Positions 1 to 64,000 of a DNA stretch of 64,000 nt are shown one piece after another. Position 1 is the first letter of the stretch. Each line of letters opens with the position of its first letter. The position numbers were made by a program, and so were the translations under genes. The notes below the pieces were generated by a model. That model was not told the DNA's origin. It searched no databases and saw only the letters and a program-made list of their open reading frames with translations. This DNA comes from Cellulosilyticum lentocellum DSM 5427 (GTDB lineage Bacteria; Bacillota; Clostridia; Lachnospirales; Cellulosilyticaceae), in assembly GCF_000178835.2 (NCBI RefSeq), contig NC_015275.1:1881001-1945000 (forward strand), given 5' to 3'.

Positions 1-20
1 CTAATATACTGTAAAATGAT

Positions 21-58
21 ACTGCTATGCACTTAAAGTGTATGGCAGTTATTTTTAT
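21..58 (+). terminator. Rho-independent terminator of an upstream gene
   Basis: A 12-bp stem (21-32 with 38-49, two G-T pairs) closes a 5-base loop and is followed by a T-rich run. It ends transcription of a gene lying left of the window. Confidence 0.7.
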
Positions 59-145
59 CATGAAATCAGAAGAAATGGTTAGTCTTTATTTTGATAAAGT
101 ATTGTATTATAATTTAAATATTACAGAATAAATGGAGGAAGCTAA

Positions 146-781
146 ATGATTAATACTACTATCGTAGGATATGGAGAAGTTACATCCCCCAGCATTAAAA
201 CTTACATAGATCGATTGGAACAGTATCTAGCAACCTATTATCCAGCTATTTCTTGGCGTATCTACGACATAAGCTTAAAGAAATGCACATTGGGTGATTT
301 AAAACAACATTTAAAGGAAAAAGTCTTGAACTATCATCCTAATATTATTTTTATTAGACTTTCTTCTCAAGATATAGATATTGAGCGTACTGATTTTGTA
401 GGTAAAGAGCGTTTAGAGATTTATTTAAGGGATTTATTAGAGGAAATTGTAACTCATAATAATAGGACAGGTTTAAATAATTGTGTACCAATTCCAGTTA
501 TCATTACACCACCACTTATTCATGAAAAACCAGGTAAAAAAGGACGTACTAATAACCGTTTAAAGCAATATATTTATGCACTTAAGAGTGTTACTTTAGC
601 AAAAGGTGGTATTGTGATTGATCTATGTGAGGAAATTAGCAAAAAGGTGAATAAAGAAAAGTATATTTTAGAAGAAGGGTATGGATTAACACAAGAAGGT
701 GAAAACTTATTATATGATTTAGTTTTTGTAGAATTAACTAAGCTCATTGATTATCAAGGTGTATTAAAAAACAGACGGTAA
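146..781 (+). CDS. SGNH-hydrolase-like protein, catalytic motifs degenerate
   Basis: A 211-residue soluble protein with no signal peptide or membrane segment. The order of strands and the phrase IIFIRLSSQDID near residues 67-78 resemble the SGNH/GDSL esterase fold, and GYGLTQEGENLL near 179-190 sits where the family usually has its D-x-x-H block. The nucleophile motif GDS is absent (GYGEVTSPS instead) and the block-V histidine is not present, so esterase activity is doubtful. The start has a good site (GGAGG, 133-137). It stands alone between a terminator and htrA with a 99-base gap. The fold assignment is an inference from sequence appearance; a conserved protein of unknown function is the safe reading. 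Confidence 0.55.
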   Translation: MINTTIVGYGEVTSPSIKTYIDRLEQYLATYYPAISWRIYDISLKKCTLGDLKQHLKEKVLNYHPNIIFIRLSSQDIDIERTDFVGKERLEIYLRDLLEEIVTHNNRTGLNNCVPIPVIITPPLIHEKPGKKGRTNNRLKQYIYALKSVTLAKGGIVIDLCEEISKKVNKEKYILEEGYGLTQEGENLLYDLVFVELTKLIDYQGVLKNRR

Positions 782-880
782 ATTCAATATTTTTTCAGTG
801 AATCTTCAAAAAACCTATCACTTAAGACCTTTATCATGTACTTAAATAAAACATAAGCAAGACCTAAGGAGGTTTTAAAA

Positions 881-2170
881 ATGAGTGAATGGAACAATGA
901 TTATGAAGAACAAGTTAATGAACAAATAATAGAAGAAACTAAAGAAAGTAGTGAGAAAGTAAAAGAAGAGGTACCATTAAGTGAAGCTATTCCAGTAATG
1001 CCTAGTTCTAAAGAGGAAAAACCTAAAAAGAAACATAAAGTAGGCAAAGGCATTTTACTAACTACAATAGTAGCACTAGCTTCTTTTGGAGGTGGTAGTT
1101 TATATACTTCATACCAATGGATGGAAAAATATGAAGCATCTAATGCAGCTAGTAAAGAACAATCAAACGCAGGTACTCAGACGACTATTGTACCAACTTC
1201 TGTTACAAGTGCTGGGGTAAGTGTTTCTGATGTGGCTAAGAAAGCTGCTGATTCAGTAGTAGAGATTTCAACAGAAGTAGTAGCAACAGACCAATTCTTT
1301 GGACAGTTCGTTACACAAGGAGCTGGAAGTGGCGTTGTTTTAACAGAAGATGGATATATTATTACTAATAATCATGTGATTGATGGTGCTAAGAAAATTA
1401 CTGTGCGTTTAACAAATGGTAATGAATATACTGCTAAGCTTATTGGAACGGACACACAAACAGATGTAGCAGTTATTAAAATTGATACACAAAATGAAAA
1501 ACTTCAAGCTGCCGAGTTGGGAGATTCAGATCAACTTATTGTAGGGGAGCCAGCAATAGCTATTGGTAATCCTTTAGGAGAATTAGGTGGTACGGTAACA
1601 AATGGTATTATTAGTGCTTTAGACAGAGAAATTACTATTAGTGGACGTAGTATGAGATTATTACAAACCAACGCAGCTATTAATCCTGGTAACTCTGGTG
1701 GTGGCTTATTTAATAGTCAAGGTCAATTAGTAGGACTAGTAGTGGCTAAATCTTCAGGTTCTGATGTAGAAGGATTAGGGTTTGCTATTCCTGTTAATAA
1801 GGTAAAAGAAATAGCAGACTCACTCGTTCAGAATGGTTATGTATCAGGTCGTCCAGCTTTAGGTGTTAAAGTAGTAGATGTAGATTCATGGCAAACAGCA
1901 ATGCAATATAACTTAAATCAAACAGGTGTATATGTTGCAGAACTTACAGAAGGTGGTAATGCAGCAGCAGCAGGACTTAAGGTAGGGGATTTCATTGTAG
2001 GTATTGAAGATACACAGGTTTCAAGTACAAGTGATATTTCTAATATCTTATCTGGTAATAAAGTAGGTGATATTGTTAAAGTGACTATTTCTAGAAATGG
2101 TAAGTTTGTTAATGTACAGCTGAAATTGTCTGAATTAAAACCCGTACAACAAACAGCAAGTGAAAATTAA
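881..2170 (+). CDS. htrA: HtrA/DegP-type membrane-anchored serine protease with PDZ domain
   Basis: A 429-residue surface quality-control protease that degrades or refolds misfolded exported proteins. The acidic cytoplasmic tail (1-50) precedes one membrane segment (about 57-75) and a low-complexity linker. The trypsin-like domain (about 115-310) has a complete triad: His165 in NNHVIDG, Asp195 in TDVAVIK, Ser272 in NPGNSGGG. One PDZ domain follows (about 326-415). Length and layout are standard for Gram-positive HtrA. The ribosome site is AAGGAGG just upstream. A long hairpin terminator follows it, then a two-component pair and a PrsA-like foldase, a context that fits envelope or secretion stress. 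Confidence 0.95.
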   Translation: MSEWNNDYEEQVNEQIIEETKESSEKVKEEVPLSEAIPVMPSSKEEKPKKKHKVGKGILLTTIVALASFGGGSLYTSYQWMEKYEASNAASKEQSNAGTQTTIVPTSVTSAGVSVSDVAKKAADSVVEISTEVVATDQFFGQFVTQGAGSGVVLTEDGYIITNNHVIDGAKKITVRLTNGNEYTAKLIGTDTQTDVAVIKIDTQNEKLQAAELGDSDQLIVGEPAIAIGNPLGELGGTVTNGIISALDREITISGRSMRLLQTNAAINPGNSGGGLFNSQGQLVGLVVAKSSGSDVEGLGFAIPVNKVKEIADSLVQNGYVSGRPALGVKVVDVDSWQTAMQYNLNQTGVYVAELTEGGNAAAAGLKVGDFIVGIEDTQVSSTSDISNILSGNKVGDIVKVTISRNGKFVNVQLKLSELKPVQQTASEN

Positions 2171-2190
2171 ATCATTAAAATAGTCTTAAG

Positions 2191-2232
2191 GATACAATAA
2201 AAAGGTGACAATAGTCGCCTTTTTATTGTATC
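2191..2232 (+). terminator. Terminator after htrA
   Basis: A 19-bp inverted repeat (2191-2209 with 2214-2232, one mismatched or wobble position) around a 4-base loop, with a T-run inside the descending arm. It separates htrA from the response regulator gene and covers the apparent upstream GTG at 2205, which is therefore not the start of the next gene. Confidence 0.85.
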
Positions 2233-2267
2233 TACCTTATGCTAAAATAAGTAAAAAGGAGGCCGTT

Positions 2268-2945
2268 ATGTATAAGCTATTAGTTGTAGATGATGAAAAA
2301 ATGATTAGAGAACTCATTAAAAAATATGCTACTTTTGAAGGTCATGAGGTGACAGAAGCAGAAGATGGCATGGAAGCAATAGAAAAGTGTAAAATGAATC
2401 AATTTGATTTAATTATTATGGATGTAATGATGCCGGAGTTAGATGGTTTTTCAGCATGTAGAGAAATTAGAAAATTTACTGATACACCGGTTTTAATGCT
2501 TTCTGCTAGAGGAGAGGAATATGATCGTATTCATGGGTTTGAAATTGGAGTAGATGATTATGTGGTAAAACCTTTTTCGCCTAAAGAACTCATGATGCGT
2601 GTTAATGCCATTATAAAAAGAGGTAAGGTAAAAGAGGAAGCAGCAAGTAAGGATGTTGTTTGTTTTCAAGGATTAAAGGTAGATTTTGATGCACGTCTTG
2701 TTAGTATTGATGGAAAAAATGTAGAGATGACACCTAAAGAATATGAGCTTTTCTTCTATATGGTAAGAAATAGGGGAATTGCATTATCTAGAGAAAATTT
2801 GATTAGTAATGTATGGGGCTATGATTATTACGGAGATGATCGTACATTAGACACACATATTAAATTACTTCGTAAAAGTTTAGGAGAATACGCACGTCTT
2901 ATTGTTACATTAAGAGGAGTGGGGTATCGCTTTGAGGAAAAATAG
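2268..2945 (+). CDS. OmpR-family response regulator
   Basis: A 225-residue DNA-binding response regulator. The receiver domain (1-115) shows the acidic pocket Asp8/Asp9, phospho-acceptor Asp52 (MDVMMPELDG), Ser79 and Lys101 (VVKPFSP). The winged-helix output domain (about 130-225) has the usual DTHIKLLRKSL and GVGYRF motifs. The start at 2268 follows AAAAGGAGG by six bases; a longer reading from 2205 would begin inside the htrA terminator. The 3' end overlaps the sensor kinase gene by 14 bases, so the two are translationally coupled. Placed between htrA and a prsA-like gene, it may respond to secretion stress as CssR does in Bacillus; that role is inferred from context only. Confidence 0.95.
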   Translation: MYKLLVVDDEKMIRELIKKYATFEGHEVTEAEDGMEAIEKCKMNQFDLIIMDVMMPELDGFSACREIRKFTDTPVLMLSARGEEYDRIHGFEIGVDDYVVKPFSPKELMMRVNAIIKRGKVKEEAASKDVVCFQGLKVDFDARLVSIDGKNVEMTPKEYELFFYMVRNRGIALSRENLISNVWGYDYYGDDRTLDTHIKLLRKSLGEYARLIVTLRGVGYRFEEK

Positions 2946-4386
2946 ATGGAGTATTAGATGGCAACTGTTTGGTTATTTAGTAGCTTTTGTAGCAGGGTTA
3001 CTAGTAGTGTTATGGCTTTTTCAAGTTGTTTTTCTAGAGGAATTTTATAAGAAAATTAAAATTAATGAAGTAAAAGAAGTAGGACAAAAAATTGAAGCGA
3101 ATATAGATAAGGATTATCTGGTGGAATTATTAGATAATTTGGCTATAAGAAAGCAACTCTGTATTGTTCTAACGAATGCTGATGGAGAGGTATTGTATAA
3201 AAGAGATGAACTAACCAATAGTAGCATTTACCATATGACGAATTTTGAATATTATCTAGCAGGACTTAATGCTGAAAAGAGAGGGGGACAACTCCTTTAT
3301 TATTTCAATTATCGTGAATTTGCTAAAAGCCTAGAAAAGAAAAATAACATATTAGAGCAAGTGCCAGCAGGGCTTAGAAATAAGGACGATTCAGTTATTT
3401 ATACACGTCTATTAAATAGTCAAACAGGTAATCAATATATTGTTTTAATTAATAGTTTAATCGCACCTGTAGATGCTACGGTAAGTACTATTAGAAAACA
3501 GTTGGTGTATGTAAGTTTAATCATGCTTATTCTTGCATTCTTATTAGCTATTTTGATTGCTAAAAAAGTTGCAAGGCCTATTATTCAAATTAATGCAAAG
3601 GCAAAGCAACTAGCAGTAGGAGATGAGGCCATTGTATTTGAGGAAAAAGGATATAAAGAGATTGCAGAGCTTTCAGGCACTTTAAGTTATGCTTCAGTAG
3701 AACTTACGAAGACAGAAAAACTAAGAAGAGAATTGATTGCCAATGTTTCTCATGATTTAAGAACGCCTCTTACTTTGATAACAGGTTATGCAGAATTGAT
3801 GCGTGATTTACCTACAGAAAATACACCTGAGAATGTACAAGTCATTGTAGATGAAGCTAAACGTTTAACACAACTTGTCAATGATATGTTAGATTTATCT
3901 AAACTTCAAGCAGGAACCAGTCAGTTAGAAAAAGTTACTTTTAATTTGACGAAACAAATCAATGAACTATTATTACGTTATAATACTTTAACGGCTCAAG
4001 AGGGTTATACCATTGACTTTATCTATGATGAAGAAATATGGGTGAATGGAGATGAGCTGAAGTTATCACAAGTAATCTATAATCTGATTAATAATGCTAT
4101 TAACTATACAGGGTCAGATAAGCATGTCATAGTTAAACAGCATGTAACCAATGACCAAGTAAGAATAGAGGTTATTGATACTGGAGAAGGTATTAGTGAG
4201 GAATATTTGCCATATATTTGGGAAAGATATTATAAGGTAGACAAAACACATAAAAGAGCAACCGTGGGAACAGGCCTAGGTTTGTCTATTGTAAAAACTA
4301 TATTAGATGCCCATGAAGCTCATTATGGTGTTACAAGTAATATAGGAGAGGGTAGTACATTCTGGTTCGAAATCAAGCTTGCTTAA
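2932..4386 (+). CDS. Sensor histidine kinase, partner of the 2268-2945 regulator
   Basis: A 484-residue membrane kinase. Two membrane segments (about 12-34 and 190-210) enclose an extracytoplasmic sensor of about 155 residues. Then come a HAMP-like linker (210-262), the HisKA helix with phospho-acceptor His274 (NVSHDLRTPLT), and an HATPase domain with the N box (NLINNAINYT, about 384-393), DTGEGI (416-421) and GTGLGLSI (446-453). Translation appears to start at TTG 2932 inside the regulator gene, after GGAGTGGGG; no in-frame ATG fits better. Sensor ligand unknown; neighbours suggest misfolded exported protein or envelope stress. Confidence 0.93.
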   Translation: MRKNRWSIRWQLFGYLVAFVAGLLVVLWLFQVVFLEEFYKKIKINEVKEVGQKIEANIDKDYLVELLDNLAIRKQLCIVLTNADGEVLYKRDELTNSSIYHMTNFEYYLAGLNAEKRGGQLLYYFNYREFAKSLEKKNNILEQVPAGLRNKDDSVIYTRLLNSQTGNQYIVLINSLIAPVDATVSTIRKQLVYVSLIMLILAFLLAILIAKKVARPIIQINAKAKQLAVGDEAIVFEEKGYKEIAELSGTLSYASVELTKTEKLRRELIANVSHDLRTPLTLITGYAELMRDLPTENTPENVQVIVDEAKRLTQLVNDMLDLSKLQAGTSQLEKVTFNLTKQINELLLRYNTLTAQEGYTIDFIYDEEIWVNGDELKLSQVIYNLINNAINYTGSDKHVIVKQHVTNDQVRIEVIDTGEGISEEYLPYIWERYYKVDKTHKRATVGTGLGLSIVKTILDAHEAHYGVTSNIGEGSTFWFEIKLA

Positions 4387-4465
4387 TATTCAGCTGATGT
4401 TCACCTCACTGTCACAAAAAAAGGATAAGCTATTATTAAAGCATATCAGACATAGGAGGACGTCA

Positions 4466-5458
4466 ATGAAGTTACTAAAAAAGGGAATAGTATTATTAAT
4501 GGTAGGGCTTTTAGGTTTTGGAGTAGTAGGTTGCAGTAAAGTAGCAGACAATTCTCAAACCAATAATAAAACAGAAGATGTTGTTATTGCTACAGTTGGT
4601 GATGGGAAGGTTACTAAAAAAGCCCTAGATCAACAACTAGTTTATCTTGATAGCTTGATGCAATGGCAATATGGTGAAGATTATGAGTCAAATGAAGAGG
4701 CTATGAATTATTATAATGAACAAAAACGTTTAATGGTAGATTATTTAGTTGAAATACAGCTTATTATTAGTAAAGCCCAAGAATATGATGTTAATGTTAC
4801 AGCAGATGATGTAGATGAAGAGTTAGAACTACTTAAATCAGATTATGATACAGAAGCAGCTTTTGAGGAAGCACTCACAACAAGTGGTATGTCTTTAGAA
4901 GAACTTAAACAAATGCTCAAAGAAGATTTGATTGTTAACCAAGTCGTTACGGCTTCTACAAAAGATATTACTGTAAGTGATGAAGAAATAAAAACTTACT
5001 ATGATGGTAATATTGATAGTTTCAAAACAGAAGCAGGAGCGACTATGTCTCATATTTTAGTAGCTACAGAAGAAGAAGCAAAAGAAATCAAAGCTAAGTA
5101 TGACAAAGGAACAAGCTTTGAAGATTTAGCAGAAGAGTATGGTACTGATGCTACTAAAAGTCAAGGTGGCTTATTAGAATATATTCCTTATAATAGCACC
5201 AAGTATGATGCAGACTTCTTAGCAAGTGCAAAACAGCTTGATGAAGGAGAAGTATCAGAACCAGTTAAAACACAAAATGGTTGGCATTTAATTAAAGTAA
5301 CCGATGTCAATAAAGAAGAGCGAATTAAGTCTTATGATGAAGTGAAAGATGAAATTAAGGAACAACTTTTAATACAAAAACAAAATGAAGTAGTAGAGAA
5401 AAAAGTAAAAGAATGGAAAGAATCAACGAATATTGTTATTAATGAAGACTTAATTTAA
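4466..5458 (+). CDS. prsA: PrsA-like peptidyl-prolyl isomerase lipoprotein (parvulin foldase)
   Basis: A 330-residue extracytoplasmic foldase. A lipoprotein signal ends at Cys23 (VVGC), so the mature protein is lipid-anchored outside the membrane. A SurA-like N-terminal chaperone region (about 40-180, KKALDQQLVYLD, ADDVDEELELLK) is followed by a PpiC/parvulin domain (about 193-285: MSHILVATEEEA, SQGGLLEYI, NGWHLIKV). The ATG at 4466 follows AGGAGG; a longer reading from 4379 has no ribosome site and no lipoprotein signal. It lies 80 bases after the kinase with no terminator between, so it probably shares that transcript. PrsA helps secreted proteins fold, matching the htrA neighbour. Confidence 0.92.
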   Translation: MKLLKKGIVLLMVGLLGFGVVGCSKVADNSQTNNKTEDVVIATVGDGKVTKKALDQQLVYLDSLMQWQYGEDYESNEEAMNYYNEQKRLMVDYLVEIQLIISKAQEYDVNVTADDVDEELELLKSDYDTEAAFEEALTTSGMSLEELKQMLKEDLIVNQVVTASTKDITVSDEEIKTYYDGNIDSFKTEAGATMSHILVATEEEAKEIKAKYDKGTSFEDLAEEYGTDATKSQGGLLEYIPYNSTKYDADFLASAKQLDEGEVSEPVKTQNGWHLIKVTDVNKEERIKSYDEVKDEIKEQLLIQKQNEVVEKKVKEWKESTNIVINEDLI

Positions 5459-5460
5459 TT

Positions 5461-5520
5461 AACATTATTAAAGGGTATAGGAAATCAATGAGTTGATTTC
5501 CTATACCCTTTAATAATGTT
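5461..5520. terminator. Bidirectional terminator between prsA and the flotillin gene
   Basis: A perfect 28-bp inverted repeat (5461-5488 with 5493-5520) around the loop TGAG, between two convergent genes. The A-rich and T-rich arm ends provide U-runs in both directions. Confidence 0.9.
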
Positions 5521-5532
5521 ATAAAGATAATT

Positions 5533-7107
5533 TTATTCTACCTTAGAGGTGGTTGGAATAGGGGATTCAAGGAAAGGACCACCTACATGTTTCATATCCA
5601 AATTAACATTTTTATTAACAGTAGCATCATAAGTGTGTGCCTTCATGGCATCTGTTAAGTCAAAACCAGTCATTTCTTTTACAGATTCAATAACAGTAGT
5701 CATGGTACTAGCAACAGTTCTTGCTACATTAGTGGCACCTTGGCTGTCACCACCACCATCCATAACAATAATTTTTTCAATACGTGACATTGGCTCAGCT
5801 ATGCTCTTGGCAATATCAGGAAGAATTTGAACTAACATTTCCATCTTACCAGCATCAGTATATTTAGCATATGCTTCAGCTTTCTTTTCCATAGCTTCAG
5901 CTTCGGCGAGACCTTGCATTTTAATAGCATCTGCTTCAGCTAGACCTTTTTGACGAATAACTTCAGCTTCAGCAAGACCTTGGATTTTGGTTTTTTCAGC
6001 TTCAGCTAATGCACTTAAACGAACGGCTTCAGCGCGAGCCTGAGCATCTGCAATTTCTCTGTATTTTAATGCTTCAGCATCTAATAGTTCTTTAGCTTTA
6101 TGAGCTTCTGCAGGTTTAATGATTGTTTCAAGTAATTCTTTTTCTTTACGAGCAGCTTTTTTCTCAGCAAGTTCGATGTTTTTTTGCTCAGCTACAATAG
6201 AAATTTGGATTTTTTCTGCTTCTACATCTTTTAAACGTTGTTGTTTTAGAACTTCAGCATCCATTTGAGTGTCAGTCATAATTTTTTGAGTAATATTTTG
6301 TTGGATATTATAAGCTGCATCCGACTCAGCCTTAGCTGTAAACTGTTCTTTTTCGAAGTTAAGTTGTTTAATATTCTTTATTTTATTAGCTTCAGCAATA
6401 GCAGTTTGCGCTTCAATAGAAGCTGTTTCTCCAAGACGTTGTGCTTCAGAAGTTTTAATTTGAGTTTCTTTATTAGCCTCAGCTACAGCAATCTGAGCAT
6501 TTTTCTTAACCTCTGCAATACGTGCTTCACCCAGAGCTTTTAAGTAACCATTGTTATCAGAGATATCTTTGATGGTTAAAGTTTTGATTTCAAGTCCCAT
6601 TTCAGCAAGATCAGTTCCAGCTACTTCATGAACCTTAGAACCAAAGCTTTCACGATCATTATAAATTTCTTCTACTGTAAGTTTAGAAATAATCTCGCGT
6701 AATTTACCTTCTAGTACTTCTCTAGAAACATCACTAATAGTTTGAACGGTTTGAGCTTCCTTGGCAGCATTAAACTGCTCAATAGCTGCTAAAATAGAAT
6801 TTCTATCATTGCGAACTTTGATAACAGCAACACCATCTGTGTTAATTGGTACCCCTTGACTAGTCATAGCACCGTTGGTCTTAACATCTAATTTCATACT
6901 TTCTAAAGAAATGGTATCCATTCGCTCAAAAAGAGGAATAACAATACCACCACCACCGGTGATGACACGTTTCTTAAGACCGGTAACGACGGCTGCTTTA
7001 TCTTGTGGAATTTTTTTCCACATACTCAAGATAATAGCAACGATTAAAATAATAGCGATAATAATACCAATAATACCTACTGGTAATGATGAAAAAACTT
7101 CTGGCAT
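5533..7107 (-). CDS. floT: Flotillin-like SPFH/band-7 membrane scaffold protein
   Basis: A 524-residue protein of the flotillin (YuaG/FloT) family that organises ordered membrane microdomains. A hydrophobic N-terminal segment (about 10-29) anchors it; an SPFH/band-7 domain follows (about 30-200), then a long Glu-Ala-rich coiled coil (about 200-405) with repeats of the type GLAEAEVIRQK, GLAEADAIKMQ, GLAEAEAMEKK, and a flotillin C-terminal region. Length is typical. The start follows AAAGGGTGAGG. It lies 95 bases downstream of an NfeD-like gene on the same strand, the classical partner arrangement, so the two are probably co-transcribed. Confidence 0.93.
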   Translation of the reverse strand: MPEVFSSLPVGIIGIIIAIILIVAIILSMWKKIPQDKAAVVTGLKKRVITGGGGIVIPLFERMDTISLESMKLDVKTNGAMTSQGVPINTDGVAVIKVRNDRNSILAAIEQFNAAKEAQTVQTISDVSREVLEGKLREIISKLTVEEIYNDRESFGSKVHEVAGTDLAEMGLEIKTLTIKDISDNNGYLKALGEARIAEVKKNAQIAVAEANKETQIKTSEAQRLGETASIEAQTAIAEANKIKNIKQLNFEKEQFTAKAESDAAYNIQQNITQKIMTDTQMDAEVLKQQRLKDVEAEKIQISIVAEQKNIELAEKKAARKEKELLETIIKPAEAHKAKELLDAEALKYREIADAQARAEAVRLSALAEAEKTKIQGLAEAEVIRQKGLAEADAIKMQGLAEAEAMEKKAEAYAKYTDAGKMEMLVQILPDIAKSIAEPMSRIEKIIVMDGGGDSQGATNVARTVASTMTTVIESVKEMTGFDLTDAMKAHTYDATVNKNVNLDMKHVGGPFLESPIPTTSKVE

Positions 7108-7202
7108 AGCCTCACCCTTTCATAATATGTATATATCTAAAGTATACTTTAAGATATACAAGTGTAAAGAAAATTAGTGAAAAATTAATATTTAATAAAA
7201 GC

Positions 7203-7742
7203 TTATTTCATGAGTTCATTAGATAAAAAATACGTAGGTGAATCAGAAACAATTAGAATATGCTTCTTAATGTCTAATACTTTAACAATAGTACCTTCTT
7301 GAATAGGCGTTGCACTTTGTGCGGAATAGGAGATTTTACCGTGTTTCGTATTTAAAGCCACACTTCCAGTGCCTCCTTCAAAAATAGTAACAATAACCTT
7401 ACCTTCCATGCCAATTAAATCAGCATCAGTTAAAGCATCACTATCTACTTTTTTTAGATGAGCGATAAGTGTTTTGGTTAAATAGCAAAGCAAACAGCCA
7501 GTTAAAATGGCACCAATTAGATGAAAAGAAGTTTTGTCAAAGAGCGTATACCCCATGCCGCCGAAGCCTACTAAAAAGGCACAAATTTCTAAGGGGGTGA
7601 TAGGTAAAATGCCAGGAAGTGCATCAAAACTTAAGTCAAAATAACTAAGTCCTTGAAACAAATCACTTAGTCCATCTAAGATGAAACTAATAAATAAGCA
7701 TATTAGACCAAAGCCTAGAGCATATAGGTAAATAGTTGACAT
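7203..7742 (-). CDS. NfeD/YuaF-like membrane protein, flotillin partner
   Basis: A 179-residue protein with three predicted membrane segments (about 5-22, 54-70, 75-95) and a C-terminal OB-fold-like domain (about 108-170: GMEGKVIVTIFEGGTGSVAL, EGTIVKVLDIKKHILIV). This is the short NfeD form that accompanies flotillins (YuaF in Bacillus) and is thought to help place or stabilise the flotillin assembly. The ATG at 7742 follows AAGGAGG. It is the first gene of the nfeD-floT pair, behind its own promoter. Confidence 0.88.
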   Translation of the reverse strand: MSTIYLYALGFGLICLFISFILDGLSDLFQGLSYFDLSFDALPGILPITPLEICAFLVGFGGMGYTLFDKTSFHLIGAILTGCLLCYLTKTLIAHLKKVDSDALTDADLIGMEGKVIVTIFEGGTGSVALNTKHGKISYSAQSATPIQEGTIVKVLDIKKHILIVSDSPTYFLSNELMK

Positions 7743-7753
7743 GTAACATCCTC

Positions 7754-7772
7754 CTTACAAATAAGTTGTAAG
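7754..7772 (-). promoter_or_regulatory. Inverted repeat overlapping the nfeD ribosome site
   Basis: Perfect 7-bp arms CTTACAA/TTGTAAG around five bases. One arm overlaps the AAGGAGG of nfeD, so a hairpin here could mask the ribosome site, or the dyad could be an operator just downstream of the promoter. Function is inferred. Confidence 0.35.
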
Positions 7773-7775
7773 AAT

Positions 7776-7804
7776 ATTATATTATATTATTGTGAATAAG
7801 TAAA
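7776..7804 (-). promoter_or_regulatory. Candidate sigma-A promoter of the nfeD-floT pair
   Basis: On the minus strand TTTACT (7804-7799), a 17-base spacer, then TATAAT (7781-7776), about 35 bases before the nfeD start codon. Confidence 0.5.
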
Positions 7805-7889
7805 ACGAATCTGATACTATTTAATTTTATTGTTTGAATATTATTTTATATTTTTAATAGTTAAAAACTATAGTAGATGCTCTAATTCC

Positions 7890-7918
7890 TTGACAAACTT
7901 TAGAATCAATCTTATATT
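7890..7918 (+). promoter_or_regulatory. Sigma-A promoter of murI
   Basis: TTGACA (7890-7895), 17-base spacer, TATATT (7913-7918), roughly 90 bases before the glutamate racemase start. This 268-base divergent intergenic region holds this promoter and the nfeD promoter; nothing else stands out. Confidence 0.75.
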
Positions 7919-8010
7919 TTTTATAGATTGATGCAGAGGAAAGTATTAACAACAATTAGCAAATCGTTTAAAATAGAAAAGATACTACAAGAGATGGAAG
8001 TGTGATAAGG

Positions 8011-8772
8011 ATGAAGGTTGGAATATTTGACTCAGGAGTAGGTGGCATTACAGTTCTAAAGACAGCCCTAAAACTCCTACCACAAGTAGATTATATTTAT
8101 TACTCAGATAATAATCATGTACCCTATGGTACAAAAACTAAAGAAGAAGTTTTAGGCTATGTAAATGATGTCGTAGCCTTTTTAATAAGTCAACAGGTAG
8201 ATGCCATTGTTATTGCATGTAATACAGCGACAAGTATTGCAGTAAAAACTTTACGAAGTCGATATCCTGTTCCTATTATTGGGATGGAGCCAGCTGTGAA
8301 GTTAGCATTCAATCATCACTCAGATGGGAAGGTGTTAGTAACAGCTACTTCTCTTACTTTAAAAGAAGAGAAGTTTAAGAATTTGGTAAATCGTTTAGGA
8401 GAAGAAGAACGTGTCTGCACATTGGCTTTACCGGAACTAGTTACTTTTGCAGAAGCCTTTATGTTTGACGAAGCACAAATCAAAGCTTATTTTAAAGAAA
8501 AATTAAAGGACTATCCGTTAGAAGAGATTGTGGCAATTGTACTAGGATGTACTCATTTCGTTTATTTCAAGAAAATATTAAAAGAATGTTTACCACCACA
8601 TATTACTGTATATGATGGGAATGAAGGCACTATACGTCATTTAAAAGAATTAATAGATAGTGAAAAAGTAATGCATATTAGGAAAGAACCTGAAGTAACC
8701 TTTTATTACTCAGGTAAAAGGTGTGAATCTAAAGAACTGCTTAACAAATACTTAGATATAATAGAAGTTTGA
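8011..8772 (+). CDS. murI: Glutamate racemase
   Basis: A 253-residue cytoplasmic racemase that supplies D-glutamate for peptidoglycan. It has the N-terminal substrate motif GIFDSGVGG (Asp7, Ser8) and both catalytic cysteines: Cys70 in IACNTATS and Cys180 in VLGCTHF, followed by His182. Length is normal. I start at ATG 8011 (GGAAG ten bases upstream); GTG 8002 would sit too close to that site. It is a single-gene unit between its own promoter and a bidirectional terminator. Confidence 0.93.
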   Translation: MKVGIFDSGVGGITVLKTALKLLPQVDYIYYSDNNHVPYGTKTKEEVLGYVNDVVAFLISQQVDAIVIACNTATSIAVKTLRSRYPVPIIGMEPAVKLAFNHHSDGKVLVTATSLTLKEEKFKNLVNRLGEEERVCTLALPELVTFAEAFMFDEAQIKAYFKEKLKDYPLEEIVAIVLGCTHFVYFKKILKECLPPHITVYDGNEGTIRHLKELIDSEKVMHIRKEPEVTFYYSGKRCESKELLNKYLDIIEV

Positions 8773-8784
8773 TTAATATGAAAG

Positions 8785-8830
8785 GCACTATAAGTAGGTG
8801 GCTTATAAAGAACCTACTTATAGTGCTTTT
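8785..8830. terminator. Bidirectional terminator after murI
   Basis: A perfect 15-bp stem (8785-8799 with 8812-8826), 12-base loop, then TTTT. It lies between two convergent genes; the 3' arm reaches the stop codon of the minus-strand gene. Confidence 0.8.
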
Positions 8831-9992
8831 AAAAATGAGTAGTTTTGCTTTTTGTCAAATTTTTGGGACGATATAAAGCATAAATAAGATTGAAAAAGAA
8901 TAGGATAATGCCATAATTGATAAAGGAAGTAACTTTAATATTGGTAGCATAAAATTTAACAATCTCTAATATACCAGATAAGATTAAGCAAAGAATACCT
9001 ACGAGTAATCCCTGACTTAAGGGGTGCTTCTTATAAATCAATAAGGCAATGAATATAATCATTAATAACAAGTTACCACCAAGAAGAAGATGATAAGCTG
9101 GTAACAATTCAAAAAAGTTAGCTTTATCCATATACTGCAAAATAATAGCGACAATGTAAAAAACAATAGCAGGTAAGACACTTATAAAGCAATAGAGTTT
9201 TAAAGAATGTTTAGATACAATTTGATAGAAGAATAACCAAAGAGGAATAGCACTAGCATAAAAGCAAAGATATTCTAAATGATGAATAAAAGCTAGATTC
9301 TGTGTAAATAATTGCAAGCACTTAGTGTTACATAGTAACCAAATAGAATAAATAATGGCAAATATACCTAAAAATACAAAGCTTAAATAAGGTTGTTTTT
9401 GGAATTTCAAGTAAAGACTAGCCAATAAACAGACTATACCTGTAAGTAAAAACCAACTATTTAAATAAATAGTTTCAGCAGAGTCAAAGAGGAGCGTCTC
9501 CGTTAGATTTTTTTCAGTTAAAGTAATTGGAAAGATATAATTAGTGATACGGTCAAAACTATGAATATATTGAATATGTAAGGTTTTATAAGCATAATCC
9601 TTTGGCAGAGGAAATACGAGAAGTCCACTACCTACTTCTAGATTACCGCTTGTATTAATATTACCGTCATACGTATAAAGAAGTTCATTATCTAGAAAAA
9701 TTTTTACATGCTGTAAAAAGATTTTAGTACGAAGGTAAGGTTGCTTTATGGAAGTAGTAGGTAAAGTAGTATAGAGATCTACCGTATCGCCCTTATGATA
9801 ATAACAATCAACGTGAGTAGGGATGGAAAGAGAAACAGGAGACTTTCCATTTAAACTATAGTACCAGTTATAAGTTAAAGGTACTGCTTGTTCATGCTTA
9901 GTTGATTGATTTTGCAAGATACTTAAACTTATAAATCCAAATAAAAATAAAAAACTAACACAAATAATAGTTACATGTGGCTTATGTTTCAA
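8829..9992 (-). CDS. 7TMR-DISM-like membrane sensor protein without output domain
   Basis: A 387-residue membrane protein. One N-terminal membrane segment (about 8-25) leads to an extracytoplasmic beta-rich domain (about 40-170), then about seven or eight membrane segments (about 178-370) and a short basic tail. This matches the layout of 7TMR-DISM receptors, which sense an outside ligand and normally pass a signal to a cytoplasmic GGDEF, kinase or phosphatase domain. Here the protein stops after the last segment, so any partner must be separate. The next gene upstream on this strand is an HD-GYP protein, a possible functional link. Family assignment is by architecture; ligand unknown. Confidence 0.6.
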   Translation of the reverse strand: MKHKPHVTIICVSFLFLFGFISLSILQNQSTKHEQAVPLTYNWYYSLNGKSPVSLSIPTHVDCYYHKGDTVDLYTTLPTTSIKQPYLRTKIFLQHVKIFLDNELLYTYDGNINTSGNLEVGSGLLVFPLPKDYAYKTLHIQYIHSFDRITNYIFPITLTEKNLTETLLFDSAETIYLNSWFLLTGIVCLLASLYLKFQKQPYLSFVFLGIFAIIYSIWLLCNTKCLQLFTQNLAFIHHLEYLCFYASAIPLWLFFYQIVSKHSLKLYCFISVLPAIVFYIVAIILQYMDKANFFELLPAYHLLLGGNLLLMIIFIALLIYKKHPLSQGLLVGILCLILSGILEIVKFYATNIKVTSFINYGIILFFFNLIYALYRPKNLTKSKTTHF

Positions 9993-10081
9993 AGAGAGTC
10001 ACATCCTTTGGCTCAAAATATATATCATAGTATAATTAGTTATCATTCTATATGACATAAGTTATTTTTTCAAGCTAAATG

Positions 10082-10133
10082 AGAAGAAGAGCCTATTAAT
10101 TTGCTAACTAGCAAATTAATAGGCTCTTCTTCT
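10082..10133 (-). terminator. Terminator after the HD-GYP gene
   Basis: A perfect 24-bp inverted repeat (10082-10105 with 10110-10133) around AACT. It lies downstream of the HD-GYP gene and upstream of the 7TM gene, so these are separate transcripts. The U-run on the minus strand is weak. Confidence 0.65.
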
Positions 10134-10177
10134 TAATAATACAGCTATATTTTACTGTAAAGAGTAGGTCGTCTTAT

Positions 10178-11203
10178 TTATTTTATAGCCATAATATCAA
10201 TTTCATTATGTTCATATAAATTAATAAAACGATCATTAATTTTAATAATAGGACGGTAAAGACATTGTGGATTAACAAAAACAACTTCTCCAATTTCTCC
10301 TGTATTCAAGATAACAAAGGTACCAACATAATAGGTAGCTATATTAGTACAGAAAGTTAAAAGAAGTTTAGGATCAAATTGAGGAAGTAGATCTAATAAT
10401 AGGATTTTAAGTGTATCAAATATATGATGTTTGTGACGGAGTAAGTCATAGGTATCAGCAAGCCCCAATATCTTACCTAATAAATTAATATAAGGTGAGG
10501 AAATATGAACTGGGAAACCGCTGCCATCACAATGTTCATGATGAGCTAAAATGGCTTTTGGGATAATAGGATCTAAATCCTTGAGTTTACTTACAAGGTT
10601 ATAACTATAAATAGGATGCTTTTCATATTCAGCTTGCTCATCAGCATTTCTGGTAAAAGAAGAATCAAAAGGATCAAATGAAAGGTTAAGCAGACCAATA
10701 TCGTGTAATAAACCGGCTTTAATGGCAGAGGCTATAAGATGGTTATCTAAGTTACACCAACGGCAAATAAGCATAGAGATAAAAGCTACATTTAAGCTAT
10801 GATTATAGGTGTTACAGTCTAATTGTTCAATAAGGTTAGTACAACCTAAGAGACTATAATTAGCAGTAAAGTCGGTGGGTAAATCTTGACATAACGCTTC
10901 AAAGTCACTAATATCCAATAAGCTTGTATCTTTTTGATCCATTTGATTAACAACAGCCATTAAGGCAGAACTATACTTTTTATAGTTTTCAATTGTTTCT
11001 ACAGGAAGATTCCATACTTTATTGAAAGAATCTAAATAAACCCATATATCTGTATGAACAAAGTTTTGAATATTTTTAATATGCTCCGGTGTGAGTTCTT
11101 GATTTTGACCTACAATAGTAGTACCAGTTTTTAAATCAATAATAGGTCCTGAAGTAATCATACCTGGAATACATTTTGAAATAGGCACAATAATTTTTTG
11201 CAT
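10178..11203 (-). CDS. HD-GYP domain protein, probable cyclic-di-GMP phosphodiesterase
   Basis: A 341-residue cytoplasmic protein. The N-terminal third (1-110) is the region often found before HD-GYP domains in Clostridia. The HD-GYP domain (about 115-275) shows NHSLNVA (His135), LLHDIG (His167, Asp168), HP (196-197), HHEHCDGSGFP (His221, His222, with GFP for the signature GYP) and GLADTYD (Asp250), so the metal ligands are present and it is likely active against cyclic di-GMP. The GYP-to-GFP change is common. The start at 11203 follows AAGGGGG; the longer reading to 11278 lacks a ribosome site. A pilus locus elsewhere in the window is a plausible but unproven c-di-GMP target. Confidence 0.88.
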   Translation of the reverse strand: MQKIIVPISKCIPGMITSGPIIDLKTGTTIVGQNQELTPEHIKNIQNFVHTDIWVYLDSFNKVWNLPVETIENYKKYSSALMAVVNQMDQKDTSLLDISDFEALCQDLPTDFTANYSLLGCTNLIEQLDCNTYNHSLNVAFISMLICRWCNLDNHLIASAIKAGLLHDIGLLNLSFDPFDSSFTRNADEQAEYEKHPIYSYNLVSKLKDLDPIIPKAILAHHEHCDGSGFPVHISSPYINLLGKILGLADTYDLLRHKHHIFDTLKILLLDLLPQFDPKLLLTFCTNIATYYVGTFVILNTGEIGEVVFVNPQCLYRPIIKINDRFINLYEHNEIDIMAIK

Positions 11204-11310
11204 AACGTAAGCCCCCTTGTCAGTTACTTTTAATTTTATATCGACCAAATAGATAAGAAAAGTAAGAAAATAGAGCAAATAATAACTTAAATACAGAAAA
11301 ATTGTATATC

Positions 11311-11339
11311 GTTATAGTGTGCTATGGTGCTATTTGCAA
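11311..11339 (-). promoter_or_regulatory. Candidate promoter of the HD-GYP gene
   Basis: Minus strand TTGCAA (11339-11334), 17-base spacer, TATAAC (11316-11311), about 110 bases before the start codon. Confidence 0.55.
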
Positions 11340-11405
11340 AATCTCTTCAATAATGATAAACTAATATGACGAAAATAAATCTGATTACTAGTAAGATTTA
11401 GCTTC

Positions 11406-11957
11406 TTAGGTGCAGTGTTCTTTAAAATCATAAACAAGTGTGATAAAATCTTCTGCTGTTGGAGCTAGGAAAAAAGCAGGGCTATTTTTTTGCTTTTTAA
11501 AAGGAATATATAGAATAAAATAATAAAGGTTAATAAGGATGATATTACAATCCTGGATTAAGTCAGTTCTAGCATTTTTAGAAAGCTTATTAAATGTATG
11601 TAAGTAACATTTCTTTAAAAGTTTTAAGTTGAGTTTTGTTTTGGGTAAATGAAAGACGGATAAAGCTTCAGGATAGGAGTGTGCTAAATCATTAAAAAGA
11701 ACTGACCTATTTGTATAAGGTATAGTTGGTAGATAGTCAAATATATAAGCTTGTAAGTAAGAAGATGAATGTCTAGAACTTTCTAGAATAAAGATAAAAG
11801 ATTGAATGGACTTAATGAGTTCGTTATAAGAGGTTGAATGGATTTTGCAACCTCGCTGCTCATAGAAACTCCATTTTTCTAAGACATTAAAGTAACTATG
11901 GGTTAAAAAATTAGAGTAGATGTTATAGGTAGGTAGTGTTTTAGAATAGACATACAT
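11406..11957 (-). CDS. Hypothetical protein, possibly lineage-specific
   Basis: I do not recognise this 183-residue protein. It is rich in Tyr, Phe, Leu and Lys, has no clear signal peptide and no convincing domain motif; a hydrophobic stretch around NIILINLYYFILYIPF (about residues 137-152) could be buried or membrane-associated. Of two in-frame ATGs I choose 11957, eight bases after AAGGGGG; the one at 11963 leaves only two bases. Its 3' end lies 202 bases upstream of the HD-GYP start on the same strand. A real gene is likely from the ribosome site and open frame. Confidence 0.6.
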   Translation of the reverse strand: MYVYSKTLPTYNIYSNFLTHSYFNVLEKWSFYEQRGCKIHSTSYNELIKSIQSFIFILESSRHSSSYLQAYIFDYLPTIPYTNRSVLFNDLAHSYPEALSVFHLPKTKLNLKLLKKCYLHTFNKLSKNARTDLIQDCNIILINLYYFILYIPFKKQKNSPAFFLAPTAEDFITLVYDFKEHCT

Positions 11958-12109
11958 AAACATTCCCCCTTTTAATAACTTTCTTAACGACTTCTTTATA
12001 TTTATTATATAGCAGAATAAAAAGAATGAGAAGTTATTAATATAAAAATATAAATAAGACTAATCAAATGGAAAATCATCATGAGGTTCTAAAAACAGGA
12101 GGAACAAGA

Positions 12110-13468
12110 ATGAAAAAGAAGATGGGCATAGTCCTATTATTAGGTATCATTTTAGGTGGAGCAGGAATGATATATTACAGTACTCAAAGTAAAATGACAA
12201 TGGGACAAGCTATAGGGAAAGAAGAAGTAGCACAGAAATTATGTACTCTAGAGGGTAATGTAGTGCGTATTGAAATAAAAAGGGGTGAAACGACTATTTT
12301 AGAAAAAGAACATCAAAACTGGGAGAATCCAGAACATATGGACTTGACGTATGATTGGCAAGCAGTACATGAGTGGTTAGTGGCGATAAGAAAAATAGAA
12401 AGTAAGGAAGCCATTTATAAAGTAGAAGATGAGGCCCAATATGGTATAGATGATAAGTCTCTTATCATTACACTTTATGATGAAATGAATCATAGTCAAA
12501 CATTTAAAGTAGGAAAGATAACAGAAGATAAACAACTCTTTTATATGACAACTGATCGCATGGAAGGCGTATATGCAGTGGCTTATAATGATGGACAACA
12601 GCTTTTAAGAAATCCGAATACTTTTGTAGTAGGCAATTTAAAAATACCTGAGTTAGAAAACATAGAGCAAATCAAACTGACACATAATGAAGAATATACT
12701 TTAAGCCTTAAGAAGCTACAGGATTTAGGTGTTGATAAATGGTCTTTAATGGACTACTATAAAGGAAGTCACTTTATTCAAACAGAAGTAATGGAGCAGT
12801 TACTCGAAACGATTAAAGAGATGAAGATAGATAGTTTTGCAGGAGCCATTACAGAGAAGGAAGATTATGGTCTAACTAAGCCACAACTTATTTTAGGTCT
12901 GAATCAGGGATGGGAATTAAGTTTTGGTAAAACAGAAGGTGATCTGGTTTATGTAAGAATGAATGACCAGTCAGTTGTTTATACGATGAAGAAAGAGGCG
13001 TTAGAGCAACTGACTAGCTATAAACCATTCGACATGATTTCAAGAGAAGTTTTAGAACTGCCGTTATCTGGGATTAAACAGATTGTGTTAGAGAATCCAC
13101 AAGGTACTTATAACTTGACACTAGAGTATGGAGAAGCAGGACAGGTTGCTACTGAAATAGTAAGTCAATTAGATGAAATAGCTTTAAATAAGGAGCAAAC
13201 TGCAGAGCTTATTTCAACTATTAGCTCAAGCATATGGATTGAGGCAGCACTTCAAAATCCTGAAATTGAACAAAAAGAAGAAAGAAAAGCTGAAATTACA
13301 ATTACATGTACTTTACAAAATAATCAAGAGGAGACAATTGAACTTATTCCTTATGATATTAATTATTATATTTTACGTGTAGATGGTGTTACAGAATTTG
13401 CGGTTAATAAAGATAAAGTAACAAAGCTATTTAGTACACTTAGTCATATGAAAAAAGAAAAGAAGTAA
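12110..13468 (+). CDS. DUF4340 domain membrane-anchored protein
   Basis: A 452-residue protein with an uncleaved-looking N-terminal membrane anchor (about 5-23) and a large extracytoplasmic part. The body contains repeated beta-rich segments typical of DUF4340 (about 55-190 and 190-340: WSLMDYYKGS, YGLTKPQLILGL, LVYVRMNDQSVVYTMKKEAL). The family often accompanies gliding or ABC-2 type transporter genes, but none is adjacent here and no molecular function is established. The start at 12110 follows AGGAGG; an ATG at 12068 has no ribosome site. Confidence 0.75.
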   Translation: MKKKMGIVLLLGIILGGAGMIYYSTQSKMTMGQAIGKEEVAQKLCTLEGNVVRIEIKRGETTILEKEHQNWENPEHMDLTYDWQAVHEWLVAIRKIESKEAIYKVEDEAQYGIDDKSLIITLYDEMNHSQTFKVGKITEDKQLFYMTTDRMEGVYAVAYNDGQQLLRNPNTFVVGNLKIPELENIEQIKLTHNEEYTLSLKKLQDLGVDKWSLMDYYKGSHFIQTEVMEQLLETIKEMKIDSFAGAITEKEDYGLTKPQLILGLNQGWELSFGKTEGDLVYVRMNDQSVVYTMKKEALEQLTSYKPFDMISREVLELPLSGIKQIVLENPQGTYNLTLEYGEAGQVATEIVSQLDEIALNKEQTAELISTISSSIWIEAALQNPEIEQKEERKAEITITCTLQNNQEETIELIPYDINYYILRVDGVTEFAVNKDKVTKLFSTLSHMKKEKK

Positions 13469-13474
13469 GGATGA

Positions 13475-13508
13475 AAAAAGGAACTCCATTGATTATGAGT
13501 TCCTTTTT
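13475..13508 (+). terminator. Terminator after the DUF4340 gene
   Basis: 12-bp perfect stem (13475-13486 with 13497-13508), ten-base loop, T-run in the descending arm. Confidence 0.8.
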
Positions 13509-13546
13509 GCTATTATAGTATAATAAATATAAAAAAGGGAAATGCT

Positions 13547-13807
13547 ATGTATTATATATATATTTTGAAATGTAAAGATGGTACCTATTATACGGGATAC
13601 ACTAATAATATAGAAAAAAGAGTGCGTATACATAATGATAAAAAAGGTGCAAAATATACGAGAGGTCGTACACCCGTTACTTTGGTTTATGAAGAAAGCT
13701 TTGCGACTAAAGCAGAAGCTTTGAAAAGAGAATATATGATTAAACAAATGAGTAGAGCTGAAAAAGAAGCTCTTATCCATTCAAAAGCTGAGGAGCTGAG
13801 GGAATGA
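13547..13807 (+). CDS. GIY-YIG nuclease family protein (YhbQ/UPF0213-like)
   Basis: An 86-residue single-domain protein. The GIY-YIG core is clear: YYIYILKCKDGTYYTGYT (residues 2-19, YIY...YTG), Arg near 26 (EKRVRIHN), and a conserved EALKREY helix (57-63). These small proteins resemble the UvrC/Slx1 nuclease fold and are linked to DNA repair or horizontal-transfer control in some species. The stop codon overlaps the next start (ATGA, 13804-13807), so it is translationally coupled to yitT-like gene 13804. Confidence 0.9.
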   Translation: MYYIYILKCKDGTYYTGYTNNIEKRVRIHNDKKGAKYTRGRTPVTLVYEESFATKAEALKREYMIKQMSRAEKEALIHSKAEELRE

Positions 13808-14658
13808 AACAACTAGTAAAAGAATATATAGGAATTATTATAGGAGCATTACTTATAGCCATAGGACTTTATTTTTTCTGGGCACCATCAAATTTAGCAG
13901 CTGGAGGCGTAAGTGGTCTAGCAATTGTTCTAAAGGCGCTCTTCCCGATTGTACCCATTGGTATTCTTATTTTTATTTTAGATTGCTTGATGTTTATGAT
14001 TGGGTTTATCATGTTAGGAAAAAGCTTTGGATTAAGAAGCTTAATGTGTAGTTTGTCTGTATCAGTATTAATGACAGAGTTAGAATTCATTTGGCCTAAT
14101 TGGCAGCCTATTAGTGACGATTTACTAATCTTACTTATTTTTGGAGCGTTATTTATTGCTATAGGTCAAGCATTAGTGTTTAATTTAGAAGCATCTTCTG
14201 GTGGAACAGATATTATAGCAAAAATGATTACCCAATATACGCACCTTAATATTGGAACCTCCTTAATGATAGCTGATATGATTGTTGTTCTTTTAGCTAC
14301 GGGCATATTTGGGCTTGAAAAAGGACTTTATGCGGCATTAGGGGTTTTAATTACGACTAACTTAATAGATTATTTAATTTCTGGGTTTAATGTTCAGCGC
14401 TATGTCATGATTATTCCCTCATCTTCAGATAAAGTGCAACCGATTAATACGTATATTTTAGAAACACTAGAGCGGGGTGCAACTATCTATACAGCAGAAG
14501 GAGCGTATAGTAAAAACCCTAAGCAAGTCATTACAACTGTTATCGACCGTAAGGAATTTATTGATTTAAAAAGGAAATTAATTAGAATTGACCCTTTAGC
14601 TTTTATGACAGTACAAAATTTACATGAGGTTGTTGGAGAAGGTTTTAAAGTGAAATAA
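13804..14658 (+). CDS. YitT family membrane protein
   Basis: A 284-residue integral membrane protein with five or six hydrophobic segments in the first 195 residues (YIGIIIGALLIAIGLYFF, GGVSGLAIVL, GGTDIIAKMI) and a soluble C-terminal DUF2179 domain (about 200-280: MIIPSSSDKV, ERGATIYTAEGAYS). This is the standard YitT layout; a transport role is suspected for the family but unproven. It shares a 4-base overlap with the GIY-YIG gene and is followed by a strong terminator. Confidence 0.9.
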   Translation: MKQLVKEYIGIIIGALLIAIGLYFFWAPSNLAAGGVSGLAIVLKALFPIVPIGILIFILDCLMFMIGFIMLGKSFGLRSLMCSLSVSVLMTELEFIWPNWQPISDDLLILLIFGALFIAIGQALVFNLEASSGGTDIIAKMITQYTHLNIGTSLMIADMIVVLLATGIFGLEKGLYAALGVLITTNLIDYLISGFNVQRYVMIIPSSSDKVQPINTYILETLERGATIYTAEGAYSKNPKQVITTVIDRKEFIDLKRKLIRIDPLAFMTVQNLHEVVGEGFKVK

Positions 14659-14669
14659 AAAATGGTTAG

Positions 14670-14728
14670 AAATTAAAATAGAGATAGAAATTAAGCGGAT
14701 AGCTTTCTTTCTATCTCTATTTTAATTT
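14670..14728 (+). terminator. Terminator after the yitT-like gene
   Basis: A perfect 21-bp inverted repeat (14670-14690 with 14708-14728) around a 17-base loop, with T-rich descending arm. Confidence 0.75.
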
Positions 14729-14787
14729 AATATTTTAATTTTATAAATAAGATTCTTAGAATTTAGTATAAAATTAATCGAAAAGGG

Positions 14788-14816
14788 TTGACAATTCTAG
14801 ATATAAAGCATATACT
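14788..14816 (+). promoter_or_regulatory. Sigma-A promoter of the Rrf2-cysK operon
   Basis: TTGACA (14788-14793), 17-base spacer, TATACT (14811-14816), about 39 bases before the regulator start. Rrf2 regulators usually control their own operon, so an operator probably overlaps this site. Confidence 0.8.
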
Positions 14817-14854
14817 ACAAAACATAGAGAAATAGTAGGAATAAAGGAGGGGCT

Positions 14855-15310
14855 ATGAAAATATCAACAAAAGCAAGATATGGTTTACGTGCTTTAGTAG
14901 ATTTGGCAGTTCATTCATCAGGGGATCAAGTACCACTTATTAGTATAGCCCAGAGACAAGAGTTATCCGCCAATTATATGGAGCAAGTTTTTTCATCTTT
15001 AAAAAAAGCAGGAATTGTAAAAAGTATCAAGGGGTCACAAGGTGGCTACATTTTAGCAAAGCGTAGCTGTGACATCACTGTAGGAGAAGTCATTAGGGCT
15101 ATAGAAGGAGAAATTCTTATCGTAGAAGAAGAGGAAGCTAGAGATGATGCTTCTTTAATTTATAATAGCATGAAACAGTGTTTACAAGAACAAGTTTGGA
15201 GTAAAATTACAGAAAGTATTTGTCAGGTGATTGATCATATTACCTTGGAAGATTTAATGAAGGATTATGAGAAGCTTAATCAAAAAGAAGTATTAATGTA
15301 TTATATATAA
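14855..15310 (+). CDS. Rrf2-family transcriptional regulator, CymR-like
   Basis: A 151-residue winged-helix regulator. The N terminus [18 protein letters not shown] and the recognition-wing text [13 protein letters not shown] are typical of Rrf2. It lacks the three clustered cysteines of IscR (only two separated cysteines, near 109 and 122), so an Fe-S form is unlikely; it resembles CymR, which represses cysteine-uptake and synthesis genes and acts together with CysK. The cysteine synthase gene follows 17 bases later in the same operon, strongly supporting a cysteine-metabolism role. Strong AAAGGAGG site. Confidence 0.88.
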
Positions 15311-15327
15311 AAATGGGAGGAATTAAA

Positions 15328-16257
15328 ATGGCTAAGATATCAAAAAATATTACAGAGTTAATTGGAAATACCCCTTTATTAGAAATAGGGCAGTATGCAA
15401 AGAGTGAGGGAGTAGAAGCAACGCTTATTGTTAAACTAGAGTCTTTTAATCCAGGTAGCAGTGTAAAAGATCGTATTGGTTATTACATGATTCAGGATGC
15501 TGAAAAGCAAGGGCTTATAACAAATGAAACAACTATTATTGAGCCAACTAGTGGGAATACAGGTATTGCTTTAGCTTATATATGTGCAGCAAAAGGTTAT
15601 AAGTTGATTTTAACTATGCCTGATACAATGAGTGTAGAGCGTCGTAATATATTAAAGGCATTAGGAGCAGAGCTTGTGCTTACAGAAGGAGCAAAAGGTA
15701 TGAAAGGTGCTATTCAAAAGGCTGAAGAGCTTGCTAAAGAAAAAGTACCAAGCTTTATACCACAGCAATTTAATAATCCAGCTAATCCTTTAGCACATCG
15801 TTCAACAACTGCACTTGAAATATGGAATGATACAGATGGTAGTGTAGACCTTTTTGTAGCAGGTGTAGGAACAGGTGGAACAGTATCTGGTGTGGGAGAG
15901 GTACTTAAAGAAAAGAAACCACAAGTGAAAATCGTAGCTGTGGAACCAGCAGATTCTCCAGTACTTTCAGGTGGTAAACCAGGACCACATAAGATTCAAG
16001 GTATTGGTGCTGGTTTTGTACCAGCAGTGTTTGATTCTGAGGTGATTGACGAAATTATTCAGGTAAGTAATGAAGACGCTTTTGAAACAGCTAGAAAGCT
16101 TGCTAAGACAGAAGGTGTATTAGTAGGAATTTCATCAGGAGCTGCTTTATATGCAGCCACTCAATTAGCTAAAAGACCGGAAAATAAAGGTAAAAATATC
16201 ATAGCACTTTTACCAGATACTGGAGAAAGATATTTATCTACACCTTTATTTGCTTAG
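15328..16257 (+). CDS. cysK: Cysteine synthase (O-acetylserine sulfhydrylase)
   Basis: A 309-residue PLP enzyme that forms L-cysteine from O-acetylserine and sulfide. The PLP lysine is Lys47 in [10 protein letters not shown]; the substrate loop is TSGNTG (about 71-76) and the phosphate-binding loop [10 protein letters not shown] lies near 177-186. Length is normal for CysK. The start at 15328 follows GGGAGG; an ATG at 15313 lies within that ribosome site. Second gene of the Rrf2-cysK operon; in CymR systems CysK is also the signalling partner of the repressor. Confidence 0.95.
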
Positions 16258-16350
16258 TAATCTTTGCTCAAGTATCAGTTGAGGGTAACTTGTACAATCA
16301 ATCAAAGATAAAAAATGAGAGCAGAATAAATCAAATTTTATAAGATTACC

Positions 16351-16400
16351 AAATAACTGCCAGTAAGCCTTAAAAGGTGAAAACTGGCAGTTATTTGTTT
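16351..16400 (+). terminator. Terminator after cysK
   Basis: A perfect 14-bp stem (16351-16364 with 16383-16396) with 18-base loop, followed by TTTGTTTG. The rest of the cysK-ung gap shows nothing definite. Confidence 0.75.
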
Positions 16401-16546
16401 GCCTAAATTAAAAGTAAGTTAGCAAGTACTGCAAGAGCATAAAGGAAGAGGAATAAAAAGTTGATGAAAATAACATCCTAAGTTGTAGCCGGTAGAGAAA
16501 TAAGTATGGTATATTTGAGAGGATGATATAAAAGAGGAGCGATGAA

Positions 16547-17221
16547 ATGGTAACATTTAATAACAGCTGGGACGAACAACTAAAGGATGAATTTGAGAAA
16601 CCTTATTATAAAGCTTTACATGAATTTTTAAAAGATGAATATAAGACTCAAACGATTTATCCGAATATGTATGATATCTTTAATGCTTTAAAGACAACAA
16701 GTTATGATGACGTAAAAGTCGTTATTTTAGGACAAGATCCGTATCATGGAGAAGGACAAGCACACGGAATGGCTTTTTCTGTAAAGCCAGGTGTAAAAGT
16801 ACCACCTTCACTAGTTAATATTTATAAAGAACTTCAAGCTACTTTGGGGTGTTATATACCGAATAATGGTTATCTTATGAAATGGGCTGAGCAAGGCGTA
16901 TTATTACTTAACACGGTTCTTACGGTAAGAGCTGGTAAGCCTCAATCTCATAAGGGAAAAGGTTGGGAAGTATTTACAGATCGTATTATTAGTTTGCTAA
17001 ATGAAAGAAAAGATCCTGTTATTTTTATTTTATGGGGAGCGCCAGCTAAGAAAAAAGCAGAGCTTATTACTGCACCTTGGCATAAGATATTAACAGCTGC
17101 TCATCCTAGTCCTTTATCTGCATACAATGGCTTTTTTGGATGTAATCATTTTCAAAAGGTAAATGAGTATTTAATAGCTATGGGTAAGACACCTATTGAT
17201 TTTCAAATAGAAAATATCTAG
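16547..17221 (+). CDS. ung: Uracil-DNA glycosylase, family 1
   Basis: A 224-residue DNA-repair enzyme that removes uracil from DNA. The water-activating loop [13 protein letters not shown] gives Asp64 and His68; the minor-groove loop HPSPLSA gives His186. Length is standard. Ribosome site AAGAGGAG precedes the ATG. It appears monocistronic, ahead of the asnA leader. Confidence 0.96.
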
Positions 17222-17250
17222 CCTTTTAAAACAAGAATGCTAAAATTGAC

Positions 17251-17279
17251 TTGACAAAATATTTGACTGTAATTAAAAT
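17251..17279 (+). promoter_or_regulatory. Sigma-A promoter of the asnA T-box leader
   Basis: TTGACA (17251-17256), 17-base spacer, TAAAAT (17274-17279). Transcription would begin near 17287, just ahead of the T-box stem I. Confidence 0.8.
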
Positions 17280-17302
17280 ACTTATATAAATCTAAAAAAT
17301 AA

Positions 17303-17575
17303 AGACGATGAAAAGACGAGTAAATCTTTACTAAGGTTTAAAGAGAGCCGAGGGAGCTGAAAATCGGTAACAAGGTAAGGATGGAAGAACAGCTTGGAGT
17401 TGCTAATCGAACGGCTATTGGCTTAGTAGACTTAGACGGGATAGACCGTTATATCTAAAACGTATCGAGTAATCTGTACGTTAGTGAGAGGATTTTAGTT
17501 TACTAAAGTCAATTAGGGTGGCAAACGCGAATCAACCTTCGTCCCTTACGTTTAAGGGAAGGAGGTTTTTTATAT
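17303..17575 (+). promoter_or_regulatory. T-box riboswitch, asparagine-specific, controlling asnA
   Basis: The leader has the usual T-box parts: AGAGAGCC and GAGGGAGCTG in the upper stem I, a candidate specifier codon AAC (17388-17390) followed by A, the T-box sequence AGGGTGGCAAACGCG (17515-17529), and a terminator stem (17534-17548 with 17553-17567, a 3-base internal mismatch) followed by TTTTT. AAC is an Asn codon, matching the downstream asparagine synthetase. Uncharged tRNA-Asn should favour the antiterminator and switch asnA on. The specifier choice rests on reading the stem-I alignment by eye. Confidence 0.87.
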
Positions 17576-17595
17576 TTTAAAAGGAGGAATATGTG

Positions 17596-18603
17596 ATGCA
17601 ATTAAGAATTCCAGAAGGTTACAAAGCCAAATTAGACTTAAGAGAAACAGAAGTGGCAATTAAAAAGTTAAAGGATTATTTTGAAAATGCTTTAGCTTAT
17701 GAGTTGTATTTAACTCGTGTGTCTGCTCCACTTTTTGTTAAACCAGAAACGGGTTTAAATGATAACTTAAATGGGACAGAAAGAGCAGTTGCTTTTGATA
17801 TTGCAGATGATAATCATGCTATTGTAGAGGTGATTCATTCTTTAGCTAAGTGGAAAAGAATGGCGCTTGGTAGATATGAATTTGGTATTAATGAAGGACT
17901 TTATACAGATATGAATGCGATTCGTCGTGATGAAGAATTAGATAACTTACATTCCATTTATGTCGATCAATGGGATTGGGAAAAAGTTATTACTAAGGAT
18001 ATGCGTAATACAGAGTTTCTTGAGAAAACAGTAAAGCAGATTTACAGGGCGTTTATTAGAACACAAAACTATATTACAGAAGAGTATCCTGTACTTGAAA
18101 AATGGTTGCCAGATGAAATTTATTTTGTAACTTCACAGGAGTTATTAGACAGCTATCCAGAACTTACTGCTAAAGAAAGAGAAAATAAAATTTGTGAAGA
18201 AAAGAAAGCTGTATTTGTAATGCAAATTGGTGGGGCTTTAAGTAATGGAGAAAGACATGATGGTAGAGCGCCAGATTATGATGATTGGTCTCTTAATGGA
18301 GATATTTTATTCTGGAATCCACTTTTAGGTAGCGCATTTGAACTTTCTTCTATGGGAATCCGTGTAGATGAAGAAGTACTAGAAAAACAATTAGAAATAG
18401 CAGGGTGCCCAGAACGCCGTGAATTAGCTTTCCATAAAGGTGTTTTAGAAAGACAATTACCTTATACAATTGGTGGTGGGATTGGTCAATCTAGAATTTG
18501 CATGTATTTCTTACAAAAAGCACATATTGGAGAAGTTCAAGCATCCATTTGGCCACAAGAGATGATTGATGCTTGCGAAGCAGTACATGTTCATTTGCTA
18601 TAA
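17596..18603 (+). CDS. asnA: Aspartate-ammonia ligase (asparagine synthetase A)
   Basis: A 335-residue cytoplasmic enzyme that makes asparagine from aspartate, ammonia and ATP, with a class II tRNA-synthetase-like fold. Family phrases include [46 protein letters not shown] and [11 protein letters not shown] (motif 3 region). Length is standard (about 330). ATG 17596 lies eight bases after AGGAGG; GTG 17593 is less well spaced. It is controlled by the Asn T-box just upstream and followed by a terminator. Confidence 0.95.
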
Positions 18604-18696
18604 CGCTCTTGATTAAACAATAGAGCATGTACAATCGGAGTATATGGTTTAATACTGTGTTCATATACATAGGATTAAGATAATAAGTAAATTTAG

Positions 18697-18745
18697 AATA
18701 AGCGATTAAAATCTGTGAAGAGAATTTTAATTGCTTATTTTTTCG
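18697..18745 (+). terminator. Terminator after asnA
   Basis: A 16-bp stem (18697-18712 with 18724-18739, one G-T pair), 11-base loop, followed by TTTTTTCG. Confidence 0.8.
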
Positions 18746-18857
18746 TTTATTTAAGTACTTAGGAGAAATAAGCAGTAGAGGCAAGCAATCTTTAGAAAAG
18801 GAATAAAAAAACGAAGATGATGCACAATAAACGTAATAATAGAAAAAGGAGAGCATT

Positions 18858-19292
18858 ATGTTTATTAGTATCATTACAGCACTTATATCAGGGATTCTTA
18901 TGAGTGTACAAGGTGTTTTTAATACAAGAGTAACAGAAAAGTCAGGTGTTTGGTTTACAAGTAGTATTGTTCATTTTATTGCTTTTATATGTTGCCTCGG
19001 AGTATTACTTTTTGTGCGTGATGCCAATGTAGAAGGGTTTAAAACCATTAATAAGTGGTATTTATTAGGCGGTGTTTTAGGCGCAGGAATTACGTATACA
19101 GTAGTAGTGTCTATGGCTAAGCTAGGGCCTAGTTATGCTGTCATGCTTATTTTGATTGCCCAAATGACTGCTGCTTATTTGATTGAATTACTAGGGTGGT
19201 TTGGTACAGAAAAAGTGAATTTTATGTGGACAAAATTGGTAGGAGTCCTCATAATGGTTGGTGGAATTATCGTTTTTCAATGGAAAAAATAA
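18858..19292 (+). CDS. DMT-superfamily transporter, DUF606 (YdcZ-like)
   Basis: A 144-residue membrane protein with four or five hydrophobic segments (about 2-22, 35-53, 68-88, 92-112, 122-141). The opening ISGILMSVQGVFNTRV and the closing MVGGIIVFQWKK are typical of the DUF606 branch of the drug/metabolite transporter superfamily, which probably works as a dimer. Substrate unknown. It lies 23 bases ahead of the LDH-family gene and probably shares its transcript. Confidence 0.85.
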   Translation: MFISIITALISGILMSVQGVFNTRVTEKSGVWFTSSIVHFIAFICCLGVLLFVRDANVEGFKTINKWYLLGGVLGAGITYTVVVSMAKLGPSYAVMLILIAQMTAAYLIELLGWFGTEKVNFMWTKLVGVLIMVGGIIVFQWKK

Positions 19293-19315
19293 AACGGTAG
19301 CAGGAGGAGGCAAAA

Positions 19316-20260
19316 ATGATTAAAAATAAAGTATGTATTATAGGAGCTGGCATGGTAGGCTCTGCTACCATGATGTCCATCTTAAACTCAGGCTTAGTAG
19401 CTGAGATCGTTATGATAGATCAAAATGAAAAAAAGGCAGCAGGAGAGGCATTAGATGCCTTTCATACGACATCCTTTACATATGTGCCTAATGTGTTAAT
19501 TCGCCAAGGTAACTATGAAGATTGTAAGGATGCACAAATTATAGTGATGTCAGCAGGACCTAGTGTTAAACCTGGTGAAAAGCTAGATAGACGTATTTTA
19601 ACTAAAACCAATGCAGAAGTGACGCGCAGTGTAATGAAGGAAATTATTAGATATACGCAGGAAGCCATTATTATCTTTGTTTCTAATCCTGTAGATGTTG
19701 TCACTTATATTGCACAAAACGAATTTAACTATCCTAGAAATAAAATCATTGGTTCAGGAACCTTATTAGATACAGCAAGAATGAGACGTATTATTGGAGA
19801 GCATTTCATGGTAGATACAAAGAATGTGCATGGTTATATTCTAGGAGAGCATGGTGCTACAGCTATGGCTACTTGGAGCTTATGTAACTTAGGAGGTATT
19901 CCCTTAAGTGATTGTAGCAAAAAGTTTAATAAACCAGCCGTTAATCAAGAGCAAGTTCTTAAAGAGGTTATTGATGCCGGAATGAATATTTTAATGGCAA
20001 AAGGTTATACAAACTATGGGATTGCAGAAGCAGTAGCACGTATGGTAAAAGCAATTGTCTTAAATGAGCTGAGTGTCCTTCCTGTTTCAACTACATTGGA
20101 AGGTGAATATGGTATAAAAGACGTAGCTATTAGTGTGCCTTGCATTATAGGGCAAGAGGGGATTCAAAGTATTTTAGACATTCCGCTTACAAAGGAAGAG
20201 CATGACAAACTTCTAGCGAGTGCCAATAGTTTAAAAGAAATCATTAGAACAATCGAGTAA
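19316..20260 (+). CDS. L-lactate dehydrogenase-family 2-hydroxyacid dehydrogenase
   Basis: A 314-residue NAD-dependent enzyme. The Rossmann motif is GAGMVGSA (10-17) and the acidic residue Asp35 (VMIDQN) favours NAD. Catalytic residues of the LDH/MDH family are present: Asp152 and Arg155 (LLDTARMR) and His179 (GEHG). The active-site loop reads AGPSVKPGEKLDRR (80-93): the position that is Gln in L-LDH (Q102) appears to be Val, and the loop seems two residues longer than in Bacillus LDH, nearer to the L-2-hydroxyisocaproate type. It may prefer larger 2-oxoacids. Product name is therefore given at family level. Confidence 0.85.
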   Translation: MIKNKVCIIGAGMVGSATMMSILNSGLVAEIVMIDQNEKKAAGEALDAFHTTSFTYVPNVLIRQGNYEDCKDAQIIVMSAGPSVKPGEKLDRRILTKTNAEVTRSVMKEIIRYTQEAIIIFVSNPVDVVTYIAQNEFNYPRNKIIGSGTLLDTARMRRIIGEHFMVDTKNVHGYILGEHGATAMATWSLCNLGGIPLSDCSKKFNKPAVNQEQVLKEVIDAGMNILMAKGYTNYGIAEAVARMVKAIVLNELSVLPVSTTLEGEYGIKDVAISVPCIIGQEGIQSILDIPLTKEEHDKLLASANSLKEIIRTIE

Positions 20261-20265
20261 ATAGT

Positions 20266-20317
20266 AAAGGAGCTACTACGAGGCTAACAGATGAGTTAGC
20301 TATGTAGTAGCTCCTTT
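20266..20317. terminator. Bidirectional terminator between the LDH-family gene and nrdG
   Basis: A perfect 14-bp outer stem (20266-20279 with 20304-20317) with an inner GCTAAC/GTTAGC hairpin. It sits between convergent genes and ends in CCTTTGC. Confidence 0.8.
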
Positions 20318-20328
20318 GCTTATATTTT

Positions 20329-20808
20329 TTAGCTTTCTATAATCTTCCCTTGACTGAGATAAAGTATACGTTGATTACGAGAACCTCTGTAGAGAAGATG
20401 TTCATCCTTCTCAGCTAGGATAAACGGACCATCAATGAGTACATCAATAAAATTTAAAAGCTTTCTTCTACTAGGATTTGTAATGAGCTGTTCATAGGTA
20501 TAGCCGGTATAGCACCAAAGCGTAAGGCCAGTTGCTTTAATAGAAGCAGCTAAATCTATCAAGGCCTCTGTTTGTTCAAAAGGTTCACCGCCGGAGAAGG
20601 TGATACCATCTATAAGTGGCTTGTTTTTTAAGATACGTTGAAGAATGTCAGAAGCTTCTACTGAGTCTCCATAATGAAAAGCCTGCATTTCTGGATTATG
20701 GCAGCCAGGGCAAGCATGAAGGCAACCAGACAGAAAGAGAACACTACGAAAGCCTTCTCCGTTAACAGTAGAATGATCTAAAAAACCAGCTACCTGTAAG
20801 GTACTCAT
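20329..20808 (-). CDS. nrdG: Anaerobic ribonucleotide reductase activating protein
   Basis: A 159-residue radical-SAM enzyme that installs the glycyl radical on NrdD. The [4Fe-4S] motif is CLHACPGC (Cys29, Cys33, Cys36); the glycine-rich FSGGEP motif follows (about 86-91). Length is normal for NrdG. Its start overlaps the nrdD stop by four bases (20805-20808), so the pair is translationally coupled. It marks the organism as able to make deoxyribonucleotides without oxygen. Confidence 0.95.
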   Translation of the reverse strand: MSTLQVAGFLDHSTVNGEGFRSVLFLSGCLHACPGCHNPEMQAFHYGDSVEASDILQRILKNKPLIDGITFSGGEPFEQTEALIDLAASIKATGLTLWCYTGYTYEQLITNPSRRKLLNFIDVLIDGPFILAEKDEHLLYRGSRNQRILYLSQGKIIES

Positions 20809-22922
20809 ACGTTAGTATAAGTATTTTTATGAGCTTCATCATGTGAGAGTCTGTCTTGTCTCTCGGCTGATTTACCACTACCAAAACGCTCATCTAAGCT
20901 GAGGTAGCCTGTTACACGGCTGATACCTTGGATATGGCTACTACCGCATTCAGGACATGTTTTCCCACAGTCTGTAACAGATGTACCACAGTCTTTACAG
21001 TATCTGAGATGAAAATTAATTCCTATGTAACTAATATTAGAGCTATCATAAGCATATGTAATAATTTTTTCAATCGTTTCTTCAGAAGGATAACCATCTA
21101 CTTCTATATAACTGATATGACCCGCATTACACATACGATGGAAAGGTGCTTCGATTTGAATTTTATCTATAATAGAAATTTGATAGCCAACTGGAACATG
21201 GAAGCTATTCGTGTAATAATCCTTATCTGTCACACCTGCAATGCTACCAAAACGGTCACGATCTTGAATAACAAATTTCCCGCTAAGTCCTTCAGCAGGA
21301 GTAGCATAGCAGCTCCAGTTCATATGGGTATCTTGGGTTGCTTTATCTGTGAAATTACGGATACATTGAACGATTTGATAACCTAATTCACGAGCTGTTT
21401 CGCTTTCACCGTGATGTTTACCTGTTAAAGCAACTAAGGTTTCAGCAAGTCCAATAAAGCCAATAGACCAGGTGCCGTTTTTTAAGACAGGATCGATACT
21501 ATCATTAGGTCCAAGGCCTTCAGAACCCAGCATAAGTCCTTCACCAACGACAAATGGTAAATCCTTCACCTTAAGGCGTTTAAGTACTTCGTAACGATGA
21601 AGTAAGGATTCTTTAGCTAACTGTAAGCGACTATCTAATAATACCCAAAAAGCTTCTAGATTACCTTTTGCTTCAAGAGCAACACGAGGTAGATTAATTG
21701 TAGTAGGTGCATTATTACCGCGTCTGTTAGGCCCCTCAGGACCGTTAATATTAGAGCATACATAAGTACGGCAACCCATAGTAGCTGGTAAAATACCTTT
21801 TGCATAATATTTTAAGTTAAAGTCAGCATCAATGTTCATGAAGGTAGGATTCATACGTGTACTAGCTACACGACAAGCCAGTTTAAAGAGATATTCATAA
21901 GGCGCATCCTCACCTCGGTTAACACCTTTTTTGACACGGAAAATAATATTAGGGAAGATAGGTTGTTCGTTTTTACCAAGACCTTTTTCGTATTCTTCTA
22001 AGAAAATTTGGCATACTAAAGCAGCATCATTGCTTTGTGGCAAACCAATATTAAGACTACTAAAAGGAACTTGTGAACCTGCACGAGAATGCATGGTATT
22101 TAAGTTATAAACAATGCCTTGCATAGATTGGCGTACTCTACTTACAAGTTTATTCTCTACAAAGGTAGTAAAATCTTCTTCGGATAAAGAAGACTTTAAT
22201 GGGGCGAATTCTTGATTGATTTCTTCTCTTGTAAGTCCCACATAAGGTGCCATATCATTATCGAAGTTAACGTGTGATTGACCACCGAACATATCATTTT
22301 GAGAAGACTGTAATAAAATACAGCTAAGCTCTGCAGCAGATTCAATACGTTTAGGTTTGCGAATAGTACCATAACCTGTATTAAAACCATTCTCAAATAC
22401 TTTACCAGTATCAATGTGTAAACAGTTAGTGGTTAAATTATAGCTATCGAGATCATGATAATACAAATCTCCTTGTTCATGTAGTTTAGCAAGGTGTTTA
22501 GGCATTTTTGATAAGTTATGCCATTTATTTGTTTCACTAGCAATACGAAGGAGCTTGGAAGAAAAGTTATTACCTACATTAGCATTATCTCTATCTGTTT
22601 CAATACCAATATTATGGACCGTATCCATAAGCTCGGATTTTAAGTCACGTATGCGTGTACGCTCTTTACGATAATTAGCATAAGAATTTTTTAAAGCTTC
22701 TAATTGTAAATCCATTAAAGTATCTTCAATCACATCTTGAATTTGTTCGACTGTAATTTCATAGCTATACAAGTCTTGAATACGGCCCGTGACTTTAGAA
22801 GTAATATCACTAATAGGTATATCAACTTCTACATTTTTTGCTGAGCGTAAAATAGCATTTTCAATTTTGGTGGTATTGAAGGTTACTTTTCTTCCATCTC
22901 TTTTAATAACATAATATTGCAT
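20805..22922 (-). CDS. nrdD: Anaerobic (class III) ribonucleoside-triphosphate reductase
   Basis: A 705-residue glycyl-radical enzyme that reduces ribonucleoside triphosphates under anaerobiosis. An N-terminal ATP-cone (1-90, YYVIKRDGRKVTFNTTKIE) provides allosteric control. The catalytic barrel is followed by a C-terminal zinc site with Cys642, Cys645, Cys656 and Cys659, and the glycyl-radical loop RVTGYL with Gly672. Start has AAGGGGG upstream. It is the first gene of nrdDG, behind a candidate promoter that overlaps two NrdR-like boxes. Confidence 0.96.
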   Translation of the reverse strand: MQYYVIKRDGRKVTFNTTKIENAILRSAKNVEVDIPISDITSKVTGRIQDLYSYEITVEQIQDVIEDTLMDLQLEALKNSYANYRKERTRIRDLKSELMDTVHNIGIETDRDNANVGNNFSSKLLRIASETNKWHNLSKMPKHLAKLHEQGDLYYHDLDSYNLTTNCLHIDTGKVFENGFNTGYGTIRKPKRIESAAELSCILLQSSQNDMFGGQSHVNFDNDMAPYVGLTREEINQEFAPLKSSLSEEDFTTFVENKLVSRVRQSMQGIVYNLNTMHSRAGSQVPFSSLNIGLPQSNDAALVCQIFLEEYEKGLGKNEQPIFPNIIFRVKKGVNRGEDAPYEYLFKLACRVASTRMNPTFMNIDADFNLKYYAKGILPATMGCRTYVCSNINGPEGPNRRGNNAPTTINLPRVALEAKGNLEAFWVLLDSRLQLAKESLLHRYEVLKRLKVKDLPFVVGEGLMLGSEGLGPNDSIDPVLKNGTWSIGFIGLAETLVALTGKHHGESETARELGYQIVQCIRNFTDKATQDTHMNWSCYATPAEGLSGKFVIQDRDRFGSIAGVTDKDYYTNSFHVPVGYQISIIDKIQIEAPFHRMCNAGHISYIEVDGYPSEETIEKIITYAYDSSNISYIGINFHLRYCKDCGTSVTDCGKTCPECGSSHIQGISRVTGYLSLDERFGSGKSAERQDRLSHDEAHKNTYTNV

Positions 22923-22961
22923 TTTGCTATCCCCCTTAAAACTTTTGCCAATTTATATACT

Positions 22962-23008
22962 ATACTATATATATAATCGGTTTTCTAAATATATACTATA
23001 TCTTGCAC
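22962..23008. promoter_or_regulatory. Candidate tandem NrdR boxes upstream of nrdD
   Basis: Two 16-base sites, ATACTATATATATAAT (22962-22977) and ATACTATATCTTGCAC (22993-23008), resemble the NrdR box ACACTATATATAGTGT (about 12 and 10 matches of 16). They start 31 bases apart, the three-helical-turn spacing known for NrdR operators. The right box overlaps the likely nrdD -10. The AT-rich setting lowers certainty. Confidence 0.6.
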
Positions 23009-23021
23009 ATCTGTTTGGCAA
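22993..23021 (-). promoter_or_regulatory. Candidate promoter of nrdDG
   Basis: Minus strand TTGCCA (23021-23016), 17-base spacer, TAGTAT (22998-22993). The -10 lies inside the right NrdR-like box, as expected for repression. Confidence 0.5.
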
Positions 23022-23155
23022 GAATGTGTTTTTAGATTTTTTTGTCAATGTTTAAAAATGGAAAAGTTGGCTTGAATTCATAGGGAAATACTAGAGCATT
23101 ATAAGATAGAGTAGCTTGTAAAAAAATTTTTCAAATAGAAACATAGTTAACTGGT

Positions 23156-23183
23156 TTGCAATTTATAGAGGGTGATGTACAAT
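23156..23183 (+). promoter_or_regulatory. Candidate promoter of the exonuclease gene
   Basis: TTGCAA (23156-23161), 16-base spacer, TACAAT (23178-23183), about 46 bases before the start codon. The 307-base divergent gap 22923-23229 holds this, the nrdD promoter and the NrdR-like boxes. Confidence 0.6.
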
Positions 23184-23229
23184 AGAAGATAAGAATACGT
23201 GAGAGTGAGAGTACTAAAAGGAGATTAAG

Positions 23230-23943
23230 ATGAATAAGTATGTTGTTGTAGATATAGAAACAACAGGCGCTCATCCTGTGCAAAGTGAAATTATAGAGAT
23301 TGGGGCTGTTTATATAGAGGAAGGTCAAGTAAAAAAAATATTTAACGAATTGGTGAGACCAACCCAAATAATTTCTGACTATATTATTTCTATTACAGGT
23401 ATTACAAATGAGATGGTAGCAGATGCACCTCCTATTGAAGAAGTAATGCCCCGATTTATAGACTTTTGTGAGGATGTTCCTTTGATTGGTCATAATATTA
23501 TTTTATTTGATTATCGCATGCTTAAAACTAAGGCTACGGCCTTAGGTTTTACATTTGAAAAAATGGGTGTAGATACATTGGTGATTTCTAGAAAAATGTT
23601 GGCACATTTACCCAGCCGTAAACTAGGTGATTTATGTGAGCACTATGCCATTTCCTTAGAAAATGCTCATCGTGCCTATCATGATGCTTTTGCTACTTAT
23701 GAGTTGTTTGAAAAGCTTAGAAATGAGTTTGAAAAAAAGGAAGCAAAGCTTTTCCTACCTGAAAGGATGAAATGGGAGGTTCCTAAAATAGAACCAATGA
23801 CTAAAAAGCAAAAAAACTATTTAGAAAGTCTTTGCAAGGGACATGGGTTAGTTTTACCACAAGGTTATGAAAACCTTAGCAAATCCGAGTGTAGTAAGTT
23901 AATTGATAAGATTATAGTAGGTCATGGTAAATTAATAAGATAA
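23230..23943 (+). CDS. DEDDh 3'-5' exonuclease (DnaQ/PolC epsilon-like)
   Basis: A 237-residue exonuclease. All DEDDh residues are visible: Asp8 and Glu10 (VVVDIETTG), Asp94 (HNIILFDYRML), His147 and Asp152 (AHRAYHDA). The catalytic domain covers about 1-170; a small C-terminal region (about 178-237, MTKKQKNYLESLCKGHGL) may bind DNA or a partner. It is a stand-alone enzyme of the type linked to DNA repair, not the replicase PolC itself. AAAGGAG precedes the ATG. Confidence 0.9.
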   Translation: MNKYVVVDIETTGAHPVQSEIIEIGAVYIEEGQVKKIFNELVRPTQIISDYIISITGITNEMVADAPPIEEVMPRFIDFCEDVPLIGHNIILFDYRMLKTKATALGFTFEKMGVDTLVISRKMLAHLPSRKLGDLCEHYAISLENAHRAYHDAFATYELFEKLRNEFEKKEAKLFLPERMKWEVPKIEPMTKKQKNYLESLCKGHGLVLPQGYENLSKSECSKLIDKIIVGHGKLIR

Positions 23944-24013
23944 ATAATAAAATAAATGGATTTAAGATTAATAATTAAAGAGATTGCCACATAAATATAA
24001 TAAAGAACACAAG

Positions 24014-24047
24014 AATGCTCAAGGTCTAAAATTAGATTTTGAGCATT
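24014..24047 (+). terminator. Hairpin between the exonuclease gene and the csp operon
   Basis: AATGCTCAA (24014-24022) pairs with TTGAGCATT (24039-24047), with an inner TCTA/TAGA stem. It looks like a terminator, but only about ten bases separate it from the csp ribosome site, so the csp mRNA probably carries it in its leader. It may be a terminator with read-through, an attenuator or a leader hairpin. Confidence 0.5.
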
Positions 24048-24066
24048 TTATATAATGGGGTGAATG

Positions 24067-25755
24067 ATGGCAACTATTGATCAACAATTTATCTTGAGTA
24101 ATTTAGTTTTAAGCAATTTTACTGATATACAAACGATAAGTAGCGCATTTCCTTCATTGCAGTTTGAAATGATTGCACCTAATACTTATGTCATAACGGT
24201 TCCTGCTGGGGAGCAAGCAGAAAGAGAGTTTAATACTTTAAGAAATACAGTTAATTTTATTACATCCCCTATTCCGTATGGTCTTAATGCAGTACCTGCT
24301 TTAAGTGCTTCTAATATTTCACAGTTTCATAATTATCCTTATGGGGAATTGCGTGGAAATGGGATCATTATTGGATTTGTTGATACAGGAATAGATTATA
24401 CGAATACACTTTTTAAGAATGCAGATAATACAACACGTATTGTAAGTATATGGGATCAAACCATTTCGGGAAATCCTCCTTCAGGTTATAGTTATGGTAG
24501 CGTATATACGCAACAAGATATTAATGAGGCTCTTCAAAGTCCTGATCCTTTAGCCATAGTTCCTAGTCAAGATGAAAATGGACATGGTACTTTTTTAGCG
24601 GGAATAGCAGCAGGTAATGATCAAACAGGAACACTTGATTATACAGGAGGAGCACCAGATGCAACTATAGCTATGGTTAAATTACGCCCGGCAAGTGAAT
24701 ATATAAGAGATATATTTTTAATTAATACAGGGGAACCAGCTTATCAGAACAATGATATTATTGCAGGTATCAGTTATTTAGTTCGGTTATCACTGCAGGA
24801 ACAAAAACCGATAGTCATTTGTATAGGACTAGGAAGCAATTACGGTGCACACAATGGTACAGAAATAATAGAAGATTATATTAGCAGTATTTCTATAGCA
24901 GCTAATATCATAGTGGTTATAGCAGCAGGTAATGAAGGAAGTAGCGGGCATCACTACAAAGGTACAGTGAGTAGTGGTGGCTCAGAGAGTCTAGAAATTA
25001 ATGTAGGTGTCAGAGAAACAGGATTTCCTATGTTTGTATGGGTAGATATTCCTAATAAAATAACCGTTTCTATTAAAAGTCCACTAGGGCAAGTTATTGA
25101 AAAAATACCTATTATTCCTCGGATGCCTCAATCATTTAAGCTTAATTTAGAGGAAACAACAGTAACTGTCACTTATTTTTATCCAGATCCATTAACCGGA
25201 GGTCAAAAAATTGATATTAGGTTAGAAGAGCCAACACCAGGGTTATGGACATTAACAGTTTATGGAGACATTGTTATTAATGGTATTTTTCATGTTTGGT
25301 TACCACGTAGAGGATTTATTCAAAGTGATACAAGGTTTTTAAGACCTGATCCAGAAACCACCATAGAAATACCAGGGACAGAGCAATTTGGGATTACGGT
25401 AGGGAGCTATGACTATTTAGATGATAGTGTTTATGTCTCTTCTGGCAGAGGGCCTACTACAGATGGCATTATGAAGCCAGATTTAATTGCGCCTGGTGTT
25501 AATGTTCAAGGGCCTATGCCAGGAGGTGGATTTACCACTTATGTAGGTACTAGTACAGCGGCAGCCATAACAAGTTCTGCAGCGGCATTGTTAATGGAGT
25601 GGGGGGTTCTTAAAGGTAATTTTCCTAATATGAATACACGGATAGCTAGGAGTATTCTGATTCGCGGTGCTAGAAGGCAACCTAATGTAATCTACCCTAA
25701 CACGATAGAAGGCTATGGCAGGCTAGACTTACAATCAAGTATTTCTAGAGCATAG
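24067..25755 (+). CDS. Csp-type subtilisin-like germination protease 1
   Basis: A 562-residue S8 protease of the Csp type, the spore proteases that cut pro-SleC during germination. A prodomain-like region (about 1-80) precedes the subtilase domain, which contains the large Csp jelly-roll insertion (about 295-430). The triad is complete: Asp106 (GFVDTGIDYT), His173 (GHGTFLAG), Ser496 (GTSTAAA), with oxyanion Asn289 (AAGNEG). The Met-to-Thr change in GTSxA is tolerated in the family. There is no export signal, as expected for a protein packed into spores. ATG 24067 is better spaced from GGGG than ATG 24064. First of four tandem genes with gaps of 8-13 bases. Confidence 0.88.
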   Translation: MATIDQQFILSNLVLSNFTDIQTISSAFPSLQFEMIAPNTYVITVPAGEQAEREFNTLRNTVNFITSPIPYGLNAVPALSASNISQFHNYPYGELRGNGIIIGFVDTGIDYTNTLFKNADNTTRIVSIWDQTISGNPPSGYSYGSVYTQQDINEALQSPDPLAIVPSQDENGHGTFLAGIAAGNDQTGTLDYTGGAPDATIAMVKLRPASEYIRDIFLINTGEPAYQNNDIIAGISYLVRLSLQEQKPIVICIGLGSNYGAHNGTEIIEDYISSISIAANIIVVIAAGNEGSSGHHYKGTVSSGGSESLEINVGVRETGFPMFVWVDIPNKITVSIKSPLGQVIEKIPIIPRMPQSFKLNLEETTVTVTYFYPDPLTGGQKIDIRLEEPTPGLWTLTVYGDIVINGIFHVWLPRRGFIQSDTRFLRPDPETTIEIPGTEQFGITVGSYDYLDDSVYVSSGRGPTTDGIMKPDLIAPGVNVQGPMPGGGFTTYVGTSTAAAITSSAAALLMEWGVLKGNFPNMNTRIARSILIRGARRQPNVIYPNTIEGYGRLDLQSSISRA

Positions 25756-25766
25756 GGGGGAGGAAT

Positions 25767-28088
25767 ATGAGAGTGATTATGGCACCGTGTACCAAAGAAA
25801 AGCAGTCTTTAGAGCCATGGATTTTAGAAGATTTAGGAGCCGGATATGTACTTTTAGATATTAAAGAAGAACTATCTAAGAAACGAGAAGGATATTTAGA
25901 ACCTGATTTTGAAATGCAATTAGGAGAAGAACAAGTAGAAGCTTTAGGCTTGTTAAATGAGGCACCCATAATCTTTGCAACATTAGGAGTAAGGCAGATA
26001 AGTTCAAAAGTTAGTAGCTATTATGAAATAAAAAGAGGAAGATGGCAAAATAAAGAAGCACTACTAAAAGAAGGACCTATATGGATAAGTTGCTATAGTG
26101 AGCAGAGTTTTTTGGCCAGTGAATTGATTAAAACAATTCGGCTTTTAATAGAGCAGGCAAAAGCCTTGAAAAAGATTGCTATCATTTATTTAGATAGTAA
26201 GCCTAAGGAAAGTTATTTTACTTGTCGCAGTTTAACCTACAAATGCATTAATGAATTACTTGTCGGAGAAAAACATATAGTTCTACAAATAATGAGAGAT
26301 GAAGACATTGGAGCCTGCTATTTACCAAGTGAGAAGAATTTTGAACCTTATGAGAATCATTTTATATATGATAAGTCATATAACAAGCTCATGACTAAGG
26401 CTATAAAAAAACTTACAAAGAAAAGAACTTTAGTGACACAAGAAAGTTTATATCAAGACCTTTTTTATGAACAAATTCCAATGTCGGAAAAACTCTATTT
26501 ACCTTTGCAAAATAACTTTAAGAATAAATTAAGTGAACAAGTCGGTTTAAATACCATTTTATTAGGTCAAGACTTTTATGTTATTTATGATACTAAGGCA
26601 AACATAGAACAACAAAGAAATGATTTAAAGGACTATGTGATGCCACAATGGACTTTACCTCTAGTAGCTCAAATCCCCATACATAAGAGTAATGATCTAT
26701 ATATAAATGAGAATAATGTGGTGACTAATGCTTTTAAGTACAGAGGTGAAGGGGTTTATATTGGGATTGTATCGGTAGAAGGTGTTGATTGGGAAGAACC
26801 ACTTTTAAGAACATCTCAAGGAAAAACAAGAATAAGCTGTATATGGGAGCAAGAACAAGCTGATAAAGGGATTTATTATACAGCATCTACAATTAATACA
26901 GCTTTAGAAGCAGAGAAAATATTATCAGATAGTAGAAGTGAAGCAACTTTTTTACTAGGTCTAGCTGGAGGAAAACAAGGTTATTATGAAGCGCCTGCTT
27001 CTAAGGCAGAATTTCTTGTAGCAAAAATAAAGCCTGCAACCAGAAACGTACAACAACTATATGGAGGAGAACCTCATCCACTGGTTGCATTAGTTCCGGA
27101 TGTATTAATTGGAGCATACAAATTAATGGAATTAGCTAAGCTTAATCAAAAACCCCTAGTTCTTTATTTACCTTATCACTATTTATTAGAGGGAATAGAA
27201 GGTGTTAATAAATACGATAGAATCTTTAATGAACTCAGTCATCAGCCAGGGCTTACCATCATTATGCCTGTAGGAGAAGAAGCTGATAAAAAGCACAGAT
27301 GGTTAATAGAAGAAGGTTCTTCTAAAGAGGTCAGGATACAAACGAAGGAAGAAAAGCAAAATATAGTTGGGATGATTTGTTCGAAAAAAGCAGAGGTATT
27401 TCAAGCAAGTTTACAATTATTAGGCAACGAAACACAAAGGATTTGTATAGAAGAGCAGGGAATTTATCAAACAACTGCAGGAAAAGTAGAAAGCAGTGGG
27501 TTAAAATGGGATTATCATAGTGGGCAAATAGTTATTAGATTTCGTATAGAGCAGCACACACAAAGTACTTGGCAATTGCATTTGAGCACTGAAGATAATA
27601 AGAAGCTAAGATTAAGTGTAAGCCTATGTGAACAACCAGTAAATCCAGGAGCTACATTAAGCTCATGGACGGCTTTGAATACGGCAAATCCTGCACCAGC
27701 TAAATGGGGAACTATGGGAGTAGGAAGCTTTGATACAAAGGCTTTAGTTGTACGAAGGGGTTCAGGTAGAGCAAAGCATACTAATCAAACAGGATTAAGC
27801 TGTGTAGCAGAAGGTAGGGCAAGTATCAGGTTAAAGGAACAAAATGAGATATTATGTTTAGAAGGAACGGATGTAGCAGCTAGTTTAGTGACAGGAGTAG
27901 TGGCAACCTTATATAGTAAATGGCAGCAGGAGAAGGGAAAAGCTTATCTGAATACTAAGATGATGCAAATGTGGATAGAACGGCAGCTTACGCACTTGCC
28001 TAATCAGACTTATCCTCATTTTAGTCAAGGAAGTGGTATTTTAGACTTAAAGAAGCTAGAAGCTACTTTAATCGCACCTTTAGAATAA
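25767..28088 (+). CDS. Csp-type pseudoprotease with extra N-terminal domain
   Basis: A 773-residue protein, about 200 residues longer than its neighbours. Residues about 1-220 match nothing I recognise; about 240-305 resemble the Csp prodomain; about 325-765 are a subtilase domain. Every catalytic position is replaced: the Asp site reads GIVSVEGVD (Ser336/Val337), the His site SEATFLLGLAGG (Glu392 for His), the oxyanion Asn site PVGEEAD (Glu504) and the Ser site EGTDVAAS (Asp702). The frame is intact, has a strong GGGGGAGG site and sits inside the operon, so this is a functional-looking pseudoenzyme, not a decayed gene. By analogy with CspC of C. difficile it may act in germinant sensing or as a regulator of the active Csp proteins; this is inference. 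Confidence 0.85.
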   Translation: MRVIMAPCTKEKQSLEPWILEDLGAGYVLLDIKEELSKKREGYLEPDFEMQLGEEQVEALGLLNEAPIIFATLGVRQISSKVSSYYEIKRGRWQNKEALLKEGPIWISCYSEQSFLASELIKTIRLLIEQAKALKKIAIIYLDSKPKESYFTCRSLTYKCINELLVGEKHIVLQIMRDEDIGACYLPSEKNFEPYENHFIYDKSYNKLMTKAIKKLTKKRTLVTQESLYQDLFYEQIPMSEKLYLPLQNNFKNKLSEQVGLNTILLGQDFYVIYDTKANIEQQRNDLKDYVMPQWTLPLVAQIPIHKSNDLYINENNVVTNAFKYRGEGVYIGIVSVEGVDWEEPLLRTSQGKTRISCIWEQEQADKGIYYTASTINTALEAEKILSDSRSEATFLLGLAGGKQGYYEAPASKAEFLVAKIKPATRNVQQLYGGEPHPLVALVPDVLIGAYKLMELAKLNQKPLVLYLPYHYLLEGIEGVNKYDRIFNELSHQPGLTIIMPVGEEADKKHRWLIEEGSSKEVRIQTKEEKQNIVGMICSKKAEVFQASLQLLGNETQRICIEEQGIYQTTAGKVESSGLKWDYHSGQIVIRFRIEQHTQSTWQLHLSTEDNKKLRLSVSLCEQPVNPGATLSSWTALNTANPAPAKWGTMGVGSFDTKALVVRRGSGRAKHTNQTGLSCVAEGRASIRLKEQNEILCLEGTDVAASLVTGVVATLYSKWQQEKGKAYLNTKMMQMWIERQLTHLPNQTYPHFSQGSGILDLKKLEATLIAPLE

Positions 28089-28101
28089 GGGAGGTTAGCA
28101 A

Positions 28102-29874
28102 ATGGTTATTAATAAATTAAGTGCACAAGTGCAATTAGCTTTGCGTTATGAAAACCTTTTGACACCTAATGTTAAAAGCTTATTTATAAAAGACCGAACT
28201 TTACAAATATGGGAGATTATTGTTCGTTATGTCAATACTTTAGAAGAAATAAGTAGTAAATTCGATATGAAAGTTTACGATTTAGGTCAAGGTTATGCAC
28301 AGGTTATTATAGGAAGACGCTATATTAGTGAACTATCAGATGAACCTAATGTAATCTTCATTAGTTTGCCTCAGTTTATGGAGTATATAGATCTTGATTT
28401 AGCTCAGGTTTGTGCAGAGGAAACCAGTCTTCCAACAGGGAATTTTCAAATCTCAGGAAGAGGATTATTATTAGCTGTGATTGATTCAGGTATTGATTAT
28501 ACACACCCTGACTTTAGAAATGATGATGATACAACAAGGATTTTATATTTATGGGATCAAGGTATAGAAGGAGGGCCACCACTAGGTTTTGCTGATGGAA
28601 CACTTTATACCAAAGAGCAGATTGATGAAGCATTAAAAGAACCTACCAAAGAGGAAATGCTAGTTAAAGTTCCTTCTATGGATCTACTAGGACATGGAAC
28701 AGCTTTAGCAGGAATAGCAGGAGGAAATGGACGAGGAAGTGTAGGAAGAAGAAATAGAGGCATGGCTCCAGAATGTGATTTACTTATTGTAAAAGTAGGA
28801 AAACCTAATAGAGAATATGGTCCCAGAGATCTTGAAATCATGCAGGGAATTCGTTTTGCAATGGAAAAAGCCAAAGAGCTACGTAAACCCCTAGTTATTT
28901 TATTAGGTTCAGGATATAATTTGGCTAGTCATAATGGAGAAGATATTTTGGCTGCTTATATAGGAGCTGTTTATAGAAGTTGGGTATGTAATATTGTAGT
29001 AGGAGTGGGCAACGAAGGGAATAGAGGAAGTCATGGTCAAGGAAACATAGGAGAGGGAGAAACGAAAGAGATTCAATTTATTATTGATAGAGATATGAAA
29101 GAGTATGCTTGTTGCATATGGAAGCCTATAAGTGATGAAGTAGAACTAACCTTAGAGTCACCAACGGGAGAAAAAACAGAGGTACTAAGTTTGCTAACGC
29201 CAAATAGAGCATATTTATTTGATGAAACAGCTGTACTTATTAATTTTTCTGAACCTGTTATAGATATCACCCAGCAACAAATTCTTATTGTTTTACAAGG
29301 TCAAAATGGTCAATTTATCAATAGTGGTTTATGGCGTATCAGTTTAAGGGGAAAACGTATTCTACAAGGTAATTATAATATATGGGGAAGTATCGTAAGA
29401 GAATACGCTAATAATACGAGATTTTTAGAAGCTTCTATAGAAACGACTTTAACTTGCCCAGCTGATTCCGAAGGGTTAACTGGCGTTGGAGCATATAATG
29501 GTAATACCATACAATTAGCAGCTTTTTCAGGTAGGGGATATACTGCTGATGGTAGGATTAGACCTAATTTAGTAGCACCAGGAGTGAATGTAACTGTACC
29601 TTCTGTAAGAAATGGAGAACTTTATACCGTAGCATCAGGTACAAGTATTGCAGCAGCATTTGTAGCAGGTGCATATATATTGATGCAGTCTTATGGAATT
29701 ATTCAATTGGGAAATCCAGGATTATATGGGGATGCCTTAGAGGTGTATTTGATTCGTAATGCCAAAAGACCAATTATTAATGGTCCTTATCCTAATAATA
29801 GTTGGGGATTTGGTATACTTTGCCTAGAGGCAGCCCTTAATAATATGAGAGAAGTAGCCAACCAAACCAATTAG
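28102..29874 (+). CDS. Csp-type subtilisin-like germination protease 2
   Basis: A 590-residue S8 protease with a prodomain-like N terminus (about 30-95, WEIIVRYVNTLEEISSKF) and an intact catalytic set: Asp128 (AVIDSGIDYTHPDF), His198 (GHGTALAG), Asn304 (GVGNEGN) and Ser515 (GTSIAAAF). The Csp insertion (about 320-445) separates Asn and Ser motifs. No signal peptide. The serine motif departs from the GTSMATPH consensus. Third gene of the csp operon, 13 bases after the pseudoprotease gene; site GGGAGG. Likely substrate is pro-SleC or another Csp protein, inferred from the nearby sleC. Confidence 0.88.
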   Translation: MVINKLSAQVQLALRYENLLTPNVKSLFIKDRTLQIWEIIVRYVNTLEEISSKFDMKVYDLGQGYAQVIIGRRYISELSDEPNVIFISLPQFMEYIDLDLAQVCAEETSLPTGNFQISGRGLLLAVIDSGIDYTHPDFRNDDDTTRILYLWDQGIEGGPPLGFADGTLYTKEQIDEALKEPTKEEMLVKVPSMDLLGHGTALAGIAGGNGRGSVGRRNRGMAPECDLLIVKVGKPNREYGPRDLEIMQGIRFAMEKAKELRKPLVILLGSGYNLASHNGEDILAAYIGAVYRSWVCNIVVGVGNEGNRGSHGQGNIGEGETKEIQFIIDRDMKEYACCIWKPISDEVELTLESPTGEKTEVLSLLTPNRAYLFDETAVLINFSEPVIDITQQQILIVLQGQNGQFINSGLWRISLRGKRILQGNYNIWGSIVREYANNTRFLEASIETTLTCPADSEGLTGVGAYNGNTIQLAAFSGRGYTADGRIRPNLVAPGVNVTVPSVRNGELYTVASGTSIAAAFVAGAYILMQSYGIIQLGNPGLYGDALEVYLIRNAKRPIINGPYPNNSWGFGILCLEAALNNMREVANQTN

Positions 29875-29882
29875 GAGGGGCC

Positions 29883-31643
29883 ATGCAAAATAAAACAGAT
29901 GCAACACTAGAAATATTAAGTATTGTACCTCAAAATGAACGAGAACAGATAGAAATTGATTTAGGGCTACTGGGATTTGAACAAAAAGGGACTTGGGAGA
30001 TACTTGTCAAATACAATGGAGACATTGAAGCAGTTGCCCGAAAAGTAGGAGGGGTAGCACAAATTATAAGTAATCAATTTGCTGTTTTAACCGTTCCACC
30101 TGAGCGCATACAAAAGCTTCTTAATTTTACAGAAGTAGAATATATGGAAGTGCCTAAAAGGCTTTTTTATAATATTAATGAAAGTATGTTGGCCAGTTGT
30201 ATTACACCTGTTCAAAATGAAGCACCTTATAGGCTAAAAGGTAGTGGCACTTTACTCGGTATTATTGACTCTGGTATTAATTATGCTCATCCAGACTTTA
30301 GAAATGAAGATGGTAGCACACGTATCAATTTTATTTGGGATCAATCTATTTCTGGGGCACCACCCACTGGTTATTTAACAGGAACAGAATATACAAGGGA
30401 GCAAATTAACCAAGCTTTAGAACAACCTACAAAAATGCAACAGCAGGAGATAGTGCCAACAGATGATAGAGTCGGTCATGGCACTCATGTAGCAGGAATA
30501 GCAGGTGGGAATGGTAGGGGTTCAGGAGGCAGAATTGTAGGGGCAGCACCAGAAGCAGAATTTATTATTGTAAAACTAGGGCAACCAGATTTCGAAGGCT
30601 TTGTAAGAAATATAGAGATTATGTTAGGTGTACGTTATGTCATTGAGAAAGCTATAAGTTTAGGTAAACCTGTTGCCATTAACATAAGTATTGGAACTAA
30701 TAATGGACCTCATGATAGTAATGCACTTTTAGAACAATATTTAGATAGTGCAGCAACTTTATGGAAGAATAATATTGTAGTAGGGACAGGTAATGAGGCC
30801 AATGCTAGGAATCATACTGATGGAAAAGTAGAACAAGGATCTACCACTACCTTTGAATTTCAAATAGGAGAAAATACGACATATTATCCATTATCTATTT
30901 GGCAAAATCCTATTGATGAATTAGCTTTTGAAATCGTTGATCCTGCTGGAAGGAGAACGCCACTTATTGTGTATGCTCAGGGACCGGTACAATATGGGTT
31001 GGGCGGAACTAAGGTCTATGCTGCTTTTGCAGGTCCATCTCCTTTAAGCGGAGATATTGAATTTGCTGTTTTTTTAGTACCTGCATCAGACAGGGTTACA
31101 AGTGGCGCGTGGCAAGTTGTCGTACATGGTCAACAGGTAGTAGATGGTCGTTTTGATGCATGGGGACCTACTACAGAAGAAGGTGCTGCTAATAATTTCT
31201 TTTTAACGCCTACAGTAGACACGACACTGACTACGCCTTCAACAGCAAGGTTAGTTGTATCAGTTGGGGCTTATAATGCTATTACTGGTCAAATTGCACC
31301 TTTTTCAGGAAGAGGTTTTGGAAGGGATAATAGTGTCATCAAGCCTGATTTGGTAGCCCCAGGGGTAGAAATAAGTGCAGCAAGTCATACAACGTCAGGT
31401 TATAGGGTTCTAAGTGGTACCAGTATGGCTACACCTCATGTGACAGGGGGAATAGCACTTTTAATGGAGTGGGGAATTATACAGGGAAATAATCCTTTTT
31501 TATATGGTGAAAATGTAAGAACTTACCTAGTAAGAGGTGCTACTAGAGATGATTCTATCAACTATCCTAGTCCATTATGGGGATATGGTAGACTATGCAT
31601 TGAACAAAGTCTAGATCTGCTAAGAAGGCAATTGATTTTTTAA
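29883..31643 (+). CDS. Csp-type subtilisin-like germination protease 3
   Basis: A 586-residue S8 protease and the most canonical of the four. The prodomain covers about 35-95 (TWEILVKYNGDIEAVARKV). The triad is Asp129 (GIIDSGINYAHPDF), His199 (GHGTHVAGIAGG) and Ser514 (GTSMATPHVTGG), with Asn304 (GTGNEAN); the Csp insertion lies at about 315-445. No signal peptide. Last gene of the operon, eight bases after the previous stop, and followed by a terminator. On sequence grounds it is the best candidate for the CspB-like enzyme that activates SleC. Confidence 0.9.
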   Translation: MQNKTDATLEILSIVPQNEREQIEIDLGLLGFEQKGTWEILVKYNGDIEAVARKVGGVAQIISNQFAVLTVPPERIQKLLNFTEVEYMEVPKRLFYNINESMLASCITPVQNEAPYRLKGSGTLLGIIDSGINYAHPDFRNEDGSTRINFIWDQSISGAPPTGYLTGTEYTREQINQALEQPTKMQQQEIVPTDDRVGHGTHVAGIAGGNGRGSGGRIVGAAPEAEFIIVKLGQPDFEGFVRNIEIMLGVRYVIEKAISLGKPVAINISIGTNNGPHDSNALLEQYLDSAATLWKNNIVVGTGNEANARNHTDGKVEQGSTTTFEFQIGENTTYYPLSIWQNPIDELAFEIVDPAGRRTPLIVYAQGPVQYGLGGTKVYAAFAGPSPLSGDIEFAVFLVPASDRVTSGAWQVVVHGQQVVDGRFDAWGPTTEEGAANNFFLTPTVDTTLTTPSTARLVVSVGAYNAITGQIAPFSGRGFGRDNSVIKPDLVAPGVEISAASHTTSGYRVLSGTSMATPHVTGGIALLMEWGIIQGNNPFLYGENVRTYLVRGATRDDSINYPSPLWGYGRLCIEQSLDLLRRQLIF

Positions 31644-31670
31644 TAAAATATTTGCTGATAGGATAGATGG

Positions 31671-31717
31671 AAGAGTAGGCAATGACTTTAGAAAAAGGGA
31701 TGCCCACTCTTTTTTTA
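31671..31717 (+). terminator. Terminator of the csp operon
   Basis: AAGAGTAGGC (31671-31680) pairs with GCCCACTCTT (31702-31711) with one mismatch, followed by a long T-run. Confidence 0.75.
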
Positions 31718-31763
31718 CTTTTTATTAATCATAAAGAGAGAATATTAAGAAAAGGTTAAGGAT

Positions 31764-31779
31764 TATGACTAAAAAGTCA
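31764..31779. promoter_or_regulatory. Dyad upstream of the ABC operon promoter
   Basis: ATGACT-AAAA-AGTCAT, a perfect 6-bp inverted repeat about 45 bases upstream of the extended -10. A possible operator; no regulator gene is adjacent. Confidence 0.3.
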
Positions 31780-31821
31780 TAATAATGTAATCTCTATTTT
31801 ATGGTTAATGATGGTTAAGTA

Positions 31822-31830
31822 TGCTATACT
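31822..31830 (+). promoter_or_regulatory. Extended -10 promoter of the ABC operon
   Basis: TGCTATACT, an extended -10 element with no good -35, about 42 bases before the GTG start at 31872. Confidence 0.5.
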
Positions 31831-31871
31831 GTTTGTTATATTTGAACAATTGTTTACGAAGGGGGGATAAG

Positions 31872-32597
31872 GTGGAACCTATTATAGAAGTTAAAAACTT
31901 GAGGAAAGTTTACCGTATGGGAAAAGAAAAAATTGTGGCGCTCAATCATATTGACCTAGAAATAGAAAAGGGTGAAATTTGTTGTTTATTTGGTACATCA
32001 GGTTCAGGTAAATCAACTTTGCTCAATATGTTAGCTGGGCTTGAAAAACCTACAAAAGGAACCATAAAAATTAAAAAAATAAGGGTTGAAAAATTAAATG
32101 AAACGCAGTTAGCCATTTTTCGCCAAAAAAATATTGGTTTTGTTTTTCAGTCTTATAATTTAATTCCCACACTAACGGCATTAGAAAATGTAGCATTACC
32201 TCTTGTATTTCAAGGAATGGATAAAAAAGAGAGAGAGAAAAGAGCCAAGGAAATGCTAGAAGCAGTGGGTCTAGGGTCAAGGCTTCATCATAAGCCAAAA
32301 GAAATGAGTGGTGGACAACAGCAACGAGTGAGTATTGCAAGAGCTTTTGTGAATCGTCCTCAAATTTTATTTGCAGATGAACCTACAGGAAATTTGGACA
32401 CGCATACGACCATAGAAGTAATGGATATGATTACTGCAATTGCAGAAAAATATAAGCAAACACTCATTATTGTGTCACATGACCCAGAAATTGCTGATTA
32501 CGCACATAAGATTATCACGGTGCAAGACGGCGATGTTCTTAAAATAGAAAAAAATACAGATAAGGGAAGGAAAATGATTTATGAAAAAGAAGAATAA
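31872..32597 (+). CDS. ABC transporter ATP-binding protein, MacB/LolD type
   Basis: A 241-residue ATPase. Walker A is GTSGSGKST (41-49), the Q-loop FQSYNL follows, the signature is MSGGQQQR (145-152) and Walker B ILFADEPTGNLD (165-176). Sequence style matches the MacB/LolD/YknY group, which powers MacB-like permeases. It starts at GTG 31872 after GGGGGG; a start at 31821 would put an odd 17-residue tail on the protein. The 3' end overlaps the next gene by 17 bases, so the three genes form one translation-coupled operon. Confidence 0.92.
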   Translation: MEPIIEVKNLRKVYRMGKEKIVALNHIDLEIEKGEICCLFGTSGSGKSTLLNMLAGLEKPTKGTIKIKKIRVEKLNETQLAIFRQKNIGFVFQSYNLIPTLTALENVALPLVFQGMDKKEREKRAKEMLEAVGLGSRLHHKPKEMSGGQQQRVSIARAFVNRPQILFADEPTGNLDTHTTIEVMDMITAIAEKYKQTLIIVSHDPEIADYAHKIITVQDGDVLKIEKNTDKGRKMIYEKEE

Positions 32598-34986
32598 GTG
32601 GGTAGCATGGGTGTTGAGTTTTCTTTTAATGGCTACCTATATGATGCCAAGTGATAGGTTAAATATCTATGCAGCAGAAGGAGATGGAGCATTTGGTTTA
32701 ATAACCATTAATAAAGTTAGTCAAAATCAATCAAGCATCCAACCAGGTGATACATTTGGTTTAGTAGTAGAAGTAACAGCAAGTAAGCAAGGTGAAGGTA
32801 ATAAAGTATACATATCTAATGCTAAAGCCACAGGGAGTGGACTGGATTCTAGCAAAACTAATTTTTCTGTTAGTGAGACTGAAGAAATATCAGGAGTAAG
32901 TGAATCTAAAACTATTACCATTAGTGGGCTAGTCTACAATGGTGGAAGTAAAGATATTGAGGTAGTAGTAGAAGTAGGAAGAAGTCTTCAAACAACTAGT
33001 CCAGACAGCAATGATACAGAATCCTATACACTATCAGCAAAATCAAGTGAAGATTTTGTAGATGTATTAACAGTGGAAAAACAAGATAACTTATTAGTTA
33101 AAACAGGGCAAACGCAAAATGTAGAGGTGAAGGTAACTAATAAAGGAACCTTTACAGTTAATCAAGCTGATATGAAACTTGCTTTAGGAAGTAAGGTAGA
33201 AGGCGTAGAAATTAAAACAAGCACTGCAACAGTAAAAAATATTAAATCAAAAGAAACTAAAACAGGTATTTTTACGATTAAAGTAAGTGAAGATGCTAAA
33301 GCAGGTGTTTATCCAGCTACAGTAAGTGTGGCAGGAAATAGCTATAGTGTTAATATACAGGTAGATAGTAGTGTAGTACCATCAGCACTTGAAGTAAGCA
33401 CATCAGGCAGTAAAATCTATACACCAGGTGTAGCAAGTGAAGTGACATTTAAGTTAAGTAATGTAGGACAACGTGATGCAAAGAATATCCGTTTTGAAGT
33501 GGTTAATTCTGAAAATGTCTCCATAGTAGAGGCAAGTAATGTTAAAAGGTTAGATATTATTCAAGGCAAGGCAAGTCAAGATATTACAATGAAATTACGT
33601 GTAAATAGCAGCTTTAAAGGGGATAGTGTACCTATTCAGATTAAAGTGGATTATTTAAATTCATCAGGTGAAAAAGAAGAAGATACACAATACGTTTATT
33701 TAAGTACATCGGCTTCAAGCATTGCTTCAGAAGTTATTATTAGTAATGTGATTTCACCTACAGATACATATGGTGTAGACCAAAATTTTACCGTTAAATT
33801 CAATGTTTCTTCCAAAAGCGGAGCAGATAATCTTAAAATTTCTGTTAAAGGAGATGAAGGAATTGTACCTAAATCTCAGAATCTCTTCTTTGTAACTAAA
33901 TTAGGTAAGGGAGAAACTAAACAATACAGTGTAACTTTTGCAGCAACTCATGCAGCTATTACAAGTAGTCATCCGATTGAGATTAATGTTGAATATGGTG
34001 ATGCTAAAGCACCTACCACTATTAGTCAATATGGAAGTGCTAACATCAGCAATCCTAAGAAGGATGCAGAAGGCGATGAGGATGAGAAGTTAAAAGGTAA
34101 ACCTAAAGTAATCATTGGAGAATATATAGTTAACCCAACTATTGTCCAAGCCGGAGAAAACTTTGAACTTCATCTAGGCTTTTTAAATACAAACAGTAAG
34201 CATACTGTTAACAATTTGAAAGCTAATATTAAAGTCATTGAACAAGGTGAAAATCAAACAGGAAATGTATTTACGCCTGTAGGTGGTAGTAATACCTTTT
34301 ACATCGATCAGCTTAGTCCAGGAGAAACAGTAACTAAGGATGTAACCATGTATACCATTCCTACAGCAAAAGCTAAGACTTACGAAATTACCTTAGAAAT
34401 GGCTTATGAAGATGAGGATGGCAATGAAATTACAGCAACTGAAAACATAGGTATCCCAGTAGAACAAGTTACAAAAATTGAGGCAGGTGACATTTTCGTA
34501 GAATATGCACAGGTAGGGATAGAAACAACACTATCTACAACCTTCTATAATAGAGGACGTACTGATGTAACCAATATGATGGTTTATGTAGAAGGAGAAG
34601 GCTTTACAGTAGAAAATAATAGAACGTTTATTGGTAACTTTAAGCAAGGAGATTCACAGACCTATGAGCCAATGATCACAGCAAATCAAGCTGGAACCTT
34701 AAAAGGTGAAGTTATTGTAGAATATGAAGATGCAGCCGGTAAGACTCAAGAAATTAGAAAACCTTTTGAATTCCTTGTAGAAGAGATGATGATGGAAGAA
34801 ATGCCTCCTGTAGATGGAGAAATGCCTCCTGTGGAAGGAGAAACACCAACTCAAGGGCCTGTAAGCAAAAAATGGATTTTAGCAGGTGTAGGTGTAGGTG
34901 TCGTTGTAGCAGTAGCAATCACCCTTGTTATGCTTAAAAAGAAAAAAGCAAAAAAAGAAGAGATGATGCTAGATGAAGAAGATTGA
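32581..34986 (+). CDS. Large exported membrane-anchored COG1361/CARDB-like protein
   Basis: An 801-residue protein with an N-terminal export signal (about 5-32, cleavage plausible after AAEG-like residues), about 700 residues of Ig-like beta-sandwich repeats, a Pro/Glu/Met linker (MPPVDGEMPPVEGE near 738-751) and one C-terminal membrane segment (about 766-788) with a basic tail. The repeats (KVTNKGTFTVNQAD, FKLSNVGQRDAKNIRF, FYNRGRTDVTNMMV) look like COG1361/CARDB units. It lies between the ATPase and the permease with overlapping frames, so it probably works with them as the outside part of the transporter, filling the place a MacA-like adaptor has elsewhere. Substrate unknown. Confidence 0.8.
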   Translation: MKKKNKWVAWVLSFLLMATYMMPSDRLNIYAAEGDGAFGLITINKVSQNQSSIQPGDTFGLVVEVTASKQGEGNKVYISNAKATGSGLDSSKTNFSVSETEEISGVSESKTITISGLVYNGGSKDIEVVVEVGRSLQTTSPDSNDTESYTLSAKSSEDFVDVLTVEKQDNLLVKTGQTQNVEVKVTNKGTFTVNQADMKLALGSKVEGVEIKTSTATVKNIKSKETKTGIFTIKVSEDAKAGVYPATVSVAGNSYSVNIQVDSSVVPSALEVSTSGSKIYTPGVASEVTFKLSNVGQRDAKNIRFEVVNSENVSIVEASNVKRLDIIQGKASQDITMKLRVNSSFKGDSVPIQIKVDYLNSSGEKEEDTQYVYLSTSASSIASEVIISNVISPTDTYGVDQNFTVKFNVSSKSGADNLKISVKGDEGIVPKSQNLFFVTKLGKGETKQYSVTFAATHAAITSSHPIEINVEYGDAKAPTTISQYGSANISNPKKDAEGDEDEKLKGKPKVIIGEYIVNPTIVQAGENFELHLGFLNTNSKHTVNNLKANIKVIEQGENQTGNVFTPVGGSNTFYIDQLSPGETVTKDVTMYTIPTAKAKTYEITLEMAYEDEDGNEITATENIGIPVEQVTKIEAGDIFVEYAQVGIETTLSTTFYNRGRTDVTNMMVYVEGEGFTVENNRTFIGNFKQGDSQTYEPMITANQAGTLKGEVIVEYEDAAGKTQEIRKPFEFLVEEMMMEEMPPVDGEMPPVEGETPTQGPVSKKWILAGVGVGVVVAVAITLVMLKKKKAKKEEMMLDEED

Positions 34987-36325
34987 TTTGATAAGCATGA
35001 GCGTACGTAATTTATGGCGACGTAAGTTGCGTACAGCTCTTACTATATTAGGTGTAGTGATTGGGGCATGCTCTATTATATTAATGTTATCCTTAGGTCT
35101 AGCTATGGAGAAAAATATGGAAGAGCAGTTTGCCCAGATGGGAGATCTTACTTTGATTCAAGTATGGAGTTACGGGGGTGGTAACTCTACCCAAGAAATT
35201 GATGATAAGGTACTCAAAGAATTTGAAAAGGTAGATCATGTTGTAAGAGCTATTCCGATGCTTAATGATATTAATGTTTACTTAAGTAGTGGCAAATATC
35301 GTACGCCAGATCCTTATTGGGAAATTTATGTGATGGATGCTGTTGATATAGAGGCATTGGGATACAAAGTAGAAGAGGGGCGCAGTTTATTACCAGAAGA
35401 AACAAGAAGTATTTTAATGGGAAAAAACGTGCTTCAGTATTTTACAAAAAGAGGGAAGCAGATAGACTATTCTAAGGAACTTGAATTTATGCCATTCGAT
35501 CTTGAAAAAGATAAGGTTACACTAGAAGTCATTCAGTATGATTGGGAAACAGGGAAGCCACAACTAGAAGACGTTAATGGCAATAAGATTAAAGCACCTA
35601 AAGGAACAGAGGTGAACGTAGTAGGCCTATTTCCTGAAACAAGCATGGATTTAGCACGTAAAGTTATTATACCAAGAGCTCTATATGAAGAATTGAAAAA
35701 AGAACAAATTGCTTATAAAAAGGCAATGGGGTGGTATACAGATGAAGAGGCTAAAAGAGATAAGAAACGTACTTACAATGAAGTAATGATTAAAGTAGAC
35801 CACCAAGACAATGTAGTGAGTACATTAGAACAGATTAAGAGCATGGGTTATGATGCATATAACAATATGGAATGGCTAGAACAGTATAAGCAAGAAGCAG
35901 CAGCTAAGCGTATGGCTTTGGGTGGTATAGGTATTGTATCCTTTGTTGTAGCAGCGATAGGTATTGCTAATACTATGATGATGAGTATTTATGAACGTAC
36001 TAAGGAAATAGGCGTTATGAAAGTGATTGGAGCCAAGCTTGTAGATATTAAATATCTTTTCCTAATGGAAGCCTTATTTATTGGCTTAATAGGAGGCATT
36101 TTAGGTGCAAGTATCTCTGTAGGAATTTCCCTTATATTAAATGCTATAGGTGAGCCAATAGCACGAATGCTAGGGATGTGGGGAGGCACTACTGTATCCT
36201 TGGTACCACCATGGTTAATTGCTGCAGGCATTATTTTTTCTACTTTAGTTGGTCTCGTATCTGGATACTTTCCGGCTAGAAAAGCAATGAAACTTTCAGC
36301 GCTTTCAGCTATTAGAACAGAATAG
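34973..36325 (+). CDS. MacB/FtsX-family ABC transporter permease
   Basis: A 450-residue permease. One N-terminal membrane segment (about 20-45, RKLRTALTILGVVIGACSII) is followed by a MacB-type periplasmic/outside core domain (about 50-310) and three C-terminal segments (about 315-340, 360-390, 410-435) with the FtsX motif ERTKEIGVMKVIGAK. Type VII ABC transporters of this kind move no substrate through the membrane but drive work outside it. It overlaps the upstream gene by 14 bases and is last in the operon. Confidence 0.9.
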   Translation: MKKIDLISMSVRNLWRRKLRTALTILGVVIGACSIILMLSLGLAMEKNMEEQFAQMGDLTLIQVWSYGGGNSTQEIDDKVLKEFEKVDHVVRAIPMLNDINVYLSSGKYRTPDPYWEIYVMDAVDIEALGYKVEEGRSLLPEETRSILMGKNVLQYFTKRGKQIDYSKELEFMPFDLEKDKVTLEVIQYDWETGKPQLEDVNGNKIKAPKGTEVNVVGLFPETSMDLARKVIIPRALYEELKKEQIAYKKAMGWYTDEEAKRDKKRTYNEVMIKVDHQDNVVSTLEQIKSMGYDAYNNMEWLEQYKQEAAAKRMALGGIGIVSFVVAAIGIANTMMMSIYERTKEIGVMKVIGAKLVDIKYLFLMEALFIGLIGGILGASISVGISLILNAIGEPIARMLGMWGGTTVSLVPPWLIAAGIIFSTLVGLVSGYFPARKAMKLSALSAIRTE

Positions 36326-36355
36326 TGATATAAAGATAATAAGAGAATAGGATAA

Positions 36356-36399
36356 AAATAGACCTAATCGAAGTGGATAATCTTCGGTCAGGTCTATTT
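36356..36399. terminator. Bidirectional terminator between the ABC operon and sleC
   Basis: A perfect 10-bp outer stem AAATAGACCT/AGGTCTATTT (36356-36365 with 36390-36399) and an inner CGAAG/CTTCG stem, between convergent genes. Confidence 0.75.
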
Positions 36400-36402
36400 A
36401 TT

Positions 36403-37716
36403 TTATCCAAGTTCAGCAAGTTTAGTAACAGCTACATAAATACGAGAGATTTCATACCAAGTACTTTTTCCTACAATGCCATCCTGGGGAAGATGAAAGA
36501 TTTTTTGAAAAGTCTTCACTGCTTCCTGAGTTGCTTCATTGAAATTACCATCTACAGCTACTTTGGGAATGAGAGGGAAGTTCTGTGAAATACGATTCAG
36601 CTGCATTTGAATGGTACGTACAGCAGGCCCACTATCACCTAACCTTAAAGGACTACCTGGATAAGATTCAGGATTACCTTCTACCATAGGAGCAGTATTG
36701 AGGGTGATATTGCTACCGTAAAAATTTCTAAGAATTTGTTCAGCTGTATAACCTGCATCGCCTAAATCCTTACTCCCCCACTGCGTCATCCAGTTTGGAC
36801 ATTGAGACTTAACACCATCACAATACTGAGAAAGTAGAGGTTGAGTAACATCAGGTAGTTTAATATAGGTATCAAAAACTTCATTAACAACAGGTACAAT
36901 GGAATCAAATAGGTTACGTCCATAGAAGAAAGCATGGTCATAAGCCGTAGAATTAGTAATGGTATAGGGCTTACCTTGATTACGATACCATTCTGTATAA
37001 ATACGGTTTAAAGTAAAGGAATTAATGGCAATAATATTGGCTTTAATGGTTTCAATAGGCCAGGTAGGATAGATTTCAGAGCTAGCTACATTGGCGATAT
37101 AGTCGATATAAGGAACCGTATAGTTAGGCGCGTTATTATCATTGGGGCTTCCAGCATGAACAATAACAAACTCAGGTACAATGACTTCGTCTAAGACGAT
37201 AAAACCAGAGCCAGGAATAATAGGTTTGATAGAAGCTTCTGGAATTTTAGGTGGGTAGTTACCGTATAGGGTAGCTGGACCTATGCTAACAGTCTCCAAC
37301 AATTCTCTCGTATAAGAAGCATAACGTTTAAGCTGTCTTTCAGTAGCTTGCAAAGTAATAGGCTGAATAGACTGGATATCGGCAAAAATCTGTGAGCCCA
37401 TAACAATGGCATCTACGTAATTAGGAGAAGCAGTTTCAATACGATAAGTAGCATAAGGTTTTTGCGTATTAAGGGGATCTAAACTATAGTCAACTGGAGG
37501 AGCAGATAATTCTAGGGGAGTCGTCTGACCAACTTCATTAGTAACAAGCTCTGCAATGATAGTTTCTTCACCACTAGGGGAGATTTCTTTAATAGTAACA
37601 TTAACATTACTAACAGGAACAAGAGGTCCTAAAAGCGTATCTGAAGAAAGTTGTACAATGAGCGATCCTAGATTTTGTCTAGAAACACTAGGGGGATAAA
37701 TAGGATGTGGTATCAT
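36403..37716 (-). CDS. sleC: Spore cortex-lytic enzyme SleC (pre-pro form)
   Basis: A 437-residue enzyme that degrades spore cortex peptidoglycan during germination. Its length and layout match clostridial SleC: an N-terminal beta-sandwich pre/pro region (about 15-150), a SpoIID-like lytic transglycosylase domain (about 180-340) with likely catalytic Glu214 (ASSEIYPTWP, then KANIIAINSFTLNR), and a C-terminal PG_binding_1 domain (about 355-430). The end YVAVTKLAELG and the phrase YCDGVKSQCPNWMTQWGSK are typical. The pro region is normally removed by a Csp protease; four csp genes lie 4.8 kb away. AAGGAGGG precedes the ATG. It has its own transcript on the minus strand. Confidence 0.92.
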   Translation of the reverse strand: MIPHPIYPPSVSRQNLGSLIVQLSSDTLLGPLVPVSNVNVTIKEISPSGEETIIAELVTNEVGQTTPLELSAPPVDYSLDPLNTQKPYATYRIETASPNYVDAIVMGSQIFADIQSIQPITLQATERQLKRYASYTRELLETVSIGPATLYGNYPPKIPEASIKPIIPGSGFIVLDEVIVPEFVIVHAGSPNDNNAPNYTVPYIDYIANVASSEIYPTWPIETIKANIIAINSFTLNRIYTEWYRNQGKPYTITNSTAYDHAFFYGRNLFDSIVPVVNEVFDTYIKLPDVTQPLLSQYCDGVKSQCPNWMTQWGSKDLGDAGYTAEQILRNFYGSNITLNTAPMVEGNPESYPGSPLRLGDSGPAVRTIQMQLNRISQNFPLIPKVAVDGNFNEATQEAVKTFQKIFHLPQDGIVGKSTWYEISRIYVAVTKLAELG

Positions 37717-37846
37717 TTAAGTTCCCTCCTTATTAATTTACTGATAATAAGCTATGGATAATATATGAGTTTTTAAGGCTTATTAGAACAAAATGAAAGG
37801 ATAAAAAGATGTTTATTGCACATCATAAGAAAAAAGGAGGCGAGTT

Positions 37847-40645
37847 ATGTTAAAAAGAAAAAGTTTTCTTATGATATGCATTGTCTTATGTATGATTTGT
37901 CCTATATTTGGTAAACCTAATAGTCCTAAATCACAAGGTTTTAAGGAAATAAGTAAAGAAAAATACAATACCGATACAATACATACCTATCGGCATGTAG
38001 CAACAGGTTTAGAGGTTATTTGGATAGAAAATGAGGATGTGAACAAGAGTTTTGTTTTAGGTGTTAAAACACCAACAACAGACTCCACAGGTGTGAATCA
38101 TATTATTGAGCATACCTTATTTACAGGTTCTAAAGACTACCCTTCAGCAAGCTTATTTTTTGATGCCAGTGAAGCTTATCCTAACACCTATATGAATGCA
38201 TTAACTAGCGGAGATATGACCCTATTTCCTTTTTCTACACCTTATCTTTCCTGCTATAAAGAACTTATGCACATTTATCTTGATGCTGTTTTTAAACCTA
38301 ATTTATTAAAAGAGCCTTATGGTTTTTATGAAGAGGCATTTTATTCATCTCCTATGGAAAACAGAGTAGGGGGAGTTGTTTATAATGAAATGAAGGGTGC
38401 TTATAGTAGCAAGGAGCGTACTGTTTTTAGAAGTCTTAGAAATATGATTTTTAAAGATAGCCACTATGCATATGATAGTGGTGGTAGTCCTAATGAGATT
38501 CCTACTTTAACCTATGAAAATTGCTTAAAGGTATACAAAAAATACTATTATCCAGCTAATATGAAAATTGTCCTATATGGCGCTATTCCACTTGAAGAAA
38601 GTTTACAAATGATAACTTCCTATTTAACAGATTTAACAAAGCCTAAAGAGAGTATTGACTTAAGTGTCCAAATGTTAAATCCAGAAAAAACAGCCACCTA
38701 TACTGTTTTACCAAGTGGAGATAAAGGGGTCTTAGTAAAAAGTTTTGTATTAGAAAAGTCGCTCAGTCCAGAAAAGATACAAGCATTAGATTTATGGATG
38801 ACTGCTTATTTAATGAGTCCTCAAACAGGATTTTGGCAAAATTTGAATCGTATTGGACTAGGTAAAGCAAGATGGATTAAAGATGAGGATTTACCTTGCC
38901 CAGTTTATTCCCTGGTTATTTCAGATTTGCCTACGAATCAGCTAGAAAATTGTGCAAGACAGCTAGATCAGCTGATTGCCAGTATGCCAAAGGATTTAGG
39001 AATGAATAACTTTACAGAACAAGATGTGCTAGCACAAGCAAATTGGCTCGTGCTTAAAGAAGATACAAGTGTCAATAGAGGCATTGATATTGCACAAAGC
39101 ATGCTAGAGGCATGGGCTCATTATAAAACGATTAATCAGTATTATGAAAAGAAAGAATATATTCAAAATGCTAAAAGCTTAGATGCAGATAGCCGTCAAA
39201 TTTTATTTGAACAAGCTACTAGGTATACACTTCTATTATTACCAGGTTCTTATGAACTAAAGGAACCAGAGAAATTAAGTCCTGTTTCAGATGAAGAGTG
39301 GCTAGATATTGTTCCTAAAATGGAAGCTTGGCAGAAGCAAAAAACAAAATTAGAAGCAGTAAATTTAAGAGAGCTTATTTTAAGGCCACATATAGAAATT
39401 AAAAGCAAGCAAAAAAAGAACTATACAGAAATGGTTACGGAGGTAGAAAGCACATGGGCAAGGTCGCAGCTTTATTTTAATACAGCTCATATACCTCAAA
39501 AGGAACTGCCTTATTTGTTTCTCTATGCCCACTTATTAGAAGAAAGTGCCAAGGAGATTACCCCTTTTAGTGGTATTATTACAACGGGTTGTACGGCTTA
39601 TCCTAGTGAAAAGGGATATTGGCCTTGCTTCAAACTTGCTGTTTTAACAAAAGCAGAAGAAACAGATCATAGCACGTTACTAAGGGAAGCTAGATTACAC
39701 TTACAAAACAAGCCAGATGAATGGTACAGACAAAAACTCATTGAATGGGTTATGGATATGAAAGAGGCAAGTGAAAATAATGTCATTGGGACACTATCAC
39801 ACCTCAGCTTAGGAGCAGAAGAAGGATTGAAGCGCTACTTGTATGAACAGAGTTATCCTACCTATACTTTTTGTGAGGAGCTTTTAAAAATGCATCATAC
39901 AGCTTGGCGTCTGAATGTAGAGCGTATTGATAAAAAGCTGTATCATACAGGAGACCTTATTGTAGCAACAACTATTCCTGCTAAAGAATCGAATTTATAT
40001 GCGAAAAGCTGGGAAGATTTTTTAGAGACATTACCTTGTCTTGAACATAAAACAGCTACCTATAAATTTGTAGCCACTTCTAAAAATTGTGTTGTAACAA
40101 GTCATGCAGCCATTGATCATAGCTACATTGGAATGGATAAGGGGATACCTTTAGATGGGCTAGATTATCTAGCAACCACTTATTTAACAAAAAACTATCT
40201 TAATCCTCGTATTCGAGTAGGTCTAGGTGCTTATGGTGCAGGTTGTCAACTCAGTTATCCATATACCATCTCTTTTTATACCTATAGAGATCCTAATATA
40301 GAACGTTCCTTGCCTATTTTAGAAAAAGCACATGAATTTTTAAGTACCAATGTAGATAGCATTGCTCTTGAGAGTAGCAAAGCAGAAGCTTTAAGTAGAC
40401 TGCACAGTCAATTTCGTTTATTAGGCACACCTTTAGAGGAGGCAAATGCTCTGGAAGGACTAGTTTTATGGGGGCAAGGTCCAGCTGATCTGATGAGACT
40501 TCAAGAAGAAATTCTTAAAGCAACACCAGAAGCTGTTAAGGCAAAGGGAGCTATTTACAAAGAACTTTTTAAGCAAGGTAGAGTTTCTATTATGACTCAA
40601 AAAAGTTATACTACAGAAAAAGAATTCACTACCTACTCATATTAG
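37847..40645 (+). CDS. Secreted M16C metalloprotease (PreP/insulinase-like)
   Basis: A 932-residue zinc protease. The inverted zinc motif HIIEH (His85, Glu88, His89) and the distant ligand Glu181 (YNEMKGAY) place it in M16, and the length and CKELMHIYLDAVF-like text fit the M16C presequence-protease branch. An N-terminal hydrophobic signal (about 5-22) suggests export, unlike most bacterial members, which are cytoplasmic. The second half holds the inactive M16 domains. It is divergent from sleC with a 130-base shared upstream region; AAAAGGAGG precedes the ATG. Substrate unknown. Confidence 0.88.
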   Translation: MLKRKSFLMICIVLCMICPIFGKPNSPKSQGFKEISKEKYNTDTIHTYRHVATGLEVIWIENEDVNKSFVLGVKTPTTDSTGVNHIIEHTLFTGSKDYPSASLFFDASEAYPNTYMNALTSGDMTLFPFSTPYLSCYKELMHIYLDAVFKPNLLKEPYGFYEEAFYSSPMENRVGGVVYNEMKGAYSSKERTVFRSLRNMIFKDSHYAYDSGGSPNEIPTLTYENCLKVYKKYYYPANMKIVLYGAIPLEESLQMITSYLTDLTKPKESIDLSVQMLNPEKTATYTVLPSGDKGVLVKSFVLEKSLSPEKIQALDLWMTAYLMSPQTGFWQNLNRIGLGKARWIKDEDLPCPVYSLVISDLPTNQLENCARQLDQLIASMPKDLGMNNFTEQDVLAQANWLVLKEDTSVNRGIDIAQSMLEAWAHYKTINQYYEKKEYIQNAKSLDADSRQILFEQATRYTLLLLPGSYELKEPEKLSPVSDEEWLDIVPKMEAWQKQKTKLEAVNLRELILRPHIEIKSKQKKNYTEMVTEVESTWARSQLYFNTAHIPQKELPYLFLYAHLLEESAKEITPFSGIITTGCTAYPSEKGYWPCFKLAVLTKAEETDHSTLLREARLHLQNKPDEWYRQKLIEWVMDMKEASENNVIGTLSHLSLGAEEGLKRYLYEQSYPTYTFCEELLKMHHTAWRLNVERIDKKLYHTGDLIVATTIPAKESNLYAKSWEDFLETLPCLEHKTATYKFVATSKNCVVTSHAAIDHSYIGMDKGIPLDGLDYLATTYLTKNYLNPRIRVGLGAYGAGCQLSYPYTISFYTYRDPNIERSLPILEKAHEFLSTNVDSIALESSKAEALSRLHSQFRLLGTPLEEANALEGLVLWGQGPADLMRLQEEILKATPEAVKAKGAIYKELFKQGRVSIMTQKSYTTEKEFTTYSY

Positions 40646-40668
40646 ACTATTAAAAAAAAGGATAAATA

Positions 40669-40710
40669 TTGACAGATTCCTTAACCACCTATACAATAAG
40701 TGTGTATTGT
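40669..40710 (+). promoter_or_regulatory. Strong promoter and dyad upstream of the NifU-like/GGGtGRT pair
   Basis: TTGACA (40669-40674), 17-base spacer, TACAAT (40692-40697). A dyad ACAATA-N5-TATTGT (40694-40710) overlaps the -10 and the start point, a good place for a repressor. The near-consensus promoter fits high expression. Confidence 0.75.
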
Positions 40711-40769
40711 TAAATTTTTGATTTAAAGAGAAATCTTTAAATAGAGATGAGTGGAAAGGAGTCATGAAA

Positions 40770-41462
40770 ATGATGTATTCACATGAAGTAGAACAAATGT
40801 GCCCAATCGCTAAAGGACCTAACCATGGGCCAGCACCAATCCCACAAGAGGGTAAATGGGTACAAGCAAAAGAAATTAAAGACATTAGTGGTCTTACACA
40901 CGGTGTAGGCTGGTGTGCACCACAACAAGGTGCTTGTAAATTAACACTTAACGTTAAAGATGGTGTGATTCAAGAAGCATTAGTAGAAACTATTGGATGT
41001 TCAGGTATGACTCACTCTGCAGCTATGGCAGCAGAAATCTTAGCAGGTAAAACAATTCTTGAAGCGCTTAACACAGACTTAGTTTGTGACGCAATTAACA
41101 CAGCAATGCGTGAGTTATTCTTACAAATCGTATACGGAAGAACTCAAACTGCATTCTCTGAAGGTGGACTTCCTATCGGTGCAGGTCTTGAAGACCTTGG
41201 TAAAGGACTTCGTAGCCAGGTTGGTACAATGTACTCAACAGTTGCTAAAGGACCAAGATACCTTGAAATGGCAGAAGGCTATGTAACAAATATCGCTCTT
41301 GATGCTGACGATCAAATCATCGGTTACCGTTTCATTCACTTCGGTAAAATGATGGACATGATTAAAAAAGGTATGGATGCAAACGAAGCAATTGAAAAAG
41401 CTACAGGTCAATACGGCAGATTTGATGATGCTGTACGTACAGTTGACCCAAGACATGAATAG
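40770..41462 (+). CDS. NifU/IscU-like iron-sulfur scaffold-family protein
   Basis: A 230-residue protein. The central part resembles NifU/IscU scaffolds, with cysteines at 49, 56, 77 (TIGCSGMTHSAA) and 106 (DLVCDAIN) in NifU-like positions, plus Cys11 near the N terminus and an extra C-terminal extension. Such proteins form a conserved pair with GGGtGRT proteins in anaerobes; the function of the pair is not established. Codons end in C far more often than in neighbouring genes, a sign of high expression. ATG 40770 is eight bases after AAGGAG; ATG 40764 is only two bases away. Confidence 0.82.
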   Translation: MMYSHEVEQMCPIAKGPNHGPAPIPQEGKWVQAKEIKDISGLTHGVGWCAPQQGACKLTLNVKDGVIQEALVETIGCSGMTHSAAMAAEILAGKTILEALNTDLVCDAINTAMRELFLQIVYGRTQTAFSEGGLPIGAGLEDLGKGLRSQVGTMYSTVAKGPRYLEMAEGYVTNIALDADDQIIGYRFIHFGKMMDMIKKGMDANEAIEKATGQYGRFDDAVRTVDPRHE

Positions 41463-41476
41463 GGAGGTGCCAAACA

Positions 41477-42478
41477 ATGCCATTATTTGAATCATATGAT
41501 AGAAGAATTAACCAAATTAACGTTGTTTTAAATAAATACGGAATCAAAGATATTGAAGAAGCTAGAACTATCTGTAAAGAAAAAGGCTTTGATCCATATG
41601 AAATCACAAAAGGAATTCAACCAATCGCTTTTGAAAACGCTTGTTGGGCTTACGTTGTAGGTGCAGCAATTGCTATCAAAAAAGGTTGTCACAAAGCGGC
41701 AGAAGCAGCAGAAGCTATCGGAGAAGGTCTTCAAGCATTCTGTATTCCAGGTTCTGTAGCGGATGACCGTAAAGTAGGTCTTGGTCACGGTAACTTAGGA
41801 GCTATGCTTCTTAGAGAAGAAACAAAATGTTTCGCATTCTTAGCAGGTCACGAAAGCTTTGCAGCTGCTGAAGGTGCTATCGGTATTGCACGTTCTGCAA
41901 ACAAAGTTCGTAAAGAAGATTTAAGAGTTATCTTAAATGGTCTTGGTAAAGATGCTGCTCAAATTATCTCTCGTATCAATGGGTTTACATATGTTCAAAC
42001 TCAATTTGATTATATGACAGGTAAAGTAAATGTAGTAAAAGAAATCGCATACTCAAACGGTGAACGTTCAAAAGTTCGTTGCTTTGGTTGTGATGATGTT
42101 CGTGAAGGTGTTGCAATCATGCATATGGAAGGTGTTGACGTATCTATTACAGGTAACTCAACTAATCCAACTCGTTTCCAACATCCAGTAGCTGGAACAT
42201 ACAAAAAAGAATGTGTTGAACAAGGTAAAAAATACTTCTCAGTAGCTTCTGGTGGTGGTACAGGTCGTACACTTCACCCAGATAACATGGCTGCTGGTCC
42301 AGCTTCTTATGGTATGACTGATACTATGGGAAGAATGCACTCAGATGCACAATTCGCTGGTTCTTCATCAGTGCCTGCTCACGTAGAAATGATGGGACTT
42401 ATCGGTATGGGTAACAACCCAATGGTAGGTGCTACAGTTGCTGTAGCCGTAGCTATCGAAGAAGCAATGAATAAATAA
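41477..42478 (+). CDS. GGGtGRT family protein
   Basis: A 333-residue protein named for its motif GGGTGRT (residues 259-265, in VASGGGTGRTLHPDN). Other marks are the glycine-rich CIPGSVADDRKVGLGHGNLG (89-108) and paired cysteines RCFGC (201-205). It follows the NifU-like gene by 14 bases with a GGGAGG site, so the two are co-expressed; the partner suggests Fe-S chemistry, but no reaction is known. Codon choice is biased like its partner's. A strong terminator follows. Confidence 0.88.
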   Translation: MPLFESYDRRINQINVVLNKYGIKDIEEARTICKEKGFDPYEITKGIQPIAFENACWAYVVGAAIAIKKGCHKAAEAAEAIGEGLQAFCIPGSVADDRKVGLGHGNLGAMLLREETKCFAFLAGHESFAAAEGAIGIARSANKVRKEDLRVILNGLGKDAAQIISRINGFTYVQTQFDYMTGKVNVVKEIAYSNGERSKVRCFGCDDVREGVAIMHMEGVDVSITGNSTNPTRFQHPVAGTYKKECVEQGKKYFSVASGGGTGRTLHPDNMAAGPASYGMTDTMGRMHSDAQFAGSSSVPAHVEMMGLIGMGNNPMVGATVAVAVAIEEAMNK

Positions 42479-42490
42479 TTCCTTTTTAGA

Positions 42491-42540
42491 ACAATAAAAA
42501 ACGGTAATCACGTATAGACGTGGTTACCGTTTTTTATTGT
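42491..42540. terminator. Terminator after the GGGtGRT gene
   Basis: A 23-bp stem (42491-42513 with 42518-42540, one G-T pair) around ATAG, with T-run in the descending arm. It would also terminate a minus-strand transcript coming from the unexplained region to its right. Confidence 0.85.
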
Positions 42541-42925
42541 CCAGACTCTGGTGAAACTTTCTCAGCTCCTTAAGTAGACCTTACTTCAAGGCATAGAAAT
42601 GGCTCCTCGGCACAACTAGCTAAAGAAGCAGTGACTACTTAAGAGAGCTATGAAAGTTCAAGCCATGAGTGAGGAGCTCTTAAAGTCTAGGCCCGGACTG
42701 TCCTATCTAGGAAGCGAAGACCTTAAGACTCTGATTTGAAACTTTGTTTGGTACTGCTAGGATGTAAAACTTTTTGACAACTTATAGGATGGCGCCTCCC
42801 TTGTAGCGCACCAGTGAACATTTTCCTTAGAGCCAGAGGTACCTGTAACAACAGATTGAGACTTGGTCGACCCGGTCAGTTCCTCAGGTTGATGCTGCAG
42901 TGATTATGCCGATGGAAGTTGTTTA
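42541..42925. ncRNA. Candidate structured non-coding RNA, family unknown
   Basis: No plausible gene lies here. By hand count 42541-42900 is 46% G+C, against 17% for 42961-43140. A helix of about 22 pairs with two bulges joins 42553-42577 to 42635-42659. There are many short palindromes (CTTAAG three times, GAGCTC, GGCGCC, AGGTACCT, GGTCGACC, CTGCAG, CCAGACTCTGG) and a direct repeat (42543-42560 and 42726-42745). I find no match to tmRNA, RNase P, SRP or 6S RNA. A minus-strand transcript would end at the 42491-42540 hairpin, so that strand is slightly favoured. Identity and strand are open. Confidence 0.45.
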
Positions 42926-43097
42926 TTTTATTTTACATTAATATATATGTACTAGGACGAAATATTCCCTAACAAAAAAATAAAATTTATTCTTGTATAT
43001 TTTAGTGCCTATAAAAGTGTAATAAATTGCAATAAAATCTTGTGAAAGGTATAAGATATTTATGTTTTAGTTTAAATATTTAATAATGTCATATAAT

Positions 43098-43126
43098 TTG
43101 ATTTATTGTATAATGTTATGTATAAT
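43098..43126 (+). promoter_or_regulatory. Promoter of the surface-sugar cluster
   Basis: TTGATT (43098-43103), 17-base spacer, TATAAT (43121-43126) preceded by TATG. About 38 bases upstream of the rfbH start. The surrounding 42930-43164 is very A+T-rich and otherwise featureless. Confidence 0.75.
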
Positions 43127-43164
43127 TAAGTTAAAATAAAAGTGAAATATTAGGATGTGGTGCT

Positions 43165-44529
43165 GTGCAATATGATAGTAGACTAGAAAAAAGTAATCAA
43201 ATTAAATCCAAAATAATAGAAAATATAAGAGAGTACTATGAGATTAATTTCAAAGATCAACAAGTATTTACACCTGGAGAACGTATTGCATATGGAGGAA
43301 GGGTTTTTGATGAAGATGAGATGATTCATTTAGTGGACTCTGCTTTAGAATTCTGGCTTACTACGGGGCGTTATAGTCAACAGTTTGAAAAGGAATTTAG
43401 TGAATTTTTAAGTGTAAAATATTGTTCACTAACAAATTCAGGTTCATCTGCTAATTTGCTAGCTTTTATGGCATTGACTTCATATAAGTTAGGGGAGCGT
43501 CGCATACAAAAAGGAGATGAGGTGATTACAGTAGCCGCAGGTTTTCCAACAACTATTGCTCCTATTATCCAATATGGTGCAATCCCTGTTTTTGTTGATG
43601 TGACATTGCCGCAATACAATATAGATGTGAGGCAACTAGAAAGTGCTAAAAGCGAGCGCACAAAAGCTGTTATGGTTGCACATACATTGGGAAATCCTTT
43701 TGACATAGAAACAGTAAAAACATTTTGTGACAAATATAAACTCTGGCTAGTAGAAGATAATTGTGACGCTTTAGGTTCTCAATATTATTACAAGGGAGAA
43801 TGGCGTTATACAGGAACGATAGGTGATATTGGAACCTCTAGCTTTTATCCACCACATCATATGACAATGGGAGAGGGTGGAGCGGTATACACTAATCATA
43901 TAGAACTAAAACAAATTATAGAATCATTTAGAGATTGGGGAAGAGACTGCTTTTGTGCGTCAGGACAAGATAATACTTGTAAGCATCGTTTTACAGGACA
44001 GTTTGGTGAACTTCCTAAGGGATATGATCATAAATATGTATACTCCCACTTTGGTTATAATTTAAAAGTAACAGACATGCAAGCAGCTATAGGATGTGCG
44101 CAGCTAAAAAAATTACCACACTTTATTGAGGAAAGACAAAGGAATTGGGCTTATTTAAAAAAGGGATTAGCTGATTTGACAGCGTTTTTTCTCTTGCCAG
44201 AAGCGGCTGATAAGAGTAATCCAAGTTGGTTTGGTTTCCTTATCACTCTAAAAGAAGATGTTTCTTTCTCTAGAGACGATGTGGTGCAATACATAGAAAG
44301 TCGTGGTATTCAAACACGTATGTTGTTTGCCGGGAATATTGTGAGACAACCTTGTTTTGATGAGTTACGAGAAGCAGAAGAAAGTTATAGAGTAGTAGGA
44401 GAATTACTACAAACAGATCGTATTATGAAAAGCACTTTTTGGATAGGTGTTTATCCGGGGATGACAAAGCCTATGCTAGATTACATGATTCAAGTATTAC
44501 ATGAGTTTGTTGATAATAACATGAAATAA
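43165..44529 (+). CDS. rfbH: CDP-4-keto-6-deoxyglucose 3-dehydratase (RfbH/DdhC, E1)
   Basis: A 454-residue PMP-dependent [2Fe-2S] enzyme of the aminotransferase fold that removes the 3-hydroxyl on the way to 3,6-dideoxyhexoses. The usual PLP lysine is replaced by His, in SFYPPHHMTMGEGG (His231/His232), the hallmark of E1. Iron-sulfur cysteines are visible: Cys262, Cys264 and Cys272 (CFC then x7 then C), with Cys200 as probable fourth ligand. It starts at GTG 43165 after AGGATGTGG. First gene of the cluster; product feeds the ThDP and SDR enzymes downstream. No E3 reductase partner is seen in the window. Confidence 0.92.
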   Translation: MQYDSRLEKSNQIKSKIIENIREYYEINFKDQQVFTPGERIAYGGRVFDEDEMIHLVDSALEFWLTTGRYSQQFEKEFSEFLSVKYCSLTNSGSSANLLAFMALTSYKLGERRIQKGDEVITVAAGFPTTIAPIIQYGAIPVFVDVTLPQYNIDVRQLESAKSERTKAVMVAHTLGNPFDIETVKTFCDKYKLWLVEDNCDALGSQYYYKGEWRYTGTIGDIGTSSFYPPHHMTMGEGGAVYTNHIELKQIIESFRDWGRDCFCASGQDNTCKHRFTGQFGELPKGYDHKYVYSHFGYNLKVTDMQAAIGCAQLKKLPHFIEERQRNWAYLKKGLADLTAFFLLPEAADKSNPSWFGFLITLKEDVSFSRDDVVQYIESRGIQTRMLFAGNIVRQPCFDELREAEESYRVVGELLQTDRIMKSTFWIGVYPGMTKPMLDYMIQVLHEFVDNNMK

Positions 44530-44552
44530 GACTGAACGAGTAGGGGGAAAAT

Positions 44553-45326
44553 ATGAAATTAGTTATTTTAGCAGGGGGATATGGCACAAGATTAGGAGAA
44601 ATTTCTCAGCTATTACCAAAACCTATGGTGGAAATAGGAGGTAAACCAATTATCTGGCATATTATGAAAATCTATTCCTACTATGGTATTAAGGAATTTA
44701 TTTTATGTTTAGGATATAAAGCCGATTTGATAAAGAATTATTTTTTGCACTATGCCGCAAAACAAGATGATTTTACTATTAATATAGGTACAGGAGAAGT
44801 GACTTATTTGACGCATCATGATGAACAAGATTGGAAGATTACATTAATCGATACAGGCGTAGATACACTTAAAGGCGGTAGGCTAAAACGTATTGAAAAA
44901 TATTTAACGGATGATATTAATCTCTTAACCTATGGAGATGGTGTAGCTGATATTAATATTAATGAATTAATTGATTTTCATTTAAGAGCCAATAAAACTG
45001 TAACGATTTCCGGGGTTCATCCACCAGCACGTTTTGGTGAACTTAGAACAGATGGAGATGTACTGGCTTCTTTTAAGGAAAAAGCACAGACCTCACAGGG
45101 GCTTATTAATGGTGGATTCATGGTGTTTAATAAAGAACTATTAAGTTACTTATCTGAGGATGAGGACTGTGATTTAGAATATGGAACATTTGAGCGATTA
45201 GCAGAACAAGGAAAAATCGGAGTATTTACTCACGATGGACTATGGGCATGTATGGATAATGAAAGAGATATTTACCACCTCAATCAAATGTGGAAAGAAA
45301 ATAAGGCATTTTGGAAGGTGTGGTAA
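44553..45326 (+). CDS. rfbF: Glucose-1-phosphate cytidylyltransferase
   Basis: A 257-residue nucleotidyltransferase that makes CDP-glucose from CTP and glucose-1-phosphate, the first step of CDP-deoxyhexose synthesis. The signature LAGGYGTRLGE (7-17) and PKPMVEIGGKPI, and YGDGVADIN (about 130-138) for metal binding, fit RfbF; length is standard. It is followed within 2 bases by rfbG and sits 23 bases after rfbH. Confidence 0.94.
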   Translation: MKLVILAGGYGTRLGEISQLLPKPMVEIGGKPIIWHIMKIYSYYGIKEFILCLGYKADLIKNYFLHYAAKQDDFTINIGTGEVTYLTHHDEQDWKITLIDTGVDTLKGGRLKRIEKYLTDDINLLTYGDGVADININELIDFHLRANKTVTISGVHPPARFGELRTDGDVLASFKEKAQTSQGLINGGFMVFNKELLSYLSEDEDCDLEYGTFERLAEQGKIGVFTHDGLWACMDNERDIYHLNQMWKENKAFWKVW

Positions 45327-45328
45327 TA

Positions 45329-46408
45329 ATGGAGAATTTTAATAATATTTATAAAGACAAAGTAGTATTAGTGACGGGACATACAGGATTTAAAGGTTCT
45401 TGGCTATGTATTTGGTTGCTTGAATTAGGTGCTAAAGTAATTGGTTATGCTTTGGAACCTAATTCTCAGAAGGATATATTTGTCTTAGCTCAACTACAAG
45501 ATAAAATGGTTGATATAAGAGGGGATATAAGGGATATCAATAAGTTGAAAAATGTATTTGAAGAATATAAGCCAGAATATGTATTTCATTTAGCAGCGCA
45601 GCCGTTAGTAAGAGAGTCTTACGAAAAACCTTCGGAAACATATGAAGTGAATGTAATGGGGACGATTCACGTTTTAGAATGCATTAGAAATACTCCAGCA
45701 ACTAAAGTAGGTGTATTAATAACCACTGATAAGTGCTATGACAATAAAGAGCAACCGTGGGGGTATCGTGAAAATGATGCATTAGGGGGGTATGATCCTT
45801 ATAGTTCATCAAAAGCAGCAGCGGAAATAGCTATTCAATCTTGGCGAAATTCTTTTATGTCTCCTGTAAATTATGAGATACATCAAAAAGCTATTGCTTC
45901 AGCAAGAGCAGGAAATGTTATAGGTGGAGGAGATTGGGCTAAAGATAGGCTTATTCCAGATTGTATGAGGGCAATATTTAGTGAAGAAGAAATATTTATA
46001 AGAAATCCACAAGCTATTAGGCCATGGCAACATGTATTAGAGCCTTTGAGGGGCTATTTGAAATTAGGAGAAATGTTAACTAAATATCCACAACAGTATA
46101 GTCAGGCTTGGAATTTTGGACCAACCATAGACTCTATTATACCTGTAGGAGAACTGGTTCAAAAATTAATCCACTGTTATGGAAGTGGTAAGGTGAATTG
46201 TATTCAAGAACAAACCTTATGTCATGAGGCTAATTGGCTTAATTTAGATATTAGTAAATCAGTATTTAAGCTAGGCTGGAAACCGATACTCCATATAGAT
46301 GAGGCTATACGCTATACAGTAGAATGGTACAAACAATATCAGAAAGAAGACTGCTATTTATTAAGTGTTAAGCAGATTACAAACTATACAGACTTAATGA
46401 TGAACTAA
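45329..46408 (+). CDS. rfbG: CDP-glucose 4,6-dehydratase
   Basis: A 359-residue extended SDR that converts CDP-glucose to CDP-4-keto-6-deoxyglucose. The NAD motif is TGHTGFKGSW (about 15-24), the catalytic triad region includes TTDKCY (about 134-139) and YDPYSSSK (Tyr and Lys of YxxxK, about 158-165). ATG 45329 follows GGAAGGTG; an upstream in-frame start at 45311 would overlap rfbF without a good site. Supplies the substrate of RfbH. Confidence 0.94.
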   Translation: MENFNNIYKDKVVLVTGHTGFKGSWLCIWLLELGAKVIGYALEPNSQKDIFVLAQLQDKMVDIRGDIRDINKLKNVFEEYKPEYVFHLAAQPLVRESYEKPSETYEVNVMGTIHVLECIRNTPATKVGVLITTDKCYDNKEQPWGYRENDALGGYDPYSSSKAAAEIAIQSWRNSFMSPVNYEIHQKAIASARAGNVIGGGDWAKDRLIPDCMRAIFSEEEIFIRNPQAIRPWQHVLEPLRGYLKLGEMLTKYPQQYSQAWNFGPTIDSIIPVGELVQKLIHCYGSGKVNCIQEQTLCHEANWLNLDISKSVFKLGWKPILHIDEAIRYTVEWYKQYQKEDCYLLSVKQITNYTDLMMN

Positions 46409-46430
46409 GAAAGAGAGAAGGAAGCAAATC

Positions 46431-48227
46431 ATGATTAGAGTGGCAGATTATATCACAAAAAAATTAGTTACTTATGGGGTAAAAGATGTTTTTATGATTT
46501 CTGGAGGGGGTGCTATTTTCCTAAATGATGCTATTGGTAGAAATTCAGACCTACGTTATATCTGTAATCAACATGAGCAAGCATGCAGTATAAGTGCAGA
46601 AGGGTATGCAAAATCTACAGGTAAATTAGCTGTAGTATGTGTTACAACAGGGCCTGGAGGAACCAATACGATTACGGGGTTAATGGGACAATGGCTAGAT
46701 TCTACACCTGTATTATATCTGTCAGGGCAAGTGAAATATTCTACAACTATTGCATCTTGCCCTGAAGTAGGTCTTAGACAATTAGGTGATCAAGAAATTA
46801 ATATTATAGATGTTGTAAGGCCATTAACCAAATATGCCAAGATGATTGTAGAGCCAGAGGATATAAAAGTAGAGTTGGATAAGGCTATTCAAATGGCGTT
46901 AGAAGGAAGACAAGGTCCTGTATGGCTAGATATTCCTATTAATATTCAATCAGCACTAATTGAAGAAGAGGCAAAAAATGCTGTCGTGGAAATAATAGGA
47001 ACAGAAATAGAAAGAGAGAAAGTGCTAGAAACTAAAATAGATCAAGTACTTGAACTACTTAAGAATGCTAAAAGACCGTTAATATTAGCTGGTCATGGCA
47101 TTCGTATGGGAAATGCCATAGATTTATTTCATATGGTAAGAGAGCAATTACCTATTCCTATTGTTTCGAGTTTTAATGGTTGTGACTTGATGGAAACAGA
47201 GCATCCTAACTATGTTGGGCGTGTCGGAACTATAGGAGATCGTGCTGGAAATTTTGCTGTGCAAAATGCCGATGTTCTTTTATGCTTAGGAACAAGAAAC
47301 AATATTAGGCAAGTAGGCTATAATTGGGATGAATTTGCAGCACAGGCTACTAAAATTGTAGTGGATATTGATGAGAGAGAACTAATGAAGCCTACGGTTA
47401 AACCAGATTTTCCGGTACATACAGATATTAAACTATTCTTAAGAGGGTTAATAGAACAATCAAAGGGGATGGTATTTCCTAAATGGGAAGAATGGCATCA
47501 GTGGTGTATGGATAAGAAAGAACGTTATCCTGTTGTGTTAGAGGCGTATAAAAAAGATAATAAAATCAATCCTTATTATTTTGTAGATGTCTTAAGTAGG
47601 CAATTAGAAGAAGAAGAAATAGTAATTACAGGTAATGGAACATGTTCAGTTTGCTATTTCCAAGCGGGCTTTATTAAAAAAGGCCAACGTGTGATTTGGA
47701 ATTCGGGTTGTGCTGCTATGGGATATGATTTACCAGCTGCTATTGGTGCTGCTATAGCTCATCCTAATAAACGAGTGATCTGTTTAGCAGGAGATGGTAG
47801 TTTGCAAATGAACATTCAAGAACTGGAGACTTTGAAGTATTATCAGCTTCCAGTAAAATTATTTATTTTAGATAATCAAGGCTATATTTCAATTAAGCAG
47901 ACTCAAGATAATTTGTTCGAAGGCTTTAAAGTAGCTAGTGATCCTTCACATGGTGTAGGGATTCCTGATTTTATAAATATTGCAGAAGCGTATGGTATAA
48001 AGACAGTATGTATCAAAAATACTAATGATTTTTCTAAAATAAAGGAGATATTAAAGGATGAAGGACCCGCAGTTTGTGTTGTTAAATTAAAAACAGATTA
48101 CATTTTTGCGCCAAAATCTGCTTCACAAAAGTTAGAAGATGGCACTATAGTGTCTAAACCATTAGATGATATGTATCCTTTCTTAGATAGGAAAGAATAT
48201 GTGACTAATAAGATAAATATTGAGTAG
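46431..48227 (+). CDS. ThDP-dependent enzyme, acetolactate-synthase-like (YerE-type candidate)
   Basis: A 598-residue thiamine-diphosphate enzyme. It has the cofactor-activating glutamate Glu49 (CNQHEQACSI), a central domain, and the ThDP motif GDGS...DNQG (from about 455). Family proteins include acetolactate synthase. In a 3,6-dideoxyhexose cluster the best parallel is YerE of Yersinia, which adds an acetyl unit from pyruvate to C4 of CDP-4-keto-3,6-dideoxyhexose to make a branched sugar. The phrase LRQLGDQEINIIDVVRP resembles that sugar-type branch. Housekeeping acetolactate synthase is less likely because no regulatory subunit or ilv genes adjoin. Substrate is inferred. Confidence 0.8.
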   Translation: MIRVADYITKKLVTYGVKDVFMISGGGAIFLNDAIGRNSDLRYICNQHEQACSISAEGYAKSTGKLAVVCVTTGPGGTNTITGLMGQWLDSTPVLYLSGQVKYSTTIASCPEVGLRQLGDQEINIIDVVRPLTKYAKMIVEPEDIKVELDKAIQMALEGRQGPVWLDIPINIQSALIEEEAKNAVVEIIGTEIEREKVLETKIDQVLELLKNAKRPLILAGHGIRMGNAIDLFHMVREQLPIPIVSSFNGCDLMETEHPNYVGRVGTIGDRAGNFAVQNADVLLCLGTRNNIRQVGYNWDEFAAQATKIVVDIDERELMKPTVKPDFPVHTDIKLFLRGLIEQSKGMVFPKWEEWHQWCMDKKERYPVVLEAYKKDNKINPYYFVDVLSRQLEEEEIVITGNGTCSVCYFQAGFIKKGQRVIWNSGCAAMGYDLPAAIGAAIAHPNKRVICLAGDGSLQMNIQELETLKYYQLPVKLFILDNQGYISIKQTQDNLFEGFKVASDPSHGVGIPDFINIAEAYGIKTVCIKNTNDFSKIKEILKDEGPAVCVVKLKTDYIFAPKSASQKLEDGTIVSKPLDDMYPFLDRKEYVTNKINIE

Positions 48228-48243
48228 AATGGTGGAATGTATA

Positions 48244-49224
48244 ATGAAGAAAGTCAGTATAGTAATTCCTACATATAATGAAGAAGAAAATGTAATGCTT
48301 ATTACTAGTAGAGTTGAAGAAATTATGACTAGAGAATTAAATCAGTATGATTATGAAATTCTTTTTATTGATAATTGTTCAACTGATAGAACTAGGGAGT
48401 TACTTAGAAACTTGTGTAAAACTAATAAAAAGGTGAAAGTAATATTAAATGCAAAGAATTTTGGACAGTCAAATTCGCCCTATTATGCATTATTACAAAC
48501 AACAGGTGATTGTGTTATTGGATTAGTTGCTGATTTTCAGGACCCTCCAGAGATGATAGTGGATTTTGTTAAGAAGTGGGAAGAGGGGTATCGAATTGTT
48601 ATTGGAATAAAAACAACAAGTAAAGAAAATAAGATAATGTACTTTTTGAGAGGTTGTTATTATAAGACACTTAAGAAGATAGCTAATGTAGAGCAGATTG
48701 AGCAGTTTACAGGGTTTGGATTATATGATAGGAGTTTTATAGAAGTATTAAGAGGATTGAAGGATCCAATGCCTTATTTTAGAGGTATTGTAGCAGAACT
48801 AGGATTTGAAAGAGCAGAGATTGAATATGTACAGCCAAAAAGAGAAAGAGGTAAAAGTAAAAATAATTTCTTTACTCTGTTTGATTTTGGGATGCTAGGA
48901 ATTACATCTTATTCAAAGGCAGTACTAAGATTAGCTACCATAGGAGGATTTATTATTGGGGGAATAAGTTTTGTTGTTGGGATAATTTATTTTATAATGA
49001 AACTTATTTATTGGGAGCGATTTGTAGCTGGAATGGCACCTATATTAATAGGAATGTTTTTCTTAGGAGCAGCACAACTATTTTTCATAGGGTTTTTAGG
49101 AGAATACATAATGAATATTAATGCAAGGGTAATGAATCGCCCATTAGTAGTTGAAGAAGAACGTATCAATTTTGAAAAGGAGAGAGATATACAGGGAGAG
49201 AAGAATGAAAAAGATGAATCTTAA
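48244..49224 (+). CDS. GT2 glycosyltransferase, polyprenyl-phosphate type (CsbB/GtrB-like)
   Basis: A 326-residue enzyme with a cytoplasmic GT-A domain (1-225) and two C-terminal membrane segments (about 233-257 and 270-292). The opening KKVSIVIPTYNEEENV, the metal motif region VADFQDPPEM (about 91-100) and RGKSKNNFF are typical of GtrB/CsbB/DPM1-like enzymes that load a sugar onto undecaprenyl phosphate. ATG 48244 follows GGTGGA; earlier in-frame starts add a tail without support. It overlaps the GtrA-like gene by 20 bases. Confidence 0.9.
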   Translation: MKKVSIVIPTYNEEENVMLITSRVEEIMTRELNQYDYEILFIDNCSTDRTRELLRNLCKTNKKVKVILNAKNFGQSNSPYYALLQTTGDCVIGLVADFQDPPEMIVDFVKKWEEGYRIVIGIKTTSKENKIMYFLRGCYYKTLKKIANVEQIEQFTGFGLYDRSFIEVLRGLKDPMPYFRGIVAELGFERAEIEYVQPKRERGKSKNNFFTLFDFGMLGITSYSKAVLRLATIGGFIIGGISFVVGIIYFIMKLIYWERFVAGMAPILIGMFFLGAAQLFFIGFLGEYIMNINARVMNRPLVVEEERINFEKERDIQGEKNEKDES

Positions 49225-49615
49225 ACTAATAAGCTTGTTTAAGAAAAATAGGCAATTCATTAGATTTATAATTGTTGGTGTCAGTAATTTGACGATTTCA
49301 CTTGTAACATATTATTTGATGCTTTATCTAGGGGTATATTATCAAATAGCTAATATCTTCGGCTTTGTTTTTGGAAGTTTAAATGGCTACTTTTGGAATA
49401 GAAATTGGGTGTTTAAAATCAAACAAAATAGCATTATATCTATTCTAAAATTTTATTCAACCTATTTAGGAACGTGGATATTATCAACTATTTTGCTATG
49501 GTTAGAGATAGAAATAATAGGAATTTCAGAAATGATAGCTCCATTTATTAATATATTTATTACAACACCCTTAAATTACGTATTAAATAAATACTGGACT
49601 TTTGAAAAAAGATAA
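49205..49615 (+). CDS. GtrA/GtcA-family membrane protein, probable lipid-sugar flippase
   Basis: A 136-residue protein with four membrane segments (about 18-36, 43-63, 80-100, 108-126). The text RFIIVGVSNLTISLVTYY, NRNWVFK and LNKYWTFEKR is diagnostic of GtrA. These proteins are thought to flip undecaprenyl-phosphate sugars made by the partner GT2 enzyme. It overlaps that gene by 20 bases. ATG 49205 follows GGGAGAG; earlier readings overlap more and lack a site. Confidence 0.9.
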   Translation: MKKMNLKLISLFKKNRQFIRFIIVGVSNLTISLVTYYLMLYLGVYYQIANIFGFVFGSLNGYFWNRNWVFKIKQNSIISILKFYSTYLGTWILSTILLWLEIEIIGISEMIAPFINIFITTPLNYVLNKYWTFEKR

Positions 49616-49645
49616 TATTAATAAAGACAAAGAATAGGGGATAAA

Positions 49646-50575
49646 ATGAAAATAGCTGTAATTACAGGGAGCACGGGTTTTATTGGATCGCATTTGACTC
49701 TTAAGTTACTAAAAGAAGGTTATGAGGTATACGCACTGATAAGAGAAGGTTCGTCGTTTAAAATGGAACTAAGTCATTATAGAGGATTAAATGTAATTAA
49801 AGGTGATATTAAAAATGTAGAAATTATACTTGAGCATATAAATACGTGTGACGTATTTTTTCATTTAGCATGGGAAGGTGTAAATAGGAAGAATATAGAT
49901 AATATACAAGTTCATGAACAAAATGTACTTTATTCTATGAAATGCATTGAAGTAGCGCTAAAACTTAATTGCAAATGTTTTATCCATACAGGATCTAGCG
50001 CTGAATATGGAATAGGACAAAATGGGATGTTTAAAGAAAGCCAGAAGGTAAAGCCTATTAGTGCCTATGCAAAAAGTAAATGGTTATTTTATTGTAAAGC
50101 AAGCAAGTTATGCTTAAACACTGAAATGAGATTTTTACATGTTCGTATTTTTAGTGTATATGGAATAAATGATCATCCTTGGTCTTTGGTATATACTACA
50201 ATTAGTAGACTACTAAAAAACGAAGATGTAAGACTAGGAAAATGTATCCATTACTGGAATTATATATATATTGATGATTTGGTTGAAGGTATTATAGCGT
50301 TATATGATAATTCTTATAAAATACCTAAAAATGATAGTGGGATATTTAATATTGCTAGTAATGACACTAGGGTATTAAAGAACTTTGTTGAAGAAATTCA
50401 TAGGATAACGTGCAGTCAAGGGAAATTGCAATTTGGAGCAATTGAACAAACAAGTAAAGAAGCAATATCAATGCAACCTAATATAAACAAAATAGGCATT
50501 ATAACAGAATGGAAATCTAAAATTTCTTTTGAAGAAGGCATAAAAAACATGATAGAGAAAATGGAGGGGGATTAA
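49646..50575 (+). CDS. NAD-dependent epimerase/dehydratase (extended SDR) 1
   Basis: A 309-residue nucleotide-sugar SDR. The cofactor motif is TGSTGFIGSH (8-17) and the catalytic motif YAKSK (about 138-142), preceded by a Ser-rich HTGSSAEYG strand (about 113-121). It is related to the second SDR at 51762, suggesting a pair acting on similar sugars, for example ketoreduction or epimerisation after branching. Exact reaction unknown. The last base of its stop codon is the first base of the next start. Confidence 0.88.
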   Translation: MKIAVITGSTGFIGSHLTLKLLKEGYEVYALIREGSSFKMELSHYRGLNVIKGDIKNVEIILEHINTCDVFFHLAWEGVNRKNIDNIQVHEQNVLYSMKCIEVALKLNCKCFIHTGSSAEYGIGQNGMFKESQKVKPISAYAKSKWLFYCKASKLCLNTEMRFLHVRIFSVYGINDHPWSLVYTTISRLLKNEDVRLGKCIHYWNYIYIDDLVEGIIALYDNSYKIPKNDSGIFNIASNDTRVLKNFVEEIHRITCSQGKLQFGAIEQTSKEAISMQPNINKIGIITEWKSKISFEEGIKNMIEKMEGD

Positions 50576-51711
50576 TGAGAAGGTGTATAGTGTGTAGTGG
50601 GGAATTCTTTAAAGAACCACTTTTAATATATAAGAATATGCCGAGTGCTGCTCAAAACATGCCCACTCAATTAGAGGTGACTAGGGACTATGGGATTGAT
50701 TTAGAACTGTATCAATGCAGTTGCTGTGGATTGATACAGTTTGCTGTGGAACCAGTAAATTATTACAAAGATGTAATTAGAGCTAGTAGCTTTGGAAAAA
50801 CTATCACAGATTTAAGGAGAAAACAGTATAAGGATTTTATTGAGAAGTTTAATTTGTACGATAAAAAAATATTAGAGATAGGATGCGGTCAAGGCGAATT
50901 TTTAGAAATACTAAAGGAATTCAATGTGAAACCTTTTGGCATCGAAAATAAAAAGGAGCTAGTAGATAGAGGAATTAGAAAAAATCTAAATATCGTGCAG
51001 GGATTTATAGAGGGAAAAGAGAATGTTATACAGAATGGAAAATTTGACGCATTTTTATCATTTAATTTTTTGGAACATCAGCCTAATCCTAATGGAATGC
51101 TACAAGGTATACATGAGAATTTAGTGGATGAGGGCGTGGGAATTATTACTGTTCCAAGTTTTGAATACTTTATTGAAAATGATAGCTTTTATGAATTTAT
51201 TAGAGACCATATAGCTTATTATACAGAAGAAACACTTACCTTTTTATTACAAAAGAATGGATTTCAAATAGTAGAGATAAGTCGCTTTAATAGAGATACA
51301 ATATCAGCATATGTTAAAAAAAGAAGTAGAGCAGACTTATCTAAATTTCAGCTGAATTTTAATCAGTTAACAGAGGATATAAATACATATATTGATTTAT
51401 TAAAAAAAAATGATAATAAAGTAGCTATTTGGGGAGCTAGTCATCAATGTTTTACAATTTTATCAGCAGCGGAGCTACAAGGTAAGATAGAATACATTAT
51501 TGATTCCGCAACCTTTAAGCAAGGTAAATATTCTCCAGCTACACATATTCCTATAGTATCACCTGAATTTTATTTTACAAATAAGGTTCAAGCAATTATT
51601 GTAATAGCGCCTGGTTATTCACAGGAGATTATTCAAATTATAAAAAAACATTACAATGATGATATTAAAATAGCAGTGATCCAATCAAGAACATTAGAAT
51701 ATATAAATTAG
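50575..51711 (+). CDS. Sugar C-methyltransferase-like protein (TylC3 family)
   Basis: A 378-residue protein with three parts: an N-terminal zinc-finger-like region (1-60, CIVC and CSCC pairs, residues 4-7 and 48-51), a class I SAM methyltransferase domain (about 95-215, LEIGCGQGEFLEIL) and a C-terminal Rossmann-like domain (about 275-375, VAIWGASHQCF). This is the layout of NDP-hexose 3-C-methyltransferases such as TylC3. It would add a methyl branch to a keto-deoxysugar. Start overlaps the SDR stop by one base. Substrate inferred from the cluster. Confidence 0.85.
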   Translation: MRRCIVCSGEFFKEPLLIYKNMPSAAQNMPTQLEVTRDYGIDLELYQCSCCGLIQFAVEPVNYYKDVIRASSFGKTITDLRRKQYKDFIEKFNLYDKKILEIGCGQGEFLEILKEFNVKPFGIENKKELVDRGIRKNLNIVQGFIEGKENVIQNGKFDAFLSFNFLEHQPNPNGMLQGIHENLVDEGVGIITVPSFEYFIENDSFYEFIRDHIAYYTEETLTFLLQKNGFQIVEISRFNRDTISAYVKKRSRADLSKFQLNFNQLTEDINTYIDLLKKNDNKVAIWGASHQCFTILSAAELQGKIEYIIDSATFKQGKYSPATHIPIVSPEFYFTNKVQAIIVIAPGYSQEIIQIIKKHYNDDIKIAVIQSRTLEYIN

Positions 51712-51761
51712 CTGCAAAGGTAATAAATCAGTATTAAAAATATTTAGTAGAACACGAGAGG

Positions 51762-52676
51762 ATGAGAAAAATTAAGAAGGTTATTGTAACAGGGGCAACA
51801 AGCATGATAGGATCTGCTTTGATAGAATACTTAGTGGATAGGAATATTAAGGTATTAGCAGTCTGCAGGAAAGAAACTTCAAAAATAGAAAATCTTATTT
51901 TACATCCTAATGTAAAAGTTCAATTTGCAGACTTAAATGAATTAGATCAGCTAGAGAGTACGGAACAATATGATGCTTGTTATCATTTTGCATGGCAAGG
52001 TACAAATGCGGAATATAGAGAAGATGTATATTTGCAAAATAGTAATATCAAATATACACTAGATGCAGTAAAAATGGCTAAAAGATTAGGTTGCAAAGTT
52101 TTTATAGGAGCAGGCTCTCAATCAGAATATGGAAGGGTTGAAGGAAAATTATCTCCTGAAACTAAAATAGCACCAGAAAATGCATATGGTATTTCAAAGT
52201 ATTGTGCAGGTAAAATAAGTGCAGTTTATGCAAAACAGTTAAATATAAAACATATATGGGTAAGAATAGTGAGTGTATATGGACCTAGATGTGGTGAATC
52301 AAGCATGATTATATCTACAATACAAAAATTATTAAAAGGTGAGGAACCTGAATTTACAAAAGGAGAACAAGTTTGGGATTACTTATATTGTGAAGATGCA
52401 GCGAGAGCATTATATCTTTTAGCAAATAAAGGAAAAGATCAGGAAGTATACTGTATGGGAAGTGGTAATCCAGAACCACTTATCACTTATCTTTACAAAA
52501 TAAGAGATGCTATAAATCCAAACATTTCATTGAGAATAGGAAAGAAGCCTTATATAGATAATCAAATCATGTATTTGTGTGCAGATATCAGTAAACTAAC
52601 ACAAGATACGGGGTTTATTCCAAAAATATCTTTTGAAGAGGGCATAAAAAAAACAATTAACTATTGTAAAAAATAA
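51762..52676 (+). CDS. NAD-dependent epimerase/dehydratase (extended SDR) 2
   Basis: A 304-residue nucleotide-sugar SDR with TGATSMIGSA (10-19) for cofactor and YGISK (about 143-147) as catalytic YxxxK, after GAGSQSEYGR (about 117-126). It resembles the SDR at 49646 in layout. The only in-frame ATG lies immediately after GAGAGG with no spacer, so translation may be weak or the true start is an unusual codon. Probably reduces or epimerises the branched sugar. Confidence 0.86.
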   Translation: MRKIKKVIVTGATSMIGSALIEYLVDRNIKVLAVCRKETSKIENLILHPNVKVQFADLNELDQLESTEQYDACYHFAWQGTNAEYREDVYLQNSNIKYTLDAVKMAKRLGCKVFIGAGSQSEYGRVEGKLSPETKIAPENAYGISKYCAGKISAVYAKQLNIKHIWVRIVSVYGPRCGESSMIISTIQKLLKGEEPEFTKGEQVWDYLYCEDAARALYLLANKGKDQEVYCMGSGNPEPLITYLYKIRDAINPNISLRIGKKPYIDNQIMYLCADISKLTQDTGFIPKISFEEGIKKTINYCKK

Positions 52677-52697
52677 GTAATAGTAGGGGATGATTTT

Positions 52698-53519
52698 ATG
52701 ATTAGAAATATTAAAGTATTTGATTGTACATTAAGAGAAGTAGGTTATCAAACCGGATGGCACTTTGATGAAGAATTTTATCATACAGTTTATAAATATG
52801 CTTTAGGTAAGTATATTGATTACATAGAATTAGGTTTCTTTCATAATGAACAGGCAGATACTAACAGAGGGTTGGGAAGGTATTGTAGCCTAAGAAATAA
52901 TGAGCTAAGGGAAATATTCTCAAATATAAAAAATGTTACTAAGATATCTGCCATGAGAGATATTCAGAGACCTTTAGCACCATTATTGTCCAGAACGGAA
53001 AGCATTGTGGATGCAGTTAGAATATTAACCCGTTCCCATGAAACGGACTTTAATGTTTTAGGAAGACATATTGAAGAAATTATGAGTTTGGGATATGAGA
53101 CTTTCGTCAATTTTACAAGTTCTGGCTATAATACCATTGATAAAAATCAAGCTTTTGTGAAGTTTATCAAAGAGCAAGGTGTAGATGTAGTTTATTTTGC
53201 AGATACAGAGAGTGTTATGACAATTGATTATGTTGTAGATACGATTAATATGTGTAAAGCTGAAGGTATAAAAGTAGGCATGCATTTCCACAATAAAACA
53301 GGCATGGCAGAAATTTTGACTGACACAGCTATTAGAGAAAATGTAGATTTTATTGATGCTACTCATTTAGGACTAGGGGGAAAGTGGAGAGATGGTAATT
53401 TAACCTTTGACTATTTATTGAGTAAGATGGGAACCGTTGGAGGCTTTGAAGCGACTCATTTAAAAAATGAAATGATTGAACAGATTATTAAGTATAATAC
53501 TTATTCTTGTGCTGAATAA
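52698..53519 (+). CDS. DRE-TIM metallolyase-like aldolase (HMGL-like)
   Basis: A 273-residue TIM-barrel protein of the HMG-CoA lyase/4-hydroxy-2-oxovalerate aldolase superfamily. It has the DRE-type motif DCTLRE (residues 9-14) and the metal-binding HFHN (about 197-200: GMHFHNKTG). It is shorter than 4-hydroxy-2-oxovalerate aldolases (about 340) and lacks their C-terminal communication region. Related enzymes cleave or form C-C bonds with pyruvate- or acyl-derived units. Its place among sugar genes suggests it adds or removes a carbon unit on a sugar or its branch; this is inference. Confidence 0.8.
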   Translation: MIRNIKVFDCTLREVGYQTGWHFDEEFYHTVYKYALGKYIDYIELGFFHNEQADTNRGLGRYCSLRNNELREIFSNIKNVTKISAMRDIQRPLAPLLSRTESIVDAVRILTRSHETDFNVLGRHIEEIMSLGYETFVNFTSSGYNTIDKNQAFVKFIKEQGVDVVYFADTESVMTIDYVVDTINMCKAEGIKVGMHFHNKTGMAEILTDTAIRENVDFIDATHLGLGGKWRDGNLTFDYLLSKMGTVGGFEATHLKNEMIEQIIKYNTYSCAE

Positions 53520-53548
53520 GCTAATGAGTATAAAAAAGGGGAAACTTT

Positions 53549-56176
53549 ATGAAGCAATGTAAAGAATGGTTAAATGAAAATCGATTTATTATATTAGGTT
53601 TTTTGATTCCGTTTTTTGTTTGGATTTTTCTATGTATTATTATGTGCATTACACCCTTTGGACCATATAGCTTACTAATATCAGATTTGGAAGCGGGACA
53701 TATTGATGCATTAACGAAACTTAGAGATATTGTATTAGAAGGTAAAAGTTTAGCATATTGTTGGGGACAAATACAAGGGAGTACACCTTTTGCGGGACTT
53801 GGTTTAGGTACCTTGATAAGCACATTTAATTTTATAATATTTTTTGTGGAAAAAGATCAAATTTTATCAGCATTAACTTGGATTATTATTTTGAGGATTG
53901 GATGTTGTGGTGCAACTTGTGCATTTTATTTGAAAAAGACTTTTAAACGAAATGATATAAGTATTAGTATCTTCGCGTGGTGCTACGCGCTGATGGCTTA
54001 TGCCGTGATTTACTATTTCCATATTATATGGCTAGACCAAATCATGATGCTTCCTTTAGTGTTATATGGAGTGGAAAAGATCTTAAAAAATAAAAAGAAC
54101 TATCTTTACTTTACAATTACACTTACGCTAATCTTTTTCATGAACTTTTATATGGCTTATATGACTGGTGTATTTGCTTTCTTATACTTTGTCTATAGAT
54201 ATTTGGCTGTAGAAAAAGAGTATTTATTAAAAGACTTTATAGGAAAGTTAGGCACTTTTTTAGTTAGTCCAATATTAGCTTTAGGTTGTAGTAGTGTGCT
54301 CTTAATTCCTATATTTAATATGATGCCCGGAAGAGATGGACTTTTTAATCCTGATCAAATGGCAATGTCATTACGCTACGAATTTTCAGGTCTAATGAGC
54401 AAATTATGTATCGGGAGTTTTGATACAGCCTTGCCTGGTGGATTGCCTTACATTTATTGTGGCTTAATTGTTGTAATCCTTATGTTTTTCTATTTCTTAA
54501 GTTATAGCATTACTTATAAGGAAAAGCTCCTTACCTTCTTTTTAGGCTTATTTATGTTTTTATCTATGACTGTTAATCCACTTTATGTAGCGTGGCATGG
54601 TTTTAAACCACCCGTATATTTTGAGGGACGCTTCACTTATATAGTTAGTTTTTTGATGATATGGATTGCGTACAAAGGGTATTGTGTATTTAATACCATT
54701 TCCATACGACAAGTACATACCACTTTTGGAATTATAGGTACTGCAGTTATCTTACTTAATCGACAAGTATATAGTTACATAACAGATGAATCGCTTCTAT
54801 ATACAGTTGTCTTCATTATTTTATATTATTTACTTATTGTTTTAGTCAAGCAAAAGCCAAGCTATAAAAAGCAAGGCACATTACTATTAGCATTATTAGT
54901 TGGATTAGAACTAGGGAATAATGCCATGATGAGTATTCAAACGATTGATAAGGGTGGGCAACTTCCTTTGGTTACTAAATATACTTCAGCATATAATACT
55001 ATTAAAAGTGATGTGGATGAAATTATGGCTATGGATCCAGGATTCTATCGTATAGAGAAAGATAGTGAAAGAAGTATGAATGATGGATTTGGGATAGGTT
55101 ATCCAAGCATAGGACATTTTGATACTATTTATAATTATGAAGTGAAAAAAACGATAGGTGATATGGGTGTTCAAACGGGACACAACTGGATTCGTTATAA
55201 AGGTAGTACTCCTATTACGGATATGCTAGTGAATATTAAGTATACAATGATCCAAGATGATACCTATCAAAGTTATAAGAATATAAAAGAAAAAGAATTT
55301 GTAAATTATTACGAAAACCCTTATGCAGTATCAGCAGGTTTTATGATAGCCAATCCAATCAATGAGGGTATTAGAGCGACTAATCCACTAACCTTGCAAG
55401 AAACCATTCTAAACGAAATGCTTGGAGAAAAGGATAACAATTATTATATACCTTTAACTCCTTATTCTGTTACTAAAGAAAATACAGGAAAAGTAGAACG
55501 TGAAGATAGCACAGTAAACCAGGCGAATGATGAAAAAAAAGGAGTGGTAACAGTCTATTATAGCAAAGATAATTATGCAGATTCTAAAATTAATTATAAG
55601 CTAAAAGTGGGAAAAGAGGGTCCTTGTTATATGTACGTGGATCAGATAAATGGCGGTAAGATGGCTATTATTGTTAATGATGATAAAGTTATACCAGCTG
55701 AATTTGACTACGGCAATTATGTGATGTATCTCGGAGACTTTAAATCTGGAGAAGAAGTTCAAGTAACCCTTCAACTTCTCCAACCTGAATTTGCAATGAA
55801 AAATATATGGTTTTATACATTAGACACCAAGGCGCTAGAAACGACAAGCAATGTATTAAGAGAACAGGCCTTGATGATTACAAAGCATTCAGATACCGAG
55901 CTAGAAGGAAAACTTATCGTAAATGATATAAAAAGCTATTTATATACTTCTATTCCTTATGATAAGGGGTGGACTATCTATGTAGATGGTAAGCGGATTG
56001 AGACTATAAAAGTACTTCATGGTTTCTTAGGAGCTAAAATAAGTGAAGGTAAACATACAATACGTTTAGTATACTCGCCTTATGGTTTTAAACTAGGATT
56101 GGGAATATCGATTTTATCAGGAATGGTAATCATTTTACTATTTATAATAAAATTAAATAAAAATAAAAAGCATTAA
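53549..56176 (+). CDS. YfhO-family membrane glycosyltransferase-like protein (GT-C)
   Basis: An 875-residue protein with about twelve or thirteen membrane segments in the first ~460 residues, a large extracytoplasmic domain (about 470-840) and one final segment (about 850-868). Asp46 in the first outer loop (SDLEAGH) is where GT-C enzymes carry a catalytic acid. YfhO transfers sugars from lipid-phosphate carriers to wall polymers in Bacillus and Listeria, working with a CsbB-type GT2 and a GtcA-type flippase, both of which are encoded in this cluster. Acceptor here unknown. AAAAAAGGGG precedes the ATG. Last gene of the cluster; no clear terminator follows. Confidence 0.87.
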   Translation: MKQCKEWLNENRFIILGFLIPFFVWIFLCIIMCITPFGPYSLLISDLEAGHIDALTKLRDIVLEGKSLAYCWGQIQGSTPFAGLGLGTLISTFNFIIFFVEKDQILSALTWIIILRIGCCGATCAFYLKKTFKRNDISISIFAWCYALMAYAVIYYFHIIWLDQIMMLPLVLYGVEKILKNKKNYLYFTITLTLIFFMNFYMAYMTGVFAFLYFVYRYLAVEKEYLLKDFIGKLGTFLVSPILALGCSSVLLIPIFNMMPGRDGLFNPDQMAMSLRYEFSGLMSKLCIGSFDTALPGGLPYIYCGLIVVILMFFYFLSYSITYKEKLLTFFLGLFMFLSMTVNPLYVAWHGFKPPVYFEGRFTYIVSFLMIWIAYKGYCVFNTISIRQVHTTFGIIGTAVILLNRQVYSYITDESLLYTVVFIILYYLLIVLVKQKPSYKKQGTLLLALLVGLELGNNAMMSIQTIDKGGQLPLVTKYTSAYNTIKSDVDEIMAMDPGFYRIEKDSERSMNDGFGIGYPSIGHFDTIYNYEVKKTIGDMGVQTGHNWIRYKGSTPITDMLVNIKYTMIQDDTYQSYKNIKEKEFVNYYENPYAVSAGFMIANPINEGIRATNPLTLQETILNEMLGEKDNNYYIPLTPYSVTKENTGKVEREDSTVNQANDEKKGVVTVYYSKDNYADSKINYKLKVGKEGPCYMYVDQINGGKMAIIVNDDKVIPAEFDYGNYVMYLGDFKSGEEVQVTLQLLQPEFAMKNIWFYTLDTKALETTSNVLREQALMITKHSDTELEGKLIVNDIKSYLYTSIPYDKGWTIYVDGKRIETIKVLHGFLGAKISEGKHTIRLVYSPYGFKLGLGISILSGMVIILLFIIKLNKNKKH

Positions 56177-56263
56177 TAATTAACAAAATCCTAAATTAAA
56201 ATGGTTGAAAATTAATATTAATTTTACTAGTAAGTAATTGTATATAATTTAAAGAATTTTATG

Positions 56264-56292
56264 TTGATATTTTTGGGTAAAAAGCTTATAAT
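56264..56292 (+). promoter_or_regulatory. Promoter of the type IV pilus operon
   Basis: TTGATA (56264-56269), 17-base spacer, TATAAT (56287-56292), about 82 bases before pilB. The leader holds a small dyad AATACC-TTA-GGTATT (56340-56354). No cyclic-di-GMP riboswitch motif is seen. Confidence 0.75.
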
Positions 56293-56374
56293 ATACATAC
56301 AATTATAAATAAAATATGAATTTAGATTTATTAGGTTTGAATACCTTAGGTATTAAAGGGCTAGGATGTGAATT

Positions 56375-58057
56375 ATGAAGAAGATGCAAAGAAAAAGATT
56401 GGGAGATTTGCTCTTTGAGACAGGTATGATTACCGGGGAACAGTTAGAGTGGGGAATTAAAGAGCAAAAACGTACAGGGAAACGTATTGGAGAGATTTTT
56501 GTAGAAAAAGGTATTGTCACCGAAGAAAATATCTTGGGAGCTCTAGAATTCCAATTGGGTATCCCGCATATGAATCTTGAGCAATATACTATTGATTACA
56601 ATATTGCGTCTAGAGTCCCAGAAAGTATTGCAAGGCGTTATACAGTGATTGCAGTAGGCATAGATGATAACAAGTTAAAGGTGGCCATGAAAGATCCACT
56701 AAACATGTTTGCACTGGATGATTTAAAGTTAAGTACTAAAATGGAGATTATCCCTATTTTAGCATCTGAAAAAGGAATCATTAATGTTATCAATCAGACT
56801 TATACTTCTGCACAGACAAAGAGTATTGTATCCCAAGTGGAAAAGAAGCTACAAGAGGAATCTCAAAAACAAATAACTTTAGAAGTACCAGATGAAGATG
56901 AAAGTGCACCTATGGTTCAGCTTGTTAATAATATTCTAGAACGTTGTATTTTAAAGGGAGCTTCAGATATACATATTGAGCCATTTGAGTATTATGTACG
57001 TATTCGCTATCGTGTAGACGGTAGATTACATGAATTAGCGCAAACTAAAAAAGAAACTTTAAATGCTATTACAACGCGTATTAAGATTTTATCTGGGTTA
57101 GACATTGCAGAGAGACGTTTACCACAAGATGGGCGTATGTCTAAGTCTGTAAATGGTCAGCAGGTAGACCTTCGTGTGAGCATTTTACCAACCATTTATG
57201 GTGAAAAAACAGTTATACGTTTTATTTACCGTACAGGAAATAATTTAACTTTGAAGGATATAGGCTTTCATCCAGACGATTATAAGAGAGTAGAAGATTT
57301 GTTGAAAAATCCCCATGGTATTATTCTTTTGACAGGGCCTACCGGTAGTGGTAAGTCTACTACTTTGGCAGCAGCGTTAAAAGTACTTAATCAAGATTTT
57401 GTTAATATTATTACAGTTGAAGACCCAGTTGAAAATATGATAGAGGGTATAAATCAAGTAGCAGTTAATACAAAAGTTGGATTAACCTTTGCAAGTGCCT
57501 TGCGTTCTATCTTACGTCAAGACCCGGATATCATCATGATTGGTGAAATGCGCGATAGTGAAACAAGTTCTATTGCTGTACGAGCAGCTATTACAGGTCA
57601 CTTAGTATTAAGTACACTTCATACTAATGATGCAGCTAGTTCTATTCCTCGTTTAGTGGATATGGGGACAGAAGCTTACATGGTTGGAGCAGCCATAAAA
57701 GGTGTTATTTCACAGCGTTTAGTACGTAGGTTATGTCCTAGTTGCAGGAGTAAACATCAAGTAACAGCTACTGAATCAAGAATATATAATGTTCCAGAGG
57801 GAACGGAAGTTTATCAGGCTAGAGGATGTAGCTTGTGTAATCAAACAGGATATAAAGGAAGATTAGCTGTACACGAAGTATTGGTTGTTGACTCACATTT
57901 AGAAGATATGATTTCTTCAGGCAAAACGAGTACAGAAGATATTAAAAACGAAGCTATTAAGAGAGGAATGAGAACATTATGGGACAATGCTTTTCATAAT
58001 GTTCTTCAAGGAAAAACAACACTTGAAGAAATGCTAAGAATTGCATATGAGCAGTGA
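56375..58057 (+). CDS. pilB: Type IV pilus assembly ATPase
   Basis: A 560-residue GspE/PilB extension motor. The N-terminal MshEN domain (about 8-150) includes RLGDLLFETGMIT and RIGEIFVEKGIVT, the repeat type that binds cyclic di-GMP in some relatives. The ATPase part has Walker A GPTGSGKSTT (321-330), Asp box (about 345-350), Walker B DPDIIMIGEMRD (383-394) and four zinc cysteines (454, 457, 485, 488), which mark PilB rather than PilT. Start after AGGATGTG. First gene of the operon. Confidence 0.95.
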   Translation: MKKMQRKRLGDLLFETGMITGEQLEWGIKEQKRTGKRIGEIFVEKGIVTEENILGALEFQLGIPHMNLEQYTIDYNIASRVPESIARRYTVIAVGIDDNKLKVAMKDPLNMFALDDLKLSTKMEIIPILASEKGIINVINQTYTSAQTKSIVSQVEKKLQEESQKQITLEVPDEDESAPMVQLVNNILERCILKGASDIHIEPFEYYVRIRYRVDGRLHELAQTKKETLNAITTRIKILSGLDIAERRLPQDGRMSKSVNGQQVDLRVSILPTIYGEKTVIRFIYRTGNNLTLKDIGFHPDDYKRVEDLLKNPHGIILLTGPTGSGKSTTLAAALKVLNQDFVNIITVEDPVENMIEGINQVAVNTKVGLTFASALRSILRQDPDIIMIGEMRDSETSSIAVRAAITGHLVLSTLHTNDAASSIPRLVDMGTEAYMVGAAIKGVISQRLVRRLCPSCRSKHQVTATESRIYNVPEGTEVYQARGCSLCNQTGYKGRLAVHEVLVVDSHLEDMISSGKTSTEDIKNEAIKRGMRTLWDNAFHNVLQGKTTLEEMLRIAYEQ

Positions 58058-58077
58058 GGTAAGGAGATAAAGCATAT

Positions 58078-59142
58078 ATGGATGTTAATGATTTATTAGA
58101 AATTGTTGTAGAACAGAATGCTTCAGATATACATTTAACTGTAGGACTTCCGCCTACACTCAGGTTACATGGTCAATTAACACCTTTAGATTTGCCTACT
58201 CTAAGAGAAGCAGATACAAAAGAACTTATAGGTCAGTTACTAGAAGGAAAGCCTATTTTAATGGAGAAGTTTAGAGAAAAAGGAGAAGTAGACTTTTCTT
58301 ATGCACTTCAAGATATAGGACGTTTTCGTGTTAATGTATATAAGCAAAGGGGAAGTTGGGCAACAGCCCTTCGTTTGGTTGGCGTAGATATTCCGAGAAT
58401 GGAAGACCTAGGGCTACCACGAAAAATATTAGAATCTCTTTCTGATAATACAAGAGGGCTTATTTTAGTTACAGGACCTACAGGAAGTGGTAAATCTACT
58501 ACTTTAGCCACTATGGTGGACTATATGAATCAAAAAAGAAGAGAACATATTTTGACACTTGAAGACCCTATTGAATATTTACATAAACATAAAAATAGTA
58601 TGGTAAATCAGAGAGAAATTGGTTTTGATACCAATAGCTATGCTAATGCTTTAAGAGCCGCTTTACGTGAAGACCCAGATGTCATTCTGGTAGGAGAAAT
58701 GCGTGATCAAGAAACGATTTCTACAGCTATTACAGCAGCAGAAACGGGTCATTTGGTATTAAGTACCTTACATACCATTGGGGCAGCTCAGACCATAGAC
58801 CGTATTATAGACGTTTTTCCACCTCATCAGCAGCAGCAAATACGTGTACAGTTGGCTAATATTCTAAAGGGAGTTGTTTCCCAGCAGCTTTTGCCAAGAT
58901 GCGATATTAAGGGGAGATGTGTGGCACTTGAGATTATGTTAGGTAATGCGGCAATAGCCAATTTGATTCGTGAGGAAAAGACGCATCAAATTTATTCTCA
59001 AATTCAAACAGGCGCATTAACAGGAATGGTTACAATGGATGCTTCTATTGTAAAGCACTATAAAGAAGGTCGGATTTCACTAGAAACAGCTAGCCATTAT
59101 GCACAAATCCGAGATGAATTTAAACGTCTAATAGGACGATAA
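58078..59142 (+). CDS. pilT: Type IV pilus retraction ATPase
   Basis: A 354-residue hexameric retraction motor. Walker A is GPTGSGKST (133-141), Walker B DPDVILVGEMRD (about 199-210), His box HLVLSTLHT (about 224-232). It lacks the MshEN domain and zinc cysteines of PilB; length and ASDIHLTVG N terminus are typical. Site AAGGAG lies ten bases before the ATG, 20 bases after pilB. Its presence implies twitching-type retraction. Confidence 0.95.
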   Translation: MDVNDLLEIVVEQNASDIHLTVGLPPTLRLHGQLTPLDLPTLREADTKELIGQLLEGKPILMEKFREKGEVDFSYALQDIGRFRVNVYKQRGSWATALRLVGVDIPRMEDLGLPRKILESLSDNTRGLILVTGPTGSGKSTTLATMVDYMNQKRREHILTLEDPIEYLHKHKNSMVNQREIGFDTNSYANALRAALREDPDVILVGEMRDQETISTAITAAETGHLVLSTLHTIGAAQTIDRIIDVFPPHQQQQIRVQLANILKGVVSQQLLPRCDIKGRCVALEIMLGNAAIANLIREEKTHQIYSQIQTGALTGMVTMDASIVKHYKEGRISLETASHYAQIRDEFKRLIGR

Positions 59143-59154
59143 GGAGGCGGGAAA

Positions 59155-60369
59155 ATGGAGACTTTTTTATACAAAGCAAAAAGTAGTGTTAATGGAAAAA
59201 AGATTTCAGGTGAATTACAAGCTGAAAACGAACTAGCTGTACGTGAAATGCTGATGAAAAAAAATCTTGATCCACTTTCGATTAGTAAAAAAAGTACTTT
59301 TAATGCTGATTTAAGTGAAGTAGGCATTTTTAAGCAAAAAATTAAATTAACAGATATTAACTTTTTTTGTAAACAATTCGCTTCTATGATTCAAGCAGGG
59401 ATTAGTATTGGTAAAGGACTTAATATTTGTGCCCAACAGTGTTCTAATAAAACACTAAAGAAACATTTAGAGCATATTCACTCACAAGTTACAGAAGGGA
59501 AGACTTTATCAGAAGCAACAAGAGAAGAAAATATCTTTCCAGATATTTTAGTAAGTATGATTGAGTGTGGAGAAGCTTCAGGTAATTTAGATAAAGTATT
59601 ACAGCAAACAGTAGATCATTTTGATAATCAATTAGGCGTTACCAAAAAAGTAAAAAAAGCTTTGGCGTATCCCACTATTGTTTTAGTTATTGTAGCTGTT
59701 GTAGTTGTTATATTAATGGTTAAGGTTATTCCGAATTTTATGGGATTGTTAACAGAAACAGGCGCAGAAATTCCAATACCGACTCAAATAGTTATTGCCG
59801 TAAGTAATTTTTGTATTGCCAAGTGGCCTATTTTAATCGGTATAGTAGTAGTATTAGTAGTTATAGGTTTTAATATTAAGAAAATACCGTCTTGTAGAAG
59901 AGCTTTAGATCGTCTATCACTCAAATTGCCTATATTTGGGGATTTAAATAAGAAGTCTATTTCAGCTGTTTTTGCTAGTACTATGTCCATGTTGGTAGAG
60001 TCTGGTATTCCTATGCTTCAAGCTATAGAGATAACTAAAAAGGTAATTGGTAATGCAGTAGCAGATGAAGAATTAGACTTAGCCATTATTTCTTTAAAGC
60101 AAGGGCAAAGCTTATATGACTCATTAAGTGGGAGTATAATTTATCCACCCATTATGTATAGCATGATTAATATAGGTGAAGAAACAGGTGCTTTAGATGA
60201 TATGCTGATTAAAATAAGTGTTTATTTTAAAGAAGAGGTAGACATAGCAGTTGATAATATGACTTTATTAATAGAACCTGCATTGACCATCTTTATGGCT
60301 GTCATTGTTGGTGGTATCATGCTAGCGGTTATGTTACCAACCTTTGCAGCTGCTAATGCTATGATGTAA
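59155..60369 (+). CDS. pilC: Type IV pilus inner-membrane platform protein
   Basis: A 404-residue GspF/PilC protein. Two GspF cytoplasmic domains (about 70-190 and 270-375, FCKQFASMIQAGISI and FASTMSMLVESGIPM) alternate with membrane segments (about 175-200, 215-240, 375-400). It links the PilB/PilT motors to the growing pilus. AAGGAGGCGGG precedes the ATG, 12 bases after pilT. Confidence 0.94.
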   Translation: METFLYKAKSSVNGKKISGELQAENELAVREMLMKKNLDPLSISKKSTFNADLSEVGIFKQKIKLTDINFFCKQFASMIQAGISIGKGLNICAQQCSNKTLKKHLEHIHSQVTEGKTLSEATREENIFPDILVSMIECGEASGNLDKVLQQTVDHFDNQLGVTKKVKKALAYPTIVLVIVAVVVVILMVKVIPNFMGLLTETGAEIPIPTQIVIAVSNFCIAKWPILIGIVVVLVVIGFNIKKIPSCRRALDRLSLKLPIFGDLNKKSISAVFASTMSMLVESGIPMLQAIEITKKVIGNAVADEELDLAIISLKQGQSLYDSLSGSIIYPPIMYSMINIGEETGALDDMLIKISVYFKEEVDIAVDNMTLLIEPALTIFMAVIVGGIMLAVMLPTFAAANAMM

Positions 60370-60426
60370 GCCAGAGTAAATTCCCAATTGGGATTTACAT
60401 ATAAAAATTTTAAGGGAGTGAGCAAA

Positions 60427-60843
60427 ATGAAAACTCAACACAATCAAAAAGGTTTCACTTTGATCGAGTTAATCGTAGTTATTGCGATTATGGGAATCAT
60501 TGGAGCCGTATTAGTTCCACAATTTGCAACAATGTCTTTACGTTCTAGAATGTCAACTGACGTATCTACAACTAAGACAGTGCAAAATCAAGCAGAAATT
60601 TTCTTTGCAGACACAGGTGCATGGCCAGAAAGTACTGCAGATAATATTGTTTCTGTTTTAGCTTCAACTAGTTACTTAGATCCTAAATACTTAGCAAATA
60701 GTTCAACTCTTAAGTTCCAAACATCTGGTGCAACACTTCAATATGATAGTGCTAGTAGCTTTTTATATGTAAGCGTTGCAGCATCTGATTACAACAAATT
60801 CAATGCAAATTCAGATAAGGGTGTTTGGATTAGAAGTAACTAA
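60427..60843 (+). CDS. pilA: Type IV major pilin (prepilin)
   Basis: A 138-residue prepilin. The leader MKTQHNQKG is cut after Gly9; the mature protein begins FTLIELIVVIAIMGIIGA with Glu5 in place for assembly. A hydrophobic helix and an alpha/beta head without cysteines follow. Codons with C endings are enriched at the 5' part (ATC GAG, GTA GTT), hinting at high expression, and a terminator follows directly, so it is probably the main pilin. ATG 60427 follows AAGGGAGTGAG; ATG 60388 would give an overly long leader. Confidence 0.93.
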   Translation: MKTQHNQKGFTLIELIVVIAIMGIIGAVLVPQFATMSLRSRMSTDVSTTKTVQNQAEIFFADTGAWPESTADNIVSVLASTSYLDPKYLANSSTLKFQTSGATLQYDSASSFLYVSVAASDYNKFNANSDKGVWIRSN

Positions 60844-60877
60844 CTTCATTATTTGAATAAGTTTAATTAAAGTCATC

Positions 60878-60915
60878 AATAAGCAGGTATTCTGTGGAAT
60901 ATCTGCTTATTTTAA
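60878..60915 (+). terminator. Partial terminator after the major pilin gene
   Basis: A 15-bp stem (60878-60892 with 60897-60911, one G-T pair) around TGTG, with only a short U-run. It probably lets some transcription continue into pilD, giving more pilin than assembly proteins. Confidence 0.65.
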
Positions 60916-60929
60916 AGGAGCATTAAAGT

Positions 60930-61598
60930 ATGTTAATAGCGAGTTTCTTGTTAGGTTTTATAAGTAGTTGCAGTTATAATCTATTAGAGAAACGACTTAT
61001 AAAAAGCTATGAGGAAATAGAGGCCCCTAAAAAATGGTCTTTTTATTGGATGTCTTTATTAGTAGGGTTGTTATTTGTGAGGGTTTTCCAAGTATATGGC
61101 TTAAAAGTAGAAGTTTGGCTATATATGTTTTTGATTTGGGACTTAGTTTTTTTAGCTTGGTTTGACCTAAAATATATGTTGTTACCATCTAAAATGATAT
61201 ATGTAGGTTTAGGAGGTGGAATAGCATTTCGTCTCATTCAAGGAATAATCTTAAATAACTACGGTTTAATAATTAATGGACTTATAGGAGCAGTAAGTGG
61301 CTATATACTATTTTTATTATTGTTTTATGGATCAAAGTGGCTATTAAAAAAGGAAGGACTAGGATTTGGAGATGTGAGGCTTATGGCTCTTATTGGCTTT
61401 TTTATAGGAGTAGAGTTATTACCTTTAATGCTAATCATAGCTAGTTTTTCAGCGGTATTAGTAGGTGCTTGTTTATACGTGATTAGGAAACAAAGTGAAG
61501 CATTTCCATTTGGACCTTTCTTATGTATAGGAACGCTACTAATAATCTTATTTCAAGATGAGGTTATTCATTTTTATTTGCAGTGTATGGGAATTTGA
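60930..61598 (+). CDS. pilD: Prepilin peptidase (A24), short form
   Basis: A 222-residue polytopic membrane aspartyl protease that cuts prepilins. The catalytic aspartates are in WFDLKYMLLPSK (about residue 80) and GLGFGDVRL (about 148). Six or more membrane segments are visible. The Cys-rich cytoplasmic loop linked with the N-methyltransferase part of long PilD is missing: only a short KRLIKSYEEIEAPKK linker remains. Site AAAGGAG. It serves the three prepilins in this operon. Confidence 0.9.
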   Translation: MLIASFLLGFISSCSYNLLEKRLIKSYEEIEAPKKWSFYWMSLLVGLLFVRVFQVYGLKVEVWLYMFLIWDLVFLAWFDLKYMLLPSKMIYVGLGGGIAFRLIQGIILNNYGLIINGLIGAVSGYILFLLLFYGSKWLLKKEGLGFGDVRLMALIGFFIGVELLPLMLIIASFSAVLVGACLYVIRKQSEAFPFGPFLCIGTLLIILFQDEVIHFYLQCMGI

Positions 61599-61615
61599 GT
61601 AAAGGAGGAGCTTAT

Positions 61616-62143
61616 GTGAAAAAAAGAAGCAAGGGTTTTAGTTTACTAGAAGTGGCACTGGTGTTACTTATTATGGGTATTATTGGTGTAGCAGCGATAC
61701 CCAGTATGCAAAATATACGTAGGCAAGAAGTAAATAAGCTTGCAAAAGAAATTTGCTTAGACCTTGTTACTCAAATGACAAATCAAAATACCAATAGAGA
61801 TGAAACCTATGTTTTAGATCTAGTAAAGAAAGATGCATCGCCTACATCACCTTATTATGGCTATGTTATTACTACCTGTGATAGCAGTTTAAATCCAAAA
61901 CCGGGAATTAAATCTACTGAACGTATACAACATAATAAGAATATAGAAATAGTGATTAAGGATACGAGTGGGAATATACCTGCAACACCTATTACAAAGT
62001 TGAGATTTTTGGATAAAAAGATAACAGATGCTGCGGGAAATGAATATAAAAATACGCTTCAGATTAGTTTGAAAAATGATCAATCCAAGTTAGAGATAGT
62101 ATTTTATACAACAACGGGGCACTATGAAATTAGTGTGCCATAA
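61616..62143 (+). CDS. Pilin-like protein (minor pilin) 1
   Basis: A 175-residue prepilin. The leader VKKRSKG is cut before FSLLEVALVLLIMGIIGV; Glu5 is present. The head domain (about 40-175) is beta-rich. Translation begins at GTG 61616, six bases after AAAGGAGGAG; an earlier in-frame start at 61583 would give an unusually long leader. Probably a minor or tip pilin. 17-base gap to the next gene. Confidence 0.87.
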   Translation: MKKRSKGFSLLEVALVLLIMGIIGVAAIPSMQNIRRQEVNKLAKEICLDLVTQMTNQNTNRDETYVLDLVKKDASPTSPYYGYVITTCDSSLNPKPGIKSTERIQHNKNIEIVIKDTSGNIPATPITKLRFLDKKITDAAGNEYKNTLQISLKNDQSKLEIVFYTTTGHYEISVP

Positions 62144-62160
62144 GTAGAGGAGGGAGGTTT

Positions 62161-62730
62161 ATGAAAAAAAGAGAGAAAGGTTTTTCCTTATTAGAAGCCG
62201 CTATTGCGCTTTTGCTATTTGGCTTAATTCTACAAAGTTTATTGAATTTCTTTTCACAAATGTATGTTAGTTCTAAAAGATTTGATCAAAGAACTTATTT
62301 GGTAGATAATGCAAGAGCAGTCAATGATTTTGTAAGGGAAAAAATAAGAATAGCGGAGAAAGTACAGATTTTAGTGGGAACGGCTATGTCTAATGATACA
62401 ATCACACCTATAAAAAGTGCATCGGATAATGTAGAGAAGCAGGGTAAGTTATATATGATTCAGTTTAAAACAGGAACAGATGTATCAGCGATTGAACTTA
62501 TTGCGGTACCAGCACCTGATAAAACCAAAGGAAAGTATAAACTTGTTTATACAGTAGGACCAGATACAGCTTTAATATCTGATATGATAGAAGATATACA
62601 AGTGAAGAGAAAGAAGAATTCCGATATTGTGGAGTTTACTTGTAGTTTTAATAAGCATGGAGAGACACTGGAAAAATTAAAAGTAGAAGAAACCTTCACA
62701 GAGTCATTAGCTTATAAAGAAAAATATTAA
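62161..62730 (+). CDS. Pilin-like protein (minor pilin) 2
   Basis: A 189-residue prepilin with leader MKKREKG cut before FSLLEAAIALLLFGLILQ; Glu5 is present. The head is larger than in the major pilin and beta-rich, like GspJ/PilW-type minor pilins that prime assembly. GGAGGGAGG precedes the ATG. A 68-base gap to pilM contains no terminator. Confidence 0.87.
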   Translation: MKKREKGFSLLEAAIALLLFGLILQSLLNFFSQMYVSSKRFDQRTYLVDNARAVNDFVREKIRIAEKVQILVGTAMSNDTITPIKSASDNVEKQGKLYMIQFKTGTDVSAIELIAVPAPDKTKGKYKLVYTVGPDTALISDMIEDIQVKRKKNSDIVEFTCSFNKHGETLEKLKVEETFTESLAYKEKY

Positions 62731-62798
62731 GCTGATAAAAGTGAAAGGCTATAACATGCTAAGAGTATAAAGAAGAGGAAAATTAAAGAGGTGAGAGT

Positions 62799-63806
62799 AT
62801 GGCAGAGCATATTATGGGGATTGAGATAGGTAGCAGTAATATTAAGATTATCGAAGTATCCAAGAAAGCTGCAACATTAACAGTACATAAGTTTTCTGTT
62901 ATTAATACCCCGGCAGACTGTATTAACAATGGTGTAATTAGTAATGTTCAAGCAATAAAGAAGGTCATTGCACAGGAATTAAGCGAAAGAAAATACCGAG
63001 CAAGAAAAGTAGTGAGTGTAATACAAAGTAATGGCATTATTATAAGAAATGCTGTAATGGGTAAACAACCAGAGAAGTTAATTAAAGAGCTTTTAGAGGT
63101 TAAGACTGAAGAATACTTACCTGTAGAGCGCGGTCAATATCAAATCGATTTTAAGATTATCAGGCAGTTTGAAGAAGATGGAGTTGAAAAATACGAACTT
63201 TTATTAGTAGCAGCACCTAATAGTGTAGTTTTACCAGTAGCAAATTTACTTAAGTCTCTTAAGTTAGCACCTATTATGCTTACGATTCCTTCAGAAGCAT
63301 TAAGTAATGTATTTGGGAGTCAAAGGCGTCTGGTCTATGAGGCAGCCCCAAATGTACTAGTTTTGGATATTGGAGGCAATTCTACTACTGCTACAATTAT
63401 TTCAGATAGTCAAGCAGTACTAACTAGAAGTATAGAGTTTGGTGTAGAAAGCATTAATAGTGCATTGAATGATGTAGCGGCTAATAAAAGCTTATTAGAT
63501 AAAGAGGTTAGTGATGATCGTATTTCAGATTTGATTCGTCCTCAGATTGAATATAATATCATATCTGAAATTGAAAGAATCCTACAATTCTATTTCTCAA
63601 ACTTTAACAACGGTAGTATTAAAAAGATTTACTTAGTTGGTGGTGGAGCAAGTATTAAAGGGATGAGAACCTATATAAGAGACGCCTTGAATATTCCAAC
63701 TGAAAAGCTAAATGAATTTAGTACAGTTGTTGAAGCTCCTAATGTTGAATTTGAACCTTATAGGCGCTTTTTTGTAAATATATTAGGTGCCATTAATGGA
63801 CTATAA
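62799..63806 (+). CDS. pilM: Type IV pilus assembly protein PilM
   Basis: A 335-residue actin-like ATP-binding protein (FtsA/PilM fold). The phosphate-1 motif is IGIEIGSSNIKIIE (near residues 5-18), phosphate-2 VLDIGGNSTT (about 188-197) and adenosine motif YLVGGGASIKG (about 283-293). It binds the PilN N terminus on the cytoplasmic side and connects to PilB/PilC. GAGGTGAGAG precedes the ATG; pilN follows 11 bases later. Confidence 0.94.
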   Translation: MAEHIMGIEIGSSNIKIIEVSKKAATLTVHKFSVINTPADCINNGVISNVQAIKKVIAQELSERKYRARKVVSVIQSNGIIIRNAVMGKQPEKLIKELLEVKTEEYLPVERGQYQIDFKIIRQFEEDGVEKYELLLVAAPNSVVLPVANLLKSLKLAPIMLTIPSEALSNVFGSQRRLVYEAAPNVLVLDIGGNSTTATIISDSQAVLTRSIEFGVESINSALNDVAANKSLLDKEVSDDRISDLIRPQIEYNIISEIERILQFYFSNFNNGSIKKIYLVGGGASIKGMRTYIRDALNIPTEKLNEFSTVVEAPNVEFEPYRRFFVNILGAINGL

Positions 63807-63817
63807 GGAGGAACGGT

Positions 63818-64000
63818 ATGAAAGCAAGAGTAAAGGGGATTAACTTATTACCCAACGAATATATCATTGCTGAGAAAATTCGTTTTTATCAAATGATTGC
63901 TAGCCTCGTTCTTTTAGTGGAAGTCGTAGGATTTGTTAATTTTATAGTGATTCCACCTAAAAGAGAAGTAAAAGAAACTCAGCAGTTATTATTGCAAAAG
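63818..64000 (+). CDS. pilN: PilN-like assembly protein (partial, runs off the window)
   Basis: The first 61 codons of a protein beginning MKARVKGINLLPNEYI. The INLLP motif is the segment that docks on PilM, and one membrane segment follows (about 26-47). The position right after pilM with an AAGGAGG site supports PilN. The remainder lies beyond base 64000. Confidence 0.85.
   Translation, partial: MKARVKGINLLPNEYIIAEKIRFYQMIASLVLLVEVVGFVNFIVIPPKREVKETQQLLLQK

Follow-up and report, generated by a model that had tools for sequence, protein, structure and literature searches.

What sugar does a bacterium build when its CDP-dideoxyhexose genes stand beside a YerE-like thiamine diphosphate (ThDP) enzyme, an aldolase-like protein and a sugar C-methyltransferase? 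In the window, that is, the 64,000 nucleotides of Cellulosilyticum lentocellum DSM 5427 which were analyzed, these genes form a one-strand operon of 11 genes (43165–56176, about 13 kb) with intergenic gaps of −17 to 50 bp:

43165–44529, + strand: RfbH, CDP-4-keto-6-deoxy-glucose 3-dehydrase (E1); NF011936 742.8 bits, cut-off 423; His for Lys, four Cys
44553–45326, + strand: RfbF, glucose-1-phosphate cytidylyltransferase; TIGR02623 321.1 bits, cut-off 300.25
45326–46408, + strand: RfbG, CDP-glucose 4,6-dehydratase; TIGR02622 492.6 bits, cut-off 278.45; alternative TTG start at 45311
46431–48227, + strand: YerE-like ThDP enzyme, proposed to transfer an acyl unit decarboxylatively to the 4-ketone; TPP domains, 8rph relative
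48244–49224, + strand: GtrB/DPMS-like GT2, proposed polyprenyl-phosphate-sugar synthase; Glycos_transf_2; alternative TTG start at 48220
49208–49615, + strand: GtrA-family membrane protein, proposed flippase; PF04138 87.2 bits
49646–50575, + strand: SDR1, Epimerase family, proposed ketoreductase or epimerase, which travels with the C-methyltransferase
50575–51711, + strand: TylC3/TcaB9-type sugar C-methyltransferase; Methyltransf_23 and Methyltransf_14; TcaB9 E 2.4e-32 by profile
51762–52676, + strand: SDR2, Epimerase family, proposed branch ketoreductase with a YerF-like role
52698–53519, + strand: short HMGL-like DRE-TIM aldolase, proposed source of the 2-oxo acid donor; PF00682 41.5 bits, cut-off 29; 3dxi E 3e-14
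53549–56176, + strand: YfhO-family membrane glycosyltransferase, proposed to act in extracellular transfer; PF09586 593.4 bits; within the segment missing from two congeners

An earlier note on this DNA had drawn the cluster at 43165–53519. All the genes it named were found at the expected place and strand, with family assignments above the profile cut-offs, including the two Epimerase-family SDRs and the C-methyltransferase with its Methyltransf_23 and C-terminal C-methyltransferase domains. Its boundary and inventory had to be widened, as the GtrB-like GT2 and GtrA inside the interval had been missed and the unit extends to 56176 with YfhO, which begins only 29 bp past 53519. No terminator-like site was detected on the + strand between operon genes, both + strand matches being intragenic, and the scan returned five sites vs 4.6 in shuffled sequence, i.e., no excess. 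The flanking genes, GGGtGRT and PilB, are adjacent in two congeners which lack the operon, and the operon is thus an island; the contigs of three further congeners were too short to judge and PilB was not found in one congener. The pilus operon that follows at 56375 prompted the idea of a role in type IV pilus glycosylation, which was rejected as unsupported, GGGtGRT and PilB being neighbors in the two island-free congeners.

The first genes of the island suggest how the sugar would be started. RfbF and RfbG would give CDP-4-keto-6-deoxyglucose, from which RfbH would then remove the 3-hydroxyl. The window RfbH carries a His at the PLP lysine position and cysteines spaced C-X61-C-X1-C-X7-C; in a comparison set of 21 sequences, the four cysteines were found in 19 and the His motif in 20. 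We take this His to replace the PLP lysine and the cysteines to be the 2Fe-2S ligands, the hallmark of E1. RfbH normally needs an NAD(P)H reductase, the E3 protein RfbI. A search of the genome for such a partner returned a single FAD_binding_6 place, within a 255-residue frame, and a plant-type ferredoxin pattern was absent from frames of 280–420 residues in the 47 RfbH-region loci scanned, a set outside the window. The earlier proposal that RfbF, RfbG and RfbH lead to CDP-4-keto-3,6-dideoxyglucose is hence borne out for the families, whereas the product would follow from family membership and no E3 reductase was found.

The ThDP protein possesses all three TPP domains (PF02776, PF00205 and PF02775), a GDG motif at 454, presumably the cofactor motif, and an HEQ motif at 48 whose Glu we take to be catalytic. 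Its best solved relative is 8rph (E 6e-110), followed by an acetolactate synthase (E 1.6e-73); it is thus nearer to 8rph than to acetolactate synthase, in a comparison made up of sequences other than YerE and ErwE, and its earlier assignment as YerE-like was upheld. From a CDG motif in the alignment and passages of a review (PMC12247030), 8rph was taken for JanthE. In the same passages, YerE of Yersinia pseudotuberculosis is restricted to C3 donors, prefers pyruvate and, in yersiniose A synthesis, adds activated acetaldehyde to CDP-3,6-dideoxy-4-keto-D-glucose, while section 2.1 gives ErwE, the erwiniose enzyme of Pectobacterium atrosepticum, a preference for 4-hydroxy-2-oxo acids; ErwE branches CDP-4-keto-3,6-dideoxyglucose at C4 (PMC12247030). 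The ThDP gene shares its operon with CDP-dideoxyhexose genes. RfbF, RfbG and RfbH together with the YerE-like enzyme point to a 4-C-branched CDP-3,6-dideoxyhexose. Homologs of the ThDP protein were detected in at least 58 of 392 genomes of the order (limit 1e-100, at most three candidates scored per genome), and none on plasmids at 1e-90. Among 40 ThDP loci, from 39 of 57 other genomes (not strictly rank-ordered, several contigs ending within the stretch), 19 contain an RfbH at least 48% identical.

Which unit is transferred would depend on the neighboring aldolase. The window protein shares the motifs DC(S/T)(L/F)RE and H-x-H with those of two related loci (L069 and L197). Against its proposed role, it has a Glu at the position usually held by a metal-site Asp, its predicted structure was too poor for use (pLDDT 56.7) and close relatives are rare. 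In the phylum, 13 of 398 genomes matched at 1e-10, a count that takes in the window's own genome (best match elsewhere 3.5e-22); of 59 relatives, 18 matched at 0.001 (best match elsewhere 9.2e-22). Searches of plasmids, phages and viruses gave distant matches only; three of ten plasmid matches were inspected, of which the Legionella and Priestia loci lack sugar genes and a Desulfobaculum plasmid carries RfbH adjoining a split transketolase and an HMGL-like gene. Because ErwE prefers 4-hydroxy-2-oxo acids, the products of such aldolases, the window aldolase most likely makes the donor of the ThDP enzyme. For the same reason, the DRE-TIM lyase, counted in the earlier note as a second carbon–carbon enzyme family, has a precedent, which ErwE and its donor preference in the review provide.

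Related clusters contain other genes at this position, namely an acetaldehyde dehydrogenase with a 4-hydroxy-2-oxovalerate aldolase (MhpF/MhpE-type pair; L100 and L105) or, in some, a NeuB-like enzyme in place of the aldolase. On a ThDP tree of 125 rows, 120 of them different and with some C-methyltransferase-locus genomes also in the order set, donor gene type is clustered, with 16 changes vs a mean of 36.2 after shuffling and none of 200 shuffles as low. Clustering survives removal of three of the 15 NeuB labels, which are weak as they stem from 25–28% matches (L097, L099 and L221; 16 changes vs 33.4, 0/200), and is also seen when the rows are limited to the 35 that have a donor gene (5 vs 14.4, 0/200) and in a careful 39-row tree (11 vs 21.1). 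Taken singly, the MhpE label shows no such clustering.

The C-methyltransferase is the real oddity of the cluster, and a YerE-like gene strongly tends to accompany its nearest relatives. TylC3 and TcaB9 methylate dTDP sugars of antibiotics; the window protein resembles them in its Zn-site cysteines (C4, C7, C48 and C51, invariant across nine sequences), SAM domain and C-terminal Methyltransf_14 domain. Its His212 aligns with the His of the TcaB9 His/Tyr pair, which we take to be catalytic. It differs from TcaB9 in having no Tyr at the Tyr222 position, where Tyr is not conserved. A scan of 84,980 species with two peptide patterns yielded 329 relatives confirmed by tblastn, and the loci of the best 80 of these 329, which lean to near relatives, were fetched. 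A ThDP homolog (37–52% identical) lies within 10 kb in 75 of these 80 loci and within 4.5 kb in 72. Of the five others (L151, L170, L176, L196 and L220), L176 holds the last 33 residues of a ThDP protein at a contig end and in L196 an SDR neighbor is cut by the contig end. A gene best matching SDR1 occurs in 59 of the best 80 loci and a GtrB homolog in 70; several relatives have an SDR2 homolog after the ThDP gene. In the 11 other genomes of the order in which the C-methyltransferase was detected, the ThDP-to-C-methyltransferase distance is 2.0–2.9 kb in ten and 7.5 kb in one.

Nearly the same eight-gene set is present in the spirochaete Brachyspira innocens. In this locus (L197), RfbF, RfbG, RfbH, a short HMGL protein (57%), the ThDP enzyme, the C-methyltransferase and two SDRs, one of them SDR1-like, form one run. 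The window and Brachyspira ThDP enzymes group together (100/98) in a mixture-model tree, which keeps a pair that consisted of two long branches in the quick tree, the letter make-up of L197 being odd in both.

The island also contains a GT-A, a flippase and a GT-C. The GtrB-like GT2 matched the PgfS and ArnC models below cut-off; it may load the sugar onto polyprenyl phosphate, after which GtrA would flip it and YfhO would attach it outside the cell. This resembles CsbB/GtcA/YfhO glycosylation, which combines a GT-A using polyprenyl phosphate, a GtrA-type flippase and a YfhO GT-C, and for which the tabulated part of the source lists Glc, Gal, GlcNAc or unknown sugars (PMC8035078). GtrB-type enzymes are described in an excerpt of PMC11127046 as using a UDP-sugar, whereas the sugar here would derive from a CDP donor. 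The trio as a general rule was not supported: of 79 loci, 12 have a large multi-TM gene close to GtrB, which is no enrichment over a background of 13 of 392 genes elsewhere in the same loci.

Taken together, the island probably makes and exports a CDP-activated erwiniose-type sugar with an extra C-methyl group. The HMGL-like protein would join pyruvate and an aldehyde into a 4-hydroxy-2-oxo acid, which the ThDP enzyme would decarboxylate, adding the hydroxyacyl unit to the C4 ketone. The product would be a tertiary alcohol that bears a side chain, by analogy with ErwE in erwiniose synthesis. The C-methyltransferase would add a carbon beside a ketone, perhaps at ring C3 or C5, the likeliest positions, and before branching; this order is suggested because the family occurs with a short aldolase, a long aldolase, a NeuB-like enzyme or no donor gene. 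SDR1 and SDR2 would reduce or epimerize ketones. The donor chain and the position of the methyl group are thus what we infer from gene content.

A plain yersiniose-type sugar, with an acetyl unit from pyruvate, a single reducing SDR, and a C-methyltransferase and aldolase that serve another sugar or are vestigial, appears unlikely. In the yersiniose A pathway, a reductase acts after YerE and, to our knowledge, the ThDP enzyme and one reductase suffice, with no need for an aldolase, a C-methyltransferase or another carbon-adding enzyme. Such a route would suit a protein whose closest solved relative, JanthE, accepts pyruvate, and no donor gene lies near 87 (90 with stricter limits) of the 125 ThDP rows; yet the aldolase, ThDP gene, C-methyltransferase and SDR1-like gene recur jointly in Brachyspira, the C-methyltransferase is tied to the ThDP gene in 75 of the best 80 loci, and donor type follows the ThDP tree. 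Unlike for yersiniose, the operon holds a C-methyltransferase and an HMGL-like gene, and no E3 was found here.

The linkage of the nearest C-methyltransferase relatives to a ThDP gene (again 75 of the best 80), even without Rfb genes nearby, and the single GtrB/GtrA/YfhO set also argue against an operon that makes two CDP sugars, one a branched 3,6-dideoxyhexose (RfbH, ThDP enzyme, SDR2) and the other a C-methyl-6-deoxyhexose (RfbG, C-methyltransferase, SDR1). This division, in which each branch could have its own SDR and the RfbG product is, we assume, the type of compound that a TylC3-like enzyme could plausibly accept, seems a little less likely still. Least probable is a substrate other than a CDP sugar, e.g., a lipid-linked or secondary-metabolite ketone, as might be read from the 59 of the best 80 C-methyltransferase loci (58 at a looser limit) with no Rfb gene of at least 40% identity nearby. 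RfbG and RfbH are present in all 12 tested genomes of the order, the window's included, that have the C-methyltransferase and ThDP genes; in the 11 others both score above cut-off, outside the 20 kb around the C-methyltransferase. The sampled rate, 27 of 146 order genomes, covers RfbG only, with the window's genome and one of those 11 among the genomes sampled. In the window, moreover, all genes sit in one operon. The single pathway proposed earlier, which would lead to a branched 3,6-dideoxy sugar in CDP-activated form that exceeds yersiniose in complexity, is supported.

Compared with the description of the ErwE pathway, rather than with the Pectobacterium gene cluster, the erwiniose-type reading involves a C-methyltransferase, two SDRs, a short DRE-TIM protein and GtrB/GtrA/YfhO in addition. 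The C4-branched mycobacterial sugars caryophyllose (MMAR_2332) and gastriose (MygE) likewise have long hydroxylated chains and YerE-like enzymes in passages of PMC12247030, and the caryophyllose side chain is given as C6 in part of PMC7821131; likened here by description and not by gene clusters, they differ in that those passages mention no C-methyltransferase. Neither the product nor the cluster was found described in the open literature searched; a survey from 2024, covering over 200 YerE-like clusters, falls outside that scope. The island most likely unites known kinds of enzymes, whose combination is also seen in distant bacteria, to build an unusual surface sugar with a carbon side chain and a methyl group. 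More tentatively, and with the odds somewhat against the whole, there may be an undescribed, cross-phylum class of C4-hydroxyalkyl-branched, C-methylated 3,6-dideoxyhexoses, RfbI-free and exported on polyprenyl phosphate, in which a ThDP/C-methyltransferase core takes exchangeable donor modules (short aldolase, aldolase with phosphatase, MhpF/MhpE-type pair or NeuB-like enzyme).

Few sugars carry a tertiary branched carbon, and their synthesis is demanding. If the reading is correct, the linkage of YerE-like enzymes and C-methyltransferases would mark a family of unknown surface sugars that spans Clostridia, one spirochaete and bins from several more phyla, and whose side chain would be predictable from the adjacent, exchangeable donor gene. 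A question of enzymology would also follow, namely how RfbH is reduced in cases where RfbI was not detected.

The earlier note had described a cluster for a branched CDP-3,6-dideoxy sugar at 43165-53519, and its open reading frames, strands and family assignments were borne out by gene calls and domain and family profile matches. GtrB, GtrA and YfhO, which it had not named, are further members of the operon. The genes follow one another on the + strand as RfbH, RfbF, RfbG, a YerE-like ThDP enzyme, a GtrB-like GT2 glycosyltransferase, GtrA, SDR1, a C-methyltransferase, SDR2, an HMGL-like protein and YfhO, with intergenic gaps of -17 to 50 bp.

Features of the window
17299-17549: T-box leader (119.1 bits)
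40764-42478: NifU_N-like and GGGtGRT genes
42540-42990: non-coding element of ~450 bp, left edge of the island
43165-56176, + strand: the island, RfbH to YfhO
49646-50575, + strand: SDR1
51762-52676, + strand: SDR2
52698-53519, + strand: short HMGL-like (DRE-TIM aldolase) gene
from 56375: type IV pilus genes, downstream of the island

The genome containing the window is a single contig of 4,714,237 bases. Searches of six congeners with the HMGL-like protein (limit 0.001) and the C-methyltransferase (limit 1e-40) gave no match to either. Two of the six, L226 and L227, have homologues of GGGtGRT (96% and 92% identical) and of PilB (71% and 65%) as neighbours, separated, as calculated from coordinates, by ~290 bases and ~1.1 kb, respectively, while the contigs of three others stop too early for judging presence or absence of the island. 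In L226, the left flank (93% across 1035 bases) and the beginning of PilB (67%) are both matched by blastn, with nothing significant for the intervening 13 kb. This arrangement indicates that the RfbH-to-YfhO run was most likely gained or lost as one unit and that the adjoining pilus genes are most likely incidental to it. The NifU_N-like and GGGtGRT genes are 92-97% identical in two congeners, a conservation far above that of adjacent genes.

Counting itself, the non-coding element at the left edge matches the genome at 38 or more places; the other copies are 72-84% identical and many are partial. It was not found in six congeners, and one 104-base match was found in another genus of the family. 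It reached no Rfam gathering score; four copies searched at E up to 1 gave two hits, far below gathering. Its 3' half is strongly conserved across 21 copies. Its fold beats that of shuffled sequences by a small margin (z -2.1), but covariation is nearly lacking in the consensus fold (2 of 69 pairs), so it may be either a mobile repeat or a structured RNA.

The best solved relative of the ThDP enzyme is 8rph (E 6e-110), acetolactate synthases being far behind (E 1.6e-73). The 8rph alignment displays the CDG motif, given as the JanthE trait in the review PMC12247030; in the window enzyme this motif takes the canonical form GDG. In section 2.1 the review states that, of the decarboxylase subclasses, only YerE-like lyases are known to act on isolated ketones.

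In profile comparison, the C-methyltransferase matched TcaB9 over nearly its full length (E 2.4e-32). At 1e-40, it occurs in 12 of 392 genomes of the order, the window's included, and in the 11 others, which belong to seven genera and hence are not independent, it lies 2.0-2.9 kb (10 genomes) or 7.5 kb (one) from a ThDP gene. Two peptide patterns scanned over 84,980 species genomes led to 329 confirmed relatives, of which the best 80 loci were kept. Within these best 80 of 329, the fetched stretch holds a ThDP homologue (37-52% identical) in 75 loci, located at most 4.5 kb away in 72, a GtrB homologue in 70 and a gene with SDR1 as best match in 59. A large membrane protein beside GtrB was found in 12 of 79 loci and is hence no general rule. 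Hosts include Clostridia, Brachyspira innocens and Fusobacterium naviforme, along with bins labelled Ignavibacteriales, Elusimicrobia, Syntrophaceae, Patescibacteria, Microgenomates, Pseudomonadota and archaeon. As none of 40 loci chosen by ThDP similarity carries the C-methyltransferase, it is a marker for a subset of ThDP loci.

No Rfb gene of at least 40% identity lies nearby in 59 of the best 80 of 329 C-methyltransferase loci. RfbG and RfbH are over cut-off in all 11 other order genomes with the C-methyltransferase (12 of 12 for RfbH counting the window's own), in every case outside the 20-kb stretch around it. RfbG was over cut-off in 21 of 21 genomes tested, nine others having been chosen for their ThDP gene and one being the window's own, and in 27 of 146 sampled order genomes, a sample in which the window's genome and one of these 11 are counted.

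E3, the RfbI-type reductase partner of RfbH, has no gene in the cluster, which fits the proposed pathway poorly. FAD_binding_6 matched at one place in the whole genome, a 255-residue frame, which is shorter than an E3. In 47 scanned loci, 36 of them RfbH-bearing loci of the ThDP and C-methyltransferase sets and 11 from a second fetch, no frame of 280-420 residues carries the plant-type ferredoxin pattern. Either another reductase serves RfbH or 3-deoxygenation differs here.

4-Hydroxy-2-oxo acids are products of HMGL-type pyruvate aldolases (established 4-hydroxy-2-oxovalerate aldolase chemistry). JanthE, described as a YerE-like enzyme, also accepts 4-hydroxy-2-oxovalerate, which would give a reason for an aldolase in the cluster. 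The same kind of ThDP gene adjoins four types of putative donor gene: the short HMGL-like gene (window, L069 and L197), a longer HMGL-like gene with a fused HAD phosphatase domain in the scanned copy (L066), acetaldehyde dehydrogenase plus aldolase (L100 and L105) and a NeuB-like gene. All three short members have Glu in place of the usual metal-site Asp, a departure that speaks against the proposed aldolase role.

Donor type, mapped on a 125-protein ThDP tree (120 different), required 16 changes where shuffles averaged 36.2; without three weak labels, 16 against 33.4; with only the 35 rows having a donor gene, 5 against 14.4; and on a careful 39-row tree, 11 against 21.1, values as low occurring in 0 of 200 shuffles each time, although near-copies inflate these figures. 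Three long-aldolase labels (L077, L125 and L211) stand for genes located 5-7.5 kb from the ThDP gene. A nearby donor gene is lacking in 87 to 90 of these 125 rows, and the two MhpE rows do not cluster. In the 39-row tree, the short aldolase of L069 adjoins a ThDP enzyme from a different clade, a pairing which suggests that the donor module is exchangeable.

NeuB-like proteins, 46-59% identical to that of L127, occur in 11 of the 80 C-methyltransferase loci (L173, L180, L186, L188, L190, L191, L198, L215, L219, L220 and L224), from bins of several phyla, 10 with a ThDP gene in the same stretch; their presence suggests a PEP-based donor route. L105 (5665-11100) carries in one run RfbF, RfbG, RfbH, a split transketolase, acetaldehyde dehydrogenase, 4-hydroxy-2-oxovalerate aldolase and the ThDP gene, so that a single sugar may undergo ThDP chemistry of two kinds. 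On a Desulfobaculum bizertense plasmid (L035, 5846-10014), RfbH has a split transketolase and an HMGL-like gene as neighbours, and transketolase may there replace the YerE-like enzyme.

Branched CDP-3,6-dideoxyhexoses, namely yersiniose, erwiniose, caryophyllose and gastriose, are reported as already known, and 3-C-methyl-branched monosaccharides are called quite uncommon in Chem. Rev. In the open literature, mostly titles and abstracts and excluding a 2024 survey of YerE-like clusters, we recognised no pathway combining a YerE-like enzyme with a C-methyltransferase. The closest match to the window's gene set is L197, from Brachyspira innocens ATCC 29796, with RfbF, RfbG, RfbH, the short HMGL-like gene (57% identical), the ThDP enzyme (49%), the C-methyltransferase (49%), an SDR1-like gene (37%) and another SDR on one strand, followed by glycosyltransferases; GtrB, GtrA and YfhO have no match in its 14.3-kb stretch. 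The two ThDP enzymes are sisters in the 39-row tree (support 100/98). Lacrimispora celerecrescens is another cultured organism carrying a related gene set. The genes common to the window and L197 suggest the pathway that both organisms would share.
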